Of a stretch of 64,000 nucleotides of DNA, positions 1-64,000 are shown piece by piece. The notes beneath the pieces were generated by a model that was not told the origin of the DNA, did not search any database, and saw only the letters and a list, made by a program, of their open reading frames with translations. The position numbers and the translations under genes are program-made. Source of the stretch: Fimbriimonas ginsengisoli Gsoil 348 (GTDB lineage: Bacteria > Armatimonadota > Fimbriimonadia > Fimbriimonadales > Fimbriimonadaceae); the NCBI GenBank assembly GCA_945881865.1, contig CAMCVK010000003.1, positions 186,001 to 250,000 on the forward strand. Direction: 5' to 3'. The first letter of the stretch is position 1. Each line of letters begins with the position of its first letter.

Positions 1-228
1 CGGTTCGCGGGCCGAATCCATGGCTACGGCTACAACGGTGAATCGACTATCGCCGCAACATAAATATGTCAAAATTCATCAAGCGTCAACATCGAGGGCG
101 GCGGGCTTCACGGCAGTTCCTGGCCAAAGCAGGGCTTCCGGTAGTCCACCGAATACCTGGTTTTTTTGGAAGACGACTACAAGTCGAAGTCCATCGTGTT
201 TCGCATGAAGGACCCGAGCGCAAAGTGA
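1..228 (+). pseudogene. Possible decayed 3' end of a protein gene
   Basis: Frame 1 from the left edge to TGA 226-228 reads like ordinary protein, with segments such as GRIHGYGYNGEST, VNIEGGGLHGSSWPKQGFR and STEYLVFLEDDYKSKS, but is broken by TAA at 61-63 and TAG at 142-144. The TAG could be a former TGG (Trp). I do not recognise the family. Other short frames here, such as a 58-codon frame from 66, look less protein-like. This may be a pseudogene remnant whose 5' part lies outside the window. It could also be chance, or two sequencing errors. Confidence 0.3.
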
Positions 229-240
229 TCGCGCCCGGGT
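212..240. terminator. Hairpin at the end of the decayed gene
   Basis: ACCCGAGCGC at 212-221 pairs with GCGCCCGGGT at 231-240, with one A/C mismatch and a 9-nt loop. It overlaps the stop codon of the frame-1 remnant and lies just beyond the 3' end of the TM2 gene. No T-tract follows on either strand, so it is only a weak intrinsic-terminator candidate between two converging transcripts. Confidence 0.3.
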
Positions 241-250
241 GATCTATCGG

Positions 251-763
251 CTACACCGTTTCTTGGCCGGAGACGTCCCGAAGGGCGCCTGTTGCAATCA
301 TTACAAGGTCAATAATCGACCAGACGTAGGTGATCGCGACACCGACGCCACAAGTCAGTATCGACAGTAAGAGCATCGCGATTCCGGTGCCTGTATGACC
401 GAGATAGAAACGATGGATGCCCAAGGGGCCGAGAAAGAACGCAAGCAAAATCGCGACCACTTTGCTTTTCGGAGGGGTGAGACTCCCTTGTTGGTAAGAA
501 TTATTCATGATGACTTGGCCTTGAGGCGACGATGGGAAGTACCCCGGCGGTTGACCCATCCCAGGGGCGCTAGGCGGAACGGCCGAAGCGGTCGGGAACA
601 TTCCGTAAAGAACCGGCGCATCCTGCGCCTGGAGGGTGCGACCGTCGATGGGATCGATGAGGTTCGTCGTCGGAAGAATGCGACCCTCCTTGATCCACTG
701 CGTTAACGTATCCATGTCGACTGGACCGTAACGCTGACCATCGCTGCCTACAACCGTGTACAT
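251..763 (-). CDS. GYF_2/TM2 domain membrane protein
   Basis: A small inner-membrane protein of 170 residues, counted from ATG 763; an in-frame TTG lies two codons upstream. The first ~50 residues match the GYF_2 pattern (YTVVGSDGQRYGPV, then WIKEGRI), a putative peptide- or adaptor-binding module. A Pro/Gly/Ser-rich linker follows at about 55-98. A TM2 domain then occupies about 99-160, with two helices around the conserved GPLGIHRFYLG turn. TM2 proteins of this kind are widespread and mostly uncharacterised. The gene is monocistronic, with a TATATT box 7 nt before ATG, which favours the ATG and suggests a leaderless transcript. Family assignment is confident; function is unknown. Confidence 0.85.
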   Translation of the reverse strand: MYTVVGSDGQRYGPVDMDTLTQWIKEGRILPTTNLIDPIDGRTLQAQDAPVLYGMFPTASAVPPSAPGMGQPPGYFPSSPQGQVIMNNSYQQGSLTPPKSKVVAILLAFFLGPLGIHRFYLGHTGTGIAMLLLSILTCGVGVAITYVWSIIDLVMIATGALRDVSGQETV

Positions 764-770
764 ACGCAAA

Positions 771-776
771 AATATA
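771..776 (-). promoter_or_regulatory. -10 box of the TM2 gene
   Basis: On the minus strand TATATT ends 7 nt before the ATG at 763, leaving no room for a ribosome binding site. This is one instance of the near-start TANNNT pattern seen throughout the window. Confidence 0.5.
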
Positions 777-820
777 GCCTATTCCATTCCGCCGTCGGGA
801 CTTTCACCGGACGAGTCGGT

Positions 821-2080
821 TTAATCTTCATCCTCGTCCTCCGCGTCGTCGTCCAGCGGCATCGCGATCGTGGTAATCGGGTTCGCGGACATCTGCGTGC
901 GGAGCCCGTAAACGTTCGCCAAGATGGCCTCGCGGAACGGCCGGCTGGGTTCAGCCACCCAAGACATCATGCTAGACAGCACCAGTTCCTTCAGGTAGGC
1001 GTAGCTGAACTCATCGGTCACGGCCGCCACTTCCTTCGCGGTCTCCTCGTCCAGCCGCAAATGCTCCTCGAACGAGCCGGTGATCCGGAGAAGGTAGGTC
1101 GCCCGCTCGCTGAAGGCGGGAAGCTCGAACACATACGTGCGGTCGAACCGGCTCGGGCGATCGGCCAAGGCCGGGTCCAGCTTCTCCGGGTCGTTCGCCG
1201 AAGCAATCGTGAGAATGCCGTGGTTTCGGGCGAAGCCATCCAGTTCGTTCAGGAAGTAGGAGCGGTTTTTCGGTGTGATCAATGTGTCGAGATCTTCGAG
1301 GATCAGAAAACACGGTGCCTGTTGGCGAGCGTGGTTAAACACCTGCCGGATGTTATTGCTATCGCTGCCATGGCGAGTACTAAAACTTCGAACGTAAAGA
1401 ACATTGATCGCGAAATGGTTCAGCAGCGCTTTGATCGTGTGGGTTTTGCCGTTACCGGGAGGTCCGGCGAAGATGATGCCGCGCTTCCAAGGGATTCCGT
1501 AACGATCGTACGTTTCGCGTGAGTCCAACCAATGCTGGATATCGCTGCGGAGTGCCTCAATCCTCCCTGCTGGTTGCACCAGGTTCTCCAGTGTGTAGCG
1601 TTCGATATCGGCACGGAGTGCGTTGCTCACGGACCAACAGCCGTCCTGGAAGACCTGCACCGCGGAATCAAGCTCCCCGGCGAAATCAGAAATCAGTCTA
1701 AGCAGTTCCTCAATCTTCTCGAAGTTGCGGGCGGTCAGAACGCAGTAGCAATCTTGGCTATAGGTTCCCTGAAGGTGAACCATCACCACCTCATACTTTT
1801 CCCCGGCTATGTCAACCTCGAACCAGCCGGTTTTCCGCGTAACGCTCAGGTTATTGCTTTCGTCGAGGGCCGCATGAAAGTCCGGAGAAAATCCCGGATA
1901 GTCGGTAACCGTAGCCCGGCCCTCCGCCGCTAATTCAAGGATCTCATCGAATTGGTGGTCATAGAATTCGACCACAACCTGGTCGCCGCTGAAGGTCGCC
2001 CGGACCGATTCGGCCAGGGTACGGCGCACGGCATTTGCGGGTTGGGCCAGTGCGTGAGCAACGAGTCGGTTACGGTCCAT
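821..2080 (-). CDS. AAA+ ATPase, BCS1/26S-like
   Basis: A 419-residue cytoplasmic AAA+ ATPase. The N-terminal ~170 residues are family-specific. The ATPase core then shows Walker A GPPGNGKT (about 206-213), Walker B CFLILEDLD (about 257-265), sensor-1 IASAND (about 291-296) and an arginine-finger region DRPSRFDR (about 307-314). The C-terminus ends in a highly acidic tail (DDDAEDEDED). Such stand-alone single-AAA proteins act as hexameric remodelling ATPases, but the substrate is not evident here. It is followed by a GNAT gene on the same strand's upstream side, only 9 bp away. No protease or chaperone partner is adjacent. Fold assignment is secure; role is unknown. Confidence 0.85.
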   Translation of the reverse strand: MDRNRLVAHALAQPANAVRRTLAESVRATFSGDQVVVEFYDHQFDEILELAAEGRATVTDYPGFSPDFHAALDESNNLSVTRKTGWFEVDIAGEKYEVVMVHLQGTYSQDCYCVLTARNFEKIEELLRLISDFAGELDSAVQVFQDGCWSVSNALRADIERYTLENLVQPAGRIEALRSDIQHWLDSRETYDRYGIPWKRGIIFAGPPGNGKTHTIKALLNHFAINVLYVRSFSTRHGSDSNNIRQVFNHARQQAPCFLILEDLDTLITPKNRSYFLNELDGFARNHGILTIASANDPEKLDPALADRPSRFDRTYVFELPAFSERATYLLRITGSFEEHLRLDEETAKEVAAVTDEFSYAYLKELVLSSMMSWVAEPSRPFREAILANVYGLRTQMSANPITTIAMPLDDDAEDEDED

Positions 2081-2089
2081 CAGACGTTT

Positions 2090-2683
2090 TTACTCCGTGG
2101 CTTGTGTCAAACGCCAATCCTTACGCAAAAGTCCGTAAAAATCGGTATCGCAGATTTCCCCGTTCACGTGCCAACGCTCTCGCAAAAAACCTTCCTTCAC
2201 GAACCCTAGCTTCTCCAGACTCCTCTTTGATGCCTCGTTGCGAGGGTCGGTATCCGCCTCAATTCGGTTGAGGTCGAGTTCAACAAACCCGTAATCGATC
2301 AACGCAGTGAGAGCCTCCTGCAAGAAGCCCTGCCGCCAGGCACGACGCGCCAAGGCATAGCCGACTTCCCCTCGGCGGTTGGAAAAATCTATCGCGAAGA
2401 GGCTGCAGATGCCAACGAGGTCACCCTCTGCTCTTCGCCGAAGCCCAAACCGAATCTGCTCGCCAGCGGAGGCACCCTTCCGGTCGCGCTCGATCATGGC
2501 AAGCGCCTGGCTCATCTCCGTCCAAGGCGGCGAGCTCCAGTAGCGAGCTACGACCGGATCCGACAGGATCTCGTACAAGGCCGGAGCATCGGCCTCCGTC
2601 ATCGGGGTCAGCCGCAGGCGCGGCGTTTCAAGCTCAAGCGAAGAAAAGTCGGGCACAGTGCGAAGTTTATCGCCCAGGCGCAT
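2090..2683 (-). CDS. GNAT acetyltransferase, RimJ/RimL-like
   Basis: A 197-residue GCN5-related acetyltransferase that would transfer acetyl from acetyl-CoA to an amine, perhaps a protein N-terminus. It starts with the RimJ-type opening LETPRLRLTPMTEADAPAL (about 18-36) and carries the strand YALARRAWRQGFLQEAL for pyrophosphate binding (about 114-130). The C-terminal signature IEADTDPRNEASKRSLEKLG then follows, as in the RimJ/RimL family. Its start overlaps the 3' end of the DUF2339 gene by 17 bp, so the two are probably co-transcribed and translationally coupled. Substrate cannot be deduced. Confidence 0.85.
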   Translation of the reverse strand: MRLGDKLRTVPDFSSLELETPRLRLTPMTEADAPALYEILSDPVVARYWSSPPWTEMSQALAMIERDRKGASAGEQIRFGLRRRAEGDLVGICSLFAIDFSNRRGEVGYALARRAWRQGFLQEALTALIDYGFVELDLNRIEADTDPRNEASKRSLEKLGFVKEGFLRERWHVNGEICDTDFYGLLRKDWRLTQATE

Positions 2684-4400
2684 CTGGGCGATTACGACGA
2701 ATGTAGATTGCGGCCACCGCCAGCGCCACCAGCCCGATTACCACAAGGGTGACGCTTCGCCACACCACCGTGAGCTCCCAAAAATCAGTGGTCATGACCT
2801 TGAGGACCAGAAAGCCCCAACCGATCCAACCGAGGTAGCGCAACCAGAGATTGCGGGCGACCAAGCCAACGATGGAGTACCCACTCGCGACTGCGAGCAA
2901 CGTGAGAGTGATGTTTAGCCCGTCGGTGAGTGGAATAAGGCGAAGCGCGGTGAAAACGGTAGCGGCGCTCAGCGGCAAAATGCCAAGCGCGAGGACGGAA
3001 ACTCTGGCCCAAGGTTCGATGACCTCCGCAACCCGGTCCTTGTGCATCGAAAACAGCAACGCGGCGTGAATCGCGAACTGAGCCAACCAAAAGAGCGGCT
3101 CAATTGGACCTTGCGGAGTCTGAATGAACCAGCTTCCGACCGACAGCAGGTGCCAGGAAAACGCCGGAATGAAAAGCCACCAGCTACGAAATCTAAGATT
3201 CGCGAGGGCACCGGCTACCGCCAAGCCGAACCAAACCGGCCGGAAAACATCAACGGAACGGCTGATCGGCTCCAGCAACGTCACCGATAGCAACCCGACC
3301 GCGAGCAGCGGCAGGCAAAGTTCATACCGTCTGCGCTCAAACCACGCGACCACGATCAAGGCGGCTCCCCACCCAATCCAAACCGGATGTGCTTCGCGCT
3401 GGGTGATGGTGACCACAATGATCGGCCAAAGAGCCGGAACCACGACCAGCGGCCGCTCATCCTTCGTCTCGGACCGCAGCATGAAGGCGATCATGAAGGC
3501 TGATGGAATCACGAACCGGAGGTGATACAGGGTCAGCTCGTTGAATGAGTAGTCCGGGCCAATCCAGCAAGACGAGACGATGGCGACCGTGCCGAGGTAG
3601 GCGGCCCAAACCATGTAGTTCCATTTCAGCTTCCCGCTGACAACGGCGGTGACGAACCCCGTTACGAAAGCGGAGGTCAGACCAACAACCGGCTGATCCA
3701 GCGCGAGGAGCGCGGCGCCGAACCCGCCCGCGAGTCCAAATCCGGCGAAGACTTGCCACCGACGAATCGCGGAATAGGTGATATTGAGCGCCGAGAAGAC
3801 CAGCAGAAGCGAAAGTGCAGTCTGGTTGGAATACACGCCAAACGTCGTGGCTCCCGAGATAATCGTCAGGAAGCCGCCGAACGAAGACAGCCCAAGCACG
3901 ATAACGGTCAGCGGATGCTTCCGCGAATGCAGCCATTCGCCCAGCCCAAGGAATCCAAAACAGGCCAGCACCGCCAAGCAAAACTGGACCAGAGGCGTGA
4001 CCGTCCCGGACTGGATGAGCAGCGACGTGAGAACAATGAGTCCCAAAGAGACCGCGACCGCGCCCACCCACGGGAGCACCTTTCGGCCGAACTGCATCTC
4101 CAGTTTTTCGGCGTCGCCGTTTTCGGTTTTCTTTGGGGCTGGACGCTCGGGCCAAGTGAGCTGCGGTGGCGGAAGACCCGCGTCAAACCAGGTGGTCGGC
4201 GGAGCTGGATTACGCTGCGGTTCCACGTGGGGGGGCTCTCGGGAGGGCGGCTCTAGGTAGGGCGGTTCCACGTAGGCCGACTTTACGAACGGCGGCGGCG
4301 GCGCGGGCGGCGGCGTGACCGAACGCCCTTCCAGCTCGGCCAGCCGGTTCTCCAACTGGATGACCCGCTGTTCTAACTCGCTCAGGTCCTCAGGCCTCAT
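2667..4400 (-). CDS. DUF2339-like polytopic membrane protein
   Basis: A 577-residue integral membrane protein. Residues ~5-26 form a short coiled coil (LSELEQRVIQLENRLAELEG), followed by a proline-rich linker to about residue 75. More than a dozen hydrophobic segments fill the rest. This architecture (N-terminal coiled coil, Pro linker, many short TM helices) is that of DUF2339 membrane proteins, whose function is unknown. It is divergent from the histidine kinase gene at 4560 and sits upstream of the GNAT gene, which it overlaps. The assignment rests on architecture rather than a catalytic motif. Confidence 0.75.
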   Translation of the reverse strand: MRPEDLSELEQRVIQLENRLAELEGRSVTPPPAPPPPFVKSAYVEPPYLEPPSREPPHVEPQRNPAPPTTWFDAGLPPPQLTWPERPAPKKTENGDAEKLEMQFGRKVLPWVGAVAVSLGLIVLTSLLIQSGTVTPLVQFCLAVLACFGFLGLGEWLHSRKHPLTVIVLGLSSFGGFLTIISGATTFGVYSNQTALSLLLVFSALNITYSAIRRWQVFAGFGLAGGFGAALLALDQPVVGLTSAFVTGFVTAVVSGKLKWNYMVWAAYLGTVAIVSSCWIGPDYSFNELTLYHLRFVIPSAFMIAFMLRSETKDERPLVVVPALWPIIVVTITQREAHPVWIGWGAALIVVAWFERRRYELCLPLLAVGLLSVTLLEPISRSVDVFRPVWFGLAVAGALANLRFRSWWLFIPAFSWHLLSVGSWFIQTPQGPIEPLFWLAQFAIHAALLFSMHKDRVAEVIEPWARVSVLALGILPLSAATVFTALRLIPLTDGLNITLTLLAVASGYSIVGLVARNLWLRYLGWIGWGFLVLKVMTTDFWELTVVWRSVTLVVIGLVALAVAAIYIRRNRPDAPGR

Positions 4401-4559
4401 TTTCTGCTCACCATAACGTGATTCCCGCTAATGGTAACGATTAAGAATAGCAGAGAAAAGACCCTACCGGGCATTCCGGCCCACAGCCGTGCGCCTGTCC
4501 ACGAGTCAAGGATTCTTACAAGAATCTTATGCCCGATACCGTACAGTCCTGTAAGCCAA

Positions 4560-6458
4560 ATGACAAAAGCCATCGACCGTGCGCTATGGAAGATCCCGCG
4601 ATGGCTTCATTACGGTATCGCGGTGGGGTTAGCCTTGGTGGCCATCTACGCGCGAATGTTCCTTGCGGGGCCTCTCGCGAACGCGTCCCCGCTCGCATTT
4701 ACCGTATTTGCGCTCTGCCTATCGGCCTATATCGGCGGCTTTTGGCCGGGCATCCTTAGTGGGGCCATCGGTTTTACGGTTAGCATCTACCTGTTCGTCG
4801 AGCCGCGGTTCTCCATGGGCGGCAAAAGCCCAGCCATGACGAACCAGATTTCCATCACGGTTGCGCTCGGGATCTTTATCTGCTTCATCGCCGGTCGCTT
4901 GCGGGATCAAGCCCTGCAAAACGCCCGACTTGCGGCCGAGCTCCATATTGACCGGACCCAGAGTCAGGACATCCTCGACAGCATTACGGACGCGTTTTAC
5001 GCCGTGAATAAGGACTGGTTAGTGCTCCAGACGAATCCAGCCTTCATCGCGAGAGTGCCGCACCGAACCAAAGTCGTCCCGGGGGTGAACCTTTGGGACT
5101 CCTACCCGGAGCTCGAAGAACCCAAGATGAAGAGGATGCTAACCGGAGTCATGACGAACCGAGTTGGCGACGAATTGGAGATCGAGGACGCAGAGACAAA
5201 GACATGGCTTCTTGTCCGCGCGTTTCCTACCGCCCTCGGCATGTCGGTGTTCATTTCCGACGTAAGCGAGCGAAAACAGTTCGAGCGGAGCCGCGAGCGA
5301 ATGCTCGCCGACGAGCGGGTCGCGCGTAGCGCCTCGGAAGAAGCGGGCCGAATCAAGGAAGACTTCCTGGCGACACTCTCCCATGAATTACGGACGCCAA
5401 TGACCTCGCTGATTGGCTGGGCGGAGCTTCTCAACCACGGCCCCGTAAGCGAGGAACGCTTGAAAGAAGGGCTCAACAGCATCGAGCAAAGCGCTCGGAC
5501 GCAGGCGAAAATGGTGGAGGAGCTGCTGGACCTCAGCCGTATCAATGCCGGCAAGCTCAAGATCGAGGCGGAATTTGTGACGCTTTCGGAACTGGCCCAC
5601 GAAGTGGCGGCAATCCACCACCCGGCCGCCCTAGCAAAGAATATCGAACTGCGGCTGATTGACGACGCTCCCGACGCCGTGGTGCGTGCCGACAGTGCGC
5701 GGCTGCACCAAGTGCTGAACAATATTCTTTCTAATGCGATCAAATTTTCGCGCCGCCATCAGCTGGTGATCCTTCGGACCTTTGTCGAAGCATCGTCGGT
5801 TTGCGTCTCCATCCAGGATCAAGGGGACGGCATTGATCCCGATTTTTTGCCGCATGTGTTCGACCGCTTTCGTCAGGCGAACGCAGGTACCGCGCGCCGA
5901 TACGGTGGACTTGGCCTTGGCCTCTCCATTGCGAAACAGCTGGTCGAGCTGCAAGGCGGAACCGTAACGGCCGAGAGCGAGGGCACGGGTAAGGGCAGCA
6001 CGTTCACGGTTCGGCTTCCGGTTGCGCCCACGTTGAACCTGAGGCACCGCTTTTCGAAAGGATCGGAGGTGATGGGCGGTTTAAACGGGACCCGCATCCT
6101 GGTGCTTGAAGATGACGACTCTACCCGGCTGTTTCTGACCCGGGTGCTAGAAGAACACGGTGCGGTTGTCTTGCCTTTTGAAACTGCCAAGGAAGCGCTG
6201 GACCAGCTGCCAACGGCCAACCCGGACGTGATCATTAGCGACATCGGTTTGCCCGAGACCGACGGCTACGCGTTCATGAGGGCCCTTCGTGCACGCGACG
6301 ACCGTTGGTGCAAACTCCCGTCGGTCGCCCTCACTGCCTTTGCACGCGACGCCGATCGAAGGGCGGCCACCGAAGCTGGCTTTAACGACTTTCACACCAA
6401 GCCAGTGAATACACCCGCCCTCGTTTCCACTCTCATTCGGCTTCTCAACGGCGGGTAG
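4560..6458 (+). CDS. KdpD-like hybrid sensor histidine kinase
   Basis: A 632-residue membrane hybrid kinase. Residues ~15-120 hold a DUF4118-type bundle of four TM helices (RWLHYGIAVGLALVAIYA onward), as in KdpD-family sensors. A PAS-like segment follows (ILDSITDAFYAVNKD). The HisKA box is FLATLSHELRTP, with the phospho-acceptor His near 275. The HATPase lobe has N-box NNILSNAIKFS, DQGDGID and GGLGLGLSIAKQL. A C-terminal receiver has the acceptor Asp near 561 (VIISDIGLPETDG) and the conserved Lys in HTKPVN. An in-frame ATG at 4431 would add 43 non-conserved residues, so 4560 is preferred. No cognate regulator is adjacent; the nearest is the OmpR/KdpE-type gene at 7980-8675. Confidence 0.9.
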   Translation: MTKAIDRALWKIPRWLHYGIAVGLALVAIYARMFLAGPLANASPLAFTVFALCLSAYIGGFWPGILSGAIGFTVSIYLFVEPRFSMGGKSPAMTNQISITVALGIFICFIAGRLRDQALQNARLAAELHIDRTQSQDILDSITDAFYAVNKDWLVLQTNPAFIARVPHRTKVVPGVNLWDSYPELEEPKMKRMLTGVMTNRVGDELEIEDAETKTWLLVRAFPTALGMSVFISDVSERKQFERSRERMLADERVARSASEEAGRIKEDFLATLSHELRTPMTSLIGWAELLNHGPVSEERLKEGLNSIEQSARTQAKMVEELLDLSRINAGKLKIEAEFVTLSELAHEVAAIHHPAALAKNIELRLIDDAPDAVVRADSARLHQVLNNILSNAIKFSRRHQLVILRTFVEASSVCVSIQDQGDGIDPDFLPHVFDRFRQANAGTARRYGGLGLGLSIAKQLVELQGGTVTAESEGTGKGSTFTVRLPVAPTLNLRHRFSKGSEVMGGLNGTRILVLEDDDSTRLFLTRVLEEHGAVVLPFETAKEALDQLPTANPDVIISDIGLPETDGYAFMRALRARDDRWCKLPSVALTAFARDADRRAATEAGFNDFHTKPVNTPALVSTLIRLLNGG

Positions 6459-6470
6459 GTAGGCATGAAA

Positions 6471-6502
6471 AACCCCGGAAGCCTTTAGAGCAACGGGGGT
6501 TA
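6471..6502. terminator. Convergent terminator hairpin
   Basis: AACCCCG at 6471-6477 pairs with CGGGGGTT at 6494-6501, with one bulged base. It lies between the kinase stop codon and the stop of the oppositely oriented BON gene and could end both transcripts. The flanking A and T runs are short, so efficiency is uncertain. Confidence 0.5.
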
Positions 6503-6511
6503 ATTGGGGCG

Positions 6512-6895
6512 TTACGAGCGGAGCTTGATCTCGTTCTGCAGGTCGAGGGTCGTGCCATCGTCCTTCATTACTTCCCGCGCCGTGGTCTCGGCGAGAGCGA
6601 CATGCTTAGATTCTTTCACCGTGCCGCGAAGGACGATGGCCTTCTCGGTTTGCTCGATCTTGATGTCGTTTTCCTTGTCGTTAAGGAACGGATTCGCGGA
6701 GAAGGCAACCTGAATCTTAGGGATGATGCTGAGCGCGACGCCGGCCTTTTTGGTCGTGGCTCGGACGTCCCGTCCGGCTTGATCGGCATCCTTCGAAACG
6801 CCCCGGGCGGTGTCGTCGCAACCTCCCAAGCTGATCACGACCAGCGTGAGGCATGCAGCGACGAGCGATCCAACGACCGGGAAGAACGACTTCAT
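6512..6895 (-). CDS. BON-domain lipoprotein
   Basis: A 127-residue periplasmic lipoprotein. The signal peptide ends in a lipobox (LGGC, Cys near 26), so it should be lipidated. Residues ~75-126 form a BON domain (DNDIKIEQTEKAIVLRGTV-type strand, then REVMKDDGTTLDLQNEI), a small alpha/beta module found in osmotically inducible, membrane-attaching proteins such as OsmY. It begins inside the stop codon of the DUF1328 gene (ATGA overlap), so it is translationally coupled to it. It is the last gene of the ECF-sigma-linked cluster. A stress or envelope role is inferred from context. Confidence 0.85.
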   Translation of the reverse strand: MKSFFPVVGSLVAACLTLVVISLGGCDDTARGVSKDADQAGRDVRATTKKAGVALSIIPKIQVAFSANPFLNDKENDIKIEQTEKAIVLRGTVKESKHVALAETTAREVMKDDGTTLDLQNEIKLRS

Positions 6896-7062
6896 ACCGA
6901 ACTCCTTCGGGTTCGGCTACCGATGAACGAGAAGATGAACAGGATGAGGAAGACGAAGAACAAGCCCTTGGCCAGCGAAGCGACCGCCGAGGCAATGATT
7001 CCGAATCCCAGCAGCGCGGCGATCAGCGCCAGCACAAAGAAGACTGCGGTCCAATAGAGCAT
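6892..7062 (-). CDS. DUF1328 (YtjA-type) small membrane protein
   Basis: A 56-codon gene reading MLYWTAVFFVLALIAALLGF, then a second hydrophobic stretch ending in GSRTRRSSV. Two TM helices around an aromatic/glycine-rich turn are typical of the DUF1328/YtjA family, which is often linked to stress-induced envelope genes. Its ATG overlaps the TGA of the upstream 52-residue gene (TGATG), and its TGA overlaps the ATG of the BON gene (ATGA). The three genes are therefore a tightly coupled translation unit. No biochemical function is established for the family. Confidence 0.85.
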   Translation of the reverse strand: MLYWTAVFFVLALIAALLGFGIIASAVASLAKGLFFVFLILFIFSFIGSRTRRSSV

Positions 7063-7220
7063 CAGTACTTGCTCCCGGCTTTCTGTGGCTCCTTCGAACT
7101 GTCGGCCTCAATGACCGTGGGGAGTGCCTCGATGGGCGGCGCCTTGACGGCCGGCGCCTCAACGCTGTCGAGGTCTTTCAAGCTTTCGACAAACAGGGTC
7201 GACATATCTCGTACTTTCAT
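7062..7220 (-). CDS. Small hypothetical protein of the ECF-sigma cluster
   Basis: A 52-residue soluble protein starting MKVRDMSTLFVESLKDLDSV and rich in Ala, Pro and Glu. The start at 7220 is chosen because GAGGA lies 7 nt upstream; an in-frame ATG at 7253 has no such site. The stop overlaps the DUF1328 start (TGATG). I do not recognise the family. Its place between the sigma gene and the membrane genes suggests a co-regulated accessory or regulatory peptide, but nothing in the sequence shows how it works. Confidence 0.65.
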   Translation of the reverse strand: MKVRDMSTLFVESLKDLDSVEAPAVKAPPIEALPTVIEADSSKEPQKAGSKY

Positions 7221-7235
7221 GGTTTTGTCCTCAGG

Positions 7236-7251
7236 GGTTTCTTTCGAAACC
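7236..7251 (-). promoter_or_regulatory. Tetraloop hairpin in the 5' leader
   Basis: The minus strand reads GGTTTC-GAAA-GAAACC, a perfect six-pair stem closed by a GNRA-type GAAA tetraloop. It lies 16 nt upstream of the small-gene start at 7220, just before its GAGGA site. It may stabilise the mRNA 5' end or tune translation. Confidence 0.4.
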
Positions 7252-7310
7252 AATGTCTTCTATCCGTGGCGAAGTAAGGGCGCTGTAATCCCGCGCAAGG
7301 GAAAAATGAG

Positions 7311-7324
7311 GAAGTCGTAAGAAA
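7311..7324 (-). promoter_or_regulatory. ECF-cluster shared motif, copy 2
   Basis: The minus strand reads TTTCTTACGACTTC, matching 13 of 14 bases of the copy at 7959-7972. Weaker similarity continues downstream (a pyrimidine stretch like TTTTTCCC at equal spacing). It begins 3 nt after the sigma gene stop and about 90 nt before the small-gene start at 7220. It is a candidate promoter element read by the ECF sigma factor encoded next to it. Confidence 0.45.
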
Positions 7325-7326
7325 CC

Positions 7327-7896
7327 TCAAGAACTGGCGGTGGCGTATTCGTTCTGAAGGTGAACCGACGTGTACTTGCTTCGGGCCACCTTCAAAAGTC
7401 GGCTGTAGCGGGATTTGACCGTGCCCAGAGGAACGCCAAGTTGCTCCGCCACGTCGGCATAGGGCCGCTCTTCCACCGCGATCATTTTTAGGATCAACTG
7501 GTCCGAGCTGGAAAGCTGGGAGAGTGACGCGACCAAAATCGGATCGGTTTCCTTTCGGAGCAGGATCTCTTCCGGCGAGATGTCCTTAGCGGCTGCCCGG
7601 TCCATTGGATCCTCGAAGCCTTCGTAATCCGGTGCAATCGTCGTGACGCGGGAACGCCGACGACGCAACATGCTGAGATACTGGTTCCGGGCAATTACCT
7701 TGAGCCAGACTTCGAACGGCGACCGCTGGTCGAACGTCTCGTAGAGCCGATAGGCCCTGATAAAGGCGTCTTGGGTGATATCTTCGGCGTCGCTGGAGTT
7801 GCCGCAAAGCGACATCACGTAGTTTCGGACCCGTTTGTAGTGGATGGAGAAGAGCTGGTCGAAGGTTGCTGCGCTGATCGTGGCCATAAGGTTCAT
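7327..7896 (-). CDS. ECF-type RNA polymerase sigma factor
   Basis: A 189-residue sigma-70-family factor with regions 2 and 4 only. Region 2 spans about 12-80 (NYVMSLCGNSSDAEDITQDAFIRAY, then SPFEVWLKVIARNQYLSMLRR). Region 4 spans about 125-178 (LSSSDQLILKMIAVEERPYA, then VAEQLGVPLGTVKSRYSR), the helix-turn-helix that reads the -35 element. No anti-sigma gene is adjacent. The downstream neighbours on the same strand are three small envelope-type genes. The shared motif before this gene and before those genes suggests autoregulation plus control of the small operon. The start could be ATG 7896 or ATG 7887. Confidence 0.92.
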   Translation of the reverse strand: MNLMATISAATFDQLFSIHYKRVRNYVMSLCGNSSDAEDITQDAFIRAYRLYETFDQRSPFEVWLKVIARNQYLSMLRRRRSRVTTIAPDYEGFEDPMDRAAAKDISPEEILLRKETDPILVASLSQLSSSDQLILKMIAVEERPYADVAEQLGVPLGTVKSRYSRLLKVARSKYTSVHLQNEYATASS

Positions 7897-7958
7897 TCCC
7901 GTGGCGGGTTGATCTATTCAACTCTTTGGCCCATTAGAGGCAGGTTGGAAAGAACCTC

Positions 7959-7972
7959 GAAGACGTAAGAAA
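7959..7972 (-). promoter_or_regulatory. ECF-cluster shared motif, copy 1
   Basis: The minus strand reads TTTCTTACGTCTTC, about 63 nt upstream of the sigma-factor start and 7 nt after the regulator stop codon. It differs at one position from copy 2 at 7311-7324. It is a candidate autoregulated ECF promoter element. Confidence 0.45.
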
Positions 7973-7979
7973 AGGGTAG

Positions 7980-8675
7980 CTATATCGCCAAGCGGTAGCC
8001 GACCCGGTGCTCGGTGAGGATGAGCTTCGGCGATTCGGGGGTTGGCTCAAGCTTCTTTCGCAGATAGCCCATGTACACGCGCAGGTACTGCGAATCCTCT
8101 TGGTATTCCGCGCCCCAAACCTCGCGGAGGAGCTGACGGTGGGTGACGACTTTACCGCAATGCTTCACCAGCAATGAGAGGAGCTTATATTCCAGTGGCG
8201 TAAACTTGATGAGTTCGTCGTTCAGCCAAACGTAGCGATGGGCGAAGTCGATTTTTAGCGGCCCAGATTCAAAAATTGGGGACTCGGTTTCTCGCAGTTC
8301 GATATGTCGCACGGCGACCCGCAGCCGCGCCATCAGCTCGCCAACGGAGAAAGGCTTCGTAATGTAATCATCGGCGCCGGCATCCAACGCGCGGATTTTG
8401 CCGTCGTCGTCGCTTCGGCCCGACATGATGAGGATAGGAGTGCGGCACCATTCCCGCAAGGCAATGACGACATCGACGCCGTCGCCGTCGGGCAGTCCAA
8501 GGTCGAGCAGGATGATGTCTGGACGCTTTTCGATGGCGGCGGCCAGCCCTTGGGCTCCCGTGCTCGCCTCGATGAGGCGGAACCCAGAGTCTCGAAAGTA
8601 GGTTCGTAGGAGCGAAGTGATGGCCGCGTCGTCCTCGACGAGAAGCACCTTGTGCGTGAGGTTTCCGTTAGACAT
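7980..8675 (-). CDS. OmpR/KdpE-family response regulator
   Basis: A 231-residue two-component regulator. The receiver domain (about 8-122) has the acidic pocket VEDD, the phospho-acceptor Asp near 58 (IILLDLGLPDGDG) and the conserved Lys in DDYITKPF. A winged-helix DNA-binding domain follows (about 140-229), with the signature LTPLEYKLLSLLVKH-like core and EDSQYLRVYMGYLRKKLE, which closely resembles KdpE. An in-frame ATG at 8729 would add 18 atypical residues, so 8675 fits the family better. It lies about 1.5 kb from the KdpD-like kinase, a possible but unproven pairing. No kdpABC genes are visible. Confidence 0.9.
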   Translation of the reverse strand: MSNGNLTHKVLLVEDDAAITSLLRTYFRDSGFRLIEASTGAQGLAAAIEKRPDIILLDLGLPDGDGVDVVIALREWCRTPILIMSGRSDDDGKIRALDAGADDYITKPFSVGELMARLRVAVRHIELRETESPIFESGPLKIDFAHRYVWLNDELIKFTPLEYKLLSLLVKHCGKVVTHRQLLREVWGAEYQEDSQYLRVYMGYLRKKLEPTPESPKLILTEHRVGYRLAI

Positions 8676-8812
8676 AGTTCCGGCGGGGCCCTCTCCACTT
8701 TGCAAGGGGATTGAAATCCCAAAACTCAAAAAGAATGCCCTACGGACAGTTTGACGGCATTCATGACGGAAAGGCCGATTTTTGCGAGTTCCCTAGCAAA
8801 AAAGACCCAAAC

Positions 8813-9220
8813 TTAACCTGGCGCAAGCACGGTTGCGGACGCACAAGCAGGTCCTCCTCGTCGATCTTTACCATTGACATGAATCGCGTACACAGATTCG
8901 TGTCCAGGAAAAAGAGACACGGTGTCTAAGAACACTTTAAGCCGCCGGAACATGGTGCGCTCGCCGCCGGCGGTTCCGAGCCAAGCCAGATAGATAAAGC
9001 GTCGTCCATCGGGTTGGCGGTTCACCGCCGGTCCCCATCCTTGCAACGTTCCGCTCTTGTCTGGCCGGATTTCCACCGGCACGTCGAACCGCAGGTTGGC
9101 GCCATCTGTCGCCGCCGGGGGAAAGGTTCCGTCTTTCGTTGACAACACCAACTCGATCTCGTCGTAGGGGGCAAAGGACGTCGGAGCATCAACGACATGA
9201 ATATGTATCAGGCTCATCAT
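8813..9220 (-). CDS. DUF5990 family protein
   Basis: A 135-residue cytoplasmic protein of unknown function. The order of motifs (a beta strand LIHIHVVDAP, an acidic DGANLRFDVPVEI, GPAVNRQPDGRRFIYLAWL, and RRLKVFLDTV) matches the DUF5990 pattern, in which a hydrophobic strand is followed by GP..QG/P..RF.YL.W. An open frame extends to 9307, but homology begins at 9220 or 9217. The last ~35 residues (HESVYAIHVNGKDRRGG) extend beyond the family core. The gene stands alone, divergent from rtcB. Confidence 0.65.
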   Translation of the reverse strand: MMSLIHIHVVDAPTSFAPYDEIELVLSTKDGTFPPAATDGANLRFDVPVEIRPDKSGTLQGWGPAVNRQPDGRRFIYLAWLGTAGGERTMFRRLKVFLDTVSLFPGHESVYAIHVNGKDRRGGPACASATVLAPG

Positions 9221-9377
9221 GGATAGGTCCAAAGGCGCACACGCACCCGAAACATTGGCATAATGATTCATCTCCGCAGGGAGCTTGGACCATGACGCGA
9301 TTTTCACCTTAGCACACCCACTTCTCGGCTAGCGCCGAGATAGGTTTGCTACGCGTTTCCCAACTCAGTACTCCCTC

Positions 9378-9400
9378 GTGGACGCATGCGATGCGTCCAC
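9378..9400. promoter_or_regulatory. Perfect dyad upstream of rtcB
   Basis: GTGGACGCAT (9378-9387) and ATGCGTCCAC (9391-9400) form a perfect 10-bp inverted repeat with a 3-nt centre. It ends 23 nt before the rtcB ATG and 12 nt before its AAGGAG ribosome binding site. It could be a protein operator or an mRNA hairpin in the 5' leader. Confidence 0.55.
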
Positions 9401-9423
9401 CTATCCGCTTGTAAGGAGATTTT

Positions 9424-10581
9424 ATGCAAGTTATCAACAACATCCCTGTTTGGGGTGAGCCCGTCATCGACGGTGCCGTCGCACAAATGAGGAACGTGGC
9501 CCAGTTTGCCGAGAAGGCAGCCCTGATGGCCGATCACCACGTTGGCTATTCGATGCCGATTGGCGGTGTGGTGGCCTACCGCGAGCACGTGAACCCGGCC
9601 GGCGTCGGTTATGACATCGCCTGTGGAAACAAGGCGGTTCGTACCGACATGCCGGGACGCGAGCTTCGGCGGAAGATCCACCGCATCATGGACGACATTG
9701 AAAAGAAGATCAGCTTCGGCATCGGCCGGGCGAACCAGGAGGAAGTTGACCACGACGTGTTCGACGACGAGGCCTGGGGGCTCTACCCGGCGGTGGCGAA
9801 GAAAGACAGCGCCCGCGCCCAGTTGGGCACCGTGGGCAGCGGTAACCACTACGTGGACCTCTTTGTGGACGAAGAGGACTGCGTTTGGATTGGCGTTCAC
9901 TTTGGTTCGCGCGGCCTTGGCCACACGATTGCGTCGCACTTCATGGAAGAAGGGGACGACCGTGACAACCCGGGACGGCTGCTTCACGAGCGATCGAACC
10001 TGGGAGCCGACTACTTGGCGCAGATGGCCCTGGCGGGTCGTTACGCCTATGCCGGGCGCGACTGGGTTTGTGGAAAGGTCGCGCGGATTCTGGGCGCGAA
10101 GATCAAAGATGAGGTCCACAACCACCATAACTTTGCGTGGCGTGAAACCCACGACGGCGTGGAGTATTGGGTGGTTCGAAAAGGCGCGACGCCGGCGTTT
10201 CCCGGCCAGCGTGGGTTTGTCGGCGGATCGATGGGCGACATCTCGGTGATCTTGGAAGGCGTCGAGTCGGAGCACGCTTCGGCGTCTTTGTATTCGACCG
10301 TCCACGGTGCCGGGCGCGTCATGTCGCGCACGGAAGCCGCCGGGAAGCGGCGCGGAAAGAAACGCGAAGGCGGTTCGATCTCGCGCCGGATGATGGAAGC
10401 TTGGGTGAAGGAGACGGGAGTCGAGCTGCGCGGAGGCGGCACGGACGAATCTCCCCACTGCTACAAGCGCCTGCCGGACGTCTTGGCCTGCCATGAAGGC
10501 ACGATTCGCATCGTGCACATGCTCACGCCAGTGGGCGTGGCGATGGCCGGCGACCACGAGTTCGACCCTTTTCGGGACTAG
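9424..10581 (+). CDS. rtcB: RtcB-family RNA-splicing ligase
   Basis: A 385-residue RtcB ligase, which joins 2',3'-cyclic-phosphate or 3'-phosphate ends to 5'-OH ends of RNA using GTP and Mn2+. The metal ligands are recognisable: the Cys of GVGYDIACGN, the His of GSGNHYVDLF, the His of HFGSRGLGH and the His pair of HNHHNFAWRETH. The guanylated His lies in STVHGAGRVMSR. The C-terminus carries the conserved DESPHCYKRLPDVL and HMLTPVGVAMAG. AAGGAG lies 5 nt before ATG. There is no RtcA or RtcR neighbour and no archease, so its regulation differs from the enterobacterial system. It converges on the GH26 gene with only 6 bp between stops. Confidence 0.93.
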   Translation: MQVINNIPVWGEPVIDGAVAQMRNVAQFAEKAALMADHHVGYSMPIGGVVAYREHVNPAGVGYDIACGNKAVRTDMPGRELRRKIHRIMDDIEKKISFGIGRANQEEVDHDVFDDEAWGLYPAVAKKDSARAQLGTVGSGNHYVDLFVDEEDCVWIGVHFGSRGLGHTIASHFMEEGDDRDNPGRLLHERSNLGADYLAQMALAGRYAYAGRDWVCGKVARILGAKIKDEVHNHHNFAWRETHDGVEYWVVRKGATPAFPGQRGFVGGSMGDISVILEGVESEHASASLYSTVHGAGRVMSRTEAAGKRRGKKREGGSISRRMMEAWVKETGVELRGGGTDESPHCYKRLPDVLACHEGTIRIVHMLTPVGVAMAGDHEFDPFRD

Positions 10582-10587
10582 TCCCCA

Positions 10588-11967
10588 TTACTTGACATTG
10601 AAGACCTTTCGGCTGGTGTAAACCCGCCGGAGGTCTTCGTCCTTCATGGCGCTTGCCCCCAAGGGGCCGGTCCAGCTGACAAAATACGACCAACGCACGC
10701 CAAAACGCAACATGCGGTCGACTTCGGGAGCTTGGCCATACTCGGTGAGGGCGAGCAGCTTTTTGCCGTTGAATCTTGAGAAGAGATCGTCCCAGGTCGA
10801 TGCGGTGGCGTCTCGTCGGTCGGCCGGATACAGGTCGGCACCGATGATATCAACCGAATCATCGCCCGGATACCACTCGGGCCGCACCGAATTCCACACC
10901 CAGATCAAGTTGTGCAACTTGTGATGACTGATCAGACGATCGCGCATGAGTAGCCACAACTGCTTACAAGGCGCGGGACCCTTCGCTCCCACCCAGAACC
11001 AGCCGCCCTCGGCTTCATGCAACGGCCGCCACAGTACCGGGACGTCGGCTTTGGCGAGTTTCTTCAGTTCGGCGGCGATGACGTCGATGTCGCGGATAAG
11101 GAGTTTGTAGTCTTCACCGCTCGGGTCGGCCAGTGCTTTCTGCACGTCAAATGTCGTCGCATTGGTGTAGAACCCCTTGTACCAGCGGGCATCCACGGTG
11201 CGACCATTTTCGGTGATTTCGGCATCGATGAGATCCTTCGGCGCGTTCCAGTGCCAGCTATAGGTGACCATTTGCCCTGCTTTTGCGCGCGCAATTGTCC
11301 GCTCGGTTTCGCCGCGTGGGATTCCACCGCGCGCTACGCGGCTCGGCGAATAGTCCATAAAATCATTGCCGAATACTGCAGGCATCTTTCCAGTTTTCGC
11401 CTGCACATGGTTGTTTTCTTTTGCGTCGTACTGGCCCGAGAACATGCCGTTTCCATAGGCGGCGACCAACCTCCGGAACAAGCGACGGGCGGCCGGGGTC
11501 GCGTTGGAGTCCGACAGCGTTGCCGGAGGTCGCACGAGGCGCGGCGATTTGGCGGACGGCAAAAGCTCGATGTAGTCCAGGTCGTAGTAGCCCCAGCCTT
11601 TCTTCACCACGAACTGCGTTGTCGGTTTATTGACTTCAACCCTTCCCACGGTCACTCGCGCAAAGCTGGCGTTTGCGCTAGCGGCGGTTCTTGGGAGCAT
11701 GCCGGAAAGCCCAAAACCGTCCACGACGGCATCGAAGCCTTTCTCGCCGTTCGGCGCGGAATAGCCCACCACAAGGTCATAGATGCCTTTCGGCAGCTTG
11801 GCCGACCAGGTGAGTTGGCTGGCGTCTTTCGTGAGATCGGTGACGTACCCGGTTCCGGAGAATCCGGCCATTTGGGTTGCCACCCGGACATCCGTCAGCT
11901 GGGCAGTTTCTGCCTCGAGCCGCGTCGAACCGGCAACCAACGACAGAAAAATGGCAGTGAGTAGCAT
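10588..11967 (-). CDS. Secreted GH26 beta-mannanase with CBM35-like domain
   Basis: A 459-residue exported glycoside hydrolase. A signal peptide covers about 1-19. Residues ~20-138 form a beta-sandwich like CBM35 (AQLTDVRVATQMAGFSGTGY, ending YYDLDYIEL). The GH26 barrel follows: the acid/base Glu is near 318 in WRPLHEAEGGWFWVG and the nucleophile Glu near 409 in LALTEYGQ. GH26 enzymes with this arrangement usually cleave beta-1,4-mannan. A secreted hydrolase here suggests use of plant or microbial polysaccharide. The 3' end abuts the rtcB stop. No sugar transporter is adjacent. Confidence 0.9.
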   Translation of the reverse strand: MLLTAIFLSLVAGSTRLEAETAQLTDVRVATQMAGFSGTGYVTDLTKDASQLTWSAKLPKGIYDLVVGYSAPNGEKGFDAVVDGFGLSGMLPRTAASANASFARVTVGRVEVNKPTTQFVVKKGWGYYDLDYIELLPSAKSPRLVRPPATLSDSNATPAARRLFRRLVAAYGNGMFSGQYDAKENNHVQAKTGKMPAVFGNDFMDYSPSRVARGGIPRGETERTIARAKAGQMVTYSWHWNAPKDLIDAEITENGRTVDARWYKGFYTNATTFDVQKALADPSGEDYKLLIRDIDVIAAELKKLAKADVPVLWRPLHEAEGGWFWVGAKGPAPCKQLWLLMRDRLISHHKLHNLIWVWNSVRPEWYPGDDSVDIIGADLYPADRRDATASTWDDLFSRFNGKKLLALTEYGQAPEVDRMLRFGVRWSYFVSWTGPLGASAMKDEDLRRVYTSRKVFNVK

Positions 11968-12049
11968 GCGTAAACCTCGGCGTTTCCCGGACAGGATATC
12001 ACGGTAAATCGGCCACTAGGCATAAAGTGATCTTCGTCACTCTGCCCGG

Positions 12050-12078
12050 TTGCATGCCCCGAAGACCCGCCGTATACT
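12050..12078 (+). promoter_or_regulatory. Promoter of the HEFAH metallopeptidase gene
   Basis: A -35-like TTGCAT (12050-12055) and a -10 TATACT (12073-12078) are separated by exactly 17 bp. The start codon at 12100 follows 21 nt after the -10. The same TTGCAT hexamer with a 17-bp spacer recurs at 43960-43988. Confidence 0.65.
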
Positions 12079-12099
12079 ATTAAAGCGAGCGCGAACCCG

Positions 12100-12810
12100 A
12101 TGAAATTGAAATTTGTGTTACTTGCATTGCTTAGCTTTGCGGCAGCCACTCAAACCTTTGCGCAGAGCGTTTGTTGCCTGCTTGGCAGCAGCAGTCTGTC
12201 TGGTCTGGGCCGCCCGATCACGGGCAATTTGAACACGACGTGGGAGAAGGGCCTGCTTGAGGATCACGCGGCACTCGTCAAGTTGTTCAACGTCCGCCCG
12301 CACATGTTCTACTTGGAGGAAGCGGGCGGTCCGAACGCATTCGCGACGAACCAAGTCTTTCCGGATCTGCTCGCCGCCGAAGGCGTTTCCGAGAAGGACT
12401 CGCCGGACGGCACGATCTTCTTGGGACTGAAACTCATCCAGATGGAGGCCAGGAATACGAAGGGCAGCTTGTTCTCCTTGCCGGCAATTCTCGCTCACGA
12501 GTTTGCGCATGCGGTGCAGTTCAAAACTCGCTGCGTCCTCCAAGGCAAGAAGCGGGAATTGCATGCGGATTACATTGCGGGTTATTTCATCGCGCATCGG
12601 GCCCGTTTCCGGAAGCAAAGCACGTCGCAGGCCGCCAAAAACTTCTTTGCAAAAGGAGACTACATGTTCAACGATGCCCAACACCACGGCACGCCGGAAG
12701 AGCGCTGGAACGCGTTCTGGGCCGGGTACCAGCTTAACAAGGCCAGCAAGGCTCCCAGCGGGGTCTACGCCTACAACGAGGGATTGCGCTACCTGCGCGG
12801 CCTGAAGTGA
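12100..12810 (+). CDS. Secreted zinc metallopeptidase-like protein
   Basis: A 236-residue exported protein with a signal peptide (about 1-22, ending FAQ). A gluzincin-type motif HEFAH (His133-Glu134-His137) is followed ~16 residues later by ELHADYIAGYF, whose Glu or Asp could be the third zinc ligand. This resembles predicted neutral zinc metallopeptidases of unknown substrate. Three cysteines (SVCC at the mature N-terminus and RCVL near 145) could form disulfides. It is transcribed from its own promoter and ends at a strong terminator. Peptidase activity is inferred from the motif only. Confidence 0.75.
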   Translation: MKLKFVLLALLSFAAATQTFAQSVCCLLGSSSLSGLGRPITGNLNTTWEKGLLEDHAALVKLFNVRPHMFYLEEAGGPNAFATNQVFPDLLAAEGVSEKDSPDGTIFLGLKLIQMEARNTKGSLFSLPAILAHEFAHAVQFKTRCVLQGKKRELHADYIAGYFIAHRARFRKQSTSQAAKNFFAKGDYMFNDAQHHGTPEERWNAFWAGYQLNKASKAPSGVYAYNEGLRYLRGLK

Positions 12811-12811
12811 T

Positions 12812-12844
12812 AGAATTGGCCCGGTTGCCAACCGGGCCAATTCT
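12812..12844. terminator. Strong terminator after the metallopeptidase gene
   Basis: A perfect 15-bp inverted repeat (arms AGAATTGGCCCGGTT and its complement, 3-nt loop) starts 2 nt after the stop codon. The loop and right arm also carry a TTGCCA placed 17 bp before the -10 of the next gene, so terminator and promoter are interleaved. Confidence 0.75.
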
Positions 12845-12847
12845 TGC

Positions 12848-12853
12848 TATCAT
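12848..12853 (+). promoter_or_regulatory. -10 box of the PhyH gene
   Basis: TATCAT ends exactly 6 nt before the ATG at 12860. TTGCCA at 12825-12830 lies 17 bp upstream as a possible -35. The transcript would be leaderless or nearly so. Confidence 0.55.
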
Positions 12854-12859
12854 CCCGGC

Positions 12860-13624
12860 ATGAACCTTCAAGAAGCCTTGGCCGCCCTCGGCGCGACTCC
12901 CGACCTATTGAGCGACGCCGAGCGAGAGACCCTAGATCGGGACGGCTACCTGGCGATCCCGGGCGTTCTGTCCCCGGAGCAGATCGAGGCGATCCGAACT
13001 CGCCTCGACGAACTGCTGGCTGAAGAAGGCGACGAGGCCGGAAAGGAAGTCCATCAAGAAGCCGGGACCGAGCGACTGGCGAACCTCGTGAACAAGGGCG
13101 AAGTCTTCGACGTGTTCTTCACCCACCCCAAGGTGCTCGCCGCCATCGCACACGTTTTGGGCGGTGATCTGAAACTCTCCTCGCTTAACGCACGGTTCGC
13201 CAAGCCAGGCGAAGGGCTACAAGGATTGCATGCCGATTGGGGCCGCCTCGACGTCCCCGGCAACTTTCAAGTTTGCAACAGCATTTGGTTGCTGGATGAC
13301 TTTACGGCCGACAACGGCGCAACCCGCGTGGTGCCCGGCTCCCATCTCTTTGGAAAGAAGCTTCCGAGCGACGACATGGCGGACGTCTCGCAACCGCACC
13401 CAGATGAAGCCCTGATTCAGGGGCCGGCGGGCACGGTTGTTGTCTTCAACAGCCACACCTGGCACGGCGGAACCCTGAACCGGACGGCCAACCGGCGGCG
13501 CGCCGTCCACAGCTACTACACCCGTCGGCAAAATGGCCAGCAACTTGACCAGCGGGCGAACTTAAGCCCAGAAACGGTCGCGCGGCTGAGCCCAGCCGCG
13601 CGCGTGATCCTCGACGTCGAGTAG
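12860..13624 (+). CDS. Phytanoyl-CoA dioxygenase (PhyH) family protein
   Basis: A 254-residue Fe(II)/2-oxoglutarate-dependent oxygenase. The iron-binding facial triad is visible: the H-x-D of GLHADWG (His124, Asp126) and the distal His of NSHTWHGGTLN (about 202), followed by an Arg-rich strand (TANRRRAVHSYY) that would hold 2-oxoglutarate. The PGSHLF loop is also conserved. PhyH-like enzymes hydroxylate small organic substrates, and the substrate here is unknown. Monocistronic, converging on the SDR gene with no spacer. Confidence 0.88.
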   Translation: MNLQEALAALGATPDLLSDAERETLDRDGYLAIPGVLSPEQIEAIRTRLDELLAEEGDEAGKEVHQEAGTERLANLVNKGEVFDVFFTHPKVLAAIAHVLGGDLKLSSLNARFAKPGEGLQGLHADWGRLDVPGNFQVCNSIWLLDDFTADNGATRVVPGSHLFGKKLPSDDMADVSQPHPDEALIQGPAGTVVVFNSHTWHGGTLNRTANRRRAVHSYYTRRQNGQQLDQRANLSPETVARLSPAARVILDVE

Positions 13625-14377
13625 TTACTTGATGCCGAGGCCGCCGTCGACGACGAGGACCTGACCGGTAATGAACGACGCCGCGTCGCTCGCCAGAAAG
13701 GCGGCCGCCTCGGCTATTTCTTCGGGTCGGCCGACGCGGCCCATCAGCACCGCCGGGGCCATCATGCCCTCAAAATTCTCCTTCGATCCGGCCATGCCTT
13801 CCGTCCCTTCGGTCCAGATTGGGCCGGGGGCAACGGCGTTTACCCGGATTCCCGATGGCGCGAGCTCAACGGCCGCGCCCCGAACGAGCGTGTTCACCGC
13901 ACCCTTCGTCAACGAATATGCCGTAAGCCCGGCGAAGCCGATGTCGGCCACGACGCTCGAGTTCAAAACGATGCTGCCGCCTTTCTCGGCCATGGCGGGG
14001 GCAAGGTGCTTGATGCCGTAGTAGACGCCTTTCACGTTGACATCGATTTGCAGACTCAGGTCGTCGGCGGTTTGGTCAGCGAAAGCCGCCGGGTGGAAGA
14101 TGCCCGAGTTAAGAAACGCAACGTCGACTTGGCCGTAGTGGGCGACCGTCTGCTGCACGAGGTTCTGGACATCGGACTCAACCGTGACGTCGGTTTTGAT
14201 GAAAATAGCCTCTCCGCCGCCGGCGACAATCTCTTGTACAACCGCGTTTCCCTCGGCCTCGCGTCGGGCGGCAACCACGACCTTCGAGCCGCGCTCGGCG
14301 AGAAGCTTGGCGGTGGCGCGGCCGATTCCCGAGTTTGCGCCGGTGACAATGGAGACTTTGCTTGCGAATGCTTGCAT
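13625..14377 (-). CDS. SDR-family oxidoreductase
   Basis: A 250-residue classical short-chain dehydrogenase. The NAD(P) motif is TGANSGIG near the N-terminus, with a basic VAARRE after beta-2 hinting at NADPH. NSGIF (NAG-like) is near 90, the catalytic Ser lies in LNSSVV and the YxxxK in AYSLTKGA, and the C-terminus ends in GQVLVVDGGLG. ATG 14377 is the only reasonable start; the longer open frame upstream reads through the arsR region. The ATG directly abuts a 32-bp dyad that separates it from the arsR-type gene, so expression is likely controlled by that regulator. Confidence 0.92.
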   Translation of the reverse strand: MQAFASKVSIVTGANSGIGRATAKLLAERGSKVVVAARREAEGNAVVQEIVAGGGEAIFIKTDVTVESDVQNLVQQTVAHYGQVDVAFLNSGIFHPAAFADQTADDLSLQIDVNVKGVYYGIKHLAPAMAEKGGSIVLNSSVVADIGFAGLTAYSLTKGAVNTLVRGAAVELAPSGIRVNAVAPGPIWTEGTEGMAGSKENFEGMMAPAVLMGRVGRPEEIAEAAAFLASDAASFITGQVLVVDGGLGIK

Positions 14378-14409
14378 GGCAATACATCGATACGCATCGA
14401 TGTATTGCC
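14378..14409. promoter_or_regulatory. Long dyad between the ArsR-type gene and the SDR gene
   Basis: Perfect 13-bp arms (GGCAATACATCGA and its complement) flank a 6-bp centre TACGCA. The dyad ends at the base before the SDR start codon and begins 5 bp past the stop of the ArsR-type gene. It is a plausible operator for that regulator. As RNA it would fold into a hairpin touching the start codon, and there is no ribosome binding site between them. Confidence 0.65.
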
Positions 14410-14414
14410 GCGTT

Positions 14415-14702
14415 TCAGCTGCCCAACATTTTTTCTCGCAACGCCGACAAATAGCTTTGCACGGCCGCCTCTTCCACCCGGAGCATGTTGCATCGGCCGA
14501 CCTTCTGGCCCGAGACAAGCCCGGCTTTCGTGAGCTCCGTGACGTGGTGCGAAAAGGTTGCTTGCGAAATGTCGATCTCGGCAAGCACGTCCGAGCACGA
14601 AACCCCCTCGTCGGTGCTCAGCCTTCGGATGGACTCGAGAATTTCCATACGCTTCGGCTCGGCCAAGGCGCGGTGGGCCAAGGAAAAGAGTTCTGCGTCC
14701 AT
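14415..14702 (-). CDS. ArsR-family transcriptional regulator
   Basis: A 95-residue winged-helix repressor. It has the family opening LFSLAHRALAEPKRMEILE, then the recognition region IDISQATFSHHVTELTKAGLV and the wing SGQKVGRCNMLRV. The classical metal-binding ELCVCD is absent: the equivalent segment is GVSCSDVLAEI with a single Cys, so it probably senses something other than arsenic. The start is ATG 14702 or the TTG just before it, overlapping the upstream GNAT stop (TGATG). It is the middle gene of a GNAT-ArsR-SDR operon and probably controls the SDR through the adjacent dyad. Confidence 0.88.
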   Translation of the reverse strand: MDAELFSLAHRALAEPKRMEILESIRRLSTDEGVSCSDVLAEIDISQATFSHHVTELTKAGLVSGQKVGRCNMLRVEEAAVQSYLSALREKMLGS

Positions 14703-15187
14703 CAATCTTGTATGACGTAGGACGGGGCCTCCGCGTCGGCATCCATTCGCAAAGCCAGGATTTCGCGCCCCGTGACCGCGCGGAAACCCTTCCGCTCGTA
14801 AAGCCGCCGTGCACCGTCGTTGTGGTCCAGAACAAACAATTCGACTTGCCGCAAACCAGTTCCACGAGCGTGCTCAATCATGAGGTCGAGAACGCGGCTC
14901 CCAATTCCCTGGCCTCGGGCATGCTCTGACAGATAGAAATCCGTTACGACGCCGGTGCGGCCGCCTACCTCGTGGTCGAAGCCGTAGGTCATCACGCAAT
15001 ATCCAACCTCTACACCATCGCGAAGAATCGTCCAGGCGACCCCGTATTCGGGATGTTCGAGTAGTTCCCGAATTCCCGCCTGCACTGCGGCATCGAACCG
15101 AAGCCTGTCGTGCTGAAAGTACGCCTCGACCCAGCGCTCAAGCTCGGCCTGGCGGGAGCGTTCAATTCGGACCAATTGGAGGTTCAT
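14702..15187 (-). CDS. GNAT acetyltransferase
   Basis: A 161-residue acetyltransferase. Motif A, the acetyl-CoA pyrophosphate loop, is LSEHARGQGIGSRVLDLMIE near the middle. Motif B, VELFVLDHNDGARRLYERKG, follows. These are diagnostic of GNATs. An open frame begins 10 codons upstream, but ATG 15187 fits the family start. It overlaps the start of the ArsR-type gene, so both belong to one transcript. Substrate is unknown; linkage to an ArsR repressor and an SDR suggests a small-molecule detoxification unit. Confidence 0.87.
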   Translation of the reverse strand: MNLQLVRIERSRQAELERWVEAYFQHDRLRFDAAVQAGIRELLEHPEYGVAWTILRDGVEVGYCVMTYGFDHEVGGRTGVVTDFYLSEHARGQGIGSRVLDLMIEHARGTGLRQVELFVLDHNDGARRLYERKGFRAVTGREILALRMDADAEAPSYVIQD

Positions 15188-15242
15188 TTGAGTGTGCGTA
15201 ATTTCATTAGACCGCATCCTCGCCGGGGGCTAACCCGTAGTT

Positions 15243-15251
15243 TGGTATATT
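15243..15251 (+). promoter_or_regulatory. Extended -10 of the OmpA/ABC operon
   Basis: TG-G-TATATT fits an extended -10 element (TGn plus hexamer), 31 nt before the ATG at 15283. No good -35 lies 17 bp upstream, as is common for extended -10 promoters. Confidence 0.4.
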
Positions 15252-15282
15252 GAGCCGGATCGGGCCCGGTGAAGACAACAAT

Positions 15283-17112
15283 ATGAGCGAAGTCAAAATT
15301 AAGCCACTAGGGAAAGTCATTGCCCTCATTTTGGTTGCCGGGCTGGGCTTTGGAGCCTATAACTTGGCGACACGGGGCGGGCTTGGCGGCCTCATGCCGG
15401 CGGCACCGGTACGCGAGTCGAACGTACCCATCAAGGCAGATCTGCCGCAGATCAACAACCAGCCCGTCCCGACATCGGTGAAGGATTTGACCCTTCCGAC
15501 TTCGGACAAATTTGAGGGCGATGGCCCGCGGGTGCGGTGGCTGCACTGGGCCTGGAACGCGCAGATGGGCGTGTTCTTCGCTAACGGTGGAAAGTCCACG
15601 ACCAAGGGTTCTTTGATGGCCGAGCGCGGCGTCGCGATTGACTTCACGCGGCAGGATGACGTCTCGAAGATGCAAGAGTCGCTCGTGGACTTCGCCACCG
15701 AGCTAAGCCGCGGTAACAAGCAACCAACGCGCGGAGCCCACTTCGTGACCATCATGGGCGACGGTTCGGCGGCGTTCCTCGCGGGACTCAACGAGACGCT
15801 GAGCAAGCTTGGTCCGGAGTACACGGCGAAAATCGTCGGCGCGATCGGCTTCTCTCGCGGTGAAGACAAGTTTATGGGACCCAAGAGCTGGGCCAGCAAT
15901 CCTGCCGCCAGCAAGGGCGGCGTGGTCTCTGGCTACCTGCGCGACGGCGACTGGAACATCGCCATGAAGTGGCTGGGCGACAACAGCATTAAGAACAACC
16001 CCGACGAAAAAACCTACGACCCCGACGCGCTGAACTGGGTAGCGGCGAACGACTATATCGACGCCGCCGAGAAGTACATCGCCGGCTACTCCGAAAGCCG
16101 ACCGGTCGTCAAGAACGGTAAGCGCACCGGCGAGACGAAGAAAATCACCGTGCAGGGTGTCGTCACCTGGACCCCGGGCGACGTGAACATCGCCGACAAG
16201 AAGGGCGGCCTTGTTTCCATCGTCTCGACGAAGGAGTACAACGCGCAGATGCCCTGCGTTGTCATTGGCATTGATAAGTGGATGCAAGAAAACAAAGACA
16301 CGGTGAGCAACATGCTCGACGCGGCCTTTGTTGGCGGGGATGCGGTTCGGTCGAGCTCGGCCGCACTTCGACGGGCCGCCGAAATTAGCGCCGACGCCTA
16401 CGGCGAGAAAGACGCCAGCTACTGGGAGCGATATTACAAGGGAACGGTGGAGAAGGACCGTACCGGCCAGCTAGTCGAGCTTGGCGGTTCTTCCGTGAAC
16501 AACCTCGCCGACAACATGCTGCTGTTTGGCCAGGTGAGCGGATCGGCAAACATCTTCGCCAGCGTCTACCGAATCTTTGGCGACATCGTTAAGGACCAGT
16601 ATCCAACTCTCCTGCCGACCTATCCAGCCGCCGAGAAGATTCTGGACATGCGCTACCTAAAGGCCGTGGCACAAACCCAAAAGTTTGCAGAGGCATCGCT
16701 TAAGGGAAGCGAAATGAGCGGTGCCCCAACCGCAAAAACTGCTGGGCCGAAGCGACAGATCAGCGCAAAGGTCTACAACATCGTGTTCGATACCGGTCGG
16801 GCAACCTTCCGGCCGCAATCGACCGCCGTGCTCGAGGGCCTAGTCCGCGACCTTTCGGTTTCGACGAACACGGCCGTTGAGATCAACGGGCACACCGACA
16901 ACGTCGGAAACCCGGCGTCGAACATGGCGCTTTCCGAGGCGCGCGCATTCGCTGTGAAGCAATGGCTCAACCGACGCGCCGCCAGGCTATTCCCGGATGG
17001 CCGCGTGCAGGTGGTTGCGTACGGCTCAACGAGACCTCTCGTACCCAACGGCTCGCCCGAGGGCCGAGCGAAAAATCGACGCGTCGAGATCAAGGTTAAG
17101 GCCGCCCAGTGA
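15283..17112 (+). CDS. Solute-binding domain fused to OmpA peptidoglycan-binding domain
   Basis: A 609-residue envelope protein. An N-terminal TM anchor or signal (about 9-28, VIALILVAGLGFGAYNLA) precedes a large domain (about 70-450). Its order of motifs resembles periplasmic binding proteins of the nitrate/taurine type: VRWLHWAWNAQMGVFFANGG, then IAMKWLGDNSIKNN, then the TYDPDALNWV block. The C-terminal ~110 residues are an OmpA/MotB domain (VYNIVFDTGRATFRPQS, INGHTDNVGN, LSEARAFAVKQWL, GRAKNRRVEIKV), which binds peptidoglycan. It is the first gene of a five-gene operon with an ABC permease and ATPase. A tethered solute-binding or sensor function is inferred; the ligand is unknown. ATG 15283 is preferred over an upstream TTG. 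Confidence 0.85.
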   Translation: MSEVKIKPLGKVIALILVAGLGFGAYNLATRGGLGGLMPAAPVRESNVPIKADLPQINNQPVPTSVKDLTLPTSDKFEGDGPRVRWLHWAWNAQMGVFFANGGKSTTKGSLMAERGVAIDFTRQDDVSKMQESLVDFATELSRGNKQPTRGAHFVTIMGDGSAAFLAGLNETLSKLGPEYTAKIVGAIGFSRGEDKFMGPKSWASNPAASKGGVVSGYLRDGDWNIAMKWLGDNSIKNNPDEKTYDPDALNWVAANDYIDAAEKYIAGYSESRPVVKNGKRTGETKKITVQGVVTWTPGDVNIADKKGGLVSIVSTKEYNAQMPCVVIGIDKWMQENKDTVSNMLDAAFVGGDAVRSSSAALRRAAEISADAYGEKDASYWERYYKGTVEKDRTGQLVELGGSSVNNLADNMLLFGQVSGSANIFASVYRIFGDIVKDQYPTLLPTYPAAEKILDMRYLKAVAQTQKFAEASLKGSEMSGAPTAKTAGPKRQISAKVYNIVFDTGRATFRPQSTAVLEGLVRDLSVSTNTAVEINGHTDNVGNPASNMALSEARAFAVKQWLNRRAARLFPDGRVQVVAYGSTRPLVPNGSPEGRAKNRRVEIKVKAAQ

Positions 17113-17921
17113 CCCCGGCCGGCAGTCGAAAGGCCGCCGGCCTTTTGCAAGCCTTTTCGCCGAACAAGATCCTCTCGCGTTCGGCGATGAACATCATTGT
17201 TGCCACGCAGGTCGTCGTGTTCCTCCTGATTTGGGCGTTCGCCTCGTTTAAGGTGCTCCCCAAGCCGGGCGAGGTCTTTGCTTCCATCGGCGATCTTTGG
17301 ACGAACCAGGGCCTTGGGCAAGAACTGCTTTCCAGCCTTTCGCTCAACTTTGAAGCGGTTTTGATTTCGGCGGTTCTCTCGATCGGGCTCGCCTATCTTA
17401 CGGTTTTGCCGTTCTTTCGACCGTTGGTGGCCGCTATCGGAAAGGGCCGATTCCTCAGCATGGCGGGTTTCACGCTGGTGTTCACGCTGTTGGTTGGCGG
17501 CGGTCATCCGCTAAAACTGTCTTTGCTGGTTTTCGCAATGACGGTGTTCTTCGTCACATCGATGGCCTCCGTTGTTGCCGAGATCCCGAAGGCCGACTTC
17601 GACTATGCCCGCACCCTACGAATGAAGGAGTGGCGCGTCGTGTGGGAGGTTGTGGTTCTTGGTACGGTCGATAAGGCTTTCGAAGTTCTGCGGCAAAACG
17701 CGGCGATCGGCTGGATGATGCTGACCATGGTGGAGGGCATTTACCGCGGTGAGGGCGGGATCGGCGCGCTGCTATTGAACCAGCAGAAGTTCTTCAAGAT
17801 GAGTGAGGTTTTTGGAATTCAGATCATCATCCTCATCGTCGGACTTTGCCAAGACCTGATCATCGGGGCATTACGCCGGTTCGTTTGCCCCTACGCTACG
17901 CTGACATTGGAGCGCAAGTAA
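17109..17921 (+). CDS. ABC transporter permease (nitrate/sulfonate type)
   Basis: A 270-residue inner-membrane permease with about six TM segments. The cytoplasmic coupling loop is recognisable as the EAA-like stretch DYARTLRMKEWRVVWEVVVLG. The C-terminal region KMSEVFGIQIIILIVGLCQDLIIGALRR matches the SsuC/TauC-type closing helices. It starts at a GTG overlapping the stop of the OmpA-fused gene (GTGA), which shows translational coupling. It presumably pairs with the ATPase encoded next (3-bp gap). Direction of transport is inferred to be import from the family. Confidence 0.82.
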   Translation: MTPAGSRKAAGLLQAFSPNKILSRSAMNIIVATQVVVFLLIWAFASFKVLPKPGEVFASIGDLWTNQGLGQELLSSLSLNFEAVLISAVLSIGLAYLTVLPFFRPLVAAIGKGRFLSMAGFTLVFTLLVGGGHPLKLSLLVFAMTVFFVTSMASVVAEIPKADFDYARTLRMKEWRVVWEVVVLGTVDKAFEVLRQNAAIGWMMLTMVEGIYRGEGGIGALLLNQQKFFKMSEVFGIQIIILIVGLCQDLIIGALRRFVCPYATLTLERK

Positions 17922-17924
17922 GTC

Positions 17925-18758
17925 ATGCTTCGCGAAAAAATCGCCTACGACGTTCGCGAGTGCCTGCTCTCGGTGAAGGGTGTGAACCTCAATCTTGGAG
18001 GAAGACCAATCCTGAGGGACGTCAACTTTGAGGTTCACAATCTTTACCGCCCGGGCATGCTTCAGGGCCAGGTCGTCGGCTTGCTTGGGCCGAGCGGAAT
18101 GGGGAAAACCCAGCTGTTTCGCATCCTTGCGGGCCTCAATCCTCCCGACTCCGGCCACGTCCTCATCGGCGACCCGCCGGTTCCGGTCGCTGCCGGGATG
18201 GTGGGCGTCGTTGCCCAACACTACCCACTGCTGCACCACCGGACCATTCTGGGAAATCTGGTTGTCGCGGGTCGACAAGCCGGCCAACCCGCAAAGGCCG
18301 CCGAGACAGAAGCGCAAAGGCTTCTGGAGGTTTTCGGCCTGAAGGAACAAGGGGAGAAGTATCCGGTTCAGCTCTCCGGCGGACAGCGGCAACGGGCCGC
18401 CATCGCCCAGCAATTCATGTGTAGCAACCAGCTGATGCTGATGGACGAGCCGTTTAGCGGCCTCGACCCGCTGGCGCTGGCCCGCATGTGTCAGTTCATC
18501 AAGGACATTGCGCAGACCGATGAACACAAAACTTTTGTCATCGTAACGCACGACATTGCGTCTGCCATCGAAGTGTGCGACACCCTGATGGTTCTGGGTC
18601 GAGATAAGGGGCCAGACGGCCACTTCATCCCGGGTGCAAAGATTCAACAAACCGTGGACCTCATCGCGCGGGGGCTGGCCTGGCACACCGGAATCTCGCG
18701 CACTCCCGAGTTTCACGCCGCCGTAAATGAAGTCAAAGATCTCTTCGCCCATCTCTAG
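17925..18758 (+). CDS. ABC transporter ATP-binding protein
   Basis: A 277-residue ABC ATPase. Walker A is GPSGMGKTQ (about 59-67), the Q-loop lies in VVAQHYPLL, the signature is LSGGQRQRAAIAQQ (about 150) and Walker B is LMLMDEPFSGLD, with the switch His in VTHD. It has a slightly unusual N-terminal insertion (VHNLYRPGMLQGQ) between strands. It would energise the permease encoded immediately upstream. Third gene of the operon. Confidence 0.93.
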   Translation: MLREKIAYDVRECLLSVKGVNLNLGGRPILRDVNFEVHNLYRPGMLQGQVVGLLGPSGMGKTQLFRILAGLNPPDSGHVLIGDPPVPVAAGMVGVVAQHYPLLHHRTILGNLVVAGRQAGQPAKAAETEAQRLLEVFGLKEQGEKYPVQLSGGQRQRAAIAQQFMCSNQLMLMDEPFSGLDPLALARMCQFIKDIAQTDEHKTFVIVTHDIASAIEVCDTLMVLGRDKGPDGHFIPGAKIQQTVDLIARGLAWHTGISRTPEFHAAVNEVKDLFAHL

Positions 18759-18791
18759 CCTGCGGCACGTCATAATTTGGGCCAACCTGCC

Positions 18792-19751
18792 GTGAAATTC
18801 GACCCATCGTTGCCGATCTACCGAAGCCTGAAGTACCGGCTTGGGGAGGCGTTCAAGGAAGGCCCGAACCTCGTGGCCCTGGCAGGTGCCGTTGCGATTT
18901 CCGCCGCTACGCTGAATCCATTGCCGCTCATCGTGGCGATGGTGGCCGAGGCCGCGTATTTGCTGTTCGTCCCCGACTCAAAATGGTACGAGCGTCGCTT
19001 GCAGGCGCGGTTCGACAACGAAGTTCAGGCACGCCGTCATAACCTGAAGGTCCAGGTTTTCCCCATCGTCCGCGCGCAGATCAAGCAAGAGTTTGGACGG
19101 CTAGAGCAGGTTCGCGGCCAAATCGAAGGTCAGTCCCGCGGGGAGGAGCCGTGGTTCCGCGAGGCACTGCGCAAGCTCGACTTCCTGATGGAAAAGTACT
19201 TGCAGTTCGCCCAGAAAGAGGCGCAGTTTGCCACGTACCTAGCTTCGGTTTATGGCGAGGTTTACGCGCAGCTTCCCGAGCAAGAGCGACGGAAGATGAT
19301 GCCGCCAATTCTGCTAAACACGGTTCCGCCAAAACGACGGGGCCGCGACGAAGAAGGGCCGAACGACCGCGACGTCATCAACCTGACTCCGGAATGGGTG
19401 GATGAGGTGACCGGTAGCATCGGCCAGTTCTATGAATATGAGCTCGAGCAACTAGCGATCTCCATCGAAGCCGAGACGGTGGTGCCCAACAAGAACCTGA
19501 TGGAGAAGCGGCAGCAGATCATCTCCCGCCGCCGCGACTTCATCGCGCGGGTAAGCCAAATCATGAGCAACCTTGGCCTCCAAATGCGGCTGATGTCCGA
19601 TACGTTTGGCCTCATCAACGACGAGATGCGCGCCCGTTCGCCGGAGCAAGTTCTTTCCGATATCGATGATGTTGTTCTGCAGGCGACCTCGCTTACCGAA
19701 GCGATTGATGAGATTACGCCGATGACCGAAGTGGTGGGGACGCTCGCCTAG
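18792..19751 (+). CDS. Membrane-anchored coiled-coil protein of the OmpA/ABC operon
   Basis: A 319-residue protein of unknown family. A hydrophobic hairpin near residues 23-58 (VALAGAVAISAATLNPLPLIVAMVAEAAYLLF, given as two helices) would insert in the membrane. The remaining ~260 residues are charged and helical, with coiled-coil character (for example the LQARFDNEVQARRHNLKV, LEQVRGQIEGQ and QIMSNLGLQMRLMS regions). The start is GTG 18792, or TTG 18777. It sits 33 bp after the ATPase and 10 bp before the last gene of the operon. Its constant companionship with the transporter would argue for a cytoplasmic scaffold or regulator; that is inference. Confidence 0.7.
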   Translation: MKFDPSLPIYRSLKYRLGEAFKEGPNLVALAGAVAISAATLNPLPLIVAMVAEAAYLLFVPDSKWYERRLQARFDNEVQARRHNLKVQVFPIVRAQIKQEFGRLEQVRGQIEGQSRGEEPWFREALRKLDFLMEKYLQFAQKEAQFATYLASVYGEVYAQLPEQERRKMMPPILLNTVPPKRRGRDEEGPNDRDVINLTPEWVDEVTGSIGQFYEYELEQLAISIEAETVVPNKNLMEKRQQIISRRRDFIARVSQIMSNLGLQMRLMSDTFGLINDEMRARSPEQVLSDIDDVVLQATSLTEAIDEITPMTEVVGTLA

Positions 19752-19761
19752 AGAGATAGCC

Positions 19762-20430
19762 ATGAGCATTAAGAATCTTCTTCGTAAAGCCGCCCAGTTG
19801 GTGGTTGAGTTGCCACCCGAACCAGAACCGGTTCCCGCGTCGGAACCGATTTTCCCCGCCGAAGTTGCGCCGCCGGTGCCGGTCGTGACAAAGTCGGTTG
19901 AGCAGATCGTTCGCGAAGCGCCGGGCCCGAACCTGGACCAGATCGTGGTGCCGCCGATCCCGGTCACGGCGCCCTCGGCTCCAGCCGGGCATGTGGATTT
20001 TTTGGCGGTTTACCAGAGCGCGGGTTTGGCTCCGGCGGCTTTCTCCGCCGAGCAAGCGTTTGACGTGATTGCCTCGTTGCCGCAGGAATTGCCCTTGGAG
20101 GCGCGCCGCGCGGCGGTTCACGCGACGATCTCGGCGATGGGCCGCGCGATGGGCGTGAACACCCAGGGCGTGATTGCCGACGCCGGGAGAAAGGTCGCCG
20201 CGCTGTCTGCCTATGAGGACATGCTGACGCACCAGACCGAGAGCTACGTCGCGACGATTCAGGCGAAGATCGCCGACTTGGAGGCGCAGATTGCCCTGCA
20301 TCGCGAAGATATCGAAACGACGCGGAACATGCTGGTCTCGGCGGTGCAGGCGTGCGACACGGAATCAGCCCGGCTGGACGACGTCCTGGAGTTCTTCACC
20401 CTGGACAGCCAACCGAGCCGAAACGCTTAG
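19762..20430 (+). CDS. Pro-rich/coiled-coil protein, last gene of the OmpA/ABC operon
   Basis: A 222-residue soluble protein. Residues ~15-78 are a proline- and valine-rich linker (LPPEPEPVPASEPIFPAEV and similar). A helical domain follows (about 78-150), then a C-terminal coiled coil (YVATIQAKIADLEAQIALHR and onward). I do not recognise the family. It has a GAGAG-like site upstream and ends the operon, 6 bp from the convergent neighbour. A flexible adaptor linking the membrane coiled-coil protein to a partner is a reasonable guess, not shown. Confidence 0.68.
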   Translation: MSIKNLLRKAAQLVVELPPEPEPVPASEPIFPAEVAPPVPVVTKSVEQIVREAPGPNLDQIVVPPIPVTAPSAPAGHVDFLAVYQSAGLAPAAFSAEQAFDVIASLPQELPLEARRAAVHATISAMGRAMGVNTQGVIADAGRKVAALSAYEDMLTHQTESYVATIQAKIADLEAQIALHREDIETTRNMLVSAVQACDTESARLDDVLEFFTLDSQPSRNA

Positions 20431-20436
20431 ATAAAG

Positions 20437-21279
20437 CTATTCTTTCGTGACGCTGAACAGCAGATAGTTTCGAATGATCTCGTTGCCGTTCTCGACGATT
20501 GCCTGGGAGTGTCGGTCGAAGCTCAGGCCCGATACATCGAGTCGCTCTCCGCTCTCGAGAAGGATCAACGCGTATGTTCCGGAGGCAAGCTTTGGCCGGG
20601 CCAGGGCCGTGTCTCCACCAAGATGAAACTCGTAGTCGCCGCTGAGAATTTTCTTGCTTTTGTTTTGCTTCAGAATCGACTTAAAAATGCCGACACCAAC
20701 TTTACTCAGCGGTGCAATGGCCGGATGAACCAGCCCCGCTAGGTTGAGTGTCCGAGTGATGTCCGTGTCCTCTAGCATCTCGAGCGCGGTCTTCGAGACC
20801 TCGCTCTCGGTTTTTGAAAACTCGACCGAGATCGGAAGGCTTTTCGCCCCGATTCGCAGCCCCTCGAATGGCTGGATGCCCGAAAACGCGAGCGTTGCGT
20901 CCGGGATCGCTCGAAACTGCCTCAGGTAACTAACATCGCTCGTGGCCCCGTCGTCGGTGTGCTCGGCCGTAACACGTAGGTTGAAGGCAAGAGTTCGGTT
21001 TCGATCCGTTAGTTGCGCGACGCGAATTCGGTCGAGAGTTAAGGTAACTGCCTGACTTGCGAGCGACGGATCTGGGGTGGCATCGGCAGCGTTGACGATG
21101 GAGAGGTCCGGCTGGATGAAATACGGCTGGGAGACGAACTCTTTTGGACGGCTGAACCATCCGAGATCTGGAAAAGCCCCTTCTCGCGCGTTTTCGCCGT
21201 CTTCCAACGCATCAACGGTCTCGTCCTCTTCAGGCGTGATCGCGAGGTCCCATTCAAGTTCTGTGTCAATCTGTAACAT
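20437..21279 (-). CDS. Hypothetical protein, third gene of metallopeptidase cassette
   Basis: A 280-residue soluble protein with no signal peptide. The first ~45 residues are very acidic (EEDETVDALEDGE and nearby). The rest alternates hydrophobic and polar residues, as in beta-rich folds (AVTLTLDRIRVAQL, TLAFNLRVTAEH, GTYALILLESGERLDVSGL). I do not recognise a family. It is separated by 12 bp from the metallopeptidase gene and shares its orientation, so they form an operon. ATG 21279 is used, with a TTG one codon earlier. Confidence 0.6.
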   Translation of the reverse strand: MLQIDTELEWDLAITPEEDETVDALEDGENAREGAFPDLGWFSRPKEFVSQPYFIQPDLSIVNAADATPDPSLASQAVTLTLDRIRVAQLTDRNRTLAFNLRVTAEHTDDGATSDVSYLRQFRAIPDATLAFSGIQPFEGLRIGAKSLPISVEFSKTESEVSKTALEMLEDTDITRTLNLAGLVHPAIAPLSKVGVGIFKSILKQNKSKKILSGDYEFHLGGDTALARPKLASGTYALILLESGERLDVSGLSFDRHSQAIVENGNEIIRNYLLFSVTKE

Positions 21280-21291
21280 CAAATCAGACTA

Positions 21292-22503
21292 TCAGGAATC
21301 CAGCGTTGATAACAACTGTTCTGAAGCGAGTTTATATGAGGAGGCATATTCGCTGGCGTTCTCGTGATTCACGGATGCCCATGCATGCTTTGTCTCTTCG
21401 ATCAGTTCAAGGCTGCGAGGAGACAGTTTCTTCTTTGCGTCTTTCCACCAATCATCTGCCACCTCATAGACCCTGTTCGCATTGGAGTAGACGTGAAAGT
21501 TAGTAACTATATGCAAAAATTCTGCGCTACAGTTATCCTCGAGCCATACGGTGGATCGGGCGTACTCAATTGCCTCCTCGGCAGTGAGGGACGGTTTTTT
21601 CATGCCGGTTTCTACCGCAAAATAATGGTCCTCGAACGATCGTGTTTGACGCCCCTGCCATTTGGCTTGTTGATGCGCCGGTATCGGGAGTGCAGTTTCA
21701 ATTAGATAATCAATCTTGGTCTGCGACGACGCCGTCGCATTCTTGACGGCAACCTCGAGACCGTCGCGTCCGCCCGAAACGATCGAAGAAACGAGGTCGA
21801 CCCTAACGTTCGTGTCAGGATAGTTATCATGCTTGGAGAGCATGTGCGCGTCCGCTAGGTGCTGAAAAGCGTTCGAATAAGAGGAGCCAAACACAAGCAC
21901 GGCCGTGAAGTCGCAGAACAATTCTACAATGCGTCTTTCACCTCTCAGCTGCACATAAGAGATCGGGTGAGAGATCCGGGGAAGCCGGATTAGATTCGGC
22001 TTCCGTGCCAACGCGTGACCAAGTTCATGCGCGAGGAGCGGGAAGATCAGTGGACAACCGCTTAGGTGGGCCGGCAATACGAGGGCACTGACTGCAGGAT
22101 CATCCGGAAAGAGCTTCATGTGGGAGGGGCTTATGCCCCAATCCGCGCTCAGCAAGACATCTAAGCCCAATTCTCCAAAAAGCTGTTGATACAAAAGCAC
22201 CGGAGGCTGCGGAAGCAACCAATCGTAGCGTGCGCGTCGAAGATATCCGATCGCCGTAAGGATCTCGTTAGCCGTCTTTGAACCCAGCTTGGCGACGCGG
22301 GTCTCCGCATCTTGGGGTGGAATTCGAGAAGCAGTTAACGACAGCTCCTTAACTTTCTGCTTCAGCTTCTGAATATCGGCGTCGCAACGAACGATAACCT
22401 GTAGCTGCGCTTCGGAAGCCGAACCGACAATGTCTTTTGATTTTTCGAAAACCGCTTCGAGATGGCTGAGTTGCGAAGCCCATCTTTGGGCAATCAAGGA
22501 CAT
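21292..22503 (-). CDS. HExxH metallopeptidase-like protein
   Basis: A 403-residue cytoplasmic protein, with no signal peptide or TM helix. The N-terminal ~95 residues contain a helical coiled-coil stretch (DADIQKLKQKVKELSL). The zinc motif is LLAHELGHALA, with His159, Glu160 and His163. About 30 residues later ELFCDFTAVLVFG offers Glu194 or Asp198 as third ligand, a gluzincin-like layout. The ~200-residue C-terminal part has no family I recognise. It is the middle of a three-gene operon of unknown proteins whose codon use is less GC-biased than the neighbourhood. Peptidase activity is inferred from the motif. Confidence 0.72.
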   Translation of the reverse strand: MSLIAQRWASQLSHLEAVFEKSKDIVGSASEAQLQVIVRCDADIQKLKQKVKELSLTASRIPPQDAETRVAKLGSKTANEILTAIGYLRRARYDWLLPQPPVLLYQQLFGELGLDVLLSADWGISPSHMKLFPDDPAVSALVLPAHLSGCPLIFPLLAHELGHALARKPNLIRLPRISHPISYVQLRGERRIVELFCDFTAVLVFGSSYSNAFQHLADAHMLSKHDNYPDTNVRVDLVSSIVSGGRDGLEVAVKNATASSQTKIDYLIETALPIPAHQQAKWQGRQTRSFEDHYFAVETGMKKPSLTAEEAIEYARSTVWLEDNCSAEFLHIVTNFHVYSNANRVYEVADDWWKDAKKKLSPRSLELIEETKHAWASVNHENASEYASSYKLASEQLLSTLDS

Positions 22504-22517
22504 TTCGGGAACTATAC

Positions 22518-22844
22518 CTAGCCCATTAGGTCTTCGCTGTCTGCCTGTGACGCAGCGTCAAAGATCGACATGCAGAGTGCGTAGTTCTCATCGGCCGAGA
22601 GCTGACCCGACCGCAATGCACTAGCAATTTTTTCTTCCTTTCGAACTAGCGTTCCGACGCCTCCATCACGAATGTTTCCGACTCCAATTTCCATTAGGGC
22701 GTCTCGGAATTTCAGGTCGTAGAAGCGAGTGGACTCTAGTCTGTCGGCAAGCTCGGCGATGTAATTCTTTGCCGCCGTGGCTGGCTCATAACATTGGAAC
22801 CCGGCCCGAAGGGCAAGTTCCATTAGTTCCGTACGAGAAATCAT
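22518..22844 (-). CDS. Small hypothetical protein, first gene of metallopeptidase cassette
   Basis: A 108-residue soluble, mostly helical protein (TELMELALRAGFQCYEPATA, NYIAELADRLESTR, EEKIASALRSGQL) ending in an acidic tail. It starts at ATG 22844 with AAGGA 7 nt upstream. Fourteen bp separate it from the metallopeptidase gene. I do not recognise it. A small protein preceding a cytoplasmic metallopeptidase could be an inhibitor, regulator or substrate adaptor, but nothing shows which. Confidence 0.62.
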   Translation of the reverse strand: MISRTELMELALRAGFQCYEPATAAKNYIAELADRLESTRFYDLKFRDALMEIGVGNIRDGGVGTLVRKEEKIASALRSGQLSADENYALCMSIFDAASQADSEDLMG

Positions 22845-22931
22845 TCGTTGTCCTTCGTGATACTTTGACGTGACTGTAACACCAAAGAGTTACGTTGCCC
22901 TTAACCTTACCTTAAAAACAAGTAAAATTAC

Positions 22932-22959
22932 GTGTCGTGAGATGGATTACTCACGACAC
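22932..22959 (-). terminator. Terminator of the trans-sulfuration gene
   Basis: GTGTCGTGAG (22932-22941) and CTCACGACAC (22950-22959) form a perfect 10-bp stem with an 8-nt loop. Reading on the minus strand the stem is followed by a T-rich stretch (ATTTTACTTGTTTTT). It lies 43 bp beyond the stop of the PLP enzyme gene and insulates the metallopeptidase cassette. Confidence 0.7.
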
Positions 22960-23002
22960 CTGAGCTGAGTTACGCTAATAAGACTTTATACCCAGTCGAC
23001 GT

Positions 23003-24136
23003 TCATCCGATGGCTTGACGGAGATCTTCGATGAGGTCTTCCGGGTCCTCGATGCCCACGCTGAGGCGGAGCATCGTTGGCGGGATGGCGCGGGCGAGGC
23101 GCTGCTCTTCCGTCATCGTTGCGTGCGACATCAGCGGCGGGTAGGCGACAAGACTCTCGACCCCACCCAAAGACTCGGCGAGCAAGAACACCTTCGTCGA
23201 TTCGGCGACGCGACGGGCATCCGCCACGGTCTCGAGCTCGAACGCCAGCATGCCGCCAAACCCCTTCATCTGTCGCGTGGCAGTCTGATGATCCGGATGC
23301 TCGGCGAGGCCCGGATAGTGCACCTTGGCCACCTTCGGATGCGCCAAAAGAAACTCCGCGACCGCTTGGGCGTTGGAGCAGTGCTGCTTCATCCGCACGG
23401 AAAGCGTCTTGACTCCGCGAAGCGAAAGCCAGCAATCGAACGGCGAGGGCGACGCGCCGATCGCCTTGTTCCACTCAAACAGCGCGTAGTTCAGCTCTTC
23501 CCGGTTCGTCACGGTCGCGCCACCGATAACGTCACTGTGGCCCGTGATGTACTTGGTGGTCGAGTGAACGACGATATCGACGCCAAGGTCAAGCGGATTT
23601 TGCAACGCGGGCGAGGCAAACGTGTTATCAAAAACGACAATCAGACCGTGCTTCTTCGCCTCGGCGGCAACGGCCGCGATGTCCGAAACCCGCAGATTTG
23701 GATTCGTCGGCGTTTCGAAGATCAGCATCTTCGAGTTCGGCTGGACGGCGTCGGCGATGGTGCCGGGGTGGTGCGCGCAAAACTCGCTGACCGAGATTCC
23801 CTGCCGGGGCAATACTTTTTCGCCAAGCCGGAAGGTTCCGCCGTAAATGTCGCCGGCCATCAGCAGGTGGTCGCCGTGCTGCAACAATGAGAAGCAAGCC
23901 GCAATGGCGGCCATTCCGCTGGAGTACAGCGTCCCGAACCGGCCATTCTCAAGCGAGGCGATGACCTCTTCGAGCATGATCCGGTTCGGGTTGGTACACC
24001 GGGTGTAGTCCACCGGAGGTATGTGGTCCAGGTCCTCCCAGGCAAACGTTGCCGACTGGTACAACGGCGGAATCACCGCGCGAAACTTCGGGTCTGGTTC
24101 TTGCCCCACGCGCAGGGCCTTCGTCGCAAAACGCAT
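23003..24136 (-). CDS. Trans-sulfuration PLP enzyme (cystathionine gamma-synthase/lyase family)
   Basis: A 377-residue fold-type I PLP enzyme of the Cys/Met metabolism family. It shows the phosphate-binding GMAAI region, YGGTFRL, the Asp that pairs with the pyridine N (VFDNTFASP) and the PLP lysine in HSTTKYITGHSDVIGG. The C-terminal SLGGVESLVAYPPLMSHA completes the active site. Such enzymes make or break cystathionine in methionine and cysteine metabolism. CGS, CGL and O-acetylhomoserine sulfhydrylase cannot be separated safely by eye. ATG 24136 is preferred because TATCAT lies exactly 6 nt upstream. Confidence 0.9.
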   Translation of the reverse strand: MRFATKALRVGQEPDPKFRAVIPPLYQSATFAWEDLDHIPPVDYTRCTNPNRIMLEEVIASLENGRFGTLYSSGMAAIAACFSLLQHGDHLLMAGDIYGGTFRLGEKVLPRQGISVSEFCAHHPGTIADAVQPNSKMLIFETPTNPNLRVSDIAAVAAEAKKHGLIVVFDNTFASPALQNPLDLGVDIVVHSTTKYITGHSDVIGGATVTNREELNYALFEWNKAIGASPSPFDCWLSLRGVKTLSVRMKQHCSNAQAVAEFLLAHPKVAKVHYPGLAEHPDHQTATRQMKGFGGMLAFELETVADARRVAESTKVFLLAESLGGVESLVAYPPLMSHATMTEEQRLARAIPPTMLRLSVGIEDPEDLIEDLRQAIG

Positions 24137-24142
24137 CCCTGC

Positions 24143-24148
24143 ATGATA
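24143..24148 (-). promoter_or_regulatory. -10 box of the trans-sulfuration gene
   Basis: TATCAT on the minus strand ends 6 nt before the ATG at 24136. The same hexamer at the same distance precedes the PhyH gene (12848-12853). Confidence 0.5.
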
Positions 24149-24197
24149 CAAACATCGGTCCCGATCCGACCGCCGCCGCCTAAGAATCGAAGGCAGA

Positions 24198-26891
24198 TCA
24201 GCCCGTGATCATTCCGGCCAAAATGGCTTCCGCCGCCGAGAGCGCATCCTCAATCTTTGCCGGCTCCTTTCCGCCCGCCGTACCGAACTCGGGTCGACCG
24301 CCACCACCGCCGCCCGTGATCTTGGCGACCTCGCGCAACAGGTTTCCGGCGTGGGCGCCTTTGGCCATCGCTTCCGGCCCAACCTTGCAGATGAAGGTCA
24401 CTTTTCCGTCCTGGGTAAGGGCAGCCAAGGTCACCTGGTTGGGTTGGTGGGCCGACTCTACCGCCTGATTGGCGACCTTAGGGTCGGTCTCGCCGAAGTT
24501 CCGCCGCCACAGGCTCACGCCGTTGACGTCAACGACGGCAACCTCGGCCGATCCGCCGCCGGTCAGGGCCGCCATCTCGGCCTTTTCGCGCTTCTTTCTC
24601 TCTTCTTTCAGTTGCTCTAGGGAGCGTTCCAGCGCATCTGCAACCAAAGGCACCGGCGCCTTCAGCCGTGCCGCGAGGTCGCGCAGAAGGTCAGATTCGG
24701 CACGAATCGCGCCGTAAGCGGCTTCGCCGGCCACCGCTTCGATGCGGCGGATTCCGCTGGCGGCGGAGTTTTCGCTGACAATTCGCACGAGACCAACCTC
24801 GGCGGCGGTTCGAACGTGGGTGCCACCGCAAAGCTCACGGCTGAACTCGCCGATCTCCACCATGCGCACGAAATCGCCGTATTTCTCGCCGAACAGCGCC
24901 ATCGCGCCGCGCGCCTTTGCTTCGCCAATCGGCAGGTCCACGTGCGTCACGACGTCGGCGTTCTGCAATGCCGCTGCGTTCATCAATTGCTCGACGGTCT
25001 GGCGCTGCTCCAGGGTCATCGGTGCGCCGTGGGTGAAGTCGAACCGAAGGTAATCCGGCCCGACGAACGATCCGGCCTGGCTGATGTGGGTTCCCAGGGT
25101 CTGCCGCAATGCCGCATGCAAAAGGTGCGTGGCGGTGTGGTGTCGCTGAATCCGCGCCCGTCGCTCCTGGTCGATTTCGGCGGTTACGATGGTGCCTAAT
25201 GCGGGGGGCTCCGCTTCGGCAAGCTCGTGCCACCAAACGCCGCTCGTCTTCGTGGTGCCGACTACTGACCACGTTTGATCCTCGCCGCGAAGCGTTCCGG
25301 TGTCACCGGATTGCCCGCCCGATTCCGCATAGAACGGCGTCTGGTCCAGCGAAACGAAAGCCTTGCCGTCTTTCGTGCGAACCCGGACAACCTTTGCCTC
25401 AGAAGACCCTTGCGAATAGCCAAGAAATGTGGTCTCGGCGGGCGCATCGGGGGTCGCCTCCTCTGCAAGCACGCTCAGGCCGCCGTACGCCGACGTCTCG
25501 CCTTGAGCGCCCCGGCTCCGGTCTTGCGCTTCCTTCAGCGAATCCTGATAGCCTTCGAGATCCACCGAAATCCCGGCCTCGGCGCAAAGCTCCTGGGTGA
25601 TCTCCAGCGGGAAGCCGAACGTGTCGTAGAGGTTGAAAGCCACCGCGCCGGGCAGCTGTCCCACCGTTGTCTCCAGCTCCGTTGCAAGCAGATCGCTTCC
25701 GCTTTTCAGGGTTCGGCGGAACAGGGCTTCCTCGTTGCGGAGGGTTTCCAGAATCACCGGTCGCCGCTCCTCAAGCTCGGGGTAGGCGTCCACCATGGCT
25801 TCAACAACGCCCTCGAAAACTTTGTGCAGGAAGGCGTCGGCGATCCCAAGGGCGCGTTGTCCCTTGAGAACGGCACGCCGAATGAGCCGCCGAACCACGT
25901 AGCCGCGCCCGTTGTTGCTGGGCAAAATCCCGTCGGCGATGCAGAAACTGGTGTTGCGGATATGGTCCCCGACCACACGGGCGGCCTGACCCTTCGGTCC
26001 GGCTTCCGTTGCGTAATCCAATCCGTCGCCGGTCAGCTCGTTCAGAATGCTGAAAATGGCATCGAAGGAGCCGTTTTCATAGACCGAGCTTTTGCCCGCC
26101 AGAACAAACGCGGTGCGGTCCAGGCCCATTCCGGTGTCAATCGAGCGGAAGGGAAGGTCCGGCATTCCGTCCTTAACCCAGCCTTTCGCGGTCGGGTTTT
26201 CGTGACCTTGCCACTCATATTGGATGAACACGTCGTTCCAGATTTCGACCCAGTTGCCCGCCGCGTCATCGGCGATCCAGTCCTCGCGGGTGTACGCGCC
26301 GGTTGGCGCGGGGCGATCTTTCGCCACCCAGTAAAACATCTCCGAGTTCGGGCCGCAGGGTCCGGGAGGGCCCTTGCTAAACGCACCGGCCGGCCAGTAA
26401 TTGGTCTCCTCACCAAGCCGGAAGACGCGCGTTGCGGGATCGATTCCCGTTGGGGCAATCCATTTGGACCACTCGGAAAAAGCCTCGTCGTCGGCCTCAA
26501 ATACGGTAAACGAAAGCTTGGCTGGATCGAGTGCGAGCCACTCGGGCGACGTCAAAAACTCCCAGGAGTACGCAATCGCCTCCGACTTAAAGTAGTCGCC
26601 AAACGAGAAATTCCCCAGCATCTCGAAGAACGAGAGGTGAGTCGCATCGCCGACTTCGTCAATGTCGTTCGTGCGCACGCACTTCTGAACCGTCGCGAGT
26701 CGCGGGTGGGCCGGTTTGGCCGTTCCGCGAAAGTACGGCTTGAATTGGATCATGCCCGCGCCGTTGAACAGCAGGCTTTCGTCGAGCCGCCCCGTAACGT
26801 CGATCGGCACGAGCGAACCGCTCGGGAAACGTTGGTGCCCCTTCGATTCAAAAAACTGGAGATACTTCTCGCGCAATTCGCGGACGGTCAT
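24198..26891 (-). CDS. alaS: Alanyl-tRNA synthetase
   Basis: An 897-residue class II synthetase that charges tRNA-Ala. The N-terminal aminoacylation domain opens with ELREKYLQFFESKGHQ and has motif 2-like ATVQKCVRTNDIDEVG and FFEMLGNFSFGDYFK. The editing domain has the zinc-like HTATHLLHAALR and CGGTHV signatures that hydrolyse mischarged Ser/Gly-tRNA-Ala. The C-terminal C-Ala region ends with the glycine-rich GGGGGGRPEFGTAGG. Length is typical (about 870-900). It diverges from the DUF6614 gene with only 25 bp between starts. Confidence 0.97.
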   Translation of the reverse strand: MTVRELREKYLQFFESKGHQRFPSGSLVPIDVTGRLDESLLFNGAGMIQFKPYFRGTAKPAHPRLATVQKCVRTNDIDEVGDATHLSFFEMLGNFSFGDYFKSEAIAYSWEFLTSPEWLALDPAKLSFTVFEADDEAFSEWSKWIAPTGIDPATRVFRLGEETNYWPAGAFSKGPPGPCGPNSEMFYWVAKDRPAPTGAYTREDWIADDAAGNWVEIWNDVFIQYEWQGHENPTAKGWVKDGMPDLPFRSIDTGMGLDRTAFVLAGKSSVYENGSFDAIFSILNELTGDGLDYATEAGPKGQAARVVGDHIRNTSFCIADGILPSNNGRGYVVRRLIRRAVLKGQRALGIADAFLHKVFEGVVEAMVDAYPELEERRPVILETLRNEEALFRRTLKSGSDLLATELETTVGQLPGAVAFNLYDTFGFPLEITQELCAEAGISVDLEGYQDSLKEAQDRSRGAQGETSAYGGLSVLAEEATPDAPAETTFLGYSQGSSEAKVVRVRTKDGKAFVSLDQTPFYAESGGQSGDTGTLRGEDQTWSVVGTTKTSGVWWHELAEAEPPALGTIVTAEIDQERRARIQRHHTATHLLHAALRQTLGTHISQAGSFVGPDYLRFDFTHGAPMTLEQRQTVEQLMNAAALQNADVVTHVDLPIGEAKARGAMALFGEKYGDFVRMVEIGEFSRELCGGTHVRTAAEVGLVRIVSENSAASGIRRIEAVAGEAAYGAIRAESDLLRDLAARLKAPVPLVADALERSLEQLKEERKKREKAEMAALTGGGSAEVAVVDVNGVSLWRRNFGETDPKVANQAVESAHQPNQVTLAALTQDGKVTFICKVGPEAMAKGAHAGNLLREVAKITGGGGGGRPEFGTAGGKEPAKIEDALSAAEAILAGMITG

Positions 26892-26904
26892 TTGGGCTAA
26901 AGGG

Positions 26905-26910
26905 TACCGT
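26905..26910 (+). promoter_or_regulatory. -10-like box of the DUF6614 gene
   Basis: TACCGT (TANNNT) ends 6 nt before the ATG at 26917, within the 25-bp gap shared with the divergent alaS gene. Confidence 0.35.
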
Positions 26911-26916
26911 CCGAGA

Positions 26917-27252
26917 ATGGACTACTACGACATCTGGGTGGACCTCGTCGATTCTTCCCGCGATCTTGAGTTCGTCGAGAACCTGGAAGGCTTCCTCGGC
27001 ACGCTGCGCGACGCCGGCGAAATCGAGGGGTACGTGTTAGCGCGGCGGAAATTCGGCTTCTCGCCCCCTGGATTCGGCGAGTTCCACGTGCGGATCTCGG
27101 CCAAAGATCTGGCACAGTTGGACCGCGCGTTCCACCACGCCGCCACCCGCGCTTTGCCGATCGAACCGAAACATGCCCGGGTATTCGAGATGGTAACGAA
27201 CTTCAAGAGCGCGCTCTACCGCGACTTCCCGGACCCGGTCCGTGAGCGATAG
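26917..27252 (+). CDS. DUF6614 family protein
   Basis: A 111-residue cytoplasmic alpha/beta protein. The pattern YDIWVDLVDSSRDLEFVENLE, then EGYVLARRKFGFSPPGFGEFHVRI and LDRAFHHAATR, ending FKSALYRDFPDPVRER, matches the DUF6614 family, which has no known function. A longer open frame runs through the divergent alaS promoter, but the family begins at ATG 26917. Confidence 0.7.
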   Translation: MDYYDIWVDLVDSSRDLEFVENLEGFLGTLRDAGEIEGYVLARRKFGFSPPGFGEFHVRISAKDLAQLDRAFHHAATRALPIEPKHARVFEMVTNFKSALYRDFPDPVRER

Positions 27253-27375
27253 ACCGGACTAAGGCCGCGACTTTATCCTTTCCTTATGCTTTTCCGAGCC
27301 GTGTAGATGGTGCCCTTACGGCCAGGTGCGTTCAAAAGATCAGGTTAACCCCAACGTTGGGAACCAGAGAACGCA

Positions 27376-28023
27376 ATGGAAGACAGCAAACTGATAGACA
27401 GCCTGAACGATCCCCACGAGGTTGGCGACCACCAACATGTAAATGAAGACGGCAAGACAGACGCCGAGCTTGCCGGAACGATCGGCGGCCTAGGCGGAGC
27501 CATCACCGGCCTCGTCGCCGGCGCGGCGGTTGGGCCGGTCGGCGCCGTAATCGGCGCGGCCGTCGGCGGCATCATCGGTGGCTTCGGCTCAAATGCGGCC
27601 GTTGCCGAAGTGGACAAACACGACAACGACTACACCCCGACGGGAGTTACGACTCCGGATGATACGGAAACCCGAATGGTCTCCACGCATCTAGGCGAGG
27701 ACTATGATCGGCTCGACCCGGCCGGAACACCTCGCGTTCCCATCGTGGGTGACCAAGTTCCGACCGGCGTGGTTTACCCGCCCCTGATCCCGAGCGACAC
27801 CCGCTACGGCTCGCTTTCCGATGTGCCCGCAACCGCCATCCCAGACTTGCACCACCCCTATGTCGGCGATGTTCCCCCGGTCGTCCTCAAAGAGACGCCG
27901 GAAGAGCGGGCGCGCCAAGAGCGAGCCCGAGAAGAAGAGGAGCGCAAGAGCTGGCCGGTCGATCCGGCAGATCCCGTGGTCGAAGAGCCAATCGCAATTC
28001 GACCGAACCCAAGCCTGTTTTAA
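27376..28023 (+). CDS. Glycine-zipper protein with Pro-rich tail
   Basis: A 215-residue protein. Residues ~35-80 form a glycine zipper (GTIGGLGGAITGLVAGAAVG and a second repeat-like run) of the kind that packs as a membrane hairpin. The N-terminal 35 residues are acidic and the C-terminal part is Pro-rich, ending in a charged helix (PEERARQERAREEEERKSW). There is no signal peptide. It resembles general-stress glycine-zipper proteins but I cannot name the family. A strong terminator follows. Confidence 0.65.
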   Translation: MEDSKLIDSLNDPHEVGDHQHVNEDGKTDAELAGTIGGLGGAITGLVAGAAVGPVGAVIGAAVGGIIGGFGSNAAVAEVDKHDNDYTPTGVTTPDDTETRMVSTHLGEDYDRLDPAGTPRVPIVGDQVPTGVVYPPLIPSDTRYGSLSDVPATAIPDLHHPYVGDVPPVVLKETPEERARQERAREEEERKSWPVDPADPVVEEPIAIRPNPSLF

Positions 28024-28030
28024 AACAGGC
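28013..28030. repeat. Perfect 18-bp palindrome over a stop codon
   Basis: GCCTGTTTTAAAACAGGC is a perfect palindrome spanning the TAA (28021-28023) of the glycine-zipper gene, 10 bp before the terminator stem. It could be an operator for the following small gene, or an mRNA end structure. Confidence 0.5.
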
Positions 28031-28040
28031 ACGTTGAACC

Positions 28041-28075
28041 GGCGGCGATGTCCACAGATCGCCGCCCCCTTTTTT
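28041..28075 (+). terminator. Intrinsic terminator directly before a small gene
   Basis: GGCGGCGAT (28041-28049) pairs with ATCGCCGCC (28058-28066), with an 8-nt loop, followed by CCC and six T. The next start codon lies 5-14 nt after the T-run, so this is either a true end with a separate downstream promoter or an attenuator. Confidence 0.8.
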
Positions 28076-28088
28076 GGAAATGACTGCC

Positions 28089-28301
28089 ATGCACGCCATC
28101 CCGATTCTCGATGACCACCTTGCGGACGAGGTCCGCACGAACTCCCGCGCAACGATCTATGTGCTCGGTGCCATTGGTGCCCTCGCGGTGAGCCTAGTAC
28201 TCTCACGCATGGGCCACCGCCGGACCAGCCGAACCGTGGCCGCCCTTGCGCCCGCTATGCTGATGTCTGGCTTCACCGAAAAATTCCTTAAGAACCGTTA
28301 A
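28089..28301 (+). CDS. Small membrane protein
   Basis: A 70-residue protein (ATG 28089; ATG 28080 is also possible). One or two hydrophobic segments ([18 protein letters not shown], then [18 protein letters not shown]) flank a basic loop (RMGHRRTSR), suggesting an inner-membrane hairpin. GGAA lies 9 nt before ATG 28089. The gene follows an intrinsic terminator with no space for a normal promoter and ends 3 bp inside the convergent DUF1552 gene. Family unknown. Confidence 0.5.
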
Positions 28302-29617
28302 CTCAGGTTCGAAAGGATGCCCGCGCCGCAGAAGTCTCGGTTGCCGAAACTAGTTACCCGGTGACCAAAGCCATGCGCCAAGGCCATTAGCAGGCGGTTG
28401 TGCGGAACGCGATCGTAGCGCAATGATCGGCCCATTTTGAACCCGAGGCCGCCGCCCACCAGAACGAACGGAATGTCATCCAAGGTGTGCGTGTTGCCTT
28501 GGCCAAGCTCGTTCGTCCAGATGATCGTGGTGTTGTCAAGCAACGTCCCGCTGCCGTCCGGCTCCTTGGTCTCCGACAGGCGTTTTGCCAAGTAGGCGAC
28601 CTGCTCGCAGTACCAATGGTTGATCTTCGTTAGCTTGTCTTGCGCGGCCTTGTTGGAATCCGGCTCGTGCGAGAGGTCGTGCTGACCTTCCCCAATCCCA
28701 AGCCAAGTGAACCGCGCCTGACCGACCGAGTTTGTGTACTGCAGGGTGGCAACCCGCGCTGAATCCGCCAGGAATGCGCTCACCATCAAGTCGAGTTGCA
28801 GCTTGCTGATCTTAGGCATGTTGTCGTTGTCGCGCCGTACGCCGGGCTCGAGGGCGGGCACCTTGTGGCCGACGTCCTGCTTCCGCGACGCCTGAATCTC
28901 GTTCTCCATCCCGCGCACCAGGTCAAGATGCTCTTCCAGGAGCTGCCGGTCTGCCTTGGCGATGCTTCCCTTCACCTTTGCCAGATCTCCCCGCAGGTCG
29001 TCCAGCACGCTGCGAAGGATGTCCTGATCCTTCATCTGGCCGTAGAGCTTGCCGAACATCTGGTACGGGTCGTCCAGCGGCGCGACCGGCTTGTTGGGTC
29101 CGGCGTAGACCATTCTCGTCCAAGTGTCGGCATGCTCCGGCACCATAACACCGAACTCCAGCGAGCCAAACCGCGTGCGGGTGAGCAACGACTTTTGCAG
29201 GTAGTTCTTCAGTTCCTGGTCAATCGAAATTCCGCTGGACCAGCCCGCCGGCGTGTCGGATCCGCCCTGAACGTTGCCAGGGAAAAGCTCCGTTCCCGTG
29301 AGCAAGCAGCCGATGCCGCGCATGTGGCCGTCGCCGTCACCCTTCACACGGTCACAAACGCCCTTGAGGATCAGCGTTCGGTCCTTGAAGGGCTCCAGCG
29401 GCTTCAGGCTTTCCTTAAGGACAAAGTTTGATCCCACGGCGTCGGGCCAGAACGTGTTGGGCACGATGCCATCCGGGCTGAAGATGATGACCAGCCGCTG
29501 TTTCGGCTTGGCCAGCGATTCGGCAAGGGCCAAGCTGGGCAATCCGGTGAGAAACGGCAGGGCGGCGGCGCCAATGCCAAGGTTTCGGAGGAACTCTCTT
29601 CGTGACGAATCGTTCAT
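28298..29617 (-). CDS. DUF1552 exported protein
   Basis: A 439-residue protein with a twin-arginine signal ([20 protein letters not shown]). Conserved blocks include [39 protein letters not shown] and [26 protein letters not shown]. This is the DUF1552 family, a sulfatase/alkaline-phosphatase-like fold common in Planctomycetes and Verrucomicrobia, encoded almost always next to a DUF1592-type cytochrome protein. That holds here, with an ATGA overlap. Function is unknown. Confidence 0.88.
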
Positions 29618-31950
29618 GGTTGCGGGCTCTTTTGGGCGGCGGGAAGCGAAGCCATCATGATCGAAACCATTAGGCTACGGATATTGTATTGGTCTTTTTT
29701 GAAAGAGGCTTGCAAATTTGGCAAGGTCTTTGCGCCGTAGGCGCGGATTGGCTGCTTCGTGAGATGCTGGAACAGCTTTTCGGTGAACGCGGCGTGCGTT
29801 TCGTCGCTATCCGCAAGGAACTTTGCCATGTCGGCGGCACCGGTGAATTTTACATTGGCACCGTTGCGGGCGAGATAGCTTCCAGAGGCGTCGATCGGCT
29901 TGCCGTTTTCCGCGTTTCGGATGCGGCCGATCGCGTCGTACCGCTCCAGCGTGAAGCCAAGCGGATTGATTAGCGAGTGACAAGAGTCACACATCGCCGG
30001 TTTCGTCTGCATCGCAACCCGGGCGCGCGTGGTGAGAGTGGGGTGGAGGCTCGCCGGCAGCGGAGTGAACGCTTCCGGCGGCGGAGCGAGAACGCGCCCC
30101 AGCATGTTTCGCGCGATCAGGACGCCGCGATGGATCGGGGAGCTACCCTCCAAGTACGCGTGCCGCGCCATGAGATACGGCTGCGTCAGCACGCCCGCGC
30201 GGTCGGGGCTTTTCACGGCCTGGAACGGCGCATCTGGCGGTAGGTTTCCGCCGTACAGCTTGGACAGACGTCCGTTGAGGAACTGCTGGTCGCTCAACAT
30301 CATCTCGCGGAAGCTGGCGTTCTTGCCCCCGGCGGTGCTGAGAAGAAACAGGTCCAGCGACGTCCGGAGGTCGTTCACCGTGGCGTCGTCGAAGCCCGGG
30401 TACCGCTTTTGGCTCTTGACGATATCGGGGATTTCGTCCACCTTGAGCCAGAGCATCAAAAAGTCGCGCAGTTTCGTCCACGAGCGGGGGTCGTTCGCCA
30501 TCCGCTCGGCCTGCCGCTGGATTCCCGCGCGGGTCGAAAGCTCTCCGCTTGCGGCGGCGCGGGTTAGCTCCGCGTCCGGAATCGAATCCCAAAGCCCGAA
30601 GGATAGTTCGCTCGCCGTCGTGTAGGGATCCTGCGGACCGCCCACTTCGCGATAGAGGAACCGGGGCGATTTCAAAGTTAGCAGCACGACGCGCTTCACC
30701 GCCGTTTCCAGGTTCGGCGACACGCGAAACTGCTTTTCGATAAAGGTTTGGTCGATCTCCTTCGTAAGCGGACGGCGGAATGCCCGCTCCAGGAACTTTC
30801 GGCAGTTCGCCTTCAGCTCTTCCACCTTTGCCGGGGGAACGGTCGCGGTGCCAACCTCCGCTCGCACGCGCGCCGCAAAGTGGTCGGCCAGCTCCAGTGC
30901 CGCCGTCGTGGTCGCGTCATCCCACGGCTTCGTGACGTTGTTGCCGCGCTCGTAGCCGATGCTGCGGTCGTCAGCCGGGAACGGCGAGGCGACAACGTAG
31001 CTCGGCCCGTTCGAAGCCGGGAACAGATATTGCGCCGGAATCGGCTCTACCGGGCCCTTTGGGCGCTTCCACATGAGCCGAACAAAGGCCGGTGTCGGCG
31101 GGGTTTTCTTCCGCGTAGCATCGTCGTTCACGCCCTGGGTGGCTTTCGAAAACTCCAATTGGATCGGATAGGCCCGACCCGCGAGAAGCACGGCATGCGC
31201 CCGGAAGTCGGTGTCCGAGCCCGACTTCACCCAGGCATCGATGAGCGGCTTCTCCACGCCATTGAAGTAGATGCGCGTCGCCTGGTCGGTCTGTACGATC
31301 AGCTCGTAGTCACCCGTGTCAGGAGCAAAAATGCTCCCTTGCCAGCGGATGGTGTAGTTATGGGCATCCACTTTGCCCGGCACGGGGCCGGTCGCGTCGA
31401 AGTTGAAGTTCACGCCAGCGTCGGTTCGCTCCAACGCGCGGCTGCCGCCGTTCATGTCTCGGCCCTTAAAGTACTCGCCCTTCAGGCCGCCCGCCGGACC
31501 CGGAACCACCGGCTTGCTGTCGCCGACGAGATCGGCAACGGCGTTTCGGAACTGCCGAACCGTCAGTCGCGAAAGCGTCACCCGCGCCGGGCGGTTTCGC
31601 TCTTGCGCCAGCGGCGAATAAAACTGCTCGTGCATGAACTCCGCGATTTTTTGCGCCTGCGCGGGCGGAGTCTTAACCGCTCCCGGCGGCATCGTCTTGG
31701 AGATAAATTTGCTCAGCTCGGAAACGGTTCGCGTGCCAACCAGCGGTTTGGGAAATCCGGCGCCACCCTTCCCGTTCACGCCGTGGCAAGGGGCGCAACT
31801 GGACGCGAAGAATTCGCTACCGGTTTTGCCCACTTTGGCGACCGGCGGTTTCTTGGGTTTCGGCGGCGGACTCTGCGATGCCCCAATCGCAAAGATCATC
31901 CACGACGACAACCCGAACGCGAATACGGACTGGGTTTTTAAGGAAGACAT
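29614..31950 (-). CDS. Planctomycete-type cytochrome c / PA14 / DUF1592 multidomain protein
   Basis: A 778-residue exported protein. After a signal peptide comes a c-type haem motif CAPCHG with PPGAVKTPP near its distal Met region, then DUF1587-like [20 protein letters not shown]14-type carbohydrate-binding segment follows ([14 protein letters not shown] to IQLEFSK). Next come DUF1595/1592-like blocks ([32 protein letters not shown]), DUF1588-like [12 protein letters not shown] with [20 protein letters not shown] (second haem-like CxxCH), and a C-terminal DUF1585 ([16 protein letters not shown]). It is co-translated with the DUF1552 gene. Electron transfer coupled to polymer handling is the usual speculation. 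Confidence 0.88.
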
Positions 31951-32067
31951 CCTCGTCTTTCGCGCAAGCATACACTTGCTTGACGACCGGCCAGGCCAAG
32001 CGTGGTCGCAAAATTGCTGGCCAACGCGCGAATTGCCGCCCGCTTCGTCAGAATGTTCTCAACTTCC

Positions 32068-33357
32068 ATGAGTGCTTCCCTCCTTATCGCGTCCGTTGCC
32101 TTCGGAATCCTGCCCGTTGCCCCCAGCCGGGTCGAGCTCATCACGCCGGTCCGCAACGCCACTTTCAACAAGAACGGCACCGCCCGCGAGCGCAAGCAGG
32201 GCGGCAACCCGCGCCTGGTCGACGGCACGTTTGTCTTCGACGGCTCGCAGGACGGCGACCGGCAGGTGGACCCACAAATCGCGGTCGGCGGCGGCCACAT
32301 TTTGCACGGCACCAACAGCGGGCTGATCATCTACGACAAGCAGGGCAAGTACGTGCAGGGCGTGCCGCAGCGCGAGTTCCTGGACGGCATCGACCCGAAG
32401 CTGTTCTTCGACGTGAACCATCGCGTCTTCGGTTTCGACCTCTGGGTCTACTGGGATAAGGAGAAGATCAAGCCGGTCAACATCTCCATTTCCGAGACGG
32501 CAAATCCGACCGGCGCGTGGAACACCTACCCGGTTCCGGCCCCGAATGGCGTGGATGGCGGCGCGATTGGCCACAGCCGAAAGTGGGTCGGCTACTCGTT
32601 CCCCGGCGGGCCGGAGGAATCCTTCGTGCTTTCGATGGCCGACATGAAGGCCGGAAAGCCGACCCGCGCCTACCACTTTAAGGGCAGCCTCGGTCACCCG
32701 GTTTCGACCCAAGACCGAAACGATGACCTCTACTTTGTCGCCCTCACCGATACCGAAATCGTGATCACCCGCGTGGCGGACGACGGAAAAGGTGCGCCGG
32801 TCGTTGCCTCGGTGGCGCGCCAATCGCACAAGTTCCGCTACTTTGAGTGGCCGCCGATGGCCCCGCAAAAGGGCACCGACCTGAAGACCGCGCCCGGCGA
32901 CCGAAACCCGAAGAACATCGTGCTGCAGGGCAAGCACATCTGGTTCTCGCAGACCGTGAACGTCGAGGGCCGCGCCGGAATCCAGTGGCATCAGGTTCGG
33001 CTGGACGGAAAGTTTGTGCAGAGCGGGCTGCTTTCGCACCCGCAGAACAGCTACATCCAGACCACGCTGGCGGTGAACAAGCACAACGACGTGTTGGTTG
33101 GGTTCCAAGAAACCGGGCCAAACATGTTCATCAGCCCGCGCTGCGCCTTCCGCCGGGCACGCGACCCCAAGGGGACGCTGCGGCCGATCATGCGCCTCGG
33201 CGAGGGTCTCGCCGCAACGAAGGGCGGCCCGTGGGGCGACTACAGCGGCTCGGTGATGGACGGCGACAACCGCGAAGACCTCTGGACGGTGCAAAGCATC
33301 GCCAGCGCGCGCGGCACCGGCGACACCGTGATCGCGAAAATTCCGTTCCGCAAGTAA
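32068..33357 (+). CDS. Secreted hypothetical protein, beta-propeller-like
   Basis: A 429-residue exported protein with a signal peptide (LLIASVAFGILPVAPS). The body consists of repeated four-stranded segments with Trp and Asp/Gly turns (VGGGHILHGTNSGLIIYDKQG, FDVNHRVFGFDLWVYWDK, SRKWVGYSFPG), and it ends in an RxLGEGLAATKGGPWGDYSG block. A propeller fold is likely but I do not recognise the family. ATG 32068 or ATG 32053 could start it. It is divergent from the DUF1592 gene, so it might belong to the same extracellular function. Confidence 0.6.
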   Translation: MSASLLIASVAFGILPVAPSRVELITPVRNATFNKNGTARERKQGGNPRLVDGTFVFDGSQDGDRQVDPQIAVGGGHILHGTNSGLIIYDKQGKYVQGVPQREFLDGIDPKLFFDVNHRVFGFDLWVYWDKEKIKPVNISISETANPTGAWNTYPVPAPNGVDGGAIGHSRKWVGYSFPGGPEESFVLSMADMKAGKPTRAYHFKGSLGHPVSTQDRNDDLYFVALTDTEIVITRVADDGKGAPVVASVARQSHKFRYFEWPPMAPQKGTDLKTAPGDRNPKNIVLQGKHIWFSQTVNVEGRAGIQWHQVRLDGKFVQSGLLSHPQNSYIQTTLAVNKHNDVLVGFQETGPNMFISPRCAFRRARDPKGTLRPIMRLGEGLAATKGGPWGDYSGSVMDGDNREDLWTVQSIASARGTGDTVIAKIPFRK

Positions 33358-33378
33358 CACGGGCGGGGCGGTCACCGT

Positions 33379-33384
33379 TAGACT
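33379..33384 (+). promoter_or_regulatory. -10 box of the pterin dehydratase gene
   Basis: TAGACT ends 6 nt before the ATG at 33391. The same hexamer at the same distance precedes the nitrilase-family gene at 46358. Confidence 0.45.
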
Positions 33385-33390
33385 AAGAAC

Positions 33391-33681
33391 ATGACCACCT
33401 TCACCTCGGAACAGATCGCCGCCGAACTTGCCTCCCGCCCGGGTTGGTCGGTGGAAAACGGCGAGCTTGCTCGCGCCTATACGTTTGAAACCTACCGGCT
33501 TGGGGTGCGGTTCGCCGTGGCCGTCGCCCAAAGCGCCGAGGACCATGACCACCACCCGACCCTGGTGATCGGCTACAAAACCGTGCTGGTGACGGTCTCA
33601 ACCCACGACGCGGGCGGCATCACGGCGAAGGACTTCTCCCTCGCCGACGCCGCCGACGGGCACTACGCTTCGATTACTTAA
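33391..33681 (+). CDS. 4a-hydroxytetrahydrobiopterin dehydratase
   Basis: A 96-residue PCD/DCoH enzyme that dehydrates the 4a-carbinolamine formed by aromatic amino acid hydroxylases and so recycles pterin cofactor. The active-site EDHDHHPTLVIGYKTV and the C-terminal STHDAGGITAKDF-LA are diagnostic. Length matches the family. No phenylalanine hydroxylase is adjacent, so the cofactor source is unclear; in many bacteria it serves molybdopterin or other pterin salvage. Confidence 0.92.
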   Translation: MTTFTSEQIAAELASRPGWSVENGELARAYTFETYRLGVRFAVAVAQSAEDHDHHPTLVIGYKTVLVTVSTHDAGGITAKDFSLADAADGHYASIT

Positions 33682-33767
33682 GCCACGACATGCAATTCCG
33701 CATGCGACGTTGAGGCCGCGAAGGTGCGTGAAGCAACGTTGGAGGCGGTGCCTTCCGAGCTGAAACT

Positions 33768-33776
33768 TGATATAAT
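33768..33776 (+). promoter_or_regulatory. Extended -10 promoter of the transglutaminase-like lipoprotein
   Basis: TG-A-TATAAT at 33768-33776 is a near-perfect extended -10. No -35 is obvious. It lies 34 nt before the first possible start at 33811. Confidence 0.6.
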
Positions 33777-33810
33777 CCCCGTTTGCAGGCTTCTGCACAA
33801 CGAATGAGGG

Positions 33811-35007
33811 ATGGTCAAAATAATGTTCGAAAAATTGTCACGGCCAATTTACGACGCGTCAAAAAATAGACGGGCTGCTTTTCTCAGTCTGTTAGCGGCC
33901 ATAGCCTGCCTGGCGGCAATTCCAGTTATCTCGGGCTGCGGTAAGCAAGCCTTCGGATTAGGTGTCCAAACCGGTAAAGAGTCACCGGCGAAGGTTACGG
34001 GAAGCACCGTTAATGGCATTGCAATTCCAATCGGAACAGAACAAGCTTGGGAAATTTCAATTCGGTATGAGCTAGACGCAAGCAAAGCCGCCAGGGAATT
34101 CGGTGGCAAGGCGCTTTTGACGCAACCCGTACCCCCTTCTCTCAGTCAGGGCACAAGTAGCAACCAAGAAATCAAAGCTTCACTCACCTGCGATGGCAGA
34201 GCCGCAAAAATTGGAAAAGATAGCCTGGGTGATTCAATTTTGCTTCTCGAAGTTGACTCCAATAGCGGGACCGCAATTCTTGAGTTTAAGGGAGTCGTCT
34301 TTAATCGAAACATGCGTTCCGTCAAGGACGGCGGAGAAACACTATCTGCGTCGAAGAGGAAAAAATTCACTCGGCCCTACTTTGTGAACCATGAGGCGCC
34401 CGCGTTCAAGCAATTTCTCAAAAAGAATGGTCTCAACAGAGATTCCGATCAATCGACGGGCGAGTACGTCGACAAGATTCTTGTATGGCTAGCCCAGAAC
34501 AGAACCTACGGTCACGATGGAGATGGCAAAGAATTGAACGAGGCGTTGCTGGTCAAACCTGGAACAATTGACTGTAATCTTTCTTCAGCGCTGGTCGCAG
34601 CCATCTTGAGAGCGAATGGTGTTCCGGTACAGATTAAGACTCGGGTCCTCGCGAAGTTCAACGGCAAATGGGATTTCCACGCGGATATTGCCTATTTCAA
34701 TAAAGAAGAGAGAAAATGGGAGGGTGTTTCTCCTGCGGACATCATTAGCGGCACAAGGGACGATGTTCTCGCAAAGGGGACCGCCGTAGGGTCAAATGGC
34801 CTCGGCCTTGATTTTTCCCCAGGATACGAGTCGGTAATGGTCGACACGGCAAACGACGTCGACAGAATCTATGACTTCAAGGGCTGGGCTGGGGTCGGCC
34901 TCGACTACAACACTCAATCGCCTTGGGCGCACGGCAGGCAACAGGGACAAGTGGGTGACGTTGATTTCAAGCTTACACACAAGATCACGCCATTGAAGAT
35001 TAATTGA
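33811..35007 (+). CDS. Transglutaminase-like lipoprotein
   Basis: A 398-residue exported lipoprotein: signal segment with a lipobox (PVISGCGKQ, Cys near 43). The C-terminal half has a transglutaminase/protease-like core. The Cys lies in GTIDCNLSSALVAAILRANG, the His in KWDFHADIAYF and an Asp shortly after (VSPAD), in the usual C-H-D order. Codon use is clearly less GC-biased than in its neighbours (many AAA, ATT, TTT). The start could be ATG 33811 or ATG 33823; GAGGG directly precedes the first. It stands alone, and foreign origin is possible. Confidence 0.72.
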   Translation: MVKIMFEKLSRPIYDASKNRRAAFLSLLAAIACLAAIPVISGCGKQAFGLGVQTGKESPAKVTGSTVNGIAIPIGTEQAWEISIRYELDASKAAREFGGKALLTQPVPPSLSQGTSSNQEIKASLTCDGRAAKIGKDSLGDSILLLEVDSNSGTAILEFKGVVFNRNMRSVKDGGETLSASKRKKFTRPYFVNHEAPAFKQFLKKNGLNRDSDQSTGEYVDKILVWLAQNRTYGHDGDGKELNEALLVKPGTIDCNLSSALVAAILRANGVPVQIKTRVLAKFNGKWDFHADIAYFNKEERKWEGVSPADIISGTRDDVLAKGTAVGSNGLGLDFSPGYESVMVDTANDVDRIYDFKGWAGVGLDYNTQSPWAHGRQQGQVGDVDFKLTHKITPLKIN

Positions 35008-35135
35008 TCTTCAGAATTGACCTTCCCCACTGAATCAGAGCTATCCGCCATAGCGCATTGCGAATAGCCTGCTAACGAGTAGTTCGACGCTGTCGCCGAC
35101 AGGATTTCTCCCTCGTCAGATGCCGCCAACAGGCA

Positions 35136-36182
35136 TTACTCTTCGATAATGTAGGCGGCGACGAGCTCGGCGGTGTCGATCAGGGCGTCGATGTGCGTGC
35201 GTTCGTAGCCGTGCGACGTATCGACGCCCGGACCGATCAGCGCGACCTCCGCCGCGCCGCCGGAGCGCCAATACGCGCCGCCGTCCGACCCATAAAACGG
35301 ATAGATATCCCGCACCAGGTCGATACCGCGCTTCTCCGAAAGGTTGATCAGCTTTTCCGTAAGCCGCTTGCTGTAGGGTCCGCCACGATCCGCCATGCAG
35401 ATCGAGCAATGCTGCTCGTCGCCGCCCAGCCCGTTGCCGATGCAGGCCATATCCAGCACGACGTACTCGGCCAGATCTGCCGGAAGCCCATCCATGCCGC
35501 CGTGGCCCACTTCTTCGAAGTTCGAGAACAGCAGGGTCGTGCGCTGACCGGCGGTGATGTCGGCATCGCGAATCGCCTTCACCGCCGCCAGCAAGCTGGC
35601 GACGCAGGCTTTGTCATCCAAAAATCGTGAGCGAATGAAGCCCGCGTCGCTGACCTCCGGTCGCGGGTCGAAGTAAACAAAGTCGCCGACTTCGACGCCC
35701 AGCAGGCGGGTCTCTTCCGCGCGGGATGTTCGCTCGTCCAGCCGGACTTCCAGGTTCGCCGCCGTGCGCGGGACGCTCCCGGCCTCGGGGTTCACGTGCG
35801 CCGCGCCGTTGGTCAAAACCACCGAACCGCGAACGCGTCGGCCGCTCTTGGTCGCAACGGAAACGCCTTCGCTCTCAATCGTCGGCCACATCACGCCGTT
35901 CAGCGCATGAAGCCGCAACCGACCATTCGGCTTGATCTCGGCGACCATCGCACCCAGGGTGTCGACGTGGGCCGAAATCGCGCGCGGGCGTCGGTCGAAC
36001 TCGCCCGGCAGGTGGGCAAGCAGGGCACCTTTTGCCGTGCGCTCGGTGGCGATATCGAGGCTTACGAGCTCGCCTTCGATGAAGCTGATGACGTAGTCGG
36101 TGTCGCCGGTAGGGCTCGGCGTCTGCAAAAGATCGAGCAACGTTCGCTGGAGGTAATCAACGGAAATCTCGAAAGCGGCCAC
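35136..36182 (-). CDS. M42 family aminopeptidase
   Basis: A 348-residue cytoplasmic metallopeptidase. The co-catalytic metal site is visible: His in ISAHVDTLG, Asp in SRFLDDKAC, the catalytic/ligand Glu pair in SNFEEVGHGG, Asp in VVLDMAC and a C-terminal His in DTSHGYERTH. This fits M42 glutamyl aminopeptidase/deblocking enzymes. The sequence looks closest to the M42 branch often associated with osmoprotectant NAGGN gene clusters, but no such cluster is here. Monocistronic. Confidence 0.9.
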   Translation of the reverse strand: MAAFEISVDYLQRTLLDLLQTPSPTGDTDYVISFIEGELVSLDIATERTAKGALLAHLPGEFDRRPRAISAHVDTLGAMVAEIKPNGRLRLHALNGVMWPTIESEGVSVATKSGRRVRGSVVLTNGAAHVNPEAGSVPRTAANLEVRLDERTSRAEETRLLGVEVGDFVYFDPRPEVSDAGFIRSRFLDDKACVASLLAAVKAIRDADITAGQRTTLLFSNFEEVGHGGMDGLPADLAEYVVLDMACIGNGLGGDEQHCSICMADRGGPYSKRLTEKLINLSEKRGIDLVRDIYPFYGSDGGAYWRSGGAAEVALIGPGVDTSHGYERTHIDALIDTAELVAAYIIEE

Positions 36183-36296
36183 AAATGCGTTTTACCCAGT
36201 CCGCGCGGTGGCCAAGACCCGCGTATTAAGCCTCAAGTTGTTGGGTTTTTTCAGAAAACCACGACATATTACGATCCGCTTCGGTAGAACTTGCAA

Positions 36297-37226
36297 ATGA
36301 GCAAGATTCTCGGCCTGCACCACATGACGGCCATTTGTGGGGATGCTCAGCGAAACCTCGACTTCTATACGGGCGTGCTGGGTTTACGACTGATCAAGAT
36401 CACCGTGAACTTCGACGACCCAACCGCCTACCACCTCTATTACGGCGACGGGGTCGCTTCGCCCGGAACCATCCTCACGTTCTTTCCTTATCCAACATCG
36501 CTTCAGGGTCGGCCCGGCGTTGGGCAGTGCGTCATCACGTCGCTCAGCATCCCGGTCACTTCGCTGGAATACTGGCGCGCGCGGCTTGCGGAGTTCTCGA
36601 CGCCAAGCGACCGCGACGGCGCGATCGACTTTAGCGATCCCGACGGGCTTCTGCTTCGCCTGGTCGCCGACCCGAAGTACAAGCTGCACGGCCCGTGGGA
36701 CAAATCGACCGTCCCGGTCGAACACCAGATCTGCGGCATGCACAGCGTCACGCTGCAGGAATCTGAGGTCGAAAAAACTTCCGCCCTGCTGATGCGCATC
36801 CTGGGCTTCCGGCACGATGAGGACGCCGAGGTGCCGGAATACGTTTTCTTGGTGGAGGAAAAGGGCACCGGCAAGCGCGTCGACGTCGCGACGCTTGGCT
36901 TCGGTGTGGGTCGCCCCGGCAAAGGCACGGTGCATCACATCGCGTTCCGAACCGCAACCGATGCGACGCAAGCGGAACTCATGGCCGATCTTTCCGAGGT
37001 TCGCGCTCCGGTCAGCGAAGTGCGGGACCGCGACTACTTCCACAGCATCTACTTCCGCGAGCCGGGGGGCGTGCTGTTCGAGATCGCGACCGACACGCCG
37101 GGCTTCACGACCGACGAAGACCTGGAGCACCTGGGAACGCGGCTTTGCTTGCCAAAGGTGCACGAACCGCGCCGAACGCTCATCGAAGGGGCCTTGCCGA
37201 AACTGAGACTTCCGGGGACGGTCTAG
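36297..37226 (+). CDS. VOC-family ring-cleaving dioxygenase-like protein
   Basis: A 309-residue two-module vicinal-oxygen-chelate protein. Module 1 begins ILGLHHMTAICGDAQRNLDFYTGVLGLRL; module 2 begins ICGMHSVTLQESEVEKTSALL. Metal ligands are the early His, a His in GTVHHIAFR and a Glu in YFREPGGVLFEIATD. This pattern is annotated as ring-cleaving dioxygenase (PcpA/MhqO-like, para-type). Substrates are hydroquinones in characterised members. ATG 36297 is preferred over a TTG two codons earlier. pyrC follows after 19 bp. Confidence 0.88.
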   Translation: MSKILGLHHMTAICGDAQRNLDFYTGVLGLRLIKITVNFDDPTAYHLYYGDGVASPGTILTFFPYPTSLQGRPGVGQCVITSLSIPVTSLEYWRARLAEFSTPSDRDGAIDFSDPDGLLLRLVADPKYKLHGPWDKSTVPVEHQICGMHSVTLQESEVEKTSALLMRILGFRHDEDAEVPEYVFLVEEKGTGKRVDVATLGFGVGRPGKGTVHHIAFRTATDATQAELMADLSEVRAPVSEVRDRDYFHSIYFREPGGVLFEIATDTPGFTTDEDLEHLGTRLCLPKVHEPRRTLIEGALPKLRLPGTV

Positions 37227-37245
37227 TCCATACTTCCATAAGTCC

Positions 37246-38565
37246 ATGCGTACGCTTCTGAAGAACGGACGGATCCTTGACCCGTCGCAGAACCTCGACG
37301 TGATCGGGCACGTGCTCATCGAAGATGACCAGATCGTGGCCGTTGGCCAAGTTGCCGATCTCGATGATCTCGACGAGACCTACGATTGCACCGGGCTGTG
37401 GATCACGCCGGGTCTGGTCGATCCGCACGTCCACCTTCGGGAGCCGGGCGCAACGCACAAGGAGACCATCATCACCGGCACGCAGGCGGCCGCCGCCGGC
37501 GGATACACGACGATCTGCTGCATGCCGAACACCAATCCACCGCTGGATAGCCCGGCGTTGGTGGATTTCATTCTGGATCGGGCCGCCTCGCCGGAAGCCG
37601 GCGGCGTTTTCGTGGCGCCGGTCGGTGCCCTTACCCGCGGAATGCGGGGCGAAGAGCTTGCCGACCTAGCCGCCATGAAGCGGGCCGGAATCGTGGCGGC
37701 TTCGGACGAAGAGTTTCCGGTCCAGAACTCGCGCGTGATGATGCGCGCGATGGAGTTCTGCCTTCAGCTCGATCTGCCGATCATGGTGCACTGCGAAGAC
37801 ACCGCGCTCAGCGACAACGGATCGATGAACGAAGGCGCCGTGAGCGCGATGCTGGGCCTGAAGGGCATTCCCCGCTCGGCGGAAGAAATCGCCATCGTTC
37901 GGAACGGCCTGCTGGCTCTGCACACCGGCTGCCAAATCCACATCATGCGCGTCAGCACGTGGGGCGCGGTCGAAATGGTCCGCCAGCTCAAGTTCCTCGG
38001 CGCGCCGGTGACGTGCGAAATCTGCCCGATGCACTTCTCGCTCACCGAAGACGCCATCGGCGAGTTCGACACCAGCTTCAAAACCACGCCGCCGCTTCGG
38101 ACCCAGCTCGATATCGACCTGTTGCTGCAGGGAATCAACGACGGAACGATCGACTGCATCGCCAGCGACCACTCGCCGCACGCCTCGCACGAGGTTGACG
38201 TGCCGTTCGAGGAGGCCCCGTTTGGCACGGCCCAGCTCGAGTCGACGGTCGGCGTTACGCTCACCTACCTCACGCACCGGGGGATTTTGACGCCGCTGCA
38301 GACCATCGACAAGCTTTCGACCCGGCCGGCGCAGATTCTTCGGTTGGACGCCGGAACCTTGCGGCCGGGCGACACGCCGGTCGCGCAGATCACCGTTATC
38401 GACCCTGAGCTGGAATGGACCTTCGACCGCAAGCAGACGTTCAGCAAGAGCAAAAACACTCCGTTCCACGGCCACCGTTTTCGGGGCAAGTCGGTGCTCA
38501 CGTTCTGCGGCGGAGAAATCTACCGGGATGCGCGTTTCGACACGGCGCGGTACGCCATCGCATGA
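37246..38565 (+). CDS. pyrC: Dihydroorotase
   Basis: A 439-residue class I dihydroorotase that closes carbamoyl-aspartate to dihydroorotate in pyrimidine synthesis. It shows DPHVHLREPGATHKET with the metal His pair, TICCMPNTNPPLD, MVHCEDTALS (metal His), TCEICPMHFSLTE and the catalytic Asp in CIASDHSPHA. Length is typical. It shares its stop with the next start (ATGA), so the downstream lipoprotein gene is coupled to it. Confidence 0.95.
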   Translation: MRTLLKNGRILDPSQNLDVIGHVLIEDDQIVAVGQVADLDDLDETYDCTGLWITPGLVDPHVHLREPGATHKETIITGTQAAAAGGYTTICCMPNTNPPLDSPALVDFILDRAASPEAGGVFVAPVGALTRGMRGEELADLAAMKRAGIVAASDEEFPVQNSRVMMRAMEFCLQLDLPIMVHCEDTALSDNGSMNEGAVSAMLGLKGIPRSAEEIAIVRNGLLALHTGCQIHIMRVSTWGAVEMVRQLKFLGAPVTCEICPMHFSLTEDAIGEFDTSFKTTPPLRTQLDIDLLLQGINDGTIDCIASDHSPHASHEVDVPFEEAPFGTAQLESTVGVTLTYLTHRGILTPLQTIDKLSTRPAQILRLDAGTLRPGDTPVAQITVIDPELEWTFDRKQTFSKSKNTPFHGHRFRGKSVLTFCGGEIYRDARFDTARYAIA

Positions 38566-39320
38566 AGCGATTTCTCTGTTTGGCACTGCTCATCGGGGTT
38601 GGCGGATGCCAGTTCAAAACGTTGCCCGACCCGAACGACCCCAAGACGACGGGCGTGATGCAGCCGATGGTGCTGCGGAACAACCTGAAGGGTGCCGCCG
38701 ACCAGTTTTTCGGTCGGGTGAAAACCCGCGAAATTACGGACGCCCGGGCCCGAAAGCTCCTGTCGGACTACGCCAACAAGCTGCTGGAGGAAGTCCCGAT
38801 CGAAAAGATTCCGCAGGCCGAGGCCTGGGAATACGCTGAGATTTTCATCACCGCCGAGCGGTGGAAGGACGCCCGGGACTGTCTTTTGCTTGCCGTGAAG
38901 AAACCGGCAACCGAAGATCGCCGCGTGAACGACAACCTGCGGCTCGCCCGGGTGCTGGCCAACTTGGGCGAAGTGAAGGAAGCGATTGTGACGGCCCGCT
39001 CGGTGTTCGATGCCAAACCCGCGGATAAGGCACCGATTCTGACCGCGGTGTTCCTCGAATTGGTTCCGGCCGCCCAGGGCAAGGGCTCCGACGCGGAGCT
39101 GGCAAAACTTCTGCTGGAAGCGATTCCGCAGAGCGAGCAAACGATTGTGGATACCAGCACGGATGCCGGGAAGCTCTATCTTTCCGCCCGGCCCTTTCAC
39201 ATTCGCGGTGCCTTTACCAAGGCGGTCGAACTTTACACGTCTGCACGTCAGACCGACAAGGCGGTCGAGGCGGCCAACGCCTCCGACGAATGGGAACGCC
39301 GTAACTCGGCGCGAACCTAA
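38562..39320 (+). CDS. TPR-like lipoprotein
   Basis: A 252-residue exported lipoprotein (signal MKRFLCLALLIGVGGC, Cys16). The rest is helical with several pairs resembling tetratricopeptide units (AWEYAEIFITAERWKDARDC, LARVLANLGEVKEAIVTARS, FTKAVELYTSARQTDKAVEA). TPR lipoproteins usually act as adaptors in envelope complexes. It starts within the pyrC stop codon (ATGA). It converges on maf with a 4-bp overlap. The TPR assignment is by eye. Confidence 0.7.
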   Translation: MKRFLCLALLIGVGGCQFKTLPDPNDPKTTGVMQPMVLRNNLKGAADQFFGRVKTREITDARARKLLSDYANKLLEEVPIEKIPQAEAWEYAEIFITAERWKDARDCLLLAVKKPATEDRRVNDNLRLARVLANLGEVKEAIVTARSVFDAKPADKAPILTAVFLELVPAAQGKGSDAELAKLLLEAIPQSEQTIVDTSTDAGKLYLSARPFHIRGAFTKAVELYTSARQTDKAVEAANASDEWERRNSART

Positions 39321-39901
39321 GCCAGCCCGAATTCCTTCGTGAGGCGTTCGGTCGGCAGGCCAATGACGTTGTTTCTGCTGCCTTCGATGTTCACGACGAA
39401 GTCGGCCGCGCCGCCCTGAAGCCCGTATGCGCCCGCTTTGTCCATCGGCTCGCCGGTAGCGACGTAGGCCACGATCTCCTCGTCCGTCAGCTCCCGAAAC
39501 GTGACTTCGCTTCGCTCGGCAAACGAGACCACTTCGCCATATTGCACCAAGGCGACGCCCGTCACCACGACATGCGTCCGTCCGGCCAGTTGCCGGAGAA
39601 TCCGGTGGGCGTCGGCAACGTCGGTCGGTTTGGTCAGCTGTGTCCAACCGGAATCCACCGGTAGCGCCACCACGGTGTCCGCGGCAATCACCAAAGCACC
39701 TCGCGTCCGAGCCGAAACGTGCAAGGCTTTCGCCACGGCCAGGCTCTCCGCCGTCGCAAATGGGTCCTCGAGCGTTAACGCATCTTCATCCAGATCTGCC
39801 GGAACCACCCGAAAGCCCGGCACCAACGGGCGAAGCAGCTCCCGACGCCGCGGCGAAGCACTGGCAAGCACGACGTCGGAAAAATCCCAGGAGGATGGCA
39901 T
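39317..39901 (-). CDS. maf: Maf-family nucleotide pyrophosphatase
   Basis: A 194-residue Maf protein. Typical blocks: VVLASASPRRRELL at the N-terminus, DLDEDALTLEDP, VIAADTVVALP, KPTDVADAHRILRQLAGRTHVVVTGV, the RSEVTFRELTDEEI strand and a C-terminal AYGLQGGAADFVVNIEGSRN-type loop. These enzymes hydrolyse dTTP/UTP or modified nucleotides. ATG 39901 is preferred because the family begins there and TATCCT lies 7 nt upstream; an open frame extends 11 codons further. Confidence 0.93.
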   Translation of the reverse strand: MPSSWDFSDVVLASASPRRRELLRPLVPGFRVVPADLDEDALTLEDPFATAESLAVAKALHVSARTRGALVIAADTVVALPVDSGWTQLTKPTDVADAHRILRQLAGRTHVVVTGVALVQYGEVVSFAERSEVTFRELTDEEIVAYVATGEPMDKAGAYGLQGGAADFVVNIEGSRNNVIGLPTERLTKEFGLA

Positions 39902-39908
39902 GCGAGGA

Positions 39909-39914
39909 AGGATA
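39909..39914 (-). promoter_or_regulatory. -10 box of maf
   Basis: TATCCT on the minus strand ends 7 nt before the ATG at 39901. On the other strand CATAAT (39932-39937) lies 5 nt before the DtxR-type gene, so the two promoters face away from each other in 41 bp. Confidence 0.45.
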
Positions 39915-39942
39915 CAGCGCGGGCGGGAATCCATAATGGGGC

Positions 39943-40665
39943 ATGGCGTCCAAAGATCTCACCCTGCGGGTACCCGCCAGTTGCCGCCCCAGTAGCGAAA
40001 GCCAGAAGCACCGCGCCTTCAGCGAAAGCGTTGAGGAGTACGTCGAGGGCATCTTCCGGCTGCAAAAAGAAGTCGACCGGGTATCGACCGGCGAGATCGC
40101 GACCTACATGACGGTGAGCGCGGGCAGCGCGACCACGATGGTGAAGAAGCTCGCCGAAATGGGCCTCGTCGAGCACACGCCGTACCAAGGCATCCGGCTG
40201 ACGCCGTTCGGCGAGAAGGTCGCCAAGCAGCTCACGCGGGCGCACCGAATCCTTGAGCGATTCTTGGTGGACGTGCTGGAGCTTCCGTGGGACGACGTCC
40301 ACGAGCTGGCCTGCAAGCTCGAGCACTTTCTTTCGGAAGACGTCATCGACCGGATGGACAAGAAGCTGGACTTTCCCGCGACCTGCCCGCACGGCAACCC
40401 GGTTGACCCCGACGCGCCGGATCACTCGTTCCGGCTGGAAGCCGCTCGGCCGGGCCGACTGCGCGTGGTTCGCATCAGCGACGAGCGGGTGGAGTTCCTT
40501 CGGCGGCTCGATTCGATGAACCTCCGCCCGGGAACCGAATTCGAGGCGGTCGGCAGTACGTCCATCGACCAGCTCATCCACCTCGTGGTGAACGGCGAAA
40601 GTCATACCGTCGGGCACGAAGTTGCGCGACATTTGTGGGTGGAGGCGGTTGAAAACCTCGCATAA
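39943..40665 (+). CDS. DtxR/MntR-family metal-dependent regulator with FeoA-like domain
   Basis: A 240-residue regulator. The winged helix spans about 25-85 (ESVEEYVEGIFRLQKEVDRV, then MTVSAGSATTMVKKLAEMGLVEH), followed by the dimerisation/metal domain (GEKVAKQLTRAHRILERFLVDVL, LACKLEHFLSEDVIDRMDKKL, CPHGNPV). A C-terminal SH3/FeoA-like domain begins near 165. The layout is that of IdeR/DtxR-type iron or manganese regulators. The N-terminal ~20 residues are atypical, so the true start may be slightly downstream. It precedes the TlpA-like gene by 7 bp. Confidence 0.9.
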   Translation: MASKDLTLRVPASCRPSSESQKHRAFSESVEEYVEGIFRLQKEVDRVSTGEIATYMTVSAGSATTMVKKLAEMGLVEHTPYQGIRLTPFGEKVAKQLTRAHRILERFLVDVLELPWDDVHELACKLEHFLSEDVIDRMDKKLDFPATCPHGNPVDPDAPDHSFRLEAARPGRLRVVRISDERVEFLRRLDSMNLRPGTEFEAVGSTSIDQLIHLVVNGESHTVGHEVARHLWVEAVENLA

Positions 40666-40666
40666 T
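40661..40666 (+). promoter_or_regulatory. -10-like box before the TlpA-like gene
   Basis: CATAAT overlaps the stop codon of the upstream regulator gene and ends 6 nt before the ATG at 40673. The six bases between are TGGGGG, which might instead act as a poor ribosome binding site. Confidence 0.35.
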
Positions 40667-40672
40667 TGGGGG

Positions 40673-41170
40673 ATGAAACGGCCGAATCGCATCGGAATCT
40701 GGTTGACCCTTGCCTGCGTTGGCGTAGGTGTCGCCGGTTGCAGCGATGGCATGCCGCGCGAAGGAGCCATGGCTCCCGACGTCGCGTTGGAGCTGTTGGG
40801 CGACAAAACTAAGGAGCTACAGATCAGCGATCTGAAAGGCAAGGTTGTGATCCTCGACTTCTGGGCAACTTGGTGCGGGCCGTGCCGCCAGGCATTCCCC
40901 CACTTGGTCGAGATGCAGCAAAAATATCGCGATCAAGGCCTCGTCGTCGTGGCCGTCAGCGACGAAGACCGCGACACGATTTCGGCGTTTGTCAAGAAGA
41001 CCGGCTTCTCGCTGGGCTTCTACCGCGACCCGTTCCGCTTGGCCAACCAAAAATACATGGTGGACGGCTATCCGACGACGTTCGTGATTGACCGAAGCGG
41101 ACGCATCACGTCCTTTACCCAGGGCGGCGACCCCGCCCCGGTGGAAGCCGCCGTAAAGGCAGCCCTTTAA
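40673..41170 (+). CDS. TlpA/ResA-like thioredoxin lipoprotein
   Basis: A 165-residue periplasmic lipoprotein (signal ending GVGVAGC, Cys near 23). The thioredoxin-fold redox motif is DFWATWCGPCRQAFPHL, and the cis-Pro lies in YPTTFVIDRSG. These match TlpA/ResA/CcmG-type reductases that reduce c-type cytochrome apoproteins or SCO-type proteins. A DUF1592 cytochrome and a SCO1-like gene elsewhere in the window give it plausible clients, which is inference. It follows a DtxR-type gene. Confidence 0.9.
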   Translation: MKRPNRIGIWLTLACVGVGVAGCSDGMPREGAMAPDVALELLGDKTKELQISDLKGKVVILDFWATWCGPCRQAFPHLVEMQQKYRDQGLVVVAVSDEDRDTISAFVKKTGFSLGFYRDPFRLANQKYMVDGYPTTFVIDRSGRITSFTQGGDPAPVEAAVKAAL

Positions 41171-41173
41171 GCT

Positions 41174-41602
41174 TTGGTCTGGCGAGTTCCCTACGTTCCC
41201 GAATGCCGGTCCGGCGTTGAGCTACCGGCGGTTGCCCTCACCGATTTGGACGAGGCAGTCCAGCCGCTGCCCGGAATATTTTTCGGCGCGGTCTCGGTTC
41301 GCGCCTTTCGCGAGTTAGGTCTATGGCAGAAGCTTGCCGCCTCGGAAGCCCTGGACTACCGGCTTCTCCTCGCGATTCCACCCAGCGAACTTGATCTCAT
41401 TCCCCAGCTCTTCCCACCCTCTCAGCGACCGCTGATTATGCTTAGCGAATCGGCCATTTGGCAGGCATGGCGAGGAGACGGCGAAGAGACTAAAAGCTTT
41501 GGCGTCATTGTTCGCGACGGGCGAGCAAAGTTCGTGGTCCTCGGCTTGCCAACCGAGGAGGTCTGGGACGAGTTCCTAGCCGCCGGTGCGCAGACGGCTT
41601 AG
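41174..41602 (+). CDS. Hypothetical protein after the TlpA-like gene
   Basis: A 142-residue cytoplasmic protein starting at a TTG 4 nt after the upstream stop. It has alternating strands and helices (GIFFGAVSVRAFRELGL, YRLLLAIPPSELDLI, FGVIVRDGRAKFVVLGLP). The last part resembles the C-terminal strand-turn-strand of thioredoxin folds, but no CxxC is present. It may be a redox-inactive thioredoxin-like partner, or something else. Its 3' end overlaps the convergent secreted-protein gene by 27 bp. Start and family are uncertain. Confidence 0.5.
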   Translation: MVWRVPYVPECRSGVELPAVALTDLDEAVQPLPGIFFGAVSVRAFRELGLWQKLAASEALDYRLLLAIPPSELDLIPQLFPPSQRPLIMLSESAIWQAWRGDGEETKSFGVIVRDGRAKFVVLGLPTEEVWDEFLAAGAQTA

Positions 41603-42430
41603 GCCGGTCCAGGGCAGCGTGCGCCAGCCCGCGATGGACTCGCGATCATACGGCAGGTACGGCGTGTACGCGCCGACATCGGCCACAAAGGTTGCGTCCC
41701 ACTGGAACGAACGAAGTTCGTTGCCGACCATGCGCTGATCACTGCCTGAGAATGCGGTCACCGGGCCGCCAAGAGCGGTATCCATCGAAAACCCGAAGCT
41801 TCGCGACATGCCGTTGCCAGCCCGCGCATAGGTGACGCCGAAATTCGAAATCACCGGTTCGGTTCCGCTCAGCCAATCGCTGTAGCGGGCCTCGGTGCCG
41901 GCCGTCGCATCGCGCATGAATCGCAAGACGTATCCCGCGTAGAGGGTCGGCGTCGCCGAAGTCAGTTCGAGGAAGCGGGCCATGTGCTCCGCGTTTTGCG
42001 GGCCGGAATAGCTGCCGTACTGCACCGAAGTAACCGTCTGCAAGTTCAGGTCGTAGTGCGTGAAAAAGAGTCCGTCGCCAACCGTGCGGCGCACGAGCTG
42101 CATTGTGCCGTTGGCCTGCTCTACTTGCTCTGCAAGTTCAAACTTTGCGATTTTGCGAAGGCCCTCCGGCGTGAGATCGGCCGTCACCTGGCGGTAAGCG
42201 TCCACTTGGATCCGTCGCGTTCGGTTGCCGAGCTTCACTGTGCCCGTGAGACGGAGGTGCATGTCTGCCTGGTCGCGAACGCCCGACAGTCCGGTCGCAA
42301 GCAACGTCCGGGCTAGGGCCATGTTTTCGGAAATCGGCGCGTCCGGTTCGGTCGGCGCGATTTGCGCGCTTGCGTAGGCGGCCGCAACCGCCATTCCCGC
42401 CGCCGCTAGATTCTTAAGAGTGATGCCCAT
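41576..42430 (-). CDS. Secreted hypothetical protein
   Basis: A 284-residue exported protein with a signal peptide (ITLKNLAAAGMAVAAAYASAQ). The mature part begins with a helix and then a beta-rich domain (DMHLRLTGTVKLGNRTRRIQ, GLFFTHYDLNLQTVTSVQYG). It has no cysteine motif or catalytic signature I recognise. An open frame extends 16 codons upstream, but ATG 42430 leads straight into the signal peptide. An outer-membrane-lipid-carrier-like strand pattern is possible but weak. Confidence 0.6.
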   Translation of the reverse strand: MGITLKNLAAAGMAVAAAYASAQIAPTEPDAPISENMALARTLLATGLSGVRDQADMHLRLTGTVKLGNRTRRIQVDAYRQVTADLTPEGLRKIAKFELAEQVEQANGTMQLVRRTVGDGLFFTHYDLNLQTVTSVQYGSYSGPQNAEHMARFLELTSATPTLYAGYVLRFMRDATAGTEARYSDWLSGTEPVISNFGVTYARAGNGMSRSFGFSMDTALGGPVTAFSGSDQRMVGNELRSFQWDATFVADVGAYTPYLPYDRESIAGWRTLPWTGLSRLRTGG

Positions 42431-42533
42431 GCTTGTCTTGGTTGTAGGACGGGTCCGCCCAGCTTCGGGTTCCCGCATGGTCCTACCGGAAAAGAGTATA
42501 CGGGCTTTCGAATCAACGCCCGGAAAAGGTTAA

Positions 42534-43886
42534 ATGCAATTTCTTATGATGAGACTTCGGCGTGCTTCGGTCTGTCTATCGCTACTCACGCTGGTGTCCC
42601 CCGCGGCGTTTGCCCAGCTCCGGGTCGCCACATGGAACGTTACCCTGTACTCCTCCGGTCGGGAGGCGGCGTTCGCAAGGTCAGTTTACGGCGTTTTTCA
42701 GGGCCGAACCTTTGCGCCCGATGTTTTGGTATGCCAAGAACTCATGTCGCAGACCGGGGTGAATAACTTCCTCGCGATACTCAACACCGCCGAAGGCAGC
42801 CCGAAGGATTGGGCGGCGGCACCGTTTACCGACGGTCCGGATACCGACAGCGCTTTCTTTTATCGAACCTCGCGGGTGAATTTCATCCGGGCGGTGGTCG
42901 CCGCTCGCGGCAGCACGAATACCGGCGAGCAGCCGCGCAACACGATGCGCTACGAGTTCCGCCCGACCGGCTACGTCGCGGCGGCCGCAACCATTGCTGC
43001 CTACTCCGTTCACCTCAAATCTGGCACGACCTCGACCGACCAGCAGCGCCGAAAGCTTGAGGCCGACCGAATTGTGGCCGACGCCAAGACGTTGGAGGCC
43101 GGAGTCCACCCGATTGTGCTGGGCGACTTTAACATCCAGACGGCAACCCAAGCCGCCTACGTGAGCTTTGTGGGGAATGCAGCCGCCCCCGGTCTGTTTT
43201 ATGACCCGATCAAGCAGCCGGGCTCTTGGAACAACAACTCCGCTTTCTCCTACATCCACACCCAGGATCCGGCCAACCAGGTCGACGACCGGCACGACCA
43301 GATCCTCATCCCGGCAACGCTTTTCGACGGCAAGGGCCTCGACTTCATTGGCGACCCACGAACAGCCTTCACGGGCAAGACCTGGGACAACCCGCTGCAC
43401 GCCTACCGTTGCTGGGGCAACGACGGCGAAAGCTACAACAAGAAGCTGCGGACGGTAGGAAACACGATGGTTGGCGAGGAGATCGCCCAAGCGCTGATTA
43501 CCGCCGCCGGGACCGCCGGTCATCTTCCGGTATTCATGGATCTCAAGGTGCCACCCAAAGCTCTATTCTCGACAACGAACGTCGACTTCGGCAAGGTAAG
43601 GCTTGGCGAACCGGCAGTTGCGTTCGTCGATGTTTGGAACGCGGCCGACCGGGCCAAGTGGGGAGCCACCGGAGTGAATGCTCTGACCCTCGTCTGGGGC
43701 AACGACAGTCGGGTCTCGGCGGACGGTGGCCGCACGATTCCGTACCGTCGCGGAGTGCCGACTCGCTACACCCTAACCTTCACGCCGTCGGCTCAAGGGC
43801 CGGTCACGGGCAGCATCAAGGTGCAAACCGACGACCCGGACAACCCGGAAATCACCGTTAATTACACCGCGAACGTCTGGCGCTGA
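42534..43886 (+). CDS. Secreted endonuclease/exonuclease/phosphatase-family protein with C-terminal Ig-like domain
   Basis: A 450-residue exported protein (signal ending AAFAQ, about residue 28). Residues ~29-350 follow the EEP fold: LRVATWNVTLYS, VLVCQEL with the metal Glu, AYSVHLKSG, VLGDFNIQT with Asp/Asn, HDQILI, and a final GHLPVFMDL that replaces the usual SDH-P. The C-terminal ~100 residues form a beta-sandwich like HYDIN/abnormal-spindle repeats (TTNVDFGKVRLGEPAVAFVDV, then IKVQTDDPDNPEITVNYTA). The missing Asp before the final His may reduce activity. AAGG lies 5 nt before ATG. Confidence 0.8.
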   Translation: MQFLMMRLRRASVCLSLLTLVSPAAFAQLRVATWNVTLYSSGREAAFARSVYGVFQGRTFAPDVLVCQELMSQTGVNNFLAILNTAEGSPKDWAAAPFTDGPDTDSAFFYRTSRVNFIRAVVAARGSTNTGEQPRNTMRYEFRPTGYVAAAATIAAYSVHLKSGTTSTDQQRRKLEADRIVADAKTLEAGVHPIVLGDFNIQTATQAAYVSFVGNAAAPGLFYDPIKQPGSWNNNSAFSYIHTQDPANQVDDRHDQILIPATLFDGKGLDFIGDPRTAFTGKTWDNPLHAYRCWGNDGESYNKKLRTVGNTMVGEEIAQALITAAGTAGHLPVFMDLKVPPKALFSTTNVDFGKVRLGEPAVAFVDVWNAADRAKWGATGVNALTLVWGNDSRVSADGGRTIPYRRGVPTRYTLTFTPSAQGPVTGSIKVQTDDPDNPEITVNYTANVWR

Positions 43887-43889
43887 CCC

Positions 43890-43925
43890 ACGCGGGGCCC
43901 TATTTTGCGAAAAAATGCCCCGCGT
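43890..43925. terminator. Hairpin after the secreted nuclease-like gene
   Basis: ACGCGGGGC (43890-43898) pairs perfectly with GCCCCGCGT (43917-43925) around an 18-nt AT-rich loop, 3 nt after the stop codon. There is no T-tract after it. It may be a terminator or an mRNA 3' stabiliser. Confidence 0.5.
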
Positions 43926-43959
43926 AGGCCAAAGAACCCACTTCTTTCCGCCTTCGGAG

Positions 43960-43988
43960 TTGCATATCGGGAATTCCTTGACTATAAT
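43960..43988 (+). promoter_or_regulatory. Strong promoter of the 46-residue lipoprotein gene
   Basis: TTGCAT (-35, 43960-43965) and a consensus TATAAT (-10, 43983-43988) with a 17-bp spacer. Transcription would start near 43995, giving a ~95-nt leader before ATG 44089. This is the best sigma-70-type promoter in the window. Confidence 0.75.
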
Positions 43989-44088
43989 CGGGGTGCAAAC
44001 GGAAGGGTGGGGAGTCACTTGACAAATTCCCTGACGCGAGTAAATCTGAAGCCCGTAAGGGTTTCAAAAATGACAGGAGGAAGAAAAT

Positions 44089-44229
44089 ATGAAGAATAAG
44101 ATTTTTGGTCTCGTAATGGTGGTAGCCATCCTTGGTGGCGTGATTGCTGGTTGCAGCGCTCCGGCTGAGGGTGATGCGGCTAAGACCGACGCACCGAAGG
44201 CTGCGGACGAAAAGAAAGCCGGCGAGTAA
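44089..44229 (+). CDS. Small lipoprotein, 46 residues
   Basis: A 47-codon gene: MKNKIFGLVMVVAILGGVIA followed by GCSAPAEGDAA and a Lys/Ala/Glu-rich tail. The lipobox (VIAGC) predicts a ~25-residue mature lipoprotein, far too short for an enzyme. Expression should be high: consensus promoter, AGGAGG 9 nt before ATG, and a strong terminator right after. Size and design recall small entericidin- or Braun-like envelope lipoproteins, but there is no sequence reason to claim homology. Confidence 0.8.
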   Translation: MKNKIFGLVMVVAILGGVIAGCSAPAEGDAAKTDAPKAADEKKAGE

Positions 44230-44272
44230 GATCGTCGTCCACTCAAGGTGGTCCATTTAACGGACCAAAACG

Positions 44273-44304
44273 CCCCAAGTCTTTGGCTTGGGGTTTTTTA
44301 TTTT
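44273..44304 (+). terminator. Terminator of the small lipoprotein gene
   Basis: CCCCAAG (44273-44279) and CTTGGGG (44287-44293) form a 7-bp stem followed by six T and a further TTTT. It is a textbook intrinsic terminator. The T-run reaches the stop of the convergent isomerase gene. Confidence 0.85.
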
Positions 44305-44653
44305 AGGCCCGGTACGTCGCCGGATCCATCTCACGAACTTCGACGGTCACGGCAACCTCGCCCGCCGATAGCGACTCCGCAAAGCACTCCTTCATCACGG
44401 CCATCATCGCGTCCGCCATTTTCTGGCGAAGCTCCACCGGCCTACCCGCGAGCACCGAAACCTGCAAGTGACCGAAGCCCTCGGGATGCCCTTCGCCCAC
44501 GGTCCACACGGACCGGAGGGTGTGGTACGCCTTGATGGTCGGTGGCCGCACCGTCTCGATCTGGGAAAACGCCGCAAGCAACGCGTCGAGAATCTCGGGA
44601 ATGTCTCCGTTTTCGGCCAAATCGGCGGTGGTCTCGAGGTGAAGATGCGGCAT
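44303..44653 (-). CDS. 5-carboxymethyl-2-hydroxymuconate isomerase-like tautomerase
   Basis: A 116-residue tautomerase-superfamily protein. Pro2 (MPHLHLETTADL) is the expected catalytic base, followed by a helix (IPEILDALLAAFSQI) and a second strand block (YHTLRSVWTVGEGHPEGFGHLQVSVLAGR). It ends with VAVTVEVREMDPATYRA. This is the CHMI (HpaF/HpcD) pattern from homoprotocatechuate degradation. None of the other pathway genes is nearby, so the physiological substrate may differ. Confidence 0.82.
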   Translation of the reverse strand: MPHLHLETTADLAENGDIPEILDALLAAFSQIETVRPPTIKAYHTLRSVWTVGEGHPEGFGHLQVSVLAGRPVELRQKMADAMMAVMKECFAESLSAGEVAVTVEVREMDPATYRA

Positions 44654-44823
44654 CGTCGTAAAGTTTTACCGTCCCTTTCGCACCTCGAACCTGACGGACA
44701 AAAATTCGACCGGGGCTTGCGGCCAAAATGGATTCCGTGCCGTGGGCAACGTAACCCGCTTGAACGCGCGCGTCCCTGCAAACCGTCATCTTCTCGGGAT
44801 CCGAAACAACGAAAGCGAAGCTT

Positions 44824-45660
44824 ATGGACGAAATCACCGCCGAATACGCCGTCGACCAACTCTCGACCCAGATCCCGCTTCGCTTCGTCCCGCGCACGTC
44901 GGTGGCAGCGAAGACGGACCTGGGCCGCGTTCGCGACAACAACGAAGATAAGTTTGAGTATTACGAGACCGAGGACCCGCGGCTATTGGCCTCGCGCGGC
45001 CTGATCTACGTCGTCTGCGACGGCATGGGCGGACACGCCGGTGGACAGTTCGCCAGCGAGCTAGCCGCGAAGACGTTCATCGACGTCTATCTGTCCCACA
45101 CCGCCGATGACATCGGCACCGCGGTGTTGGCTGCCATTCGCGCGGCGAACCGATACGTGATGGATGTGGGCCGAACCTTCCCAGCCCGACGCGGCATGGG
45201 GACCACGCTGACCGCGCTAATCCTCTGGCAGGATCAAGCGTACGTGGGCCAGGTGGGCGATTCCCGCGCCTATCGCCTTCGCAACGGCGATTTCATGCGT
45301 CTGACCCACGACCACACGTTCGTCGAGGAAAGCGTTCGCATCGGCACGCTGACCGCCGAGGAGGCCGCCGTACACCCGCACCGCCACGTCCTCACCCGGG
45401 CGATCGGTGCCGACGACCCGCTCGTACCCGACATATATGAGTTTGATCTGCAAGCGGGCGACGTCTTCCTGCTCTGCTCGGACGGCCTTCTCAATCACGT
45501 TGAAGACGACCTCATTGCGGAGCAAGTCCGCACGAAGTCGCCGGCGGAGGCCACCTGGAACCTCGTGAACCAAGCCCTCGCGGCTGGCGGCACCGATAAC
45601 ACGACCGTCATGATCGTACGGGTAGACGCGCTCGAGGAAGTTTCGGCGGCGGATGCCTAG
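44824..45660 (+). CDS. PP2C-family Ser/Thr protein phosphatase
   Basis: A 278-residue Stp1-type phosphatase. The metal-binding motifs are in order: [60 protein letters not shown], the switch region [39 protein letters not shown] and [11 protein letters not shown]. It removes phosphate from proteins phosphorylated by Hanks-type kinases; no kinase gene is visible in the window. Its 3' end overlaps the queC start by 8 bp, so the two are co-expressed. Confidence 0.94.
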
Positions 45661-46348
45661 GGCGGTCCTGCTGCTGAGCGGAGGCCTTGACTCCGCAACC
45701 GTCGGCGCAATCGCAAAGGCTGACGGGTTCGAGGTGTATGCGCTTACCGTGACCTACGGCCAGCGCCACCTAGCCGAGCTAGATGCTGCCCGGCGCGTTG
45801 CGGCTTCTTTGGGAGTTGCCGACCACCGATTTGTACCGGTGGGGCTGGACCGACTGGGGGGCAGCGCGCTTACCGCTGACATTGACGTTCCCAAAGACCG
45901 GACCGAAAGCGAAATGCAGGACATCCCGGTCACCTACGTTCCGGCGCGAAACACCGTGATGCTGGCAATCGCGCTGGGCTACGCCGAGGTCACCGAAGCC
46001 AACGACATTTTCGTGGGGGTCAACGCGGTGGATTACAGCGGCTACCCAGACTGCCGACCCGAGTACATCCGCGCGTTTGAAGCCATGGCCGGGCTTGCCA
46101 CGAAGGCGGGCGTCGAAGGCAACCCGGTTCGCATCCATGCGCCGCTGATCGACTTGACCAAGCCGGAGATCATAGAGACCGGCCTTCGGCTCAACGTGGA
46201 TTACTCGGAAACGCATTCGTGCTACGACCCGGATGCCGCCGGACGCGCCTGTGGACGGTGCGATGCGTGCCAGATTCGGCTTGCCGCATTCGCCAGCCTC
46301 GGCATGGTCGATCCGGCTCCGTACGTCGAATCCGTAAACCGCAAGTAG
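45653..46348 (+). CDS. queC: 7-cyano-7-deazaguanine synthase
   Basis: A 231-residue QueC, the ATP-dependent enzyme that converts 7-carboxy-7-deazaguanine to preQ0 for queuosine (tRNA) or deazaguanine DNA modification. The PP-loop is [35 protein letters not shown] and [15 protein letters not shown] follow. The zinc site is the Cys quartet in [19 protein letters not shown]. queD, queE and queF are not adjacent, and no dpd DNA-modification genes are nearby, so tRNA modification is the default reading. Confidence 0.95.
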
Positions 46349-46351
46349 ACT
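46346..46351 (+). promoter_or_regulatory. -10 box of the nitrilase-family gene
   Basis: TAGACT overlaps the queC stop codon and ends 6 nt before the ATG at 46358. The bases between, ACGGAG, could alternatively serve as a ribosome binding site in a queC read-through transcript. Confidence 0.35.
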
Positions 46352-46357
46352 ACGGAG

Positions 46358-47221
46358 ATGCAGTTTCGCACCGCATGCGCGCAGTTTGCGCCGATTAAGG
46401 CGGACGTTGATTCGAACCTAAGCACGATCGCCGAGATCGTCCTGCAATCGCAAGCGGAGGGCGTCGATCTTCTCTTGCTCCCGGAAACGTGCACCAGCGG
46501 CTACTTCCTGGAAGGCGGCGTGCTGGAAGCGTCGCGCACCGCCGAAGAACTGATGCGCGGCCTTTGGGAACGGTTGCACGGCAAGCTCACGCGGCTGATT
46601 GACCTCTCGCTGGGCTTCTACGAGTCATTCGACGGCAACCTGTACAACTCCGCGATCTACCTGGAGCTGTCGCCCGACGGCATCCGGGTCGTCTCGGTCT
46701 ACCGAAAGTTCTTCCTGCCGACCTACGGTGTGTTCGACGAGGAGCGCTTTGTCTCGCGCGGTCGTGATCTTGCCGTTTTTGAGACCCGCTTTGGCCGGAT
46801 GGCCATGCTGATTTGCGAAGACATCTGGCATTCCGTGATGCCGACGCTCTGCGCGGTGAACGGTGCGCAAGTGATCCTCGTTCCGGCGGCCTCTCCGGCG
46901 CGCGGGTTCGGCGGAAATGAGATCGAGAACCACGAGCGCTACCGGCGTCTGTTCCGGGGCGTGGCAGAAGAACATGCCGTCTACGTCGTGAACGCGCAGC
47001 TGATCGGATTTGAGGGCGGCAAAGGTTTCATCGGCGGCTCAATGGTCATTGGCCCTTCGGGTACCCCCCTTGTAGAGGCCCCGCTTGGCGACCCCCACCT
47101 GCTGATCGTGGAAATCGACCTGGATGCCGTAAAAATCTGCCGCGCTCAATCGCCGCTCCTAAGCGACCTTCGAGGTCAATGGGAAGAGATTCGACGGCTG
47201 GTCCAAAGGTCAAATCCATAG
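46358..47221 (+). CDS. Nitrilase-superfamily carbon-nitrogen hydrolase
   Basis: A 287-residue amidohydrolase with the E-K-C triad: Glu in LLLPETCTSGYF, Lys in VYRKFFLPTYGVFDEERF and Cys in MLICEDIWH. Length and the LPTYGVFDEERF and CEDIW motifs place it with the glutaminase-like branch related to the amide-transfer domain of NAD synthetase, but the synthetase domain is absent. It could supply ammonia to a partner or act on a separate amide. It lies 9 bp after queC. Confidence 0.88.
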   Translation: MQFRTACAQFAPIKADVDSNLSTIAEIVLQSQAEGVDLLLLPETCTSGYFLEGGVLEASRTAEELMRGLWERLHGKLTRLIDLSLGFYESFDGNLYNSAIYLELSPDGIRVVSVYRKFFLPTYGVFDEERFVSRGRDLAVFETRFGRMAMLICEDIWHSVMPTLCAVNGAQVILVPAASPARGFGGNEIENHERYRRLFRGVAEEHAVYVVNAQLIGFEGGKGFIGGSMVIGPSGTPLVEAPLGDPHLLIVEIDLDAVKICRAQSPLLSDLRGQWEEIRRLVQRSNP

Positions 47222-47477
47222 GTTAAAGTACACGTACCGGAAACGTGTGATCATTTTGATGGAACAATCAAAGGCATACTAGTGATGACTATTCTGTTAG
47301 TTGGACCGAGCCACCCAAACGAGCAACGCCGCTAGCGATCACGAAAGCAACAGACAAACAATTCGTCCGCGTAATCTCTCCGATGCGCGGGCATTTTTTT
47401 GCCTGCCATTACGCAAATTCGAGATGTGATGTTTCGCAAGATGAATATTTTGCGCCCCCTCTACAATCATTCTCGTT

Positions 47478-47798
47478 ATGATCATTTGGAAAGGCCGTGG
47501 AATCATGGCAATCATCATTCTCGCCATTTGCGTTATTCTGCTTTCTGGAATTCCCGTTGCGAAAACCGCGGCCGGCACCGAGCCGATGTGGCCAATGGGC
47601 CTGGGATTCATGCTCGGCGGAGTCTTCACCTACCTGTACGGCTGGACGTTTGGCGGCACGCGCCGCCCGGGCGGTCAAGTCATCGACGGTCAAATTGCAA
47701 GCAACAATTCGCTCTACTACATCCCCTACTCGGCATGGCCTTGGATCTTCTTTATCCTCGGCGTGTTCGCCTTCCTAGGCGGCATCTTTGGCGGCTGA
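47478..47798 (+). CDS. Small conserved-looking membrane protein
   Basis: A 106-residue protein with three hydrophobic segments (IIILAICVILLSGIPV; MGLGFMLGGVFTYLYGW; WPWIFFILGVFAFLGGIFGG) and a short cytoplasmic or periplasmic loop (GGTRRPGGQ). It starts MIIWKGRG. A TACAAT box lies 10 nt before ATG. The 256 bp upstream hold no other gene I can support. The family is unknown to me. Its stop overlaps the convergent permease gene by 24 bp. Confidence 0.6.
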   Translation: MIIWKGRGIMAIIILAICVILLSGIPVAKTAAGTEPMWPMGLGFMLGGVFTYLYGWTFGGTRRPGGQVIDGQIASNNSLYYIPYSAWPWIFFILGVFAFLGGIFGG

Positions 47799-48818
47799 TT
47801 CCAGGCTCTGCCGCGACAGTCGGCGTTCGGCAAGGACCGCGTTCACGCGGTCCAACACCACTGCCAGCACAATCGCGACGCCGATAATGATCCATTCGTA
47901 GTTTTGGTCCAGGCCAAGGGTGCGGATGGATTGCTTGATCATCACGATCAGCAGCGCGCCCAAGAATGCGCCGGTGGCCGTTCCCTTTCCGCCCGTGAGC
48001 GACGCACCGCCCACCACCGCGCTGGCAATCACGTACAGCTCGTAGCCCTGCGCGTCGCCGCTACTGGCCGAACCGTAAAAGGCCGACCCCAGGAAAGCTG
48101 CGATCCCCGCGCAGAGACCGGTGATCACGTAAACCCCGATGAGGATTGCCGGGATGGGCAAACCTGAGTAGCGCGCCGCTTCGACATTCCCGCCGACGGC
48201 GAAAATCCGTCGCCCCATCGTGGTCCGCCGCAGATACAGCGCGCCGATGATCGTCACCAGAATCATCGCCAGCGCCGGGACCGGATAGAGATCGGGGCGC
48301 AGACCCAAGTTCGACTTTGCAAAGACGGTGAGCTGCGGTGGAACGGAAATGCTCTGGGCGCTACTGGTGACGAACGCAATGCCCCGGTACACCCACATCG
48401 TGCCCAGCGTGATGATGAACGGGTGAACCCCGAGCGTCGCCACCATCGTTCCGTTCAGCAGGCCCGCGATGAGCCCGATGCCGATGCAGACGCCAAAGGC
48501 CAGTAGCACGGGAGTGCTGGGCGCCATGCGCAGAAACAACGCCGTGAGAACTCCGCAAACGGCGTAGATCGAGCCGATCGAGAGGTCGATGCCCCCGCTG
48601 ACGATCACCGCCGTCATGCCGACCGCCATGATCGCAAAGAAGCAGGTGTCGGTTGCGATCTGCACCAGAGTGCTGGCGTTCAGGAAGTTGTTCACCGTCT
48701 GGCCGGTAACGCGGTCGATGTGCGTTCCGGCGAACATTGTCAGGATGACGCCGAGGGCCAGGATGATGAGCACCAACCCGGCCTGCTGGAACCGCAACAG
48801 CGCGAACACCTTCTTCAC
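47775..48818 (-). CDS. RbsC-type sugar ABC permease, orphan
   Basis: A 347-residue inner-membrane permease with about ten TM segments. The CUT2-family signatures are present: ATDTCFFAIMAVGMTAVIVSGGIDLSIGS-type region (given as adjacent segments), LGMHPFIITLGTM-like VHPFIITLGTM, and AVGGNVEAARYSGLP. It would import ribose-like sugars together with an RbsA ATPase and RbsB binding protein, but neither is adjacent. It starts at GTG 48818 with TAAGCT 6 nt upstream. It is divergent from the GH20 gene, so sugar import after hexosaminidase action is conceivable. Confidence 0.9.
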   Translation of the reverse strand: MKKVFALLRFQQAGLVLIILALGVILTMFAGTHIDRVTGQTVNNFLNASTLVQIATDTCFFAIMAVGMTAVIVSGGIDLSIGSIYAVCGVLTALFLRMAPSTPVLLAFGVCIGIGLIAGLLNGTMVATLGVHPFIITLGTMWVYRGIAFVTSSAQSISVPPQLTVFAKSNLGLRPDLYPVPALAMILVTIIGALYLRRTTMGRRIFAVGGNVEAARYSGLPIPAILIGVYVITGLCAGIAAFLGSAFYGSASSGDAQGYELYVIASAVVGGASLTGGKGTATGAFLGALLIVMIKQSIRTLGLDQNYEWIIIGVAIVLAVVLDRVNAVLAERRLSRQSLESAAKDAA

Positions 48819-48824
48819 GCGGCT

Positions 48825-48830
48825 AGCTTA
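48825..48830 (-). promoter_or_regulatory. -10 box of the permease gene
   Basis: TAAGCT on the minus strand ends 6 nt before the GTG start at 48818. The divergent GH20 gene starts 31 bp away at 48861, so regulation of the two may be linked. Confidence 0.4.
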
Positions 48831-48860
48831 CACGCGGTCGCGTTCGGGCAAAATGGTCCC

Positions 48861-50435
48861 ATGCTTGCGCACGTTCTCGCCGTGGTCGCCACCCCGACTA
48901 TGTCTCTGGTTCCCCTTCCCGAAAGTGTGGTCGCGAAAACCGGCAACTTTCGGTTGGGCGCCACGACCGCCATCGTGGCCGCGCCGGGCGCCGCGCAGGC
49001 GGTGGCTTACCAACTTCGGGAGTACCTGGCCCCCACCACGGGATTGCCGTTGCCAGTTCTTGGGCGAGCCAGCGGCAAACACATTCGCCTGCGCATCGAT
49101 AAGCGAACGGGCAAGGGTCCAGAGGGCTACCGGCTCGTCGTTTCGGAGGACGGCGTTGAGATTCGGGCGACGGCCGCCGCCGGGCTTTTCTACGGCGTCC
49201 AAACCTTGAGGCAGTTGTTCCCGGCTGAGACTTTCCGCGCCGGCTTTCCCACTCGCACGGATTGGTCGATTCCGGCGGTAGAAATTGCCGATACCCCGCG
49301 TTTTGGCTGGCGCGGCATGCACCTCGACGTTGGCCGCCACTTCATGCCGAAGGAGTTCGTGCTGAAGTTCATCGACCTGCTGGCAATGCACAAGTTCAAC
49401 GTTTTCCACTGGCACCTCACCGAAGACCAGGGCTGGCGCATCGAGATCAAGAAGTATCCGCTCCTCACCGAAGTCGGCTCGATCCGGAAAGAGACGATGC
49501 TGGGCCATTACGGCAACCAGAAATGGGACGGCAAACCGCACGGTGGCTTCTATACGCAAGACGACATCCGCGAAGTGGTCGCCTACGCCCAGGCCCGGCA
49601 CATCAACGTGGTGCCCGAAATCGAAATGCCGGGGCACGCGCAAGCGGCCATCGCTGCCTATCCCGAGCTTGGGAACCTCGATAAGAAGCTAGAAGTCGGC
49701 ACCACCTGGGGCGTTATCGAGAACGTCTTCAACGTCGAAGATTCGACCATCTCCTTCCTGCAGGATGTCTTGACGGAAGTGATGGACCTCTTCCCATCCA
49801 AGTTCATCCATATCGGCGGCGACGAATGCCCGAAGACCCAATGGAAGGCCAGCCCGAAGGTCCAGGAGAAAATGAAGAAGCTCGGCCTGAAGGATGAGCA
49901 CGAGATGCAGAGCTGGTTCATCCGGCAGATGGACACGTTCCTCGCGAACAAAGGCCGCCGACTCATCGGCTGGGACGAGATTCTGGAAGGCGGCCTCGCG
50001 CCGGGCGCGGCGGTGATGTCTTGGCGCGGCGAAGCCGGCGGAATTGCTGCGGCGCGGTCTGGCCACGACGTCGTGATGGCCCCGACCGACACGACCTACT
50101 TCGACTACTACCAGAGCCGGGACACGGCGAAGGAGCCGCTCGCCATCGGTGGATTCGTCCCGCTGAAGACCGTTTACGACTACGAACCGATTCCGGACGA
50201 GCTGACCGCTGCCGAAGCCAAGCACGTTCTTGGCGCGCAGGGGCAGCTCTGGACGGAGTACATCCCGAACGGCAAGCAGGTCGAATACATGGCGTTCCCC
50301 CGCGCGTGCGCCCTGGCCGAAGTCCTGTGGAGCCCGAAGGCGCCCCGCGACTATCCGGCCTTTTTGGCGCGGCTCTCGCCGCATTTGGCGCGGCTAAAGT
50401 CAGCCGACGTCAACTTCAGACCGCTGGATAAGTAG
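48861..50435 (+). CDS. GH20 beta-N-acetylhexosaminidase
   Basis: A 524-residue glycoside hydrolase. A weak signal-like N-terminus is followed by the GH20b domain (FRLGATTAIVAAPGAAQ to PEGYRLVVSEDGVEIRA) and the catalytic barrel starting GFLYGVQTL-like FYGVQTLRQL. Landmarks: FGWRGMHLDVGRHFMP, NVFHWHLTEDQGWRIEIKKYP, VVPEIEMPGHAQAAIAAYPEL and the Asp-Glu catalytic pair in FIHIGGDECPKTQWK. It releases terminal GlcNAc/GalNAc from chitooligosaccharides or glycans. It overlaps cutC by 20 bp tail-to-tail. Export is likely but not certain. Confidence 0.93.
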   Translation: MLAHVLAVVATPTMSLVPLPESVVAKTGNFRLGATTAIVAAPGAAQAVAYQLREYLAPTTGLPLPVLGRASGKHIRLRIDKRTGKGPEGYRLVVSEDGVEIRATAAAGLFYGVQTLRQLFPAETFRAGFPTRTDWSIPAVEIADTPRFGWRGMHLDVGRHFMPKEFVLKFIDLLAMHKFNVFHWHLTEDQGWRIEIKKYPLLTEVGSIRKETMLGHYGNQKWDGKPHGGFYTQDDIREVVAYAQARHINVVPEIEMPGHAQAAIAAYPELGNLDKKLEVGTTWGVIENVFNVEDSTISFLQDVLTEVMDLFPSKFIHIGGDECPKTQWKASPKVQEKMKKLGLKDEHEMQSWFIRQMDTFLANKGRRLIGWDEILEGGLAPGAAVMSWRGEAGGIAAARSGHDVVMAPTDTTYFDYYQSRDTAKEPLAIGGFVPLKTVYDYEPIPDELTAAEAKHVLGAQGQLWTEYIPNGKQVEYMAFPRACALAEVLWSPKAPRDYPAFLARLSPHLARLKSADVNFRPLDK

Positions 50436-51162
50436 CCGCTTCTACCACCCGACGGACTTCGTCGGCGTCGGTTCGGCGGTACGAACCTTCGTCGGCGAGT
50501 TCGGTCATGCCAAAAATGATCTCTCGCCGACCTGAGGTTGAGAGATCGGGCAAGAGCTCGAACGGGGCAAGATGCACCTGGTCTAGCCCGGTTTGCTGGA
50601 CGAACTCGGCCACGTTGGTCGAGCGCAATCCACCGGCGGGCAGAATCTCAATGCGGCCGTCGGCATGTTCGTGGAGCTGCTTCAGTAGCTCGACAGCTTC
50701 CGTGCCCCGGGCGCGCTGCCCGCTAGTGAGCACCCGGGTGTAACCGAGCTCGATGAGCACATCGAGGCTGCGAAACGGGTCGGGCGTGGCATCAAACGCG
50801 CGGTGGAATACGAACGGAACGGTCGGAAACATCATCCGCAACGCTCCGGCACGGGCCGCATCGATTTGGCCGTTTTCTTGCAGCACGCCGGTCACGATGC
50901 CGTCCGTTCCGGCTTCGACCAACGTCCACACGTCTTCCTGCATGGTCTCAAACTCAACCGCTGAGTAGGCGAATCCGGCGCCCCGGGGCCGCACCATCGA
51001 GATGACCGGCAGCCCGCAGTGCCGCTTGGTGGCGAGCAAGCTTCCCACCGACGGAGTAAGTCCGCCTAGTTCGATCGCCGCGCAAAGTTCCAGGCGGCGT
51101 GCGCCGCCACGCTCGGCGGCAACGGCGTCATCCGCCGAACAGACTACGATTTCCACAACCAT
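50416..51162 (-). CDS. cutC: CutC family protein
   Basis: A 248-residue TIM-barrel protein of the CutC family. Conserved blocks are AERGGARRLELCAAIELGG, VISMVRPRGAGFAYSAVE, GIVTGVLQENGQIDAARAG, FHRAFDATPDPFRSLDVL, RVLTSGQRARGTEAVELL and ILPAGGLRSTNVAEFV. The old link to copper homeostasis is weakly supported; the true reaction is unsettled. The divergent neighbour is a SCO1-like copper-related gene, an intriguing but circumstantial association. Confidence 0.92.
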   Translation of the reverse strand: MVVEIVVCSADDAVAAERGGARRLELCAAIELGGLTPSVGSLLATKRHCGLPVISMVRPRGAGFAYSAVEFETMQEDVWTLVEAGTDGIVTGVLQENGQIDAARAGALRMMFPTVPFVFHRAFDATPDPFRSLDVLIELGYTRVLTSGQRARGTEAVELLKQLHEHADGRIEILPAGGLRSTNVAEFVQQTGLDQVHLAPFELLPDLSTSGRREIIFGMTELADEGSYRRTDADEVRRVVEAATYPAV

Positions 51163-51168
51163 GCCGGC

Positions 51169-51174
51169 ATTATC
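51169..51174 (-). promoter_or_regulatory. -10 box of cutC
   Basis: GATAAT on the minus strand ends 6 nt before the cutC ATG (51162). It lies back to back with the SCO1-like promoter box 25 bp away. Confidence 0.4.
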
Positions 51175-51199
51175 GCGCGTTCGCCCCCGCCCCAGCGCG

Positions 51200-51205
51200 T
51201 ATAAC
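51200..51205 (+). promoter_or_regulatory. -10 box of the SCO1-like gene
   Basis: TATAAC ends 6 nt before the GTG start at 51212. A GTG used directly after the -10 supports initiation without a leader. Confidence 0.45.
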
Positions 51206-51211
51206 TAAGTC

Positions 51212-52057
51212 GTGGGTTGGATGCGCACGTTTTTGGTGGCTCTGGTAGGAGCATTGGCGACGGCCGGATTCAGTCAGGGCTACAACACCTCGACCGCCGT
51301 TGACCCCGACGTCGCCTTCCGCAGCCCACAGATGGATGAGATCGGCGTCGACCAGCGCCTCGGCCAACCGATCATGGCGGGAGCGTCGTTCATCGACGAC
51401 ACCGGTAAGAAGGTGCTGCTTAAAAGTTTGCTCGGCAAGCGGCCGACGCTCATCTTGCCGATTTTCTACCGTTGTACCGGGGTCTGCTACCTCGAACTGG
51501 TCGGCGCGGTCGATGTTCTGCGGAGCATGCCCGAGGTCGAAGTGGGACGCGACCTGAACGTCGTCGCCTTGGGTATCAACCCGACCGAAACGTTCGAACT
51601 CGCCCGCGCCAAGAAAGCCGAAACCCTGCGCACCTACGCACGAAAAACCGACCCCAAGGGCTGGACCTTCCTGACCGGCGACATCGAAAACTTGCAGGCG
51701 GTCGCCATATCGCTTGGCTTCAAATATCGCTACGATAAGGAGAAAGACCAGGTGAGCCACCCCAGCGGCGTCATGCTGGTGACCGCCGACGGCACGATTT
51801 CCAGTTATCAGCTCGGCGCGAAATACCAGACGGCGAAGTTCCGCGAGCTACTGGCCCTCGCCAAGAAGGGCGAGGTCGGGCAGAAGTCACAGACCCTGTT
51901 CTTCGGGTGCATCCATATCGACCCGGTGACCGGCAAGCGCAGCCTGATGATCCAGAACGTGCTCCGCGTGCTGGCCGTAGCTACCGTGCTCGGCATCGCC
52001 GGCATGCTGTTGGTTCTCAACGGGCGCGCGCATTTCCGACGCCGCAACACCGATTGA
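51212..52057 (+). CDS. SCO1/SenC-like copper-chaperone family protein
   Basis: A 281-residue exported, membrane-anchored thioredoxin-fold protein. A signal peptide (about 1-22, ending FSQ) precedes the SCO domain. The copper site is FYRCTGVCYLE (C-x3-C) plus the distal His in VSHPSGVMLV. The C-terminus has a TM helix (VLRVLAVATVLGIAGMLLVL) and a basic tail, so it is probably anchored at its C-terminus rather than its N-terminus as usual. SCO proteins deliver copper to cytochrome oxidase; no oxidase gene is in the window. It starts at a GTG; an ATG three codons later is possible. Confidence 0.88.
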   Translation: MGWMRTFLVALVGALATAGFSQGYNTSTAVDPDVAFRSPQMDEIGVDQRLGQPIMAGASFIDDTGKKVLLKSLLGKRPTLILPIFYRCTGVCYLELVGAVDVLRSMPEVEVGRDLNVVALGINPTETFELARAKKAETLRTYARKTDPKGWTFLTGDIENLQAVAISLGFKYRYDKEKDQVSHPSGVMLVTADGTISSYQLGAKYQTAKFRELLALAKKGEVGQKSQTLFFGCIHIDPVTGKRSLMIQNVLRVLAVATVLGIAGMLLVLNGRAHFRRRNTD

Positions 52058-52109
52058 AAAAAAGAGACCTAGGACTTCACCTGTTTTGGCGACGATCATG
52101 AAACATGAG

Positions 52110-52131
52110 CGTGGGTAACTCACGTTATATA
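52110..52131 (+). promoter_or_regulatory. Imperfect dyad and -10 region of the hsp20 gene
   Basis: CGTGGGT-A-ACTCACG (52110-52124, one mismatch between arms) is followed by TATATA at 52126-52131, about 43 nt before ATG 52175. It is not a CIRCE element. It could be an operator overlapping the heat-shock gene promoter. Confidence 0.35.
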
Positions 52132-52174
52132 ACTTGTAGGCGCGAAACACCGCCATCTCAGGAGAAACACCCAG

Positions 52175-52618
52175 ATGTACCGATCTCATCTCACCCTTAA
52201 CCCCGTATCCGACTTCCGCTCGATGGAAGAAATGCTCGAGCGACTTTTCAGCACCCCGACTCGCCAGAGCGGCGTTTCGTCCCTTCCGGTGGACCTCACC
52301 GAAGTGGACCGCACCCTCATCGTCCGGGCGAACGTTCCGGGTCTGACTCCGGAAGAGGTCGAAGTTGCCGTTGAAAACGGCGTGCTGACCATTCGCGGCG
52401 AGTTCAAACTGGAAGCCAACGGCGAGAACGAGAAGGTTTACGTCCGCGAGACCGGCTATGGCAGATTCGCGCGCAGCCTTCGACTGCCGGAGAACGCGAA
52501 CCTTGAGGCGATCGAGGCGAAGTTCAAGAACGGCGTCCTCACCGTCTCGATTCCGCGCCTTGCCGAGGAGAAGCCGAAGGCGCTGAAGATCAACGTTCGA
52601 AGCGAAGACGCAGCGTAA
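52175..52618 (+). CDS. Hsp20/alpha-crystallin small heat-shock protein
   Basis: A 147-residue sHSP, an ATP-independent holdase. After a short N-terminal arm (FRSMEEMLERLFSTP) the alpha-crystallin domain runs from about 42 to 135, with VDLTEVDRTLIVRANVPGL, VAVENGVLTIRGEF and the AxxxNGVLTVSIPR-type signature AKFKNGVLTVSIPR. AGGAG lies 11 nt upstream. A monocistronic stress gene with its own promoter and terminator. Confidence 0.94.
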   Translation: MYRSHLTLNPVSDFRSMEEMLERLFSTPTRQSGVSSLPVDLTEVDRTLIVRANVPGLTPEEVEVAVENGVLTIRGEFKLEANGENEKVYVRETGYGRFARSLRLPENANLEAIEAKFKNGVLTVSIPRLAEEKPKALKINVRSEDAA

Positions 52619-52627
52619 ATTGGTTTG

Positions 52628-52658
52628 GCCGGATGGGTGCGTGCGGTGCCCATCCGGC
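52628..52658 (+). terminator. Terminator of the hsp20 gene
   Basis: GCCGGATGGG (52628-52637) and CCCATCCGGC (52649-52658) form a perfect 10-bp stem with an 11-nt loop, 10 nt after the stop. The following AACGTTCATTTC is only moderately T-rich. It also sits 5 bp from the convergent glycosylase stop. Confidence 0.65.
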
Positions 52659-52663
52659 AACGT

Positions 52664-53254
52664 TCATTTCAACTTGGGCCGGGAGGCCCAATCGGCATAC
52701 TCGCCGTGGATGAACCGCCAAGGAAGGTCCTCGCCTTTGCCGGGCGCGAGACCGACGCGCGTGCCGACGAGAATCGCATTTGCCGGCTCGCCGGGTTCCA
52801 AGCGAATCTCGGAAGTTGGGTCCAACAGGTTCAAACCCTGATGAACTGCGCCGACCGCCATCGCCTGGCAGATTTTTCCCGGCCCCGACAGCAGATCCTT
52901 GAGTCGGCTCGTTTTTCGCCGGGCCATCATTTCCTCAACTCCTTCCAATGGGCAAGCCGCGCGAATCAGGATCGCCGCCGCCTCGCCGGTCGGATGGGCG
53001 GTGATGTTCAGCATCCAGTGCACGCCGTAGCAAAAGTAAACGTAGGCGTGGCCGGGGGGACCGAACATCACGGCGTTACGCGGAGTTTGCCCTCGCGCGG
53101 CATGGCTGCCGGGGTCGTCGGCGGCTCGATAGGCCTCGGTTTCGATGATGCGAACTCGACATGGGCCGACGGTAAGTTCCGCGCCGAGTAGCCCCCGCGC
53201 AGCGAGCAATACATCGCCCGAGAGCAGATTAAGAAGTCTCGAATCGGATCTCAT
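52664..53254 (-). CDS. DNA-3-methyladenine glycosylase (AAG/MPG type)
   Basis: A 196-residue base-excision enzyme of the AAG family, which removes alkylated purines. Landmarks: GDVLLAARGLLGAEL, the catalytic Glu in IIETEAYRAADDPGSHAARG, NAVMFGPPGHAYVYFCYGVHW, LIRAACPLEG and GPGKICQAM. A longer open frame exists upstream (to 53374), but homology starts at ATG 53254. It is divergent from imuB, so two DNA-damage genes share a 35-bp intergenic region. Confidence 0.93.
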   Translation of the reverse strand: MRSDSRLLNLLSGDVLLAARGLLGAELTVGPCRVRIIETEAYRAADDPGSHAARGQTPRNAVMFGPPGHAYVYFCYGVHWMLNITAHPTGEAAAILIRAACPLEGVEEMMARRKTSRLKDLLSGPGKICQAMAVGAVHQGLNLLDPTSEIRLEPGEPANAILVGTRVGLAPGKGEDLPWRFIHGEYADWASRPKLK

Positions 53255-53289
53255 TTCCGGGGTTCCTGGTGTATAACTAGTAGACGGAT

Positions 53290-54450
53290 ATGCACTATAT
53301 TCTCGCGGTTCGGTTGGAGGGATTTTATCTTTCGGCGCACGCTCAAGGGGTGGATGGGCCATCGGCGGTCGCAAAAGACAAGCAACTGATCGAGGTGAAC
53401 GCCGCCGGTCGCGAACGCTCCCTCATGCCCGGAATGAGCGTCACCGAGGCGAAGTCGCTCGTTCACGAGGCAAAAATTTTCCTTTGGGACCTGCCCCGAT
53501 ACGAAAAACGGATGCCGGAATGGCTGGACTTTCTGGCCGAGTGGTCCAACGCGGTAGAGCCGACCTCGCCCGCGACCGCATTTCTTGACTTAACCGGATT
53601 CCCTGGGGCCTCCGAGGTGCCAAAAGCGTTGCGCGCGCGGCTGCCCTATCGAGCCTACATCGGGGCGGGTCCCAATCGATGGATCGCCGAAGCCGCCCTC
53701 GCCGAGACCTCGGAAAGCCAACCCACCTTCGACGCTTGTCGCGGGCTGGATGGATTTCTCTCTCGCCTTCCGTTAGATCAGTTTTCTCCCGCGCTGCCTG
53801 AGCAGCGCCGAACGCTCCAGCTTTTGGGCTATCGAACCCTGGGTGAGGTTCGCAGCATTTCGCGGAGCGTGATGCAGGATCAGTTCGGGGAGGATGGCAA
53901 ACGCCTGTTTCATGCCGCGCAGGGCGGAGGCGACGCCACCATTCGCGAGGTGTATCCGCCCGACGCGCTAGACGTAACCTTTGCTTTTCCCGGTGGAACC
54001 GAGGACCGCGAGGTGATCGTGCGCGGCTTGTCGGCTTTGGCGGTGCGCGCCCACAAAATCCTGAAAAAGCGTGACGCGAGCGGCCGAACGGTTCACCTCA
54101 CATTGGAGATCGCCGAAGGGGAGCGGATTCGGCTCTCGCGAACGTTCACCCGGAACATTCAAACCGAGGAAGTGCTGATCGCCGCCTTGCTTTCGTTTCT
54201 TGGGGATTTTCCCGATGCCGAACTCGAACGTCTGCGGCTGCAAATGCCCGGCTTGGCCCGGTCACGCAGCATTCAGCCCGAGTTGAACCCGCACGCGGCA
54301 ACGGTGGCCGACCTGAATCGGGTGGACCACGCCGTTTCCAAGGTCAAGGCGGCGTTTGGCGACGGCGTCGTTCTCAGCGCAGGTGAGATGAAGGAGCCGA
54401 GGCGAAAGAAAGTCCTACGGGCGTGGGGGAATGTCACTGGCTGGTGCTAA
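53290..54450 (+). CDS. imuB: ImuB-like inactive Y-family polymerase
   Basis: A 386-residue protein of the Y-family DNA polymerase fold. The first strand reads LAVRLEGFYLSAHA, where active polymerases have the metal Asp (VDMDAFYAS). The second motif is SPATAFLDLTG instead of SIDEAFLD, so the catalytic acids are missing, as expected for ImuB, the hub subunit of the ImuA-ImuB-DnaE2 mutasome. A little-finger-like domain ends near 330. The dnaE2 gene overlaps its 3' end by 20 bp in another frame. No imuA/recA-like gene precedes it. Confidence 0.85.
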   Translation: MHYILAVRLEGFYLSAHAQGVDGPSAVAKDKQLIEVNAAGRERSLMPGMSVTEAKSLVHEAKIFLWDLPRYEKRMPEWLDFLAEWSNAVEPTSPATAFLDLTGFPGASEVPKALRARLPYRAYIGAGPNRWIAEAALAETSESQPTFDACRGLDGFLSRLPLDQFSPALPEQRRTLQLLGYRTLGEVRSISRSVMQDQFGEDGKRLFHAAQGGGDATIREVYPPDALDVTFAFPGGTEDREVIVRGLSALAVRAHKILKKRDASGRTVHLTLEIAEGERIRLSRTFTRNIQTEEVLIAALLSFLGDFPDAELERLRLQMPGLARSRSIQPELNPHAATVADLNRVDHAVSKVKAAFGDGVVLSAGEMKEPRRKKVLRAWGNVTGWC

Positions 54451-57400
54451 GACGACTGGCGGCAAGCTGCTGGCGGTTTGGCGGGAGGCGGGCGAGTGGT
54501 GGGAAGGCAACCCTCCGCGCGAGATCCACCGGGTGCTCTCGCCAACCGGCAAGATCACCGAGTCGATCTACGACTTGCCGTCGTTGGTCCCGGATGTGAA
54601 CCAGGCACCTCTCATCGAGGATCACACCGACGACGTGCGGCCCGAAAAAAAGATCCGTGACGAGAAGGCCGCCGCCGCGTGCGGTGCGTTCTCGCCCCAG
54701 TATTACGAACAGGTCGCCGCCGAAAGGACCGTGCCCAGTGCCCAAACCCGCCAGGTAGGCACGAGGCCAAATTGGCGAAAGCAATCCGCCCGACTGGAAT
54801 CTACCGCGAGCCAATCCTACGTGCCACTCCACGCCCAAAGCGGCTACGCGTTTGGGCGAAGCACCATGCTGGCCGAGGAGATTGCCCACTTCGCCGCCCA
54901 GGCCGGCTGCCCCGCCGCCGCGATCGCCGATCCGTTCTCGCTAATGGGGGCGGTTGAGTTCTCGCGCGCGTGCCTGCGCCATGGGGTTCGGCCCATCATC
55001 GGCGCGGCCTTTGATTTGGAATCGGGCGGCGAGATCGTCCTCATTGCCCGCAGCAAGCGCGGCTACGCCAACCTTTCGCAGCTCATTACCGAGTGCCAAA
55101 TGGACGAGCCACGTGGTTTCCCGATGGCCACCTGGGAGCGGTTGCACCGCTGGAAGGAGGACCTCATCTGCCTCACCGGGGGCGACAGCGGGCCACTCAA
55201 CCGGTGCCTCATCGCGCGAAAATACGATGAAGCCGACGCCCTGATGCAGCGGTTTTACGCCATTTATCAGCATAACATTGCGGTTGAGATCGAGCGATGC
55301 TATCTGCCGTGGCAGCGCGAAGTCAACCATCGGCTGCGCGAACTTGCAACGCACCACGGACTGCTTGCGGTGGCGGGAGGCCGGATCACCCACGCCCGGC
55401 CGGAGCATTTTCCGGCGCAGGATGTTTTGGTTTGCGCGAACACGCTTTGCCTGGTCGAGGAGGTGATCGGCCGTAAACCGCCCCGGGCCGAGGTTCAACC
55501 GCCGGGAACCCATTTGCCCCGCCGCGACCTGAATGCGGAGCGCTACTTCCGCACCGGCGCAGAGATGCAGGAGCTCTACGCGGACGTACCCGAACTGCTC
55601 GAAAACACCCATATTCTTGCGGAGCGAGTTGACGATGACGTGTTGCCCGCCCGCACACGGCTGCCTTCGCTGTATCCCGATGACAACCACGCCCTGCGCG
55701 AAATCGTCGAAATGCGCGCGCACGCGGTCTATCCGAAGTACGACGGCCGACGCCGAAGACGCATTGAGAAAGAGGTCGAGCGAATCTGCCGCTTGGGCTA
55801 CGCCAGCCACTTTTTGGTGGCAAACGACTTTTGCGATTGGGCCCTAGATCGCGGTATCCAGTTCAGCGGTCGTGGTTCGGTGGTCGATTCCGCCGTAGCC
55901 CACGTGCTGGGCTTCTCTCGCATTGACGCGATTCAGCACAACCTACACTTTGATCGCTTTCTGCCGGACGACGGCACGAAGCGGCCCGATATCGACATCG
56001 ACTTTGAGGCGCGCCACCGCGACGGCATTCGCAACTATCTCATTGCGCGATATGGCGCGGACCACGTCGGCCAGGTCTGCGCGATCGGCGCATTTTGCAC
56101 GCGCGGCATCGTGCGCGAGGTCGGCAAAGCCCTCGGAATCCCGAACGAAACCCTGGGATTTCTAGCCAAGCGGATCCATTCGAAGGTGCCGCCCGACCAG
56201 ATCATGGATGCCCTCGACCGCAAGCCCGAATTACGCGGAAGCTCGATTCCCCGCGAAAGGTTTCAATGGGTTTTTCGGCTCGCAGAGCGACTGATGGATG
56301 TCCCGCGCGACGTGCGGTGCCACTCTTCGGGGGTCGTCATCTCGGACCAACCGCTCTCGCACACCGTCCCCGTGATGTGGAGCGCGTCGGATTGCGAAGT
56401 CGAGAACCAGCCGGAGAATATGAAGCTGATCCAATGGGACAAGCGGTCGGCGAAGTATTACTTCGACAAGTTCGACATTCTGTGCCTACGTGGGCAGGAT
56501 GTGCTTTCTGGAACCCAGCGCCGCATGCGGCAGGTACAGCCCAATTTCGACGTGCGGCAAGTTCCCATCGACGACCCGGAAACCTACCGGACCTTCCGCA
56601 GCGGTGAGCTCATCGGCATCCCGCAATCGGCGTCCCCCGCCATGCGCCAGGCCCACATTCGCATCAAGACGGAGAATCTGGAAGACGCTAGCCTCGTCCA
56701 GGCCGGCATCCGACCCGGAGTCGGCGGCGCGGTCAAGATGAATGAGCTTATCGCGCGCCGGCGCGGGAAACCGTACTCGTTTTCGCACCCTTTGCTGGAA
56801 GAAATCCTCGGCAACACCTACGGCATCATCGTTTTCCAGGAACAGGTCGACCAATTACTGCAAGGCTTTTGCGGCTATTCCAGCGGCCAGGCCGAGGACA
56901 TCCGCGATGCCATCCACAAACGACGACGTGAAGATTTTGGAAAGCAGATTCGCGAGCAACTCATCGATCGCGTCCTGAAGATGGGCCATTCCAGCGCCGT
57001 CGCCGAACAGATTTTCGAGCTGGTGGCGGGCTTCAAGGGGTACGGATTCGCTCAGGGCCACGCCCTCGCCTTCGCCGAAATCTCCGTACGCAGCGTTTAC
57101 TGCCAGCAAAACTTCCCCGCCGAGTACTTCGCTGCCCTGCTTTCGGCGCAACCCGCCGGATACTACGGGCCGTGCACGCTGGTGAACGAAGCCCGAAACC
57201 GGGGCGTGCTCATCCTTCCGCCCGACGTCAACACCAGTGAACGCGAGTTCACAGTGGAGGACGTAATCTCACCCCAAGACCCCAAGTGGACGATTCCAAA
57301 CGGCGGCGTTCGGGTGGCCCTGTCGCAGGTGCGCGATCTTTCCCGCCCCACCTTGCAACGCATCTTAGATGTTCCGAAACACCCGCTCGGACGATTCGAT

Positions 57401-58063
57401 TCGATTTTTGACTTTTGCGAGCGGGTGCGTCCCGCCCGAAATGAGCTGGAAGCCCTGATACTTTGCGGCGCGTTTGATGGCTTGCACCCCAACCGGCGGG
57501 CCCTCCTTTGGGCGGTTCCAAAGGCACTCAGCTACGGTTCCACCGCCGATGACCCAAACCCGTGCCTGCCCTTTGGCGCGGAGGATATGGCGGTCGATGA
57601 TTCTGTGACAGATTTCTCCACCGGCGAACGGGCGGGATGGGAGCGCAGAATCCTCCACCTCGACGTGTCGCAGCACTTGATGGGGTTTGAGCGAGAGCGA
57701 ATCGCCCAGAAGGGGGGCATCACCACCCAGGCCGCCCGAACCTTGCCGCACGGCGAGAAGGCATTTGTCGTCGGGAACCCGATTCGCCTTCGCTTTCCGC
57801 CGACCCCGAGCGGAAAACGCGTGGTGTTCTTCGACCTGGAAGACGAAACCGGGCTGTTGAACGTGACGAGTTTCGACGAAACCTACCAGCGCGACGGGCA
57901 CAGCATCGTTTGCTCGCCCTACGTAACCGTGGTTGGCGAGTCGCAGGATCGAGACGGCCACATCGCGTTTCTGGCCAGCCGCGTGTTTCCCTTCCGTCCC
58001 GGTCTGCTTGCCGAGCGTCCCGCTGAGAACCCGGTTGGTGCGGGTGACTTCCTTATGGGCTAA
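54431..58063 (+). CDS. dnaE2: Error-prone DNA polymerase III alpha subunit, DnaE2/ImuC type
   Basis: A 1210-residue C-family polymerase for lesion bypass. Residues ~1-125 are an unusual extension; its start (LLAVWREAGEWWEGNPPRE) resembles the DUF6504-type tail usually found at the C-terminus of ImuB-like proteins. The PHP domain follows from about 128 but is degenerate (PLHAQS where HxHS is expected, IADPFS where TDHG is expected), so no proofreading. The catalytic Asps lie in RPDIDIDFEARHRD (about 518-531), the third near KYYFDKFDILCLRGQD. HhH-like KMNELIARRRG and a C-terminal OB fold complete it. Translation is probably coupled to imuB. It overlaps lpxB by 11 bp tail-to-tail. Confidence 0.93.
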   Translation: MSLAGAKTTGGKLLAVWREAGEWWEGNPPREIHRVLSPTGKITESIYDLPSLVPDVNQAPLIEDHTDDVRPEKKIRDEKAAAACGAFSPQYYEQVAAERTVPSAQTRQVGTRPNWRKQSARLESTASQSYVPLHAQSGYAFGRSTMLAEEIAHFAAQAGCPAAAIADPFSLMGAVEFSRACLRHGVRPIIGAAFDLESGGEIVLIARSKRGYANLSQLITECQMDEPRGFPMATWERLHRWKEDLICLTGGDSGPLNRCLIARKYDEADALMQRFYAIYQHNIAVEIERCYLPWQREVNHRLRELATHHGLLAVAGGRITHARPEHFPAQDVLVCANTLCLVEEVIGRKPPRAEVQPPGTHLPRRDLNAERYFRTGAEMQELYADVPELLENTHILAERVDDDVLPARTRLPSLYPDDNHALREIVEMRAHAVYPKYDGRRRRRIEKEVERICRLGYASHFLVANDFCDWALDRGIQFSGRGSVVDSAVAHVLGFSRIDAIQHNLHFDRFLPDDGTKRPDIDIDFEARHRDGIRNYLIARYGADHVGQVCAIGAFCTRGIVREVGKALGIPNETLGFLAKRIHSKVPPDQIMDALDRKPELRGSSIPRERFQWVFRLAERLMDVPRDVRCHSSGVVISDQPLSHTVPVMWSASDCEVENQPENMKLIQWDKRSAKYYFDKFDILCLRGQDVLSGTQRRMRQVQPNFDVRQVPIDDPETYRTFRSGELIGIPQSASPAMRQAHIRIKTENLEDASLVQAGIRPGVGGAVKMNELIARRRGKPYSFSHPLLEEILGNTYGIIVFQEQVDQLLQGFCGYSSGQAEDIRDAIHKRRREDFGKQIREQLIDRVLKMGHSSAVAEQIFELVAGFKGYGFAQGHALAFAEISVRSVYCQQNFPAEYFAALLSAQPAGYYGPCTLVNEARNRGVLILPPDVNTSEREFTVEDVISPQDPKWTIPNGGVRVALSQVRDLSRPTLQRILDVPKHPLGRFDSIFDFCERVRPARNELEALILCGAFDGLHPNRRALLWAVPKALSYGSTADDPNPCLPFGAEDMAVDDSVTDFSTGERAGWERRILHLDVSQHLMGFERERIAQKGGITTQAARTLPHGEKAFVVGNPIRLRFPPTPSGKRVVFFDLEDETGLLNVTSFDETYQRDGHSIVCSPYVTVVGESQDRDGHIAFLASRVFPFRPGLLAERPAENPVGAGDFLMG

Positions 58064-59183
58064 CTTTCATCAGCTGAAGGGCGAAAGCTGCCGTCTGCGT
58101 GATGGCGTCTTCGGGCCCAAGCAGATGCTCCAACTCGTCGAAGGCCGCCTGCTGAACCCCGCCATCCGAAACGACCGCCCGGATGGCCGCTGCGATTTTC
58201 TCTGGGCTGGCGTTCTCCTCCACCATCTCCGGCACGATCTCGCGGTCCAAAAGGATGTTCGGGAGGCCGATGAACTTGGGTCGCTTGAAGCCGATGATCT
58301 TTGCCTCGACCTTCATCACCGGGCTGATTTCGTAGATGAGCACGAGCGGCACCCGGCAAAGCGCGGCTTCCAAAGTCGCAGTTCCGCTGCAGACGATGGC
58401 CGCCGAAGCCGAACGCAAAACCTGGCTTGCGCGCCCCACCGCAATCGTGTCGCCCGTGCGCCCGGTCAGGCTCTCCCACCGGCGGCGAAAAGCGTCGACG
58501 TCGGCTCCCGGCGCGAGCGCAAACGTAACCTCCATATTCGGCTGATTCAACAACGGAAGGGTTTTCGCGACAATCGGAACATGCTCGGCAATCTCGTGAT
58601 TCCGGCTGCCCGGCAGCACCGCAAGGCGAAAGGTCTTGCCGTCCGCCGGAAAAGGAATTGCGGTATCGGCCGCCAAAGAGCCGCGAAGCGCCTGCTTGAT
58701 GGGGTGGCCAAAAAAGTGGGCGTTTGCCCCCATGCGGTTCAAAATCTCGGCGGACCAAGGGAACGGCGTGACGATGGCGTCCGTGACGGCAGGTAGGTCC
58801 GCCCCTTGCTTGTCGCGCCGCCACGATCCCGGAGGAATGAAGTACAGCACCTTCCAGCCTTTCGCCTTGGCCAGTTTCGCCAGCCGGATGTTCGCAAACC
58901 CGAAATCAATCGGGATAAAGAGTCCGGGCGGCGTGTTCTGGATGAACTGCCGGATCCGGAAATAGCTAAGCGCAATGCGCGGATAGGCGCGCAGGCTTTG
59001 CGTGATGCTGATGACGCCCCAGGTCGAAGAATCCGCGATGAGTTGCGCCCCGCTGGCCTTCAACCGCACGCCGCCCACCGCGTAATACACGTGCGATTCG
59101 GTGGCCGCCGCCTTCATTTCCCGGATCAGGTCGGCGCCGTAGGCATCGCCGCTTGCCTCCCCGGCGCAAACAAGAACATTCAT
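58053..59183 (-). CDS. lpxB: Lipid-A-disaccharide synthase
   Basis: A 376-residue GT19 glycosyltransferase that joins UDP-2,3-diacylglucosamine to lipid X, making the lipid A disaccharide. Landmarks: the N-terminal VLVCAGEASGDAYGADLIREM, FIPIDFGFANIRLAK, VLYFIPPGSWRRDK, GHPIKQAL, LAVLPGSRNHEIAEH, IVCSGTATLEAAL and NILLDREIVPEM. Length is normal. It proves an LPS-type outer membrane is at least partly encoded. Other lpx genes are not in the window. Confidence 0.95.
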   Translation of the reverse strand: MNVLVCAGEASGDAYGADLIREMKAAATESHVYYAVGGVRLKASGAQLIADSSTWGVISITQSLRAYPRIALSYFRIRQFIQNTPPGLFIPIDFGFANIRLAKLAKAKGWKVLYFIPPGSWRRDKQGADLPAVTDAIVTPFPWSAEILNRMGANAHFFGHPIKQALRGSLAADTAIPFPADGKTFRLAVLPGSRNHEIAEHVPIVAKTLPLLNQPNMEVTFALAPGADVDAFRRRWESLTGRTGDTIAVGRASQVLRSASAAIVCSGTATLEAALCRVPLVLIYEISPVMKVEAKIIGFKRPKFIGLPNILLDREIVPEMVEENASPEKIAAAIRAVVSDGGVQQAAFDELEHLLGPEDAITQTAAFALQLMKVSP

Positions 59184-59218
59184 GAATCGCTCTTAGTATG
59201 GAGGTTTCGGCTAACATC

Positions 59219-59815
59219 ATGAGAATGGTCGGCCTGCCGCCCCATCCATTGACTGCCGTGGAACATTCGATCGACCTCGTTCGGAGCCGACTGCTTCGGG
59301 CCACGCTTGCGCTCGAAGCGTCCGGAGTGCCCTACGCCGTCGTTGGCGGCAACGCGGTGGCAGCATTCGTCTCCGAAGTCGACGTTGCGGCCGTGAGAAC
59401 AACTCGCGACGTCGATCTAATGATTCGGAGAGCGGACTTCGACCGGGTCGTCGAGGCACTTGCCGCAGAGGGGTTTCATTACCGGCAAGTCGCGGGGATC
59501 GACTTATTTTTAGAAAGTGCGGACGGCCGGGTGCGCGACGCCGTGCACGTTGTTTTTGCGAATGAAACCGTCCGGGAAGGCGAGGCGCTTCCTAACCCAG
59601 ATATTGAACCGCACCGCGAAATCTACGGGATTCGATTCGCCGAACTGGAATCCATTGTTCAAATGAAGCTGACGGCTTGGCGACGAAAAGACCAAACCCA
59701 CCTGGACGACCTGATCTCGCTGGGCATCGTCGACGCTGAGTGGTTGCCGAAATTCCCGACCGTCTTGCGAGAACGGCTCCAGTTTCTGTTGGACAACCCG
59801 GAAAGCTTCTCCTAA
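59219..59815 (+). CDS. Nucleotidyltransferase-fold protein
   Basis: A 198-residue protein with a minimal nucleotidyltransferase pattern: GVPYAVVGGNAVAAFV (GG motif) followed by VRTTRDVDLMIRRADF (D-x-D metal site), then FANETVREGE and a helical tail with MKLTAWRRKDQTHLDDL. This resembles stand-alone NTase proteins, including those related to AbiEii and to antitoxin-linked AMP transferases. No HEPN/MNT-type partner gene is adjacent. The first ATG is at 59198, but 59219 or 59225 fit better. Function is unknown. Confidence 0.72.
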   Translation: MRMVGLPPHPLTAVEHSIDLVRSRLLRATLALEASGVPYAVVGGNAVAAFVSEVDVAAVRTTRDVDLMIRRADFDRVVEALAAEGFHYRQVAGIDLFLESADGRVRDAVHVVFANETVREGEALPNPDIEPHREIYGIRFAELESIVQMKLTAWRRKDQTHLDDLISLGIVDAEWLPKFPTVLRERLQFLLDNPESFS

Positions 59816-59865
59816 AATTCCCCGCGACCGGTATGCTCGCGCCTGTCCCGTAAGGATCAAAGAAG

Positions 59866-60849
59866 ATGGAAAAAGTACGAGTAGCAATGGTAGGTTGCGG
59901 TGGATTTCAGCGCTACCGCGTCGGCAATTTGGAGAAGGTTCGCGAGGCCGAAATCGTCGCGTTGGTGGACACCAGCGACGAGCAGATCGCGATGATGCAA
60001 GAGCAGCGACCGGTAACCCGGGGCGCCGCGATTTACCACGACCTAGCCGACCTGCTGGCAAACGACAAGCCGGACGCGATCATGATCGCCACCCCGCACA
60101 CCCAGCACGTGGGTCAGATTTTGGCCGGCCTGCACGCCGGCGTCCACGTCTGCTGCGAGAAGCCGCTTGTCACCACGGTTGAAGACGCGCACCGCGTCAT
60201 CAAGGCACGCGATGAGGCCGGAAAGGTCGGCATGGTCAGCTACCAGCGCCACTTCCAGGCCGAGTTCCGCTACATCCGCGACGCCATCGTCAGCGGTCGA
60301 GCCGGCGCGGTTCAGTACATTCAGGTTCTCCAGACCCAGGAATGGCTTCGCGCGGTTGCAGGCACCTGGCGCCAGCAGCTTTCCCTTTCCGGTGGCGGCC
60401 AGCTGAACGACTCGGGCTCGCACGTGCTCGACATCGTGCTCTGGGTGACCGGTCTTTCGCCGCGAGCTGTCTCGGCCTACCTGGACAACAAGGGCACCGA
60501 GGTCGACATCAACTCGACGCTCTCGGTTTCGTTCCACGGCGGAGCGATGGGCAGCATCGCGATCATCGGCGACGGCATGTCCTGGCACGAGGACATCACG
60601 ATTACGTGCGAGAACATGGCGTTCTTTGTGCGTGATGGCAAGCTGACGATCGTCGACCGAGAAAGGAACCGCATGAAGGCCGAGCACCTGAGCGGCGGAT
60701 CGACGCCGGACCAGAACTTCATCCACGCCATTCTTGGCAAGGTAGAGTGCGAGTCGCCGTTCGAGTGCGGCCTCGAAGTCATCCGACTTACCGAAGCGGC
60801 TTGGGCAAGCGGTGCCCAGGGCGGCACTTCGGTCGCCGTTACGTCGTAA
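59866..60849 (+). CDS. Gfo/Idh/MocA-family oxidoreductase
   Basis: A 327-residue NAD(P)-dependent sugar or inositol dehydrogenase-like protein. The Rossmann start is VAMVGCGGFQRYRVGNLEKV; IATPHTQHVGQILAGLHAGV and HVCCEKPLVTTVEDA give the conserved EKP motif. SGGGQLNDSGSHVLDIVLWV contains the substrate-site segment (D-x3-H). AAGGA lies 13 nt upstream. Substrate cannot be named. Its stop is followed within 6 bp by the first hip operator palindrome. Confidence 0.92.
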   Translation: MEKVRVAMVGCGGFQRYRVGNLEKVREAEIVALVDTSDEQIAMMQEQRPVTRGAAIYHDLADLLANDKPDAIMIATPHTQHVGQILAGLHAGVHVCCEKPLVTTVEDAHRVIKARDEAGKVGMVSYQRHFQAEFRYIRDAIVSGRAGAVQYIQVLQTQEWLRAVAGTWRQQLSLSGGGQLNDSGSHVLDIVLWVTGLSPRAVSAYLDNKGTEVDINSTLSVSFHGGAMGSIAIIGDGMSWHEDITITCENMAFFVRDGKLTIVDRERNRMKAEHLSGGSTPDQNFIHAILGKVECESPFECGLEVIRLTEAAWASGAQGGTSVAVTS

Positions 60850-60854
60850 AACGA

Positions 60855-60892
60855 ATAGCCCAAATGTCAACGATCGTTGACATTTGGGCTAT
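60855..60892. promoter_or_regulatory. hip operator O1, perfect 38-bp palindrome
   Basis: A perfect 38-bp palindrome whose core is TGTCAACGATCGTTGACA (60865-60882). It starts 5 bp after the Gfo/Idh stop and may double as that gene's terminator hairpin. It is the most distant of three copies of the same core upstream of hipB. Confidence 0.75.
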
Positions 60893-60911
60893 CTAGCGAC
60901 AGTTATATGCG

Positions 60912-60957
60912 CTATGCATGCGTTTTGTCAGCGATCGTTGACAAAACGCATGCATAG
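60912..60957. promoter_or_regulatory. hip operator O2, 46-bp near-perfect palindrome
   Basis: Arms of 19 bp (CTATGCATGCGTTTTGTCA and its complement) flank GCGATCGT. The core TGTCAGCGATCGTTGACA (60926-60943) differs from O1 at one base. Its start is 61 bp after the O1 core. Confidence 0.75.
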
Positions 60958-60973
60958 TTTTGTTTTCTTGCGT

Positions 60974-60979
60974 TATACT
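60974..60979 (+). promoter_or_regulatory. -10 box of hipB
   Basis: TATACT ends exactly 6 nt before the hipB ATG (60986), so the mRNA is probably leaderless. It lies between O2 and O3; repressor bound at either would block it. Confidence 0.6.
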
Positions 60980-60983
60980 GCCG

Positions 60984-61010
60984 ATATGACAACGGACGTT
61001 GACATTTTGG
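60984..61010. promoter_or_regulatory. hip operator O3 over the hipB start codon
   Basis: The core TGACAACGGACGTTGACA (60987-61004) matches O1 at 15 of 18 positions and the right flank ATTTTGGC also resembles O1 (ATTTGGGC). It begins exactly 61 bp after the O2 core and covers the ATG, so binding would block transcription start or early elongation. Confidence 0.65.
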
Positions 61011-61201
61011 CGCTTGGAGACGGTCTCCGAATGCGGCGAGAGGCTCTGGATCTCAGTCAGAGCGACGTCGCCGAACTAGCCGGATGTAGCCGCGCCACCG
61101 TAGGCGAGATCGAGCGCGGGAAAGCCACCGCGCAGCTGGATAATGTCCTCGCGATCTGCCGAGTCCTCGGCTTGCGGATGATGTTGGAGCCGCGATCCTG
61201 A
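60986..61201 (+). CDS. hipB: HipB-like helix-turn-helix antitoxin
   Basis: A 71-residue XRE-family DNA-binding protein: GLRMRREALDLSQSDVAELAG then CSRATVGEIERGKATAQLDN forms the HTH, ending with VLAICRVLGLRMMLE. It is the usual antitoxin and autorepressor of a HipA kinase toxin and should bind the three operator copies around its promoter. Its stop overlaps the first codon of hipA (CTGA). Start chosen at ATG 60986, directly after TATACT. Confidence 0.9.
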   Translation: MTTDVDILALGDGLRMRREALDLSQSDVAELAGCSRATVGEIERGKATAQLDNVLAICRVLGLRMMLEPRS

Positions 61202-62358
61202 ATCCAAACTCGGTTGAGTCGCTCGTCGTCTTTCGCGGACATCGACCCGTGGCCGATTTGACCCGGTTGACGAACGGCTGCCGCCTAACCTACCGCGAAG
61301 ATGCCAACGAGCCGGTAGCGTGGACCATGCCCATTCGACGCGAGCCATACGAGACAACCGGCGACAACTTGCCGCCCTTCTTCGCTGGCTTGCTGCCGGA
61401 GGGTCGGCGGCTGGAGGCAATCCGCACGCGATACCGGATTGCGGCGGATGACCTGTTCACCTTGCTGGTTGCGACCGGCGGGAACACGATCGGCGACGTG
61501 TCCGTGAGCCCGGATGAACATGCCCCGCAGAACACCGATCCGATTAAAATCAGCAAGTTCTCGGACGTAAACCTATCCGAAATCTATCGAGAAATTCTTG
61601 GCGACCGGCCGGAATCTACTTCCGTCGCCGGTGTCGTGGAGAAGTTTTCGGCATCGTTGTCGGTTCCCGTGGTCGGTCGCCGACCAACCCAGCAACACAT
61701 CCTGAAGTTTGAGCCGGCTGAGTATCCCGGGCTGCTTCAGAACGAGCACTTCTTTATGGAGTTTGCCCGGGCCGGTGGTTTCCCCACCGCACGAACCCAG
61801 CTCGTGGAAGACGCCGTCGGAACACGGGCGATTCTTGTGGAGAGGTTTGACCGCACGAAATTAGACAAAATTCACACCGAGGACCTGTGCCAGTTGCTCG
61901 GACGATATCCACAGGATAAGTACAAGATCAGCGTCCGCGAGGTGGTGCAGCTCATCAAGAAAGTCTCGGCTGCGCCGGAGGCGGACATCGTTCAATTTCT
62001 GGCGATCTACCTGTTTCAGCATCTCATCGGCAACGCCGACTTCCATGCGAAGAACCTCAGCTTGTGGGTGCGTGACAGCGGTTGGGGAATTGCCCCGCTT
62101 TACGATGTGCTCTCGACTTGGCCCTACCGAAAGCAGCTTCCGGTCCAGCGGGCGGTGATGAAACTAGACGGGAAGGATGACCGATTCCGGTGGAGCGACT
62201 TTGAGGCGTTCCTGGCGCGGGAGGTCCCCAACCCGATGGGATCAATGCAACTTCTACGGCGAAGACTCGCAAAAATCATTCAGAGGGCAGATCGACTCGC
62301 ACCATATCCGGAGGTGGCGGAGGAGTTCCGCCACCGCCTCGACTCGCTAAACGGTTAG
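61198..62358 (+). CDS. hipA: HipA-family Ser/Thr kinase toxin
   Basis: About 386 residues if it starts at CTG 61198; GTG 61249 is the only other option. The CTG start keeps the expected first strand (SVESLVVFRGHRPVADLTRL), which GTG would cut, and has GGAG 8 nt upstream and a CTGA overlap with hipB. Kinase landmarks: the lid-like LPPFFAGLLPEGRRLEAI, the P-loop/Lys region SLSVPVVGRRPTQQHILKFEP (split in two parts here), the catalytic IGNADFHAKNLSLW and the metal-binding Asp in PLYDVLSTWPY. HipA phosphorylates tRNA synthetases such as GltX and induces dormancy. The P-loop lacks the usual GVQxK serine pattern, so substrate may differ. Confidence 0.88.
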   Translation: MNPNSVESLVVFRGHRPVADLTRLTNGCRLTYREDANEPVAWTMPIRREPYETTGDNLPPFFAGLLPEGRRLEAIRTRYRIAADDLFTLLVATGGNTIGDVSVSPDEHAPQNTDPIKISKFSDVNLSEIYREILGDRPESTSVAGVVEKFSASLSVPVVGRRPTQQHILKFEPAEYPGLLQNEHFFMEFARAGGFPTARTQLVEDAVGTRAILVERFDRTKLDKIHTEDLCQLLGRYPQDKYKISVREVVQLIKKVSAAPEADIVQFLAIYLFQHLIGNADFHAKNLSLWVRDSGWGIAPLYDVLSTWPYRKQLPVQRAVMKLDGKDDRFRWSDFEAFLAREVPNPMGSMQLLRRRLAKIIQRADRLAPYPEVAEEFRHRLDSLNG

Positions 62359-62912
62359 AATCGGTAACCAAGGAGCACGGCTACGCCGCGCGATTTCTCC
62401 TCGCCGTTCGCCGCGTAGCGCAATTCGCCGAACAGCTTTTCGGAGAGGTTGTAGCCGACGATGCCGGAGACACCCAGCTTCACGTTGTTCGAAACCTTCG
62501 CCGCCGGGAGGTTGCTTTCCGTCTTCGCAACGCCAACGCCAACGCCGTAGTAGAGTTCACTCGCGCCGCGATGGAACAGGATGTTGCCGCCGAGCGACCA
62601 AGTGTTGATCCCCCGCGTGGCCACCGTCTGGCGCGCTTCGTGGGTGCTGGCGAAGTACTCGGCTTCAATCGAGTACCGTTCGTTTTGAATAACCCGATAG
62701 GCAAGACCATACGCAAATCCGGCATCGCGCGAAATCCCATTCCCTTCGTAGGCCGGGAGCCACGCGCCCAGCCGAACCGAAAGCGGATGGCGTCCACTCA
62801 CGTTTTCGACCGGTGCAATGCTCACCATCGGCGGGGCGACGGGCACCGCCTCAGGAGTCTGGGCGAACCCGATGGAAGCAAGAAAGAGCGAACCAAGAGC
62901 GGCTTTCAGCAT
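62355..62912 (-). CDS. Outer-membrane beta-barrel-like protein
   Basis: A 185-residue exported protein (signal MLKAALGSLFLASIGFAQ). The rest consists of alternating strands with aromatic residues (VRLGAWLPAYEGNGISRDAG, YSIEAEYFAS, TWSLGGNILFHRG, LYYGVGVGVAK), ending VAVLLGYRF. The terminal aromatic Phe matches the outer-membrane barrel sorting signal. It is porin-like but small (about eight strands). An open frame upstream to 63287 is not coding; ATG 62912 starts the signal peptide. Its stop overlaps the hipA stop by 4 bp. Confidence 0.75.
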   Translation of the reverse strand: MLKAALGSLFLASIGFAQTPEAVPVAPPMVSIAPVENVSGRHPLSVRLGAWLPAYEGNGISRDAGFAYGLAYRVIQNERYSIEAEYFASTHEARQTVATRGINTWSLGGNILFHRGASELYYGVGVGVAKTESNLPAAKVSNNVKLGVSGIVGYNLSEKLFGELRYAANGEEKSRGVAVLLGYRF

Positions 62913-63021
62913 TTTTCCTATTTTGCCCGGAATCCAATCGGTAACGGAACCGGGTGGGGCCGCCGACAGGTTAACTGCCATTAGTTTGGAATCTGAAACT
63001 GCCCCGGTTCGAGGATGGACG

Positions 63022-63414
63022 GTGACGAGCCTCCTCCTCTCGCTGATCCTTCCCGCCATGCTGGTTGTCGTTGTCTCGCTGCAGCGCGACCCAGAAGCCG
63101 ATCCGCTGGCGCAGGCGGTAAGCATCGGCGCATTCGCCGCCGGAAACGTTGCCTTCGCGGGCAGTCTATGGGTTCTGCGGGCAGTGCCAAAACGGTTATC
63201 CGCCGCCGAAATCGTGCTGTTCCCGGTCGGATATGTGCTCACCTTGGCTCTCGCCGTCGCGGTCATTCTCACCCAAAAGACCGCCATAGAGCGCCCCCTT
63301 GAGCCGCTGATGCACGTCTACGTTTGGGCGCAGCCAACCCTGTTCATTCCGCTGGCGGTCGTGCAGTCGGCAATTCTCGCCACTTTGCAGGCCATCTCAA
63401 GCCGCCGCGGTTAG
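63022..63414 (+). CDS. Four-helix membrane protein
   Basis: A 130-residue inner-membrane protein with four hydrophobic helices (MTSLLLSLILPAMLVVVVSL; GAFAAGNVAFAGSLWVLRAV; IVLFPVGYVLTLALAVAVIL; VYVWAQPTLFIPLAVVQSAI). It starts at GTG 63022 with GAGGA 6 nt upstream; a TTG at 62986 is possible. Divergent from the barrel-protein gene and 17 bp before ribF. I do not recognise the family. Confidence 0.6.
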   Translation: MTSLLLSLILPAMLVVVVSLQRDPEADPLAQAVSIGAFAAGNVAFAGSLWVLRAVPKRLSAAEIVLFPVGYVLTLALAVAVILTQKTAIERPLEPLMHVYVWAQPTLFIPLAVVQSAILATLQAISSRRG

Positions 63415-63431
63415 TCGGTATCCTCCACGCG

Positions 63432-64000
63432 GTGCAGGTTCATTTTGGGGTCGGCGAGCTGGTGGTGGAATGGCCGGAAGCCGTAGTGTGCATTGGAACC
63501 TTCGACGGAGTGCACCGTGGTCATGTCGCCGTCATCGAAACCGCGGTTCGGCAGGCCCGAGACGCGGGATTGGTGGCCTGTCTGGTGACCTTCGACCGGC
63601 ATCCAGCCGCCATTCTTGCGCCGGAGCGCGCCCCGCAGCTCATCGCCCCGCTACAGGAGAACCTTCGCCGTTTCGCCGAATGCGGGCTTTCCGCCACCGT
63701 CGTGCTGCCGTTCGATGCCGAGCTTAGTCGTCAGTCGGCGGAGCGGTTCTTCCGCGACATTCTCCAAGACCGGCTCCGCGCCCGGCAGATTGTCGTTGGC
63801 CACGACTTCGCCATGGGGAACGGACGCGAGGGAACGACCGATTGGCTGGCCGCACGGATTCAAACGACGGTGGTCTCGCCCTTTGCGCTGGACGGCGAGC
63901 GGGTGAGCTCGAGCCGGATCCGCGAGGCGGTTGAACTGGGCGACGTCGCCCGGGCAAACCGCTTGCTGGGTAGGCCGTTTCGTTTCTCCGGCGTTGTGGT
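63432..64000 (+). CDS. ribF: Riboflavin kinase/FAD synthetase, 3' truncated by the window
   Basis: The first 189 residues of RibF, the bifunctional enzyme making FMN and FAD. The FAD synthetase N-terminal signature is VVCIGTFDGVHRGHVAV, followed by VTFDRHPAAILAPE, QIVVGHDFAMGNGREG and the SSSRIREAVELGDVARAN block, and it ends at the start of the kinase linker GRPFRFSGVVV. It starts at GTG 63432; no ATG is available in frame before the family N-terminus. The kinase domain lies beyond position 64000. Confidence 0.93.
   Translation, partial: MQVHFGVGELVVEWPEAVVCIGTFDGVHRGHVAVIETAVRQARDAGLVACLVTFDRHPAAILAPERAPQLIAPLQENLRRFAECGLSATVVLPFDAELSRQSAERFFRDILQDRLRARQIVVGHDFAMGNGREGTTDWLAARIQTTVVSPFALDGERVSSSRIREAVELGDVARANRLLGRPFRFSGVV

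Follow-up and report, generated by a model that had tools for sequence, protein, structure and literature searches.

A conserved five-gene set links a wall-anchored binding protein and its ABC transporter to two helical proteins in Armatimonadota and huge phages

Five adjacent genes in the window, as we call the whole 64,000-nucleotide stretch of DNA that was analysed, encode a solute-binding protein fused to an OmpA-like domain, an ABC permease, an ABC ATPase and two helical proteins, named here P4 and P5. Sequence comparison indicates, far beyond chance, that these genes are a real and conserved unit, and a five-part set of the same kind is found in huge phages. The view that the five proteins act as one machine is well supported by the same comparisons, and the complex itself is what such linkage would suggest. 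As to its role, we lean, with considerable reserve, towards an ATP-driven, wall-anchored complex for envelope maintenance rather than a plain importer.

Organization of the operon

The genome carrying the window is a 3.2 Mb genome of the Armatimonadota, and the operon lies among ordinary chromosomal genes. All five genes are on the forward strand. The fusion protein gene (15283..17112, 609 aa) is followed by an NrtB/TauC-like ABC permease gene (17109..17921, 270 aa), which begins with GTG and overlaps it by 4 bp (GTGA), and, after a 3-bp gap, by the ABC ATPase gene (17925..18758, 277 aa). The P4 gene (18792..19751, 319 aa) has a GTG start and follows after 33 bp, and the P5 gene (19762..20430, 222 aa) after a further 10 bp. 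An alternative in-frame TTG start is possible for P4 at position 18777. The five-gene operon described in the earlier note was thereby confirmed to the base, in all its ORFs, overlap and gaps. Substitution in each of the five genes is of the coding type, the third codon position varying most. Relatives with 40-85% protein identity keep the genes together in an unchanged order, while the flanks differ from one sub-lineage to another. Scans for sigma-70 promoters and terminators gave nothing above shuffled sequences, and there were no Rfam matches or tRNAs in the window.

The fusion protein

The fusion protein consists of a transmembrane (TM) anchor (residues 12-30), an NMT1/TauA-type binding domain (approximately residues 80-470) and an OmpA-like peptidoglycan-binding domain (residues 499-605). 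The C-terminal domain, proposed earlier to be of the OmpA peptidoglycan-binding type, is confirmed as such by a match to Pfam PF00691 over residues 502-599 (E 9.5e-18). A conserved Asp and a conserved Arg of OmpA_C-like domains bind diaminopimelate, and the fusion protein has both, D539 (in HTDNVG) and R554 (in LSEARA) being invariant in an alignment of 14 proteins. Since the host of phage G, one of the phages that carry the set, is Gram-positive, this domain is most likely a peptidoglycan anchor and not a part of the outer membrane. At the other end of the protein, all of 14 homologs compared share K7, G10, K11, G20 and G24, and because these conserved residues lie in or just before the TM segment, the latter is probably retained as an anchor and not cleaved as a signal peptide.

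The binding domain of the window protein is too divergent for a direct assignment, with no Pfam match and, when its own profile was compared with the PDB, no match there either. Fusions of this kind come in two types, the window type of about 600 aa and a short type of about 520 aa, and some relatives of the window (for example the genome G036) carry a short-type fusion in an otherwise equal operon. Profile-profile comparison aligned the window-type binding domain with that of the short-type fusions end to end, over 329 columns (probability 99%, E 7e-18). In the short-type set, five of the six proteins hit Pfam NMT1/THI5; taken together, the set also matches structures of TauA (6ssy, E 2.8e-12). 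The earlier assignment of the domain to the nitrate/taurine type is borne out by this chain of profile comparisons, from the window type through the short type to NMT1/THI5 and TauA, which would place the window protein among the NMT1/THI5-class binding proteins even with no direct Pfam match of its own.

Like the MotB/PomB stators, the fusion joins an inner-membrane TM helix to a peptidoglycan-binding OmpA-like domain; unlike them, it has a solute-binding domain in between, and a MotA partner is absent. Fixed in the membrane as well as to the wall, much as a MotB stator is, and with a TM segment that, unlike a cleaved signal peptide, has conserved residues, the fusion could belong to a mechano-transmission device of the FtsEX kind, in which the ABC pair passes ATP-driven motion between a cytoplasmic scaffold and a wall-bound periplasmic partner, with no solute moved, and regulates wall enzymes or senses turgor. 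We regard this as fairly unlikely, since conservation extends along the whole binding domain, more than an inert lever would call for, and linkage to a wall hydrolase is absent.

The permease and the ATPase

The permease scores 26.2 bits against Pfam BPD_transp_1, just below the cut-off of 26.4, and matches the NrtB structure 8w9m (E 0.008). The ATPase matches ABC_tran (E 3.7e-24), resembles NrtC/TauB and has all its catalytic motifs intact: Walker A (GPSGMGKT), signature (LSGGQRQR), Walker B (LMLMDEP) and H-loop (THD). An NMT1-class binding domain, an NrtB-like permease and an NrtC/TauB-like ATPase are the components of the NrtABC, TauABC and SsuABC importers, and the closest relatives of these parts are importers of taurine, nitrate, bicarbonate and thiamine precursors. 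With its ATPase motifs intact, a plain importer is thus a serious rival to the reading that we favour. The tethered binding protein would keep its solute (a small organic acid, sulfonate, oxyanion or vitamin precursor) concentrated near the permease, P4 and P5 would merely cluster or gate the transporter, and phages would use it to feed the infected cell. Unlike in NrtABC, TauABC and SsuABC, however, the binding protein of the window is TM-anchored and wall-bound through OmpA, and two extra helical proteins are conserved; known importers of the NMT1/TauA class need no membrane-scaffold partner, and a diffusing or lipid-anchored binding protein would be enough for import. We therefore consider a dedicated importer possible, though somewhat unlikely.

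The P4 and P5 proteins

Neither P4 nor P5 has a Pfam or NCBIfam match above the family cut-off. In a single-chain model of good confidence (pLDDT 84), P4 has a membrane hairpin made of helices 24-40 and 44-62, with an invariant Glu53 inside it, followed by an all-helical bundle. Searches of the PDB and of viral structure libraries with this fold gave no match at E 0.001 or better. BAR-like proteins, ClyA and designed helical bundles came up with low scores only, with E of 0.09 or above and Z as is typical for helical models. Nor did hhalign link P4 to the proteins that fill its slot in phages, the probability being 7% over the TM part only and below 1% otherwise. On these comparisons, P4 is a new family, separate from the PspA-like proteins of phages and with no confident fold match.

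P5, a coiled-coil protein, was modelled as a single chain (pLDDT 86) with a small helical domain and one 80-residue helix. Its matches in the PDB were rejected as coiled-coil noise, and its sole confident match in the viral structure library is gp246 of phage G, whose gene occupies the corresponding place in the phage operon. Profile comparisons (probabilities of 99, 96 and 97%) and iterated profiles that converge place P5 of bacteria and of both phage types in one family. P5 has no match to the TelA domain (PF05816), and P5 profiles miss Vibrio TelA. A conserved amphipathic N-terminal helix was discarded as a general feature of P5, being significant in the window and in the locus L019 and not in phages.

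Linkage in bacteria

P4 is present in 17 of 61 related genomes, 16 of which also encode the full-length fusion; none of the other 44 genomes does. The whole operon is in order in 15 of the 17. In one genome (G035), the fusion, permease and ATPase genes lie about 12 kb from P4/P5 on the same contig. In another (G017), P4 stands alone between LepA and cyclophilin genes; since relatives have the complete operon beside the same genes, this locus has decayed and has probably lost the other four. A wider, GTDB-wide scan for P4 gave 28 loci, almost all labelled as Armatimonadota, Abditibacteria or bacteria with no further label. One Abditibacterial genome, G299, has P4 and P5 at a distance from the transporter genes and the fusion on another contig. 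In three loci of the Abditibacteria type P5 lies behind P4 and has a true PspA gene after it, which suggests that PspA is part of the wider system also where a P4 exists. Neighbourhoods were derived from simple ORF calling, and the automatic tallies missed some true genes lying under longer ORFs of the opposite strand, for example the window ATPase and P5 of the locus L033, both of which were confirmed separately. The scans for P5 and the fusion covered Armatimonadota, IMG/VR, annotated phages and plasmids.

These counts bear on whether P4 and P5 are simply unrelated passengers behind a transporter operon, as the solitary P4 of G017 and the separation from the transporter in G035 and G299 might suggest. 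G017 is a remnant where relatives have the full operon, G035 and G299 retain the fusion elsewhere in the genome, and the same pairing recurs in bacteria and phages across three gene orders, so that the linkage counts refute such a scenario, to which we give hardly any credence. The co-occurrence check thus found P4 and P5 not to be independent of the transporter (16 of 17 genomes with the fusion, the decayed locus of G017 being the exception). Together with the binding-domain assignment, which also held, this upholds the proposal in the earlier note that the set is one machine.

Linkage in huge phages

With the short-type fusion of G036 as query, we obtained matches in Bacillus phage G, in fifteen Prevotella Lak records and in a 735-kb phage, and the other four parts adjoin the fusion in these phages. 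Scans of IMG/VR with the short and long types yielded 58 and 67 loci, respectively. Table-4 viral contigs, which are probably high-GC artefacts, were left out, and one locus filed as phage (L071) was excluded for its ordinary bacterial genes. After removal of near-copies there were 76 phage loci with a full-length fusion; all five parts lie within 5 kb on one strand in 64 of them, and several others are cut by contig ends. P5 and a P4-slot protein are kept in 71 of the 76, while in several no ATPase was found, which argues against a dedicated importer.

Only three gene orders occur overall. The order P5-P4-fusion-permease-ATPase is found in 47 phage loci, permease-ATPase-P5-P4-fusion (the phage G type) in 16, and fusion-permease-ATPase-P4-P5 in one (L229). 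The last lies in a contig of 478,840 bases with genes for terminase, an RNA ligase/tail-fibre catalyst, a clamp loader and GroEL, and it has the operon type of the window, with a P4 of the Armatimonadota family (E 3e-74) and a P5 (E 1e-44). It was found through its fusion protein only, the Armatimonadota P4 profile having given nothing against viral contigs.

Several phage P4-slot proteins reach the cut-off of Pfam PspA_IM30, and a profile of the phage proteins and Abditibacterial genes matches Vipp1/PspA structures at about 1e-6; two subtypes of the phage proteins match each other at 95% in profile comparison. Judging from these matches, the protein in the P4 slot of phages is PspA/ESCRT-III-like and is TM-anchored, with a membrane segment at its N terminus. 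Both the spread of the set in huge phages and the PspA-like nature of this slot had escaped the earlier note.

A tree of fusion proteins, built by a quick method, places the window type, with 21 proteins from bacteria and 2 from phages, in one clade with full support; the bacterial short type lies outside this clade. On this tree, the supported branches force at least two changes of carriage between phage and bacterium, possibly in either direction; the deeper joins are unsafe because of long branches. Capture by Armatimonadota of a phage or anti-phage device, for example one for superinfection exclusion through stabilisation of the inner membrane, would agree with the high frequency of the module in huge phages, with the grouping of window-type fusions with phage proteins in that clade and with the operon type of the 479-kb phage. 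We find this very unlikely: the bacterial copies have ordinary chromosomal neighbours, with no defence genes seen beside them, and pass down within sub-lineages, and the tree fits transfer in either direction.

Comparison with known systems

The general kind of system, a PspA-type protein with a binding-protein/OmpA ABC transporter, is already known. Ravi et al. 2024 (PMC11237479) describe operons of PspA or TM-Snf7 with an ABC ATPase, a permease and a PBPB+OmpA protein (e.g. OGG56892.1), and propose that they couple membrane remodelling to solute transport. The window shares with these operons the ABC ATPase, the permease and the binding-protein/OmpA fusion; unlike them, it has P4 and P5 in place of PspA and an AAA+ ATPase. 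None of its five genes encodes an AAA+ ATPase and the flanks are not conserved, and P4 has neither a Pfam match nor a profile link to the phage PspA-like set, proteins of the PspA class being found in the phage and Abditibacterial relatives. Likewise, matches to the PspA/Vipp1 family (bacterial ESCRT-III) come from the additional Abditibacterial gene and from proteins in the phage P4 slot, which also carry an N-terminal membrane segment, whereas the window P4 gives no such match. P5, the Armatimonadota P4 and huge phages are absent from the passages of PMC11237479 that were examined, and the searched passages of the huge-phage papers PMC7162821, PMC8346664, PMC12607003 and PMC8297831 do not mention the five-part module. 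In the open-licence literature we found neither the module, nor the P5 family, the Armatimonadota P4 family or the wide presence in huge phages; they may have been mentioned earlier elsewhere.

A parallel set occurs on the Vibrio plasmid pSEA2, where genes for a permease, an ATPase and two fusion proteins adjoin those for a TM/coiled-coil protein and TelA, with a VWA protein as well. The window likewise combines a fusion, an ATPase, a permease, a TM/coiled-coil protein and a soluble helical partner, but the pSEA2 TelA and TM protein match neither P5 nor P4, and the VWA protein and second fusion are peculiar to the plasmid. In Listeria, TelA has a part in resistance to drugs that act on the cell wall (Collins 2010, cited in PMC12791056).

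Proposed function and significance

The link to PspA, the parallel with TelA of pSEA2 and the proposal of Ravi et al. together suggest, by analogy, a role in envelope maintenance. The five proteins would form one inner-membrane complex fixed to the cell wall. At the wall, its binding domain may sample a signal or a small solute; the ATP-driven step would come from the permease and ATPase, and P5 would join the ATPase to the P4 or PspA-like scaffold at the membrane's inner face. This scaffold, in turn, could stabilise or remodel the membrane at sites anchored to the wall. Rather than the "cell-wall-bound channel" suggested by the earlier note, a membrane-scaffold partner is the more probable. 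Because the window P4 has neither a link to the phage PspA-like proteins nor a confident fold, the ESCRT-III-like part would be carried by the relatives and not by the window itself. It is conceivable, and we put it forward as a conjecture, that a wall-anchored membrane-scaffold machine driven by ATP, whose ABC transporter and tethered binding protein power or position a polymer that is ESCRT-III-like or analogous, is common in the largest phages and has passed between them and Armatimonadota. What counts against envelope maintenance is that plain import explains the intact ATPase and the binding domain just as well.

In bacteria, the complex might serve envelope maintenance of the phage-shock-protein kind, and in huge phages it might keep the host envelope intact through a long infection. 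The same five-part set is kept in bacterial chromosomes and in unrelated huge phages with Gram-positive (phage G) and Gram-negative (Lak) hosts; since it occurs across both host types, it is probably useful at the inner membrane and wall, with no need of an outer membrane. The module connects PspA/ESCRT-III-like membrane proteins with an ABC transporter, and it may be relevant to the control of PspA homologs that have no AAA+ partner, described as unknown by Ravi et al. (PMC11237479). Within the unexplained gene load of megaphages, it offers a target of the size of a function.

Conservation and variation in bacteria

Codon 53 of P4, the membrane-hairpin protein encoded by the fourth gene of the operon (18792-19751 of the window), specifies a glutamate that lies inside the predicted membrane hairpin and is invariant in all 34 of the 34 aligned proteins, which would be unusual if the hairpin were a mere anchor. 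P4 stands alone in one genome (L034), flanked by the same LepA and cyclophilin genes that border the complete operon in its relatives; this locus is probably a natural partial deletion of the operon. In Abditibacteria-type genomes, a true PspA/IM30 gene directly follows that of the coiled-coil protein P5 (loci L051, L056 and L064), and at L056 and L064 it forms the sixth gene of the operon. A parallel operon is carried by plasmid pSEA2 of Vibrio alfacsensis (3792-13151), comprising two binding-protein/OmpA fusions, one labelled by NCBI 'phosphate ABC transporter substrate-binding/OmpA family protein', together with an ATPase, a permease, a VWA protein, a TM/coiled-coil protein and TelA.

Operons on phages

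Two tandem and mutually diverged fusion proteins, gp249 and gp250, are encoded by Bacillus phage G (positions 5803-9008 of L066). No ATPase gene was found near the permease, P5, P4 and fusion genes at four phage loci (L070, L117, L119 and L077), where the ATPase may be encoded elsewhere or borrowed from the host. One contig from the phage collection, Acinetobacter 'phage' MD-2021a (L071), resembles an ordinary bacterial chromosome. A huge phage, represented by a viral contig of 478,840 bases (G291, locus L229), carries an operon of the window type at 6447-12080, with a gene order identical to that of the window and with Armatimonadota-type P4 and P5; it is possibly a phage of Armatimonadota.
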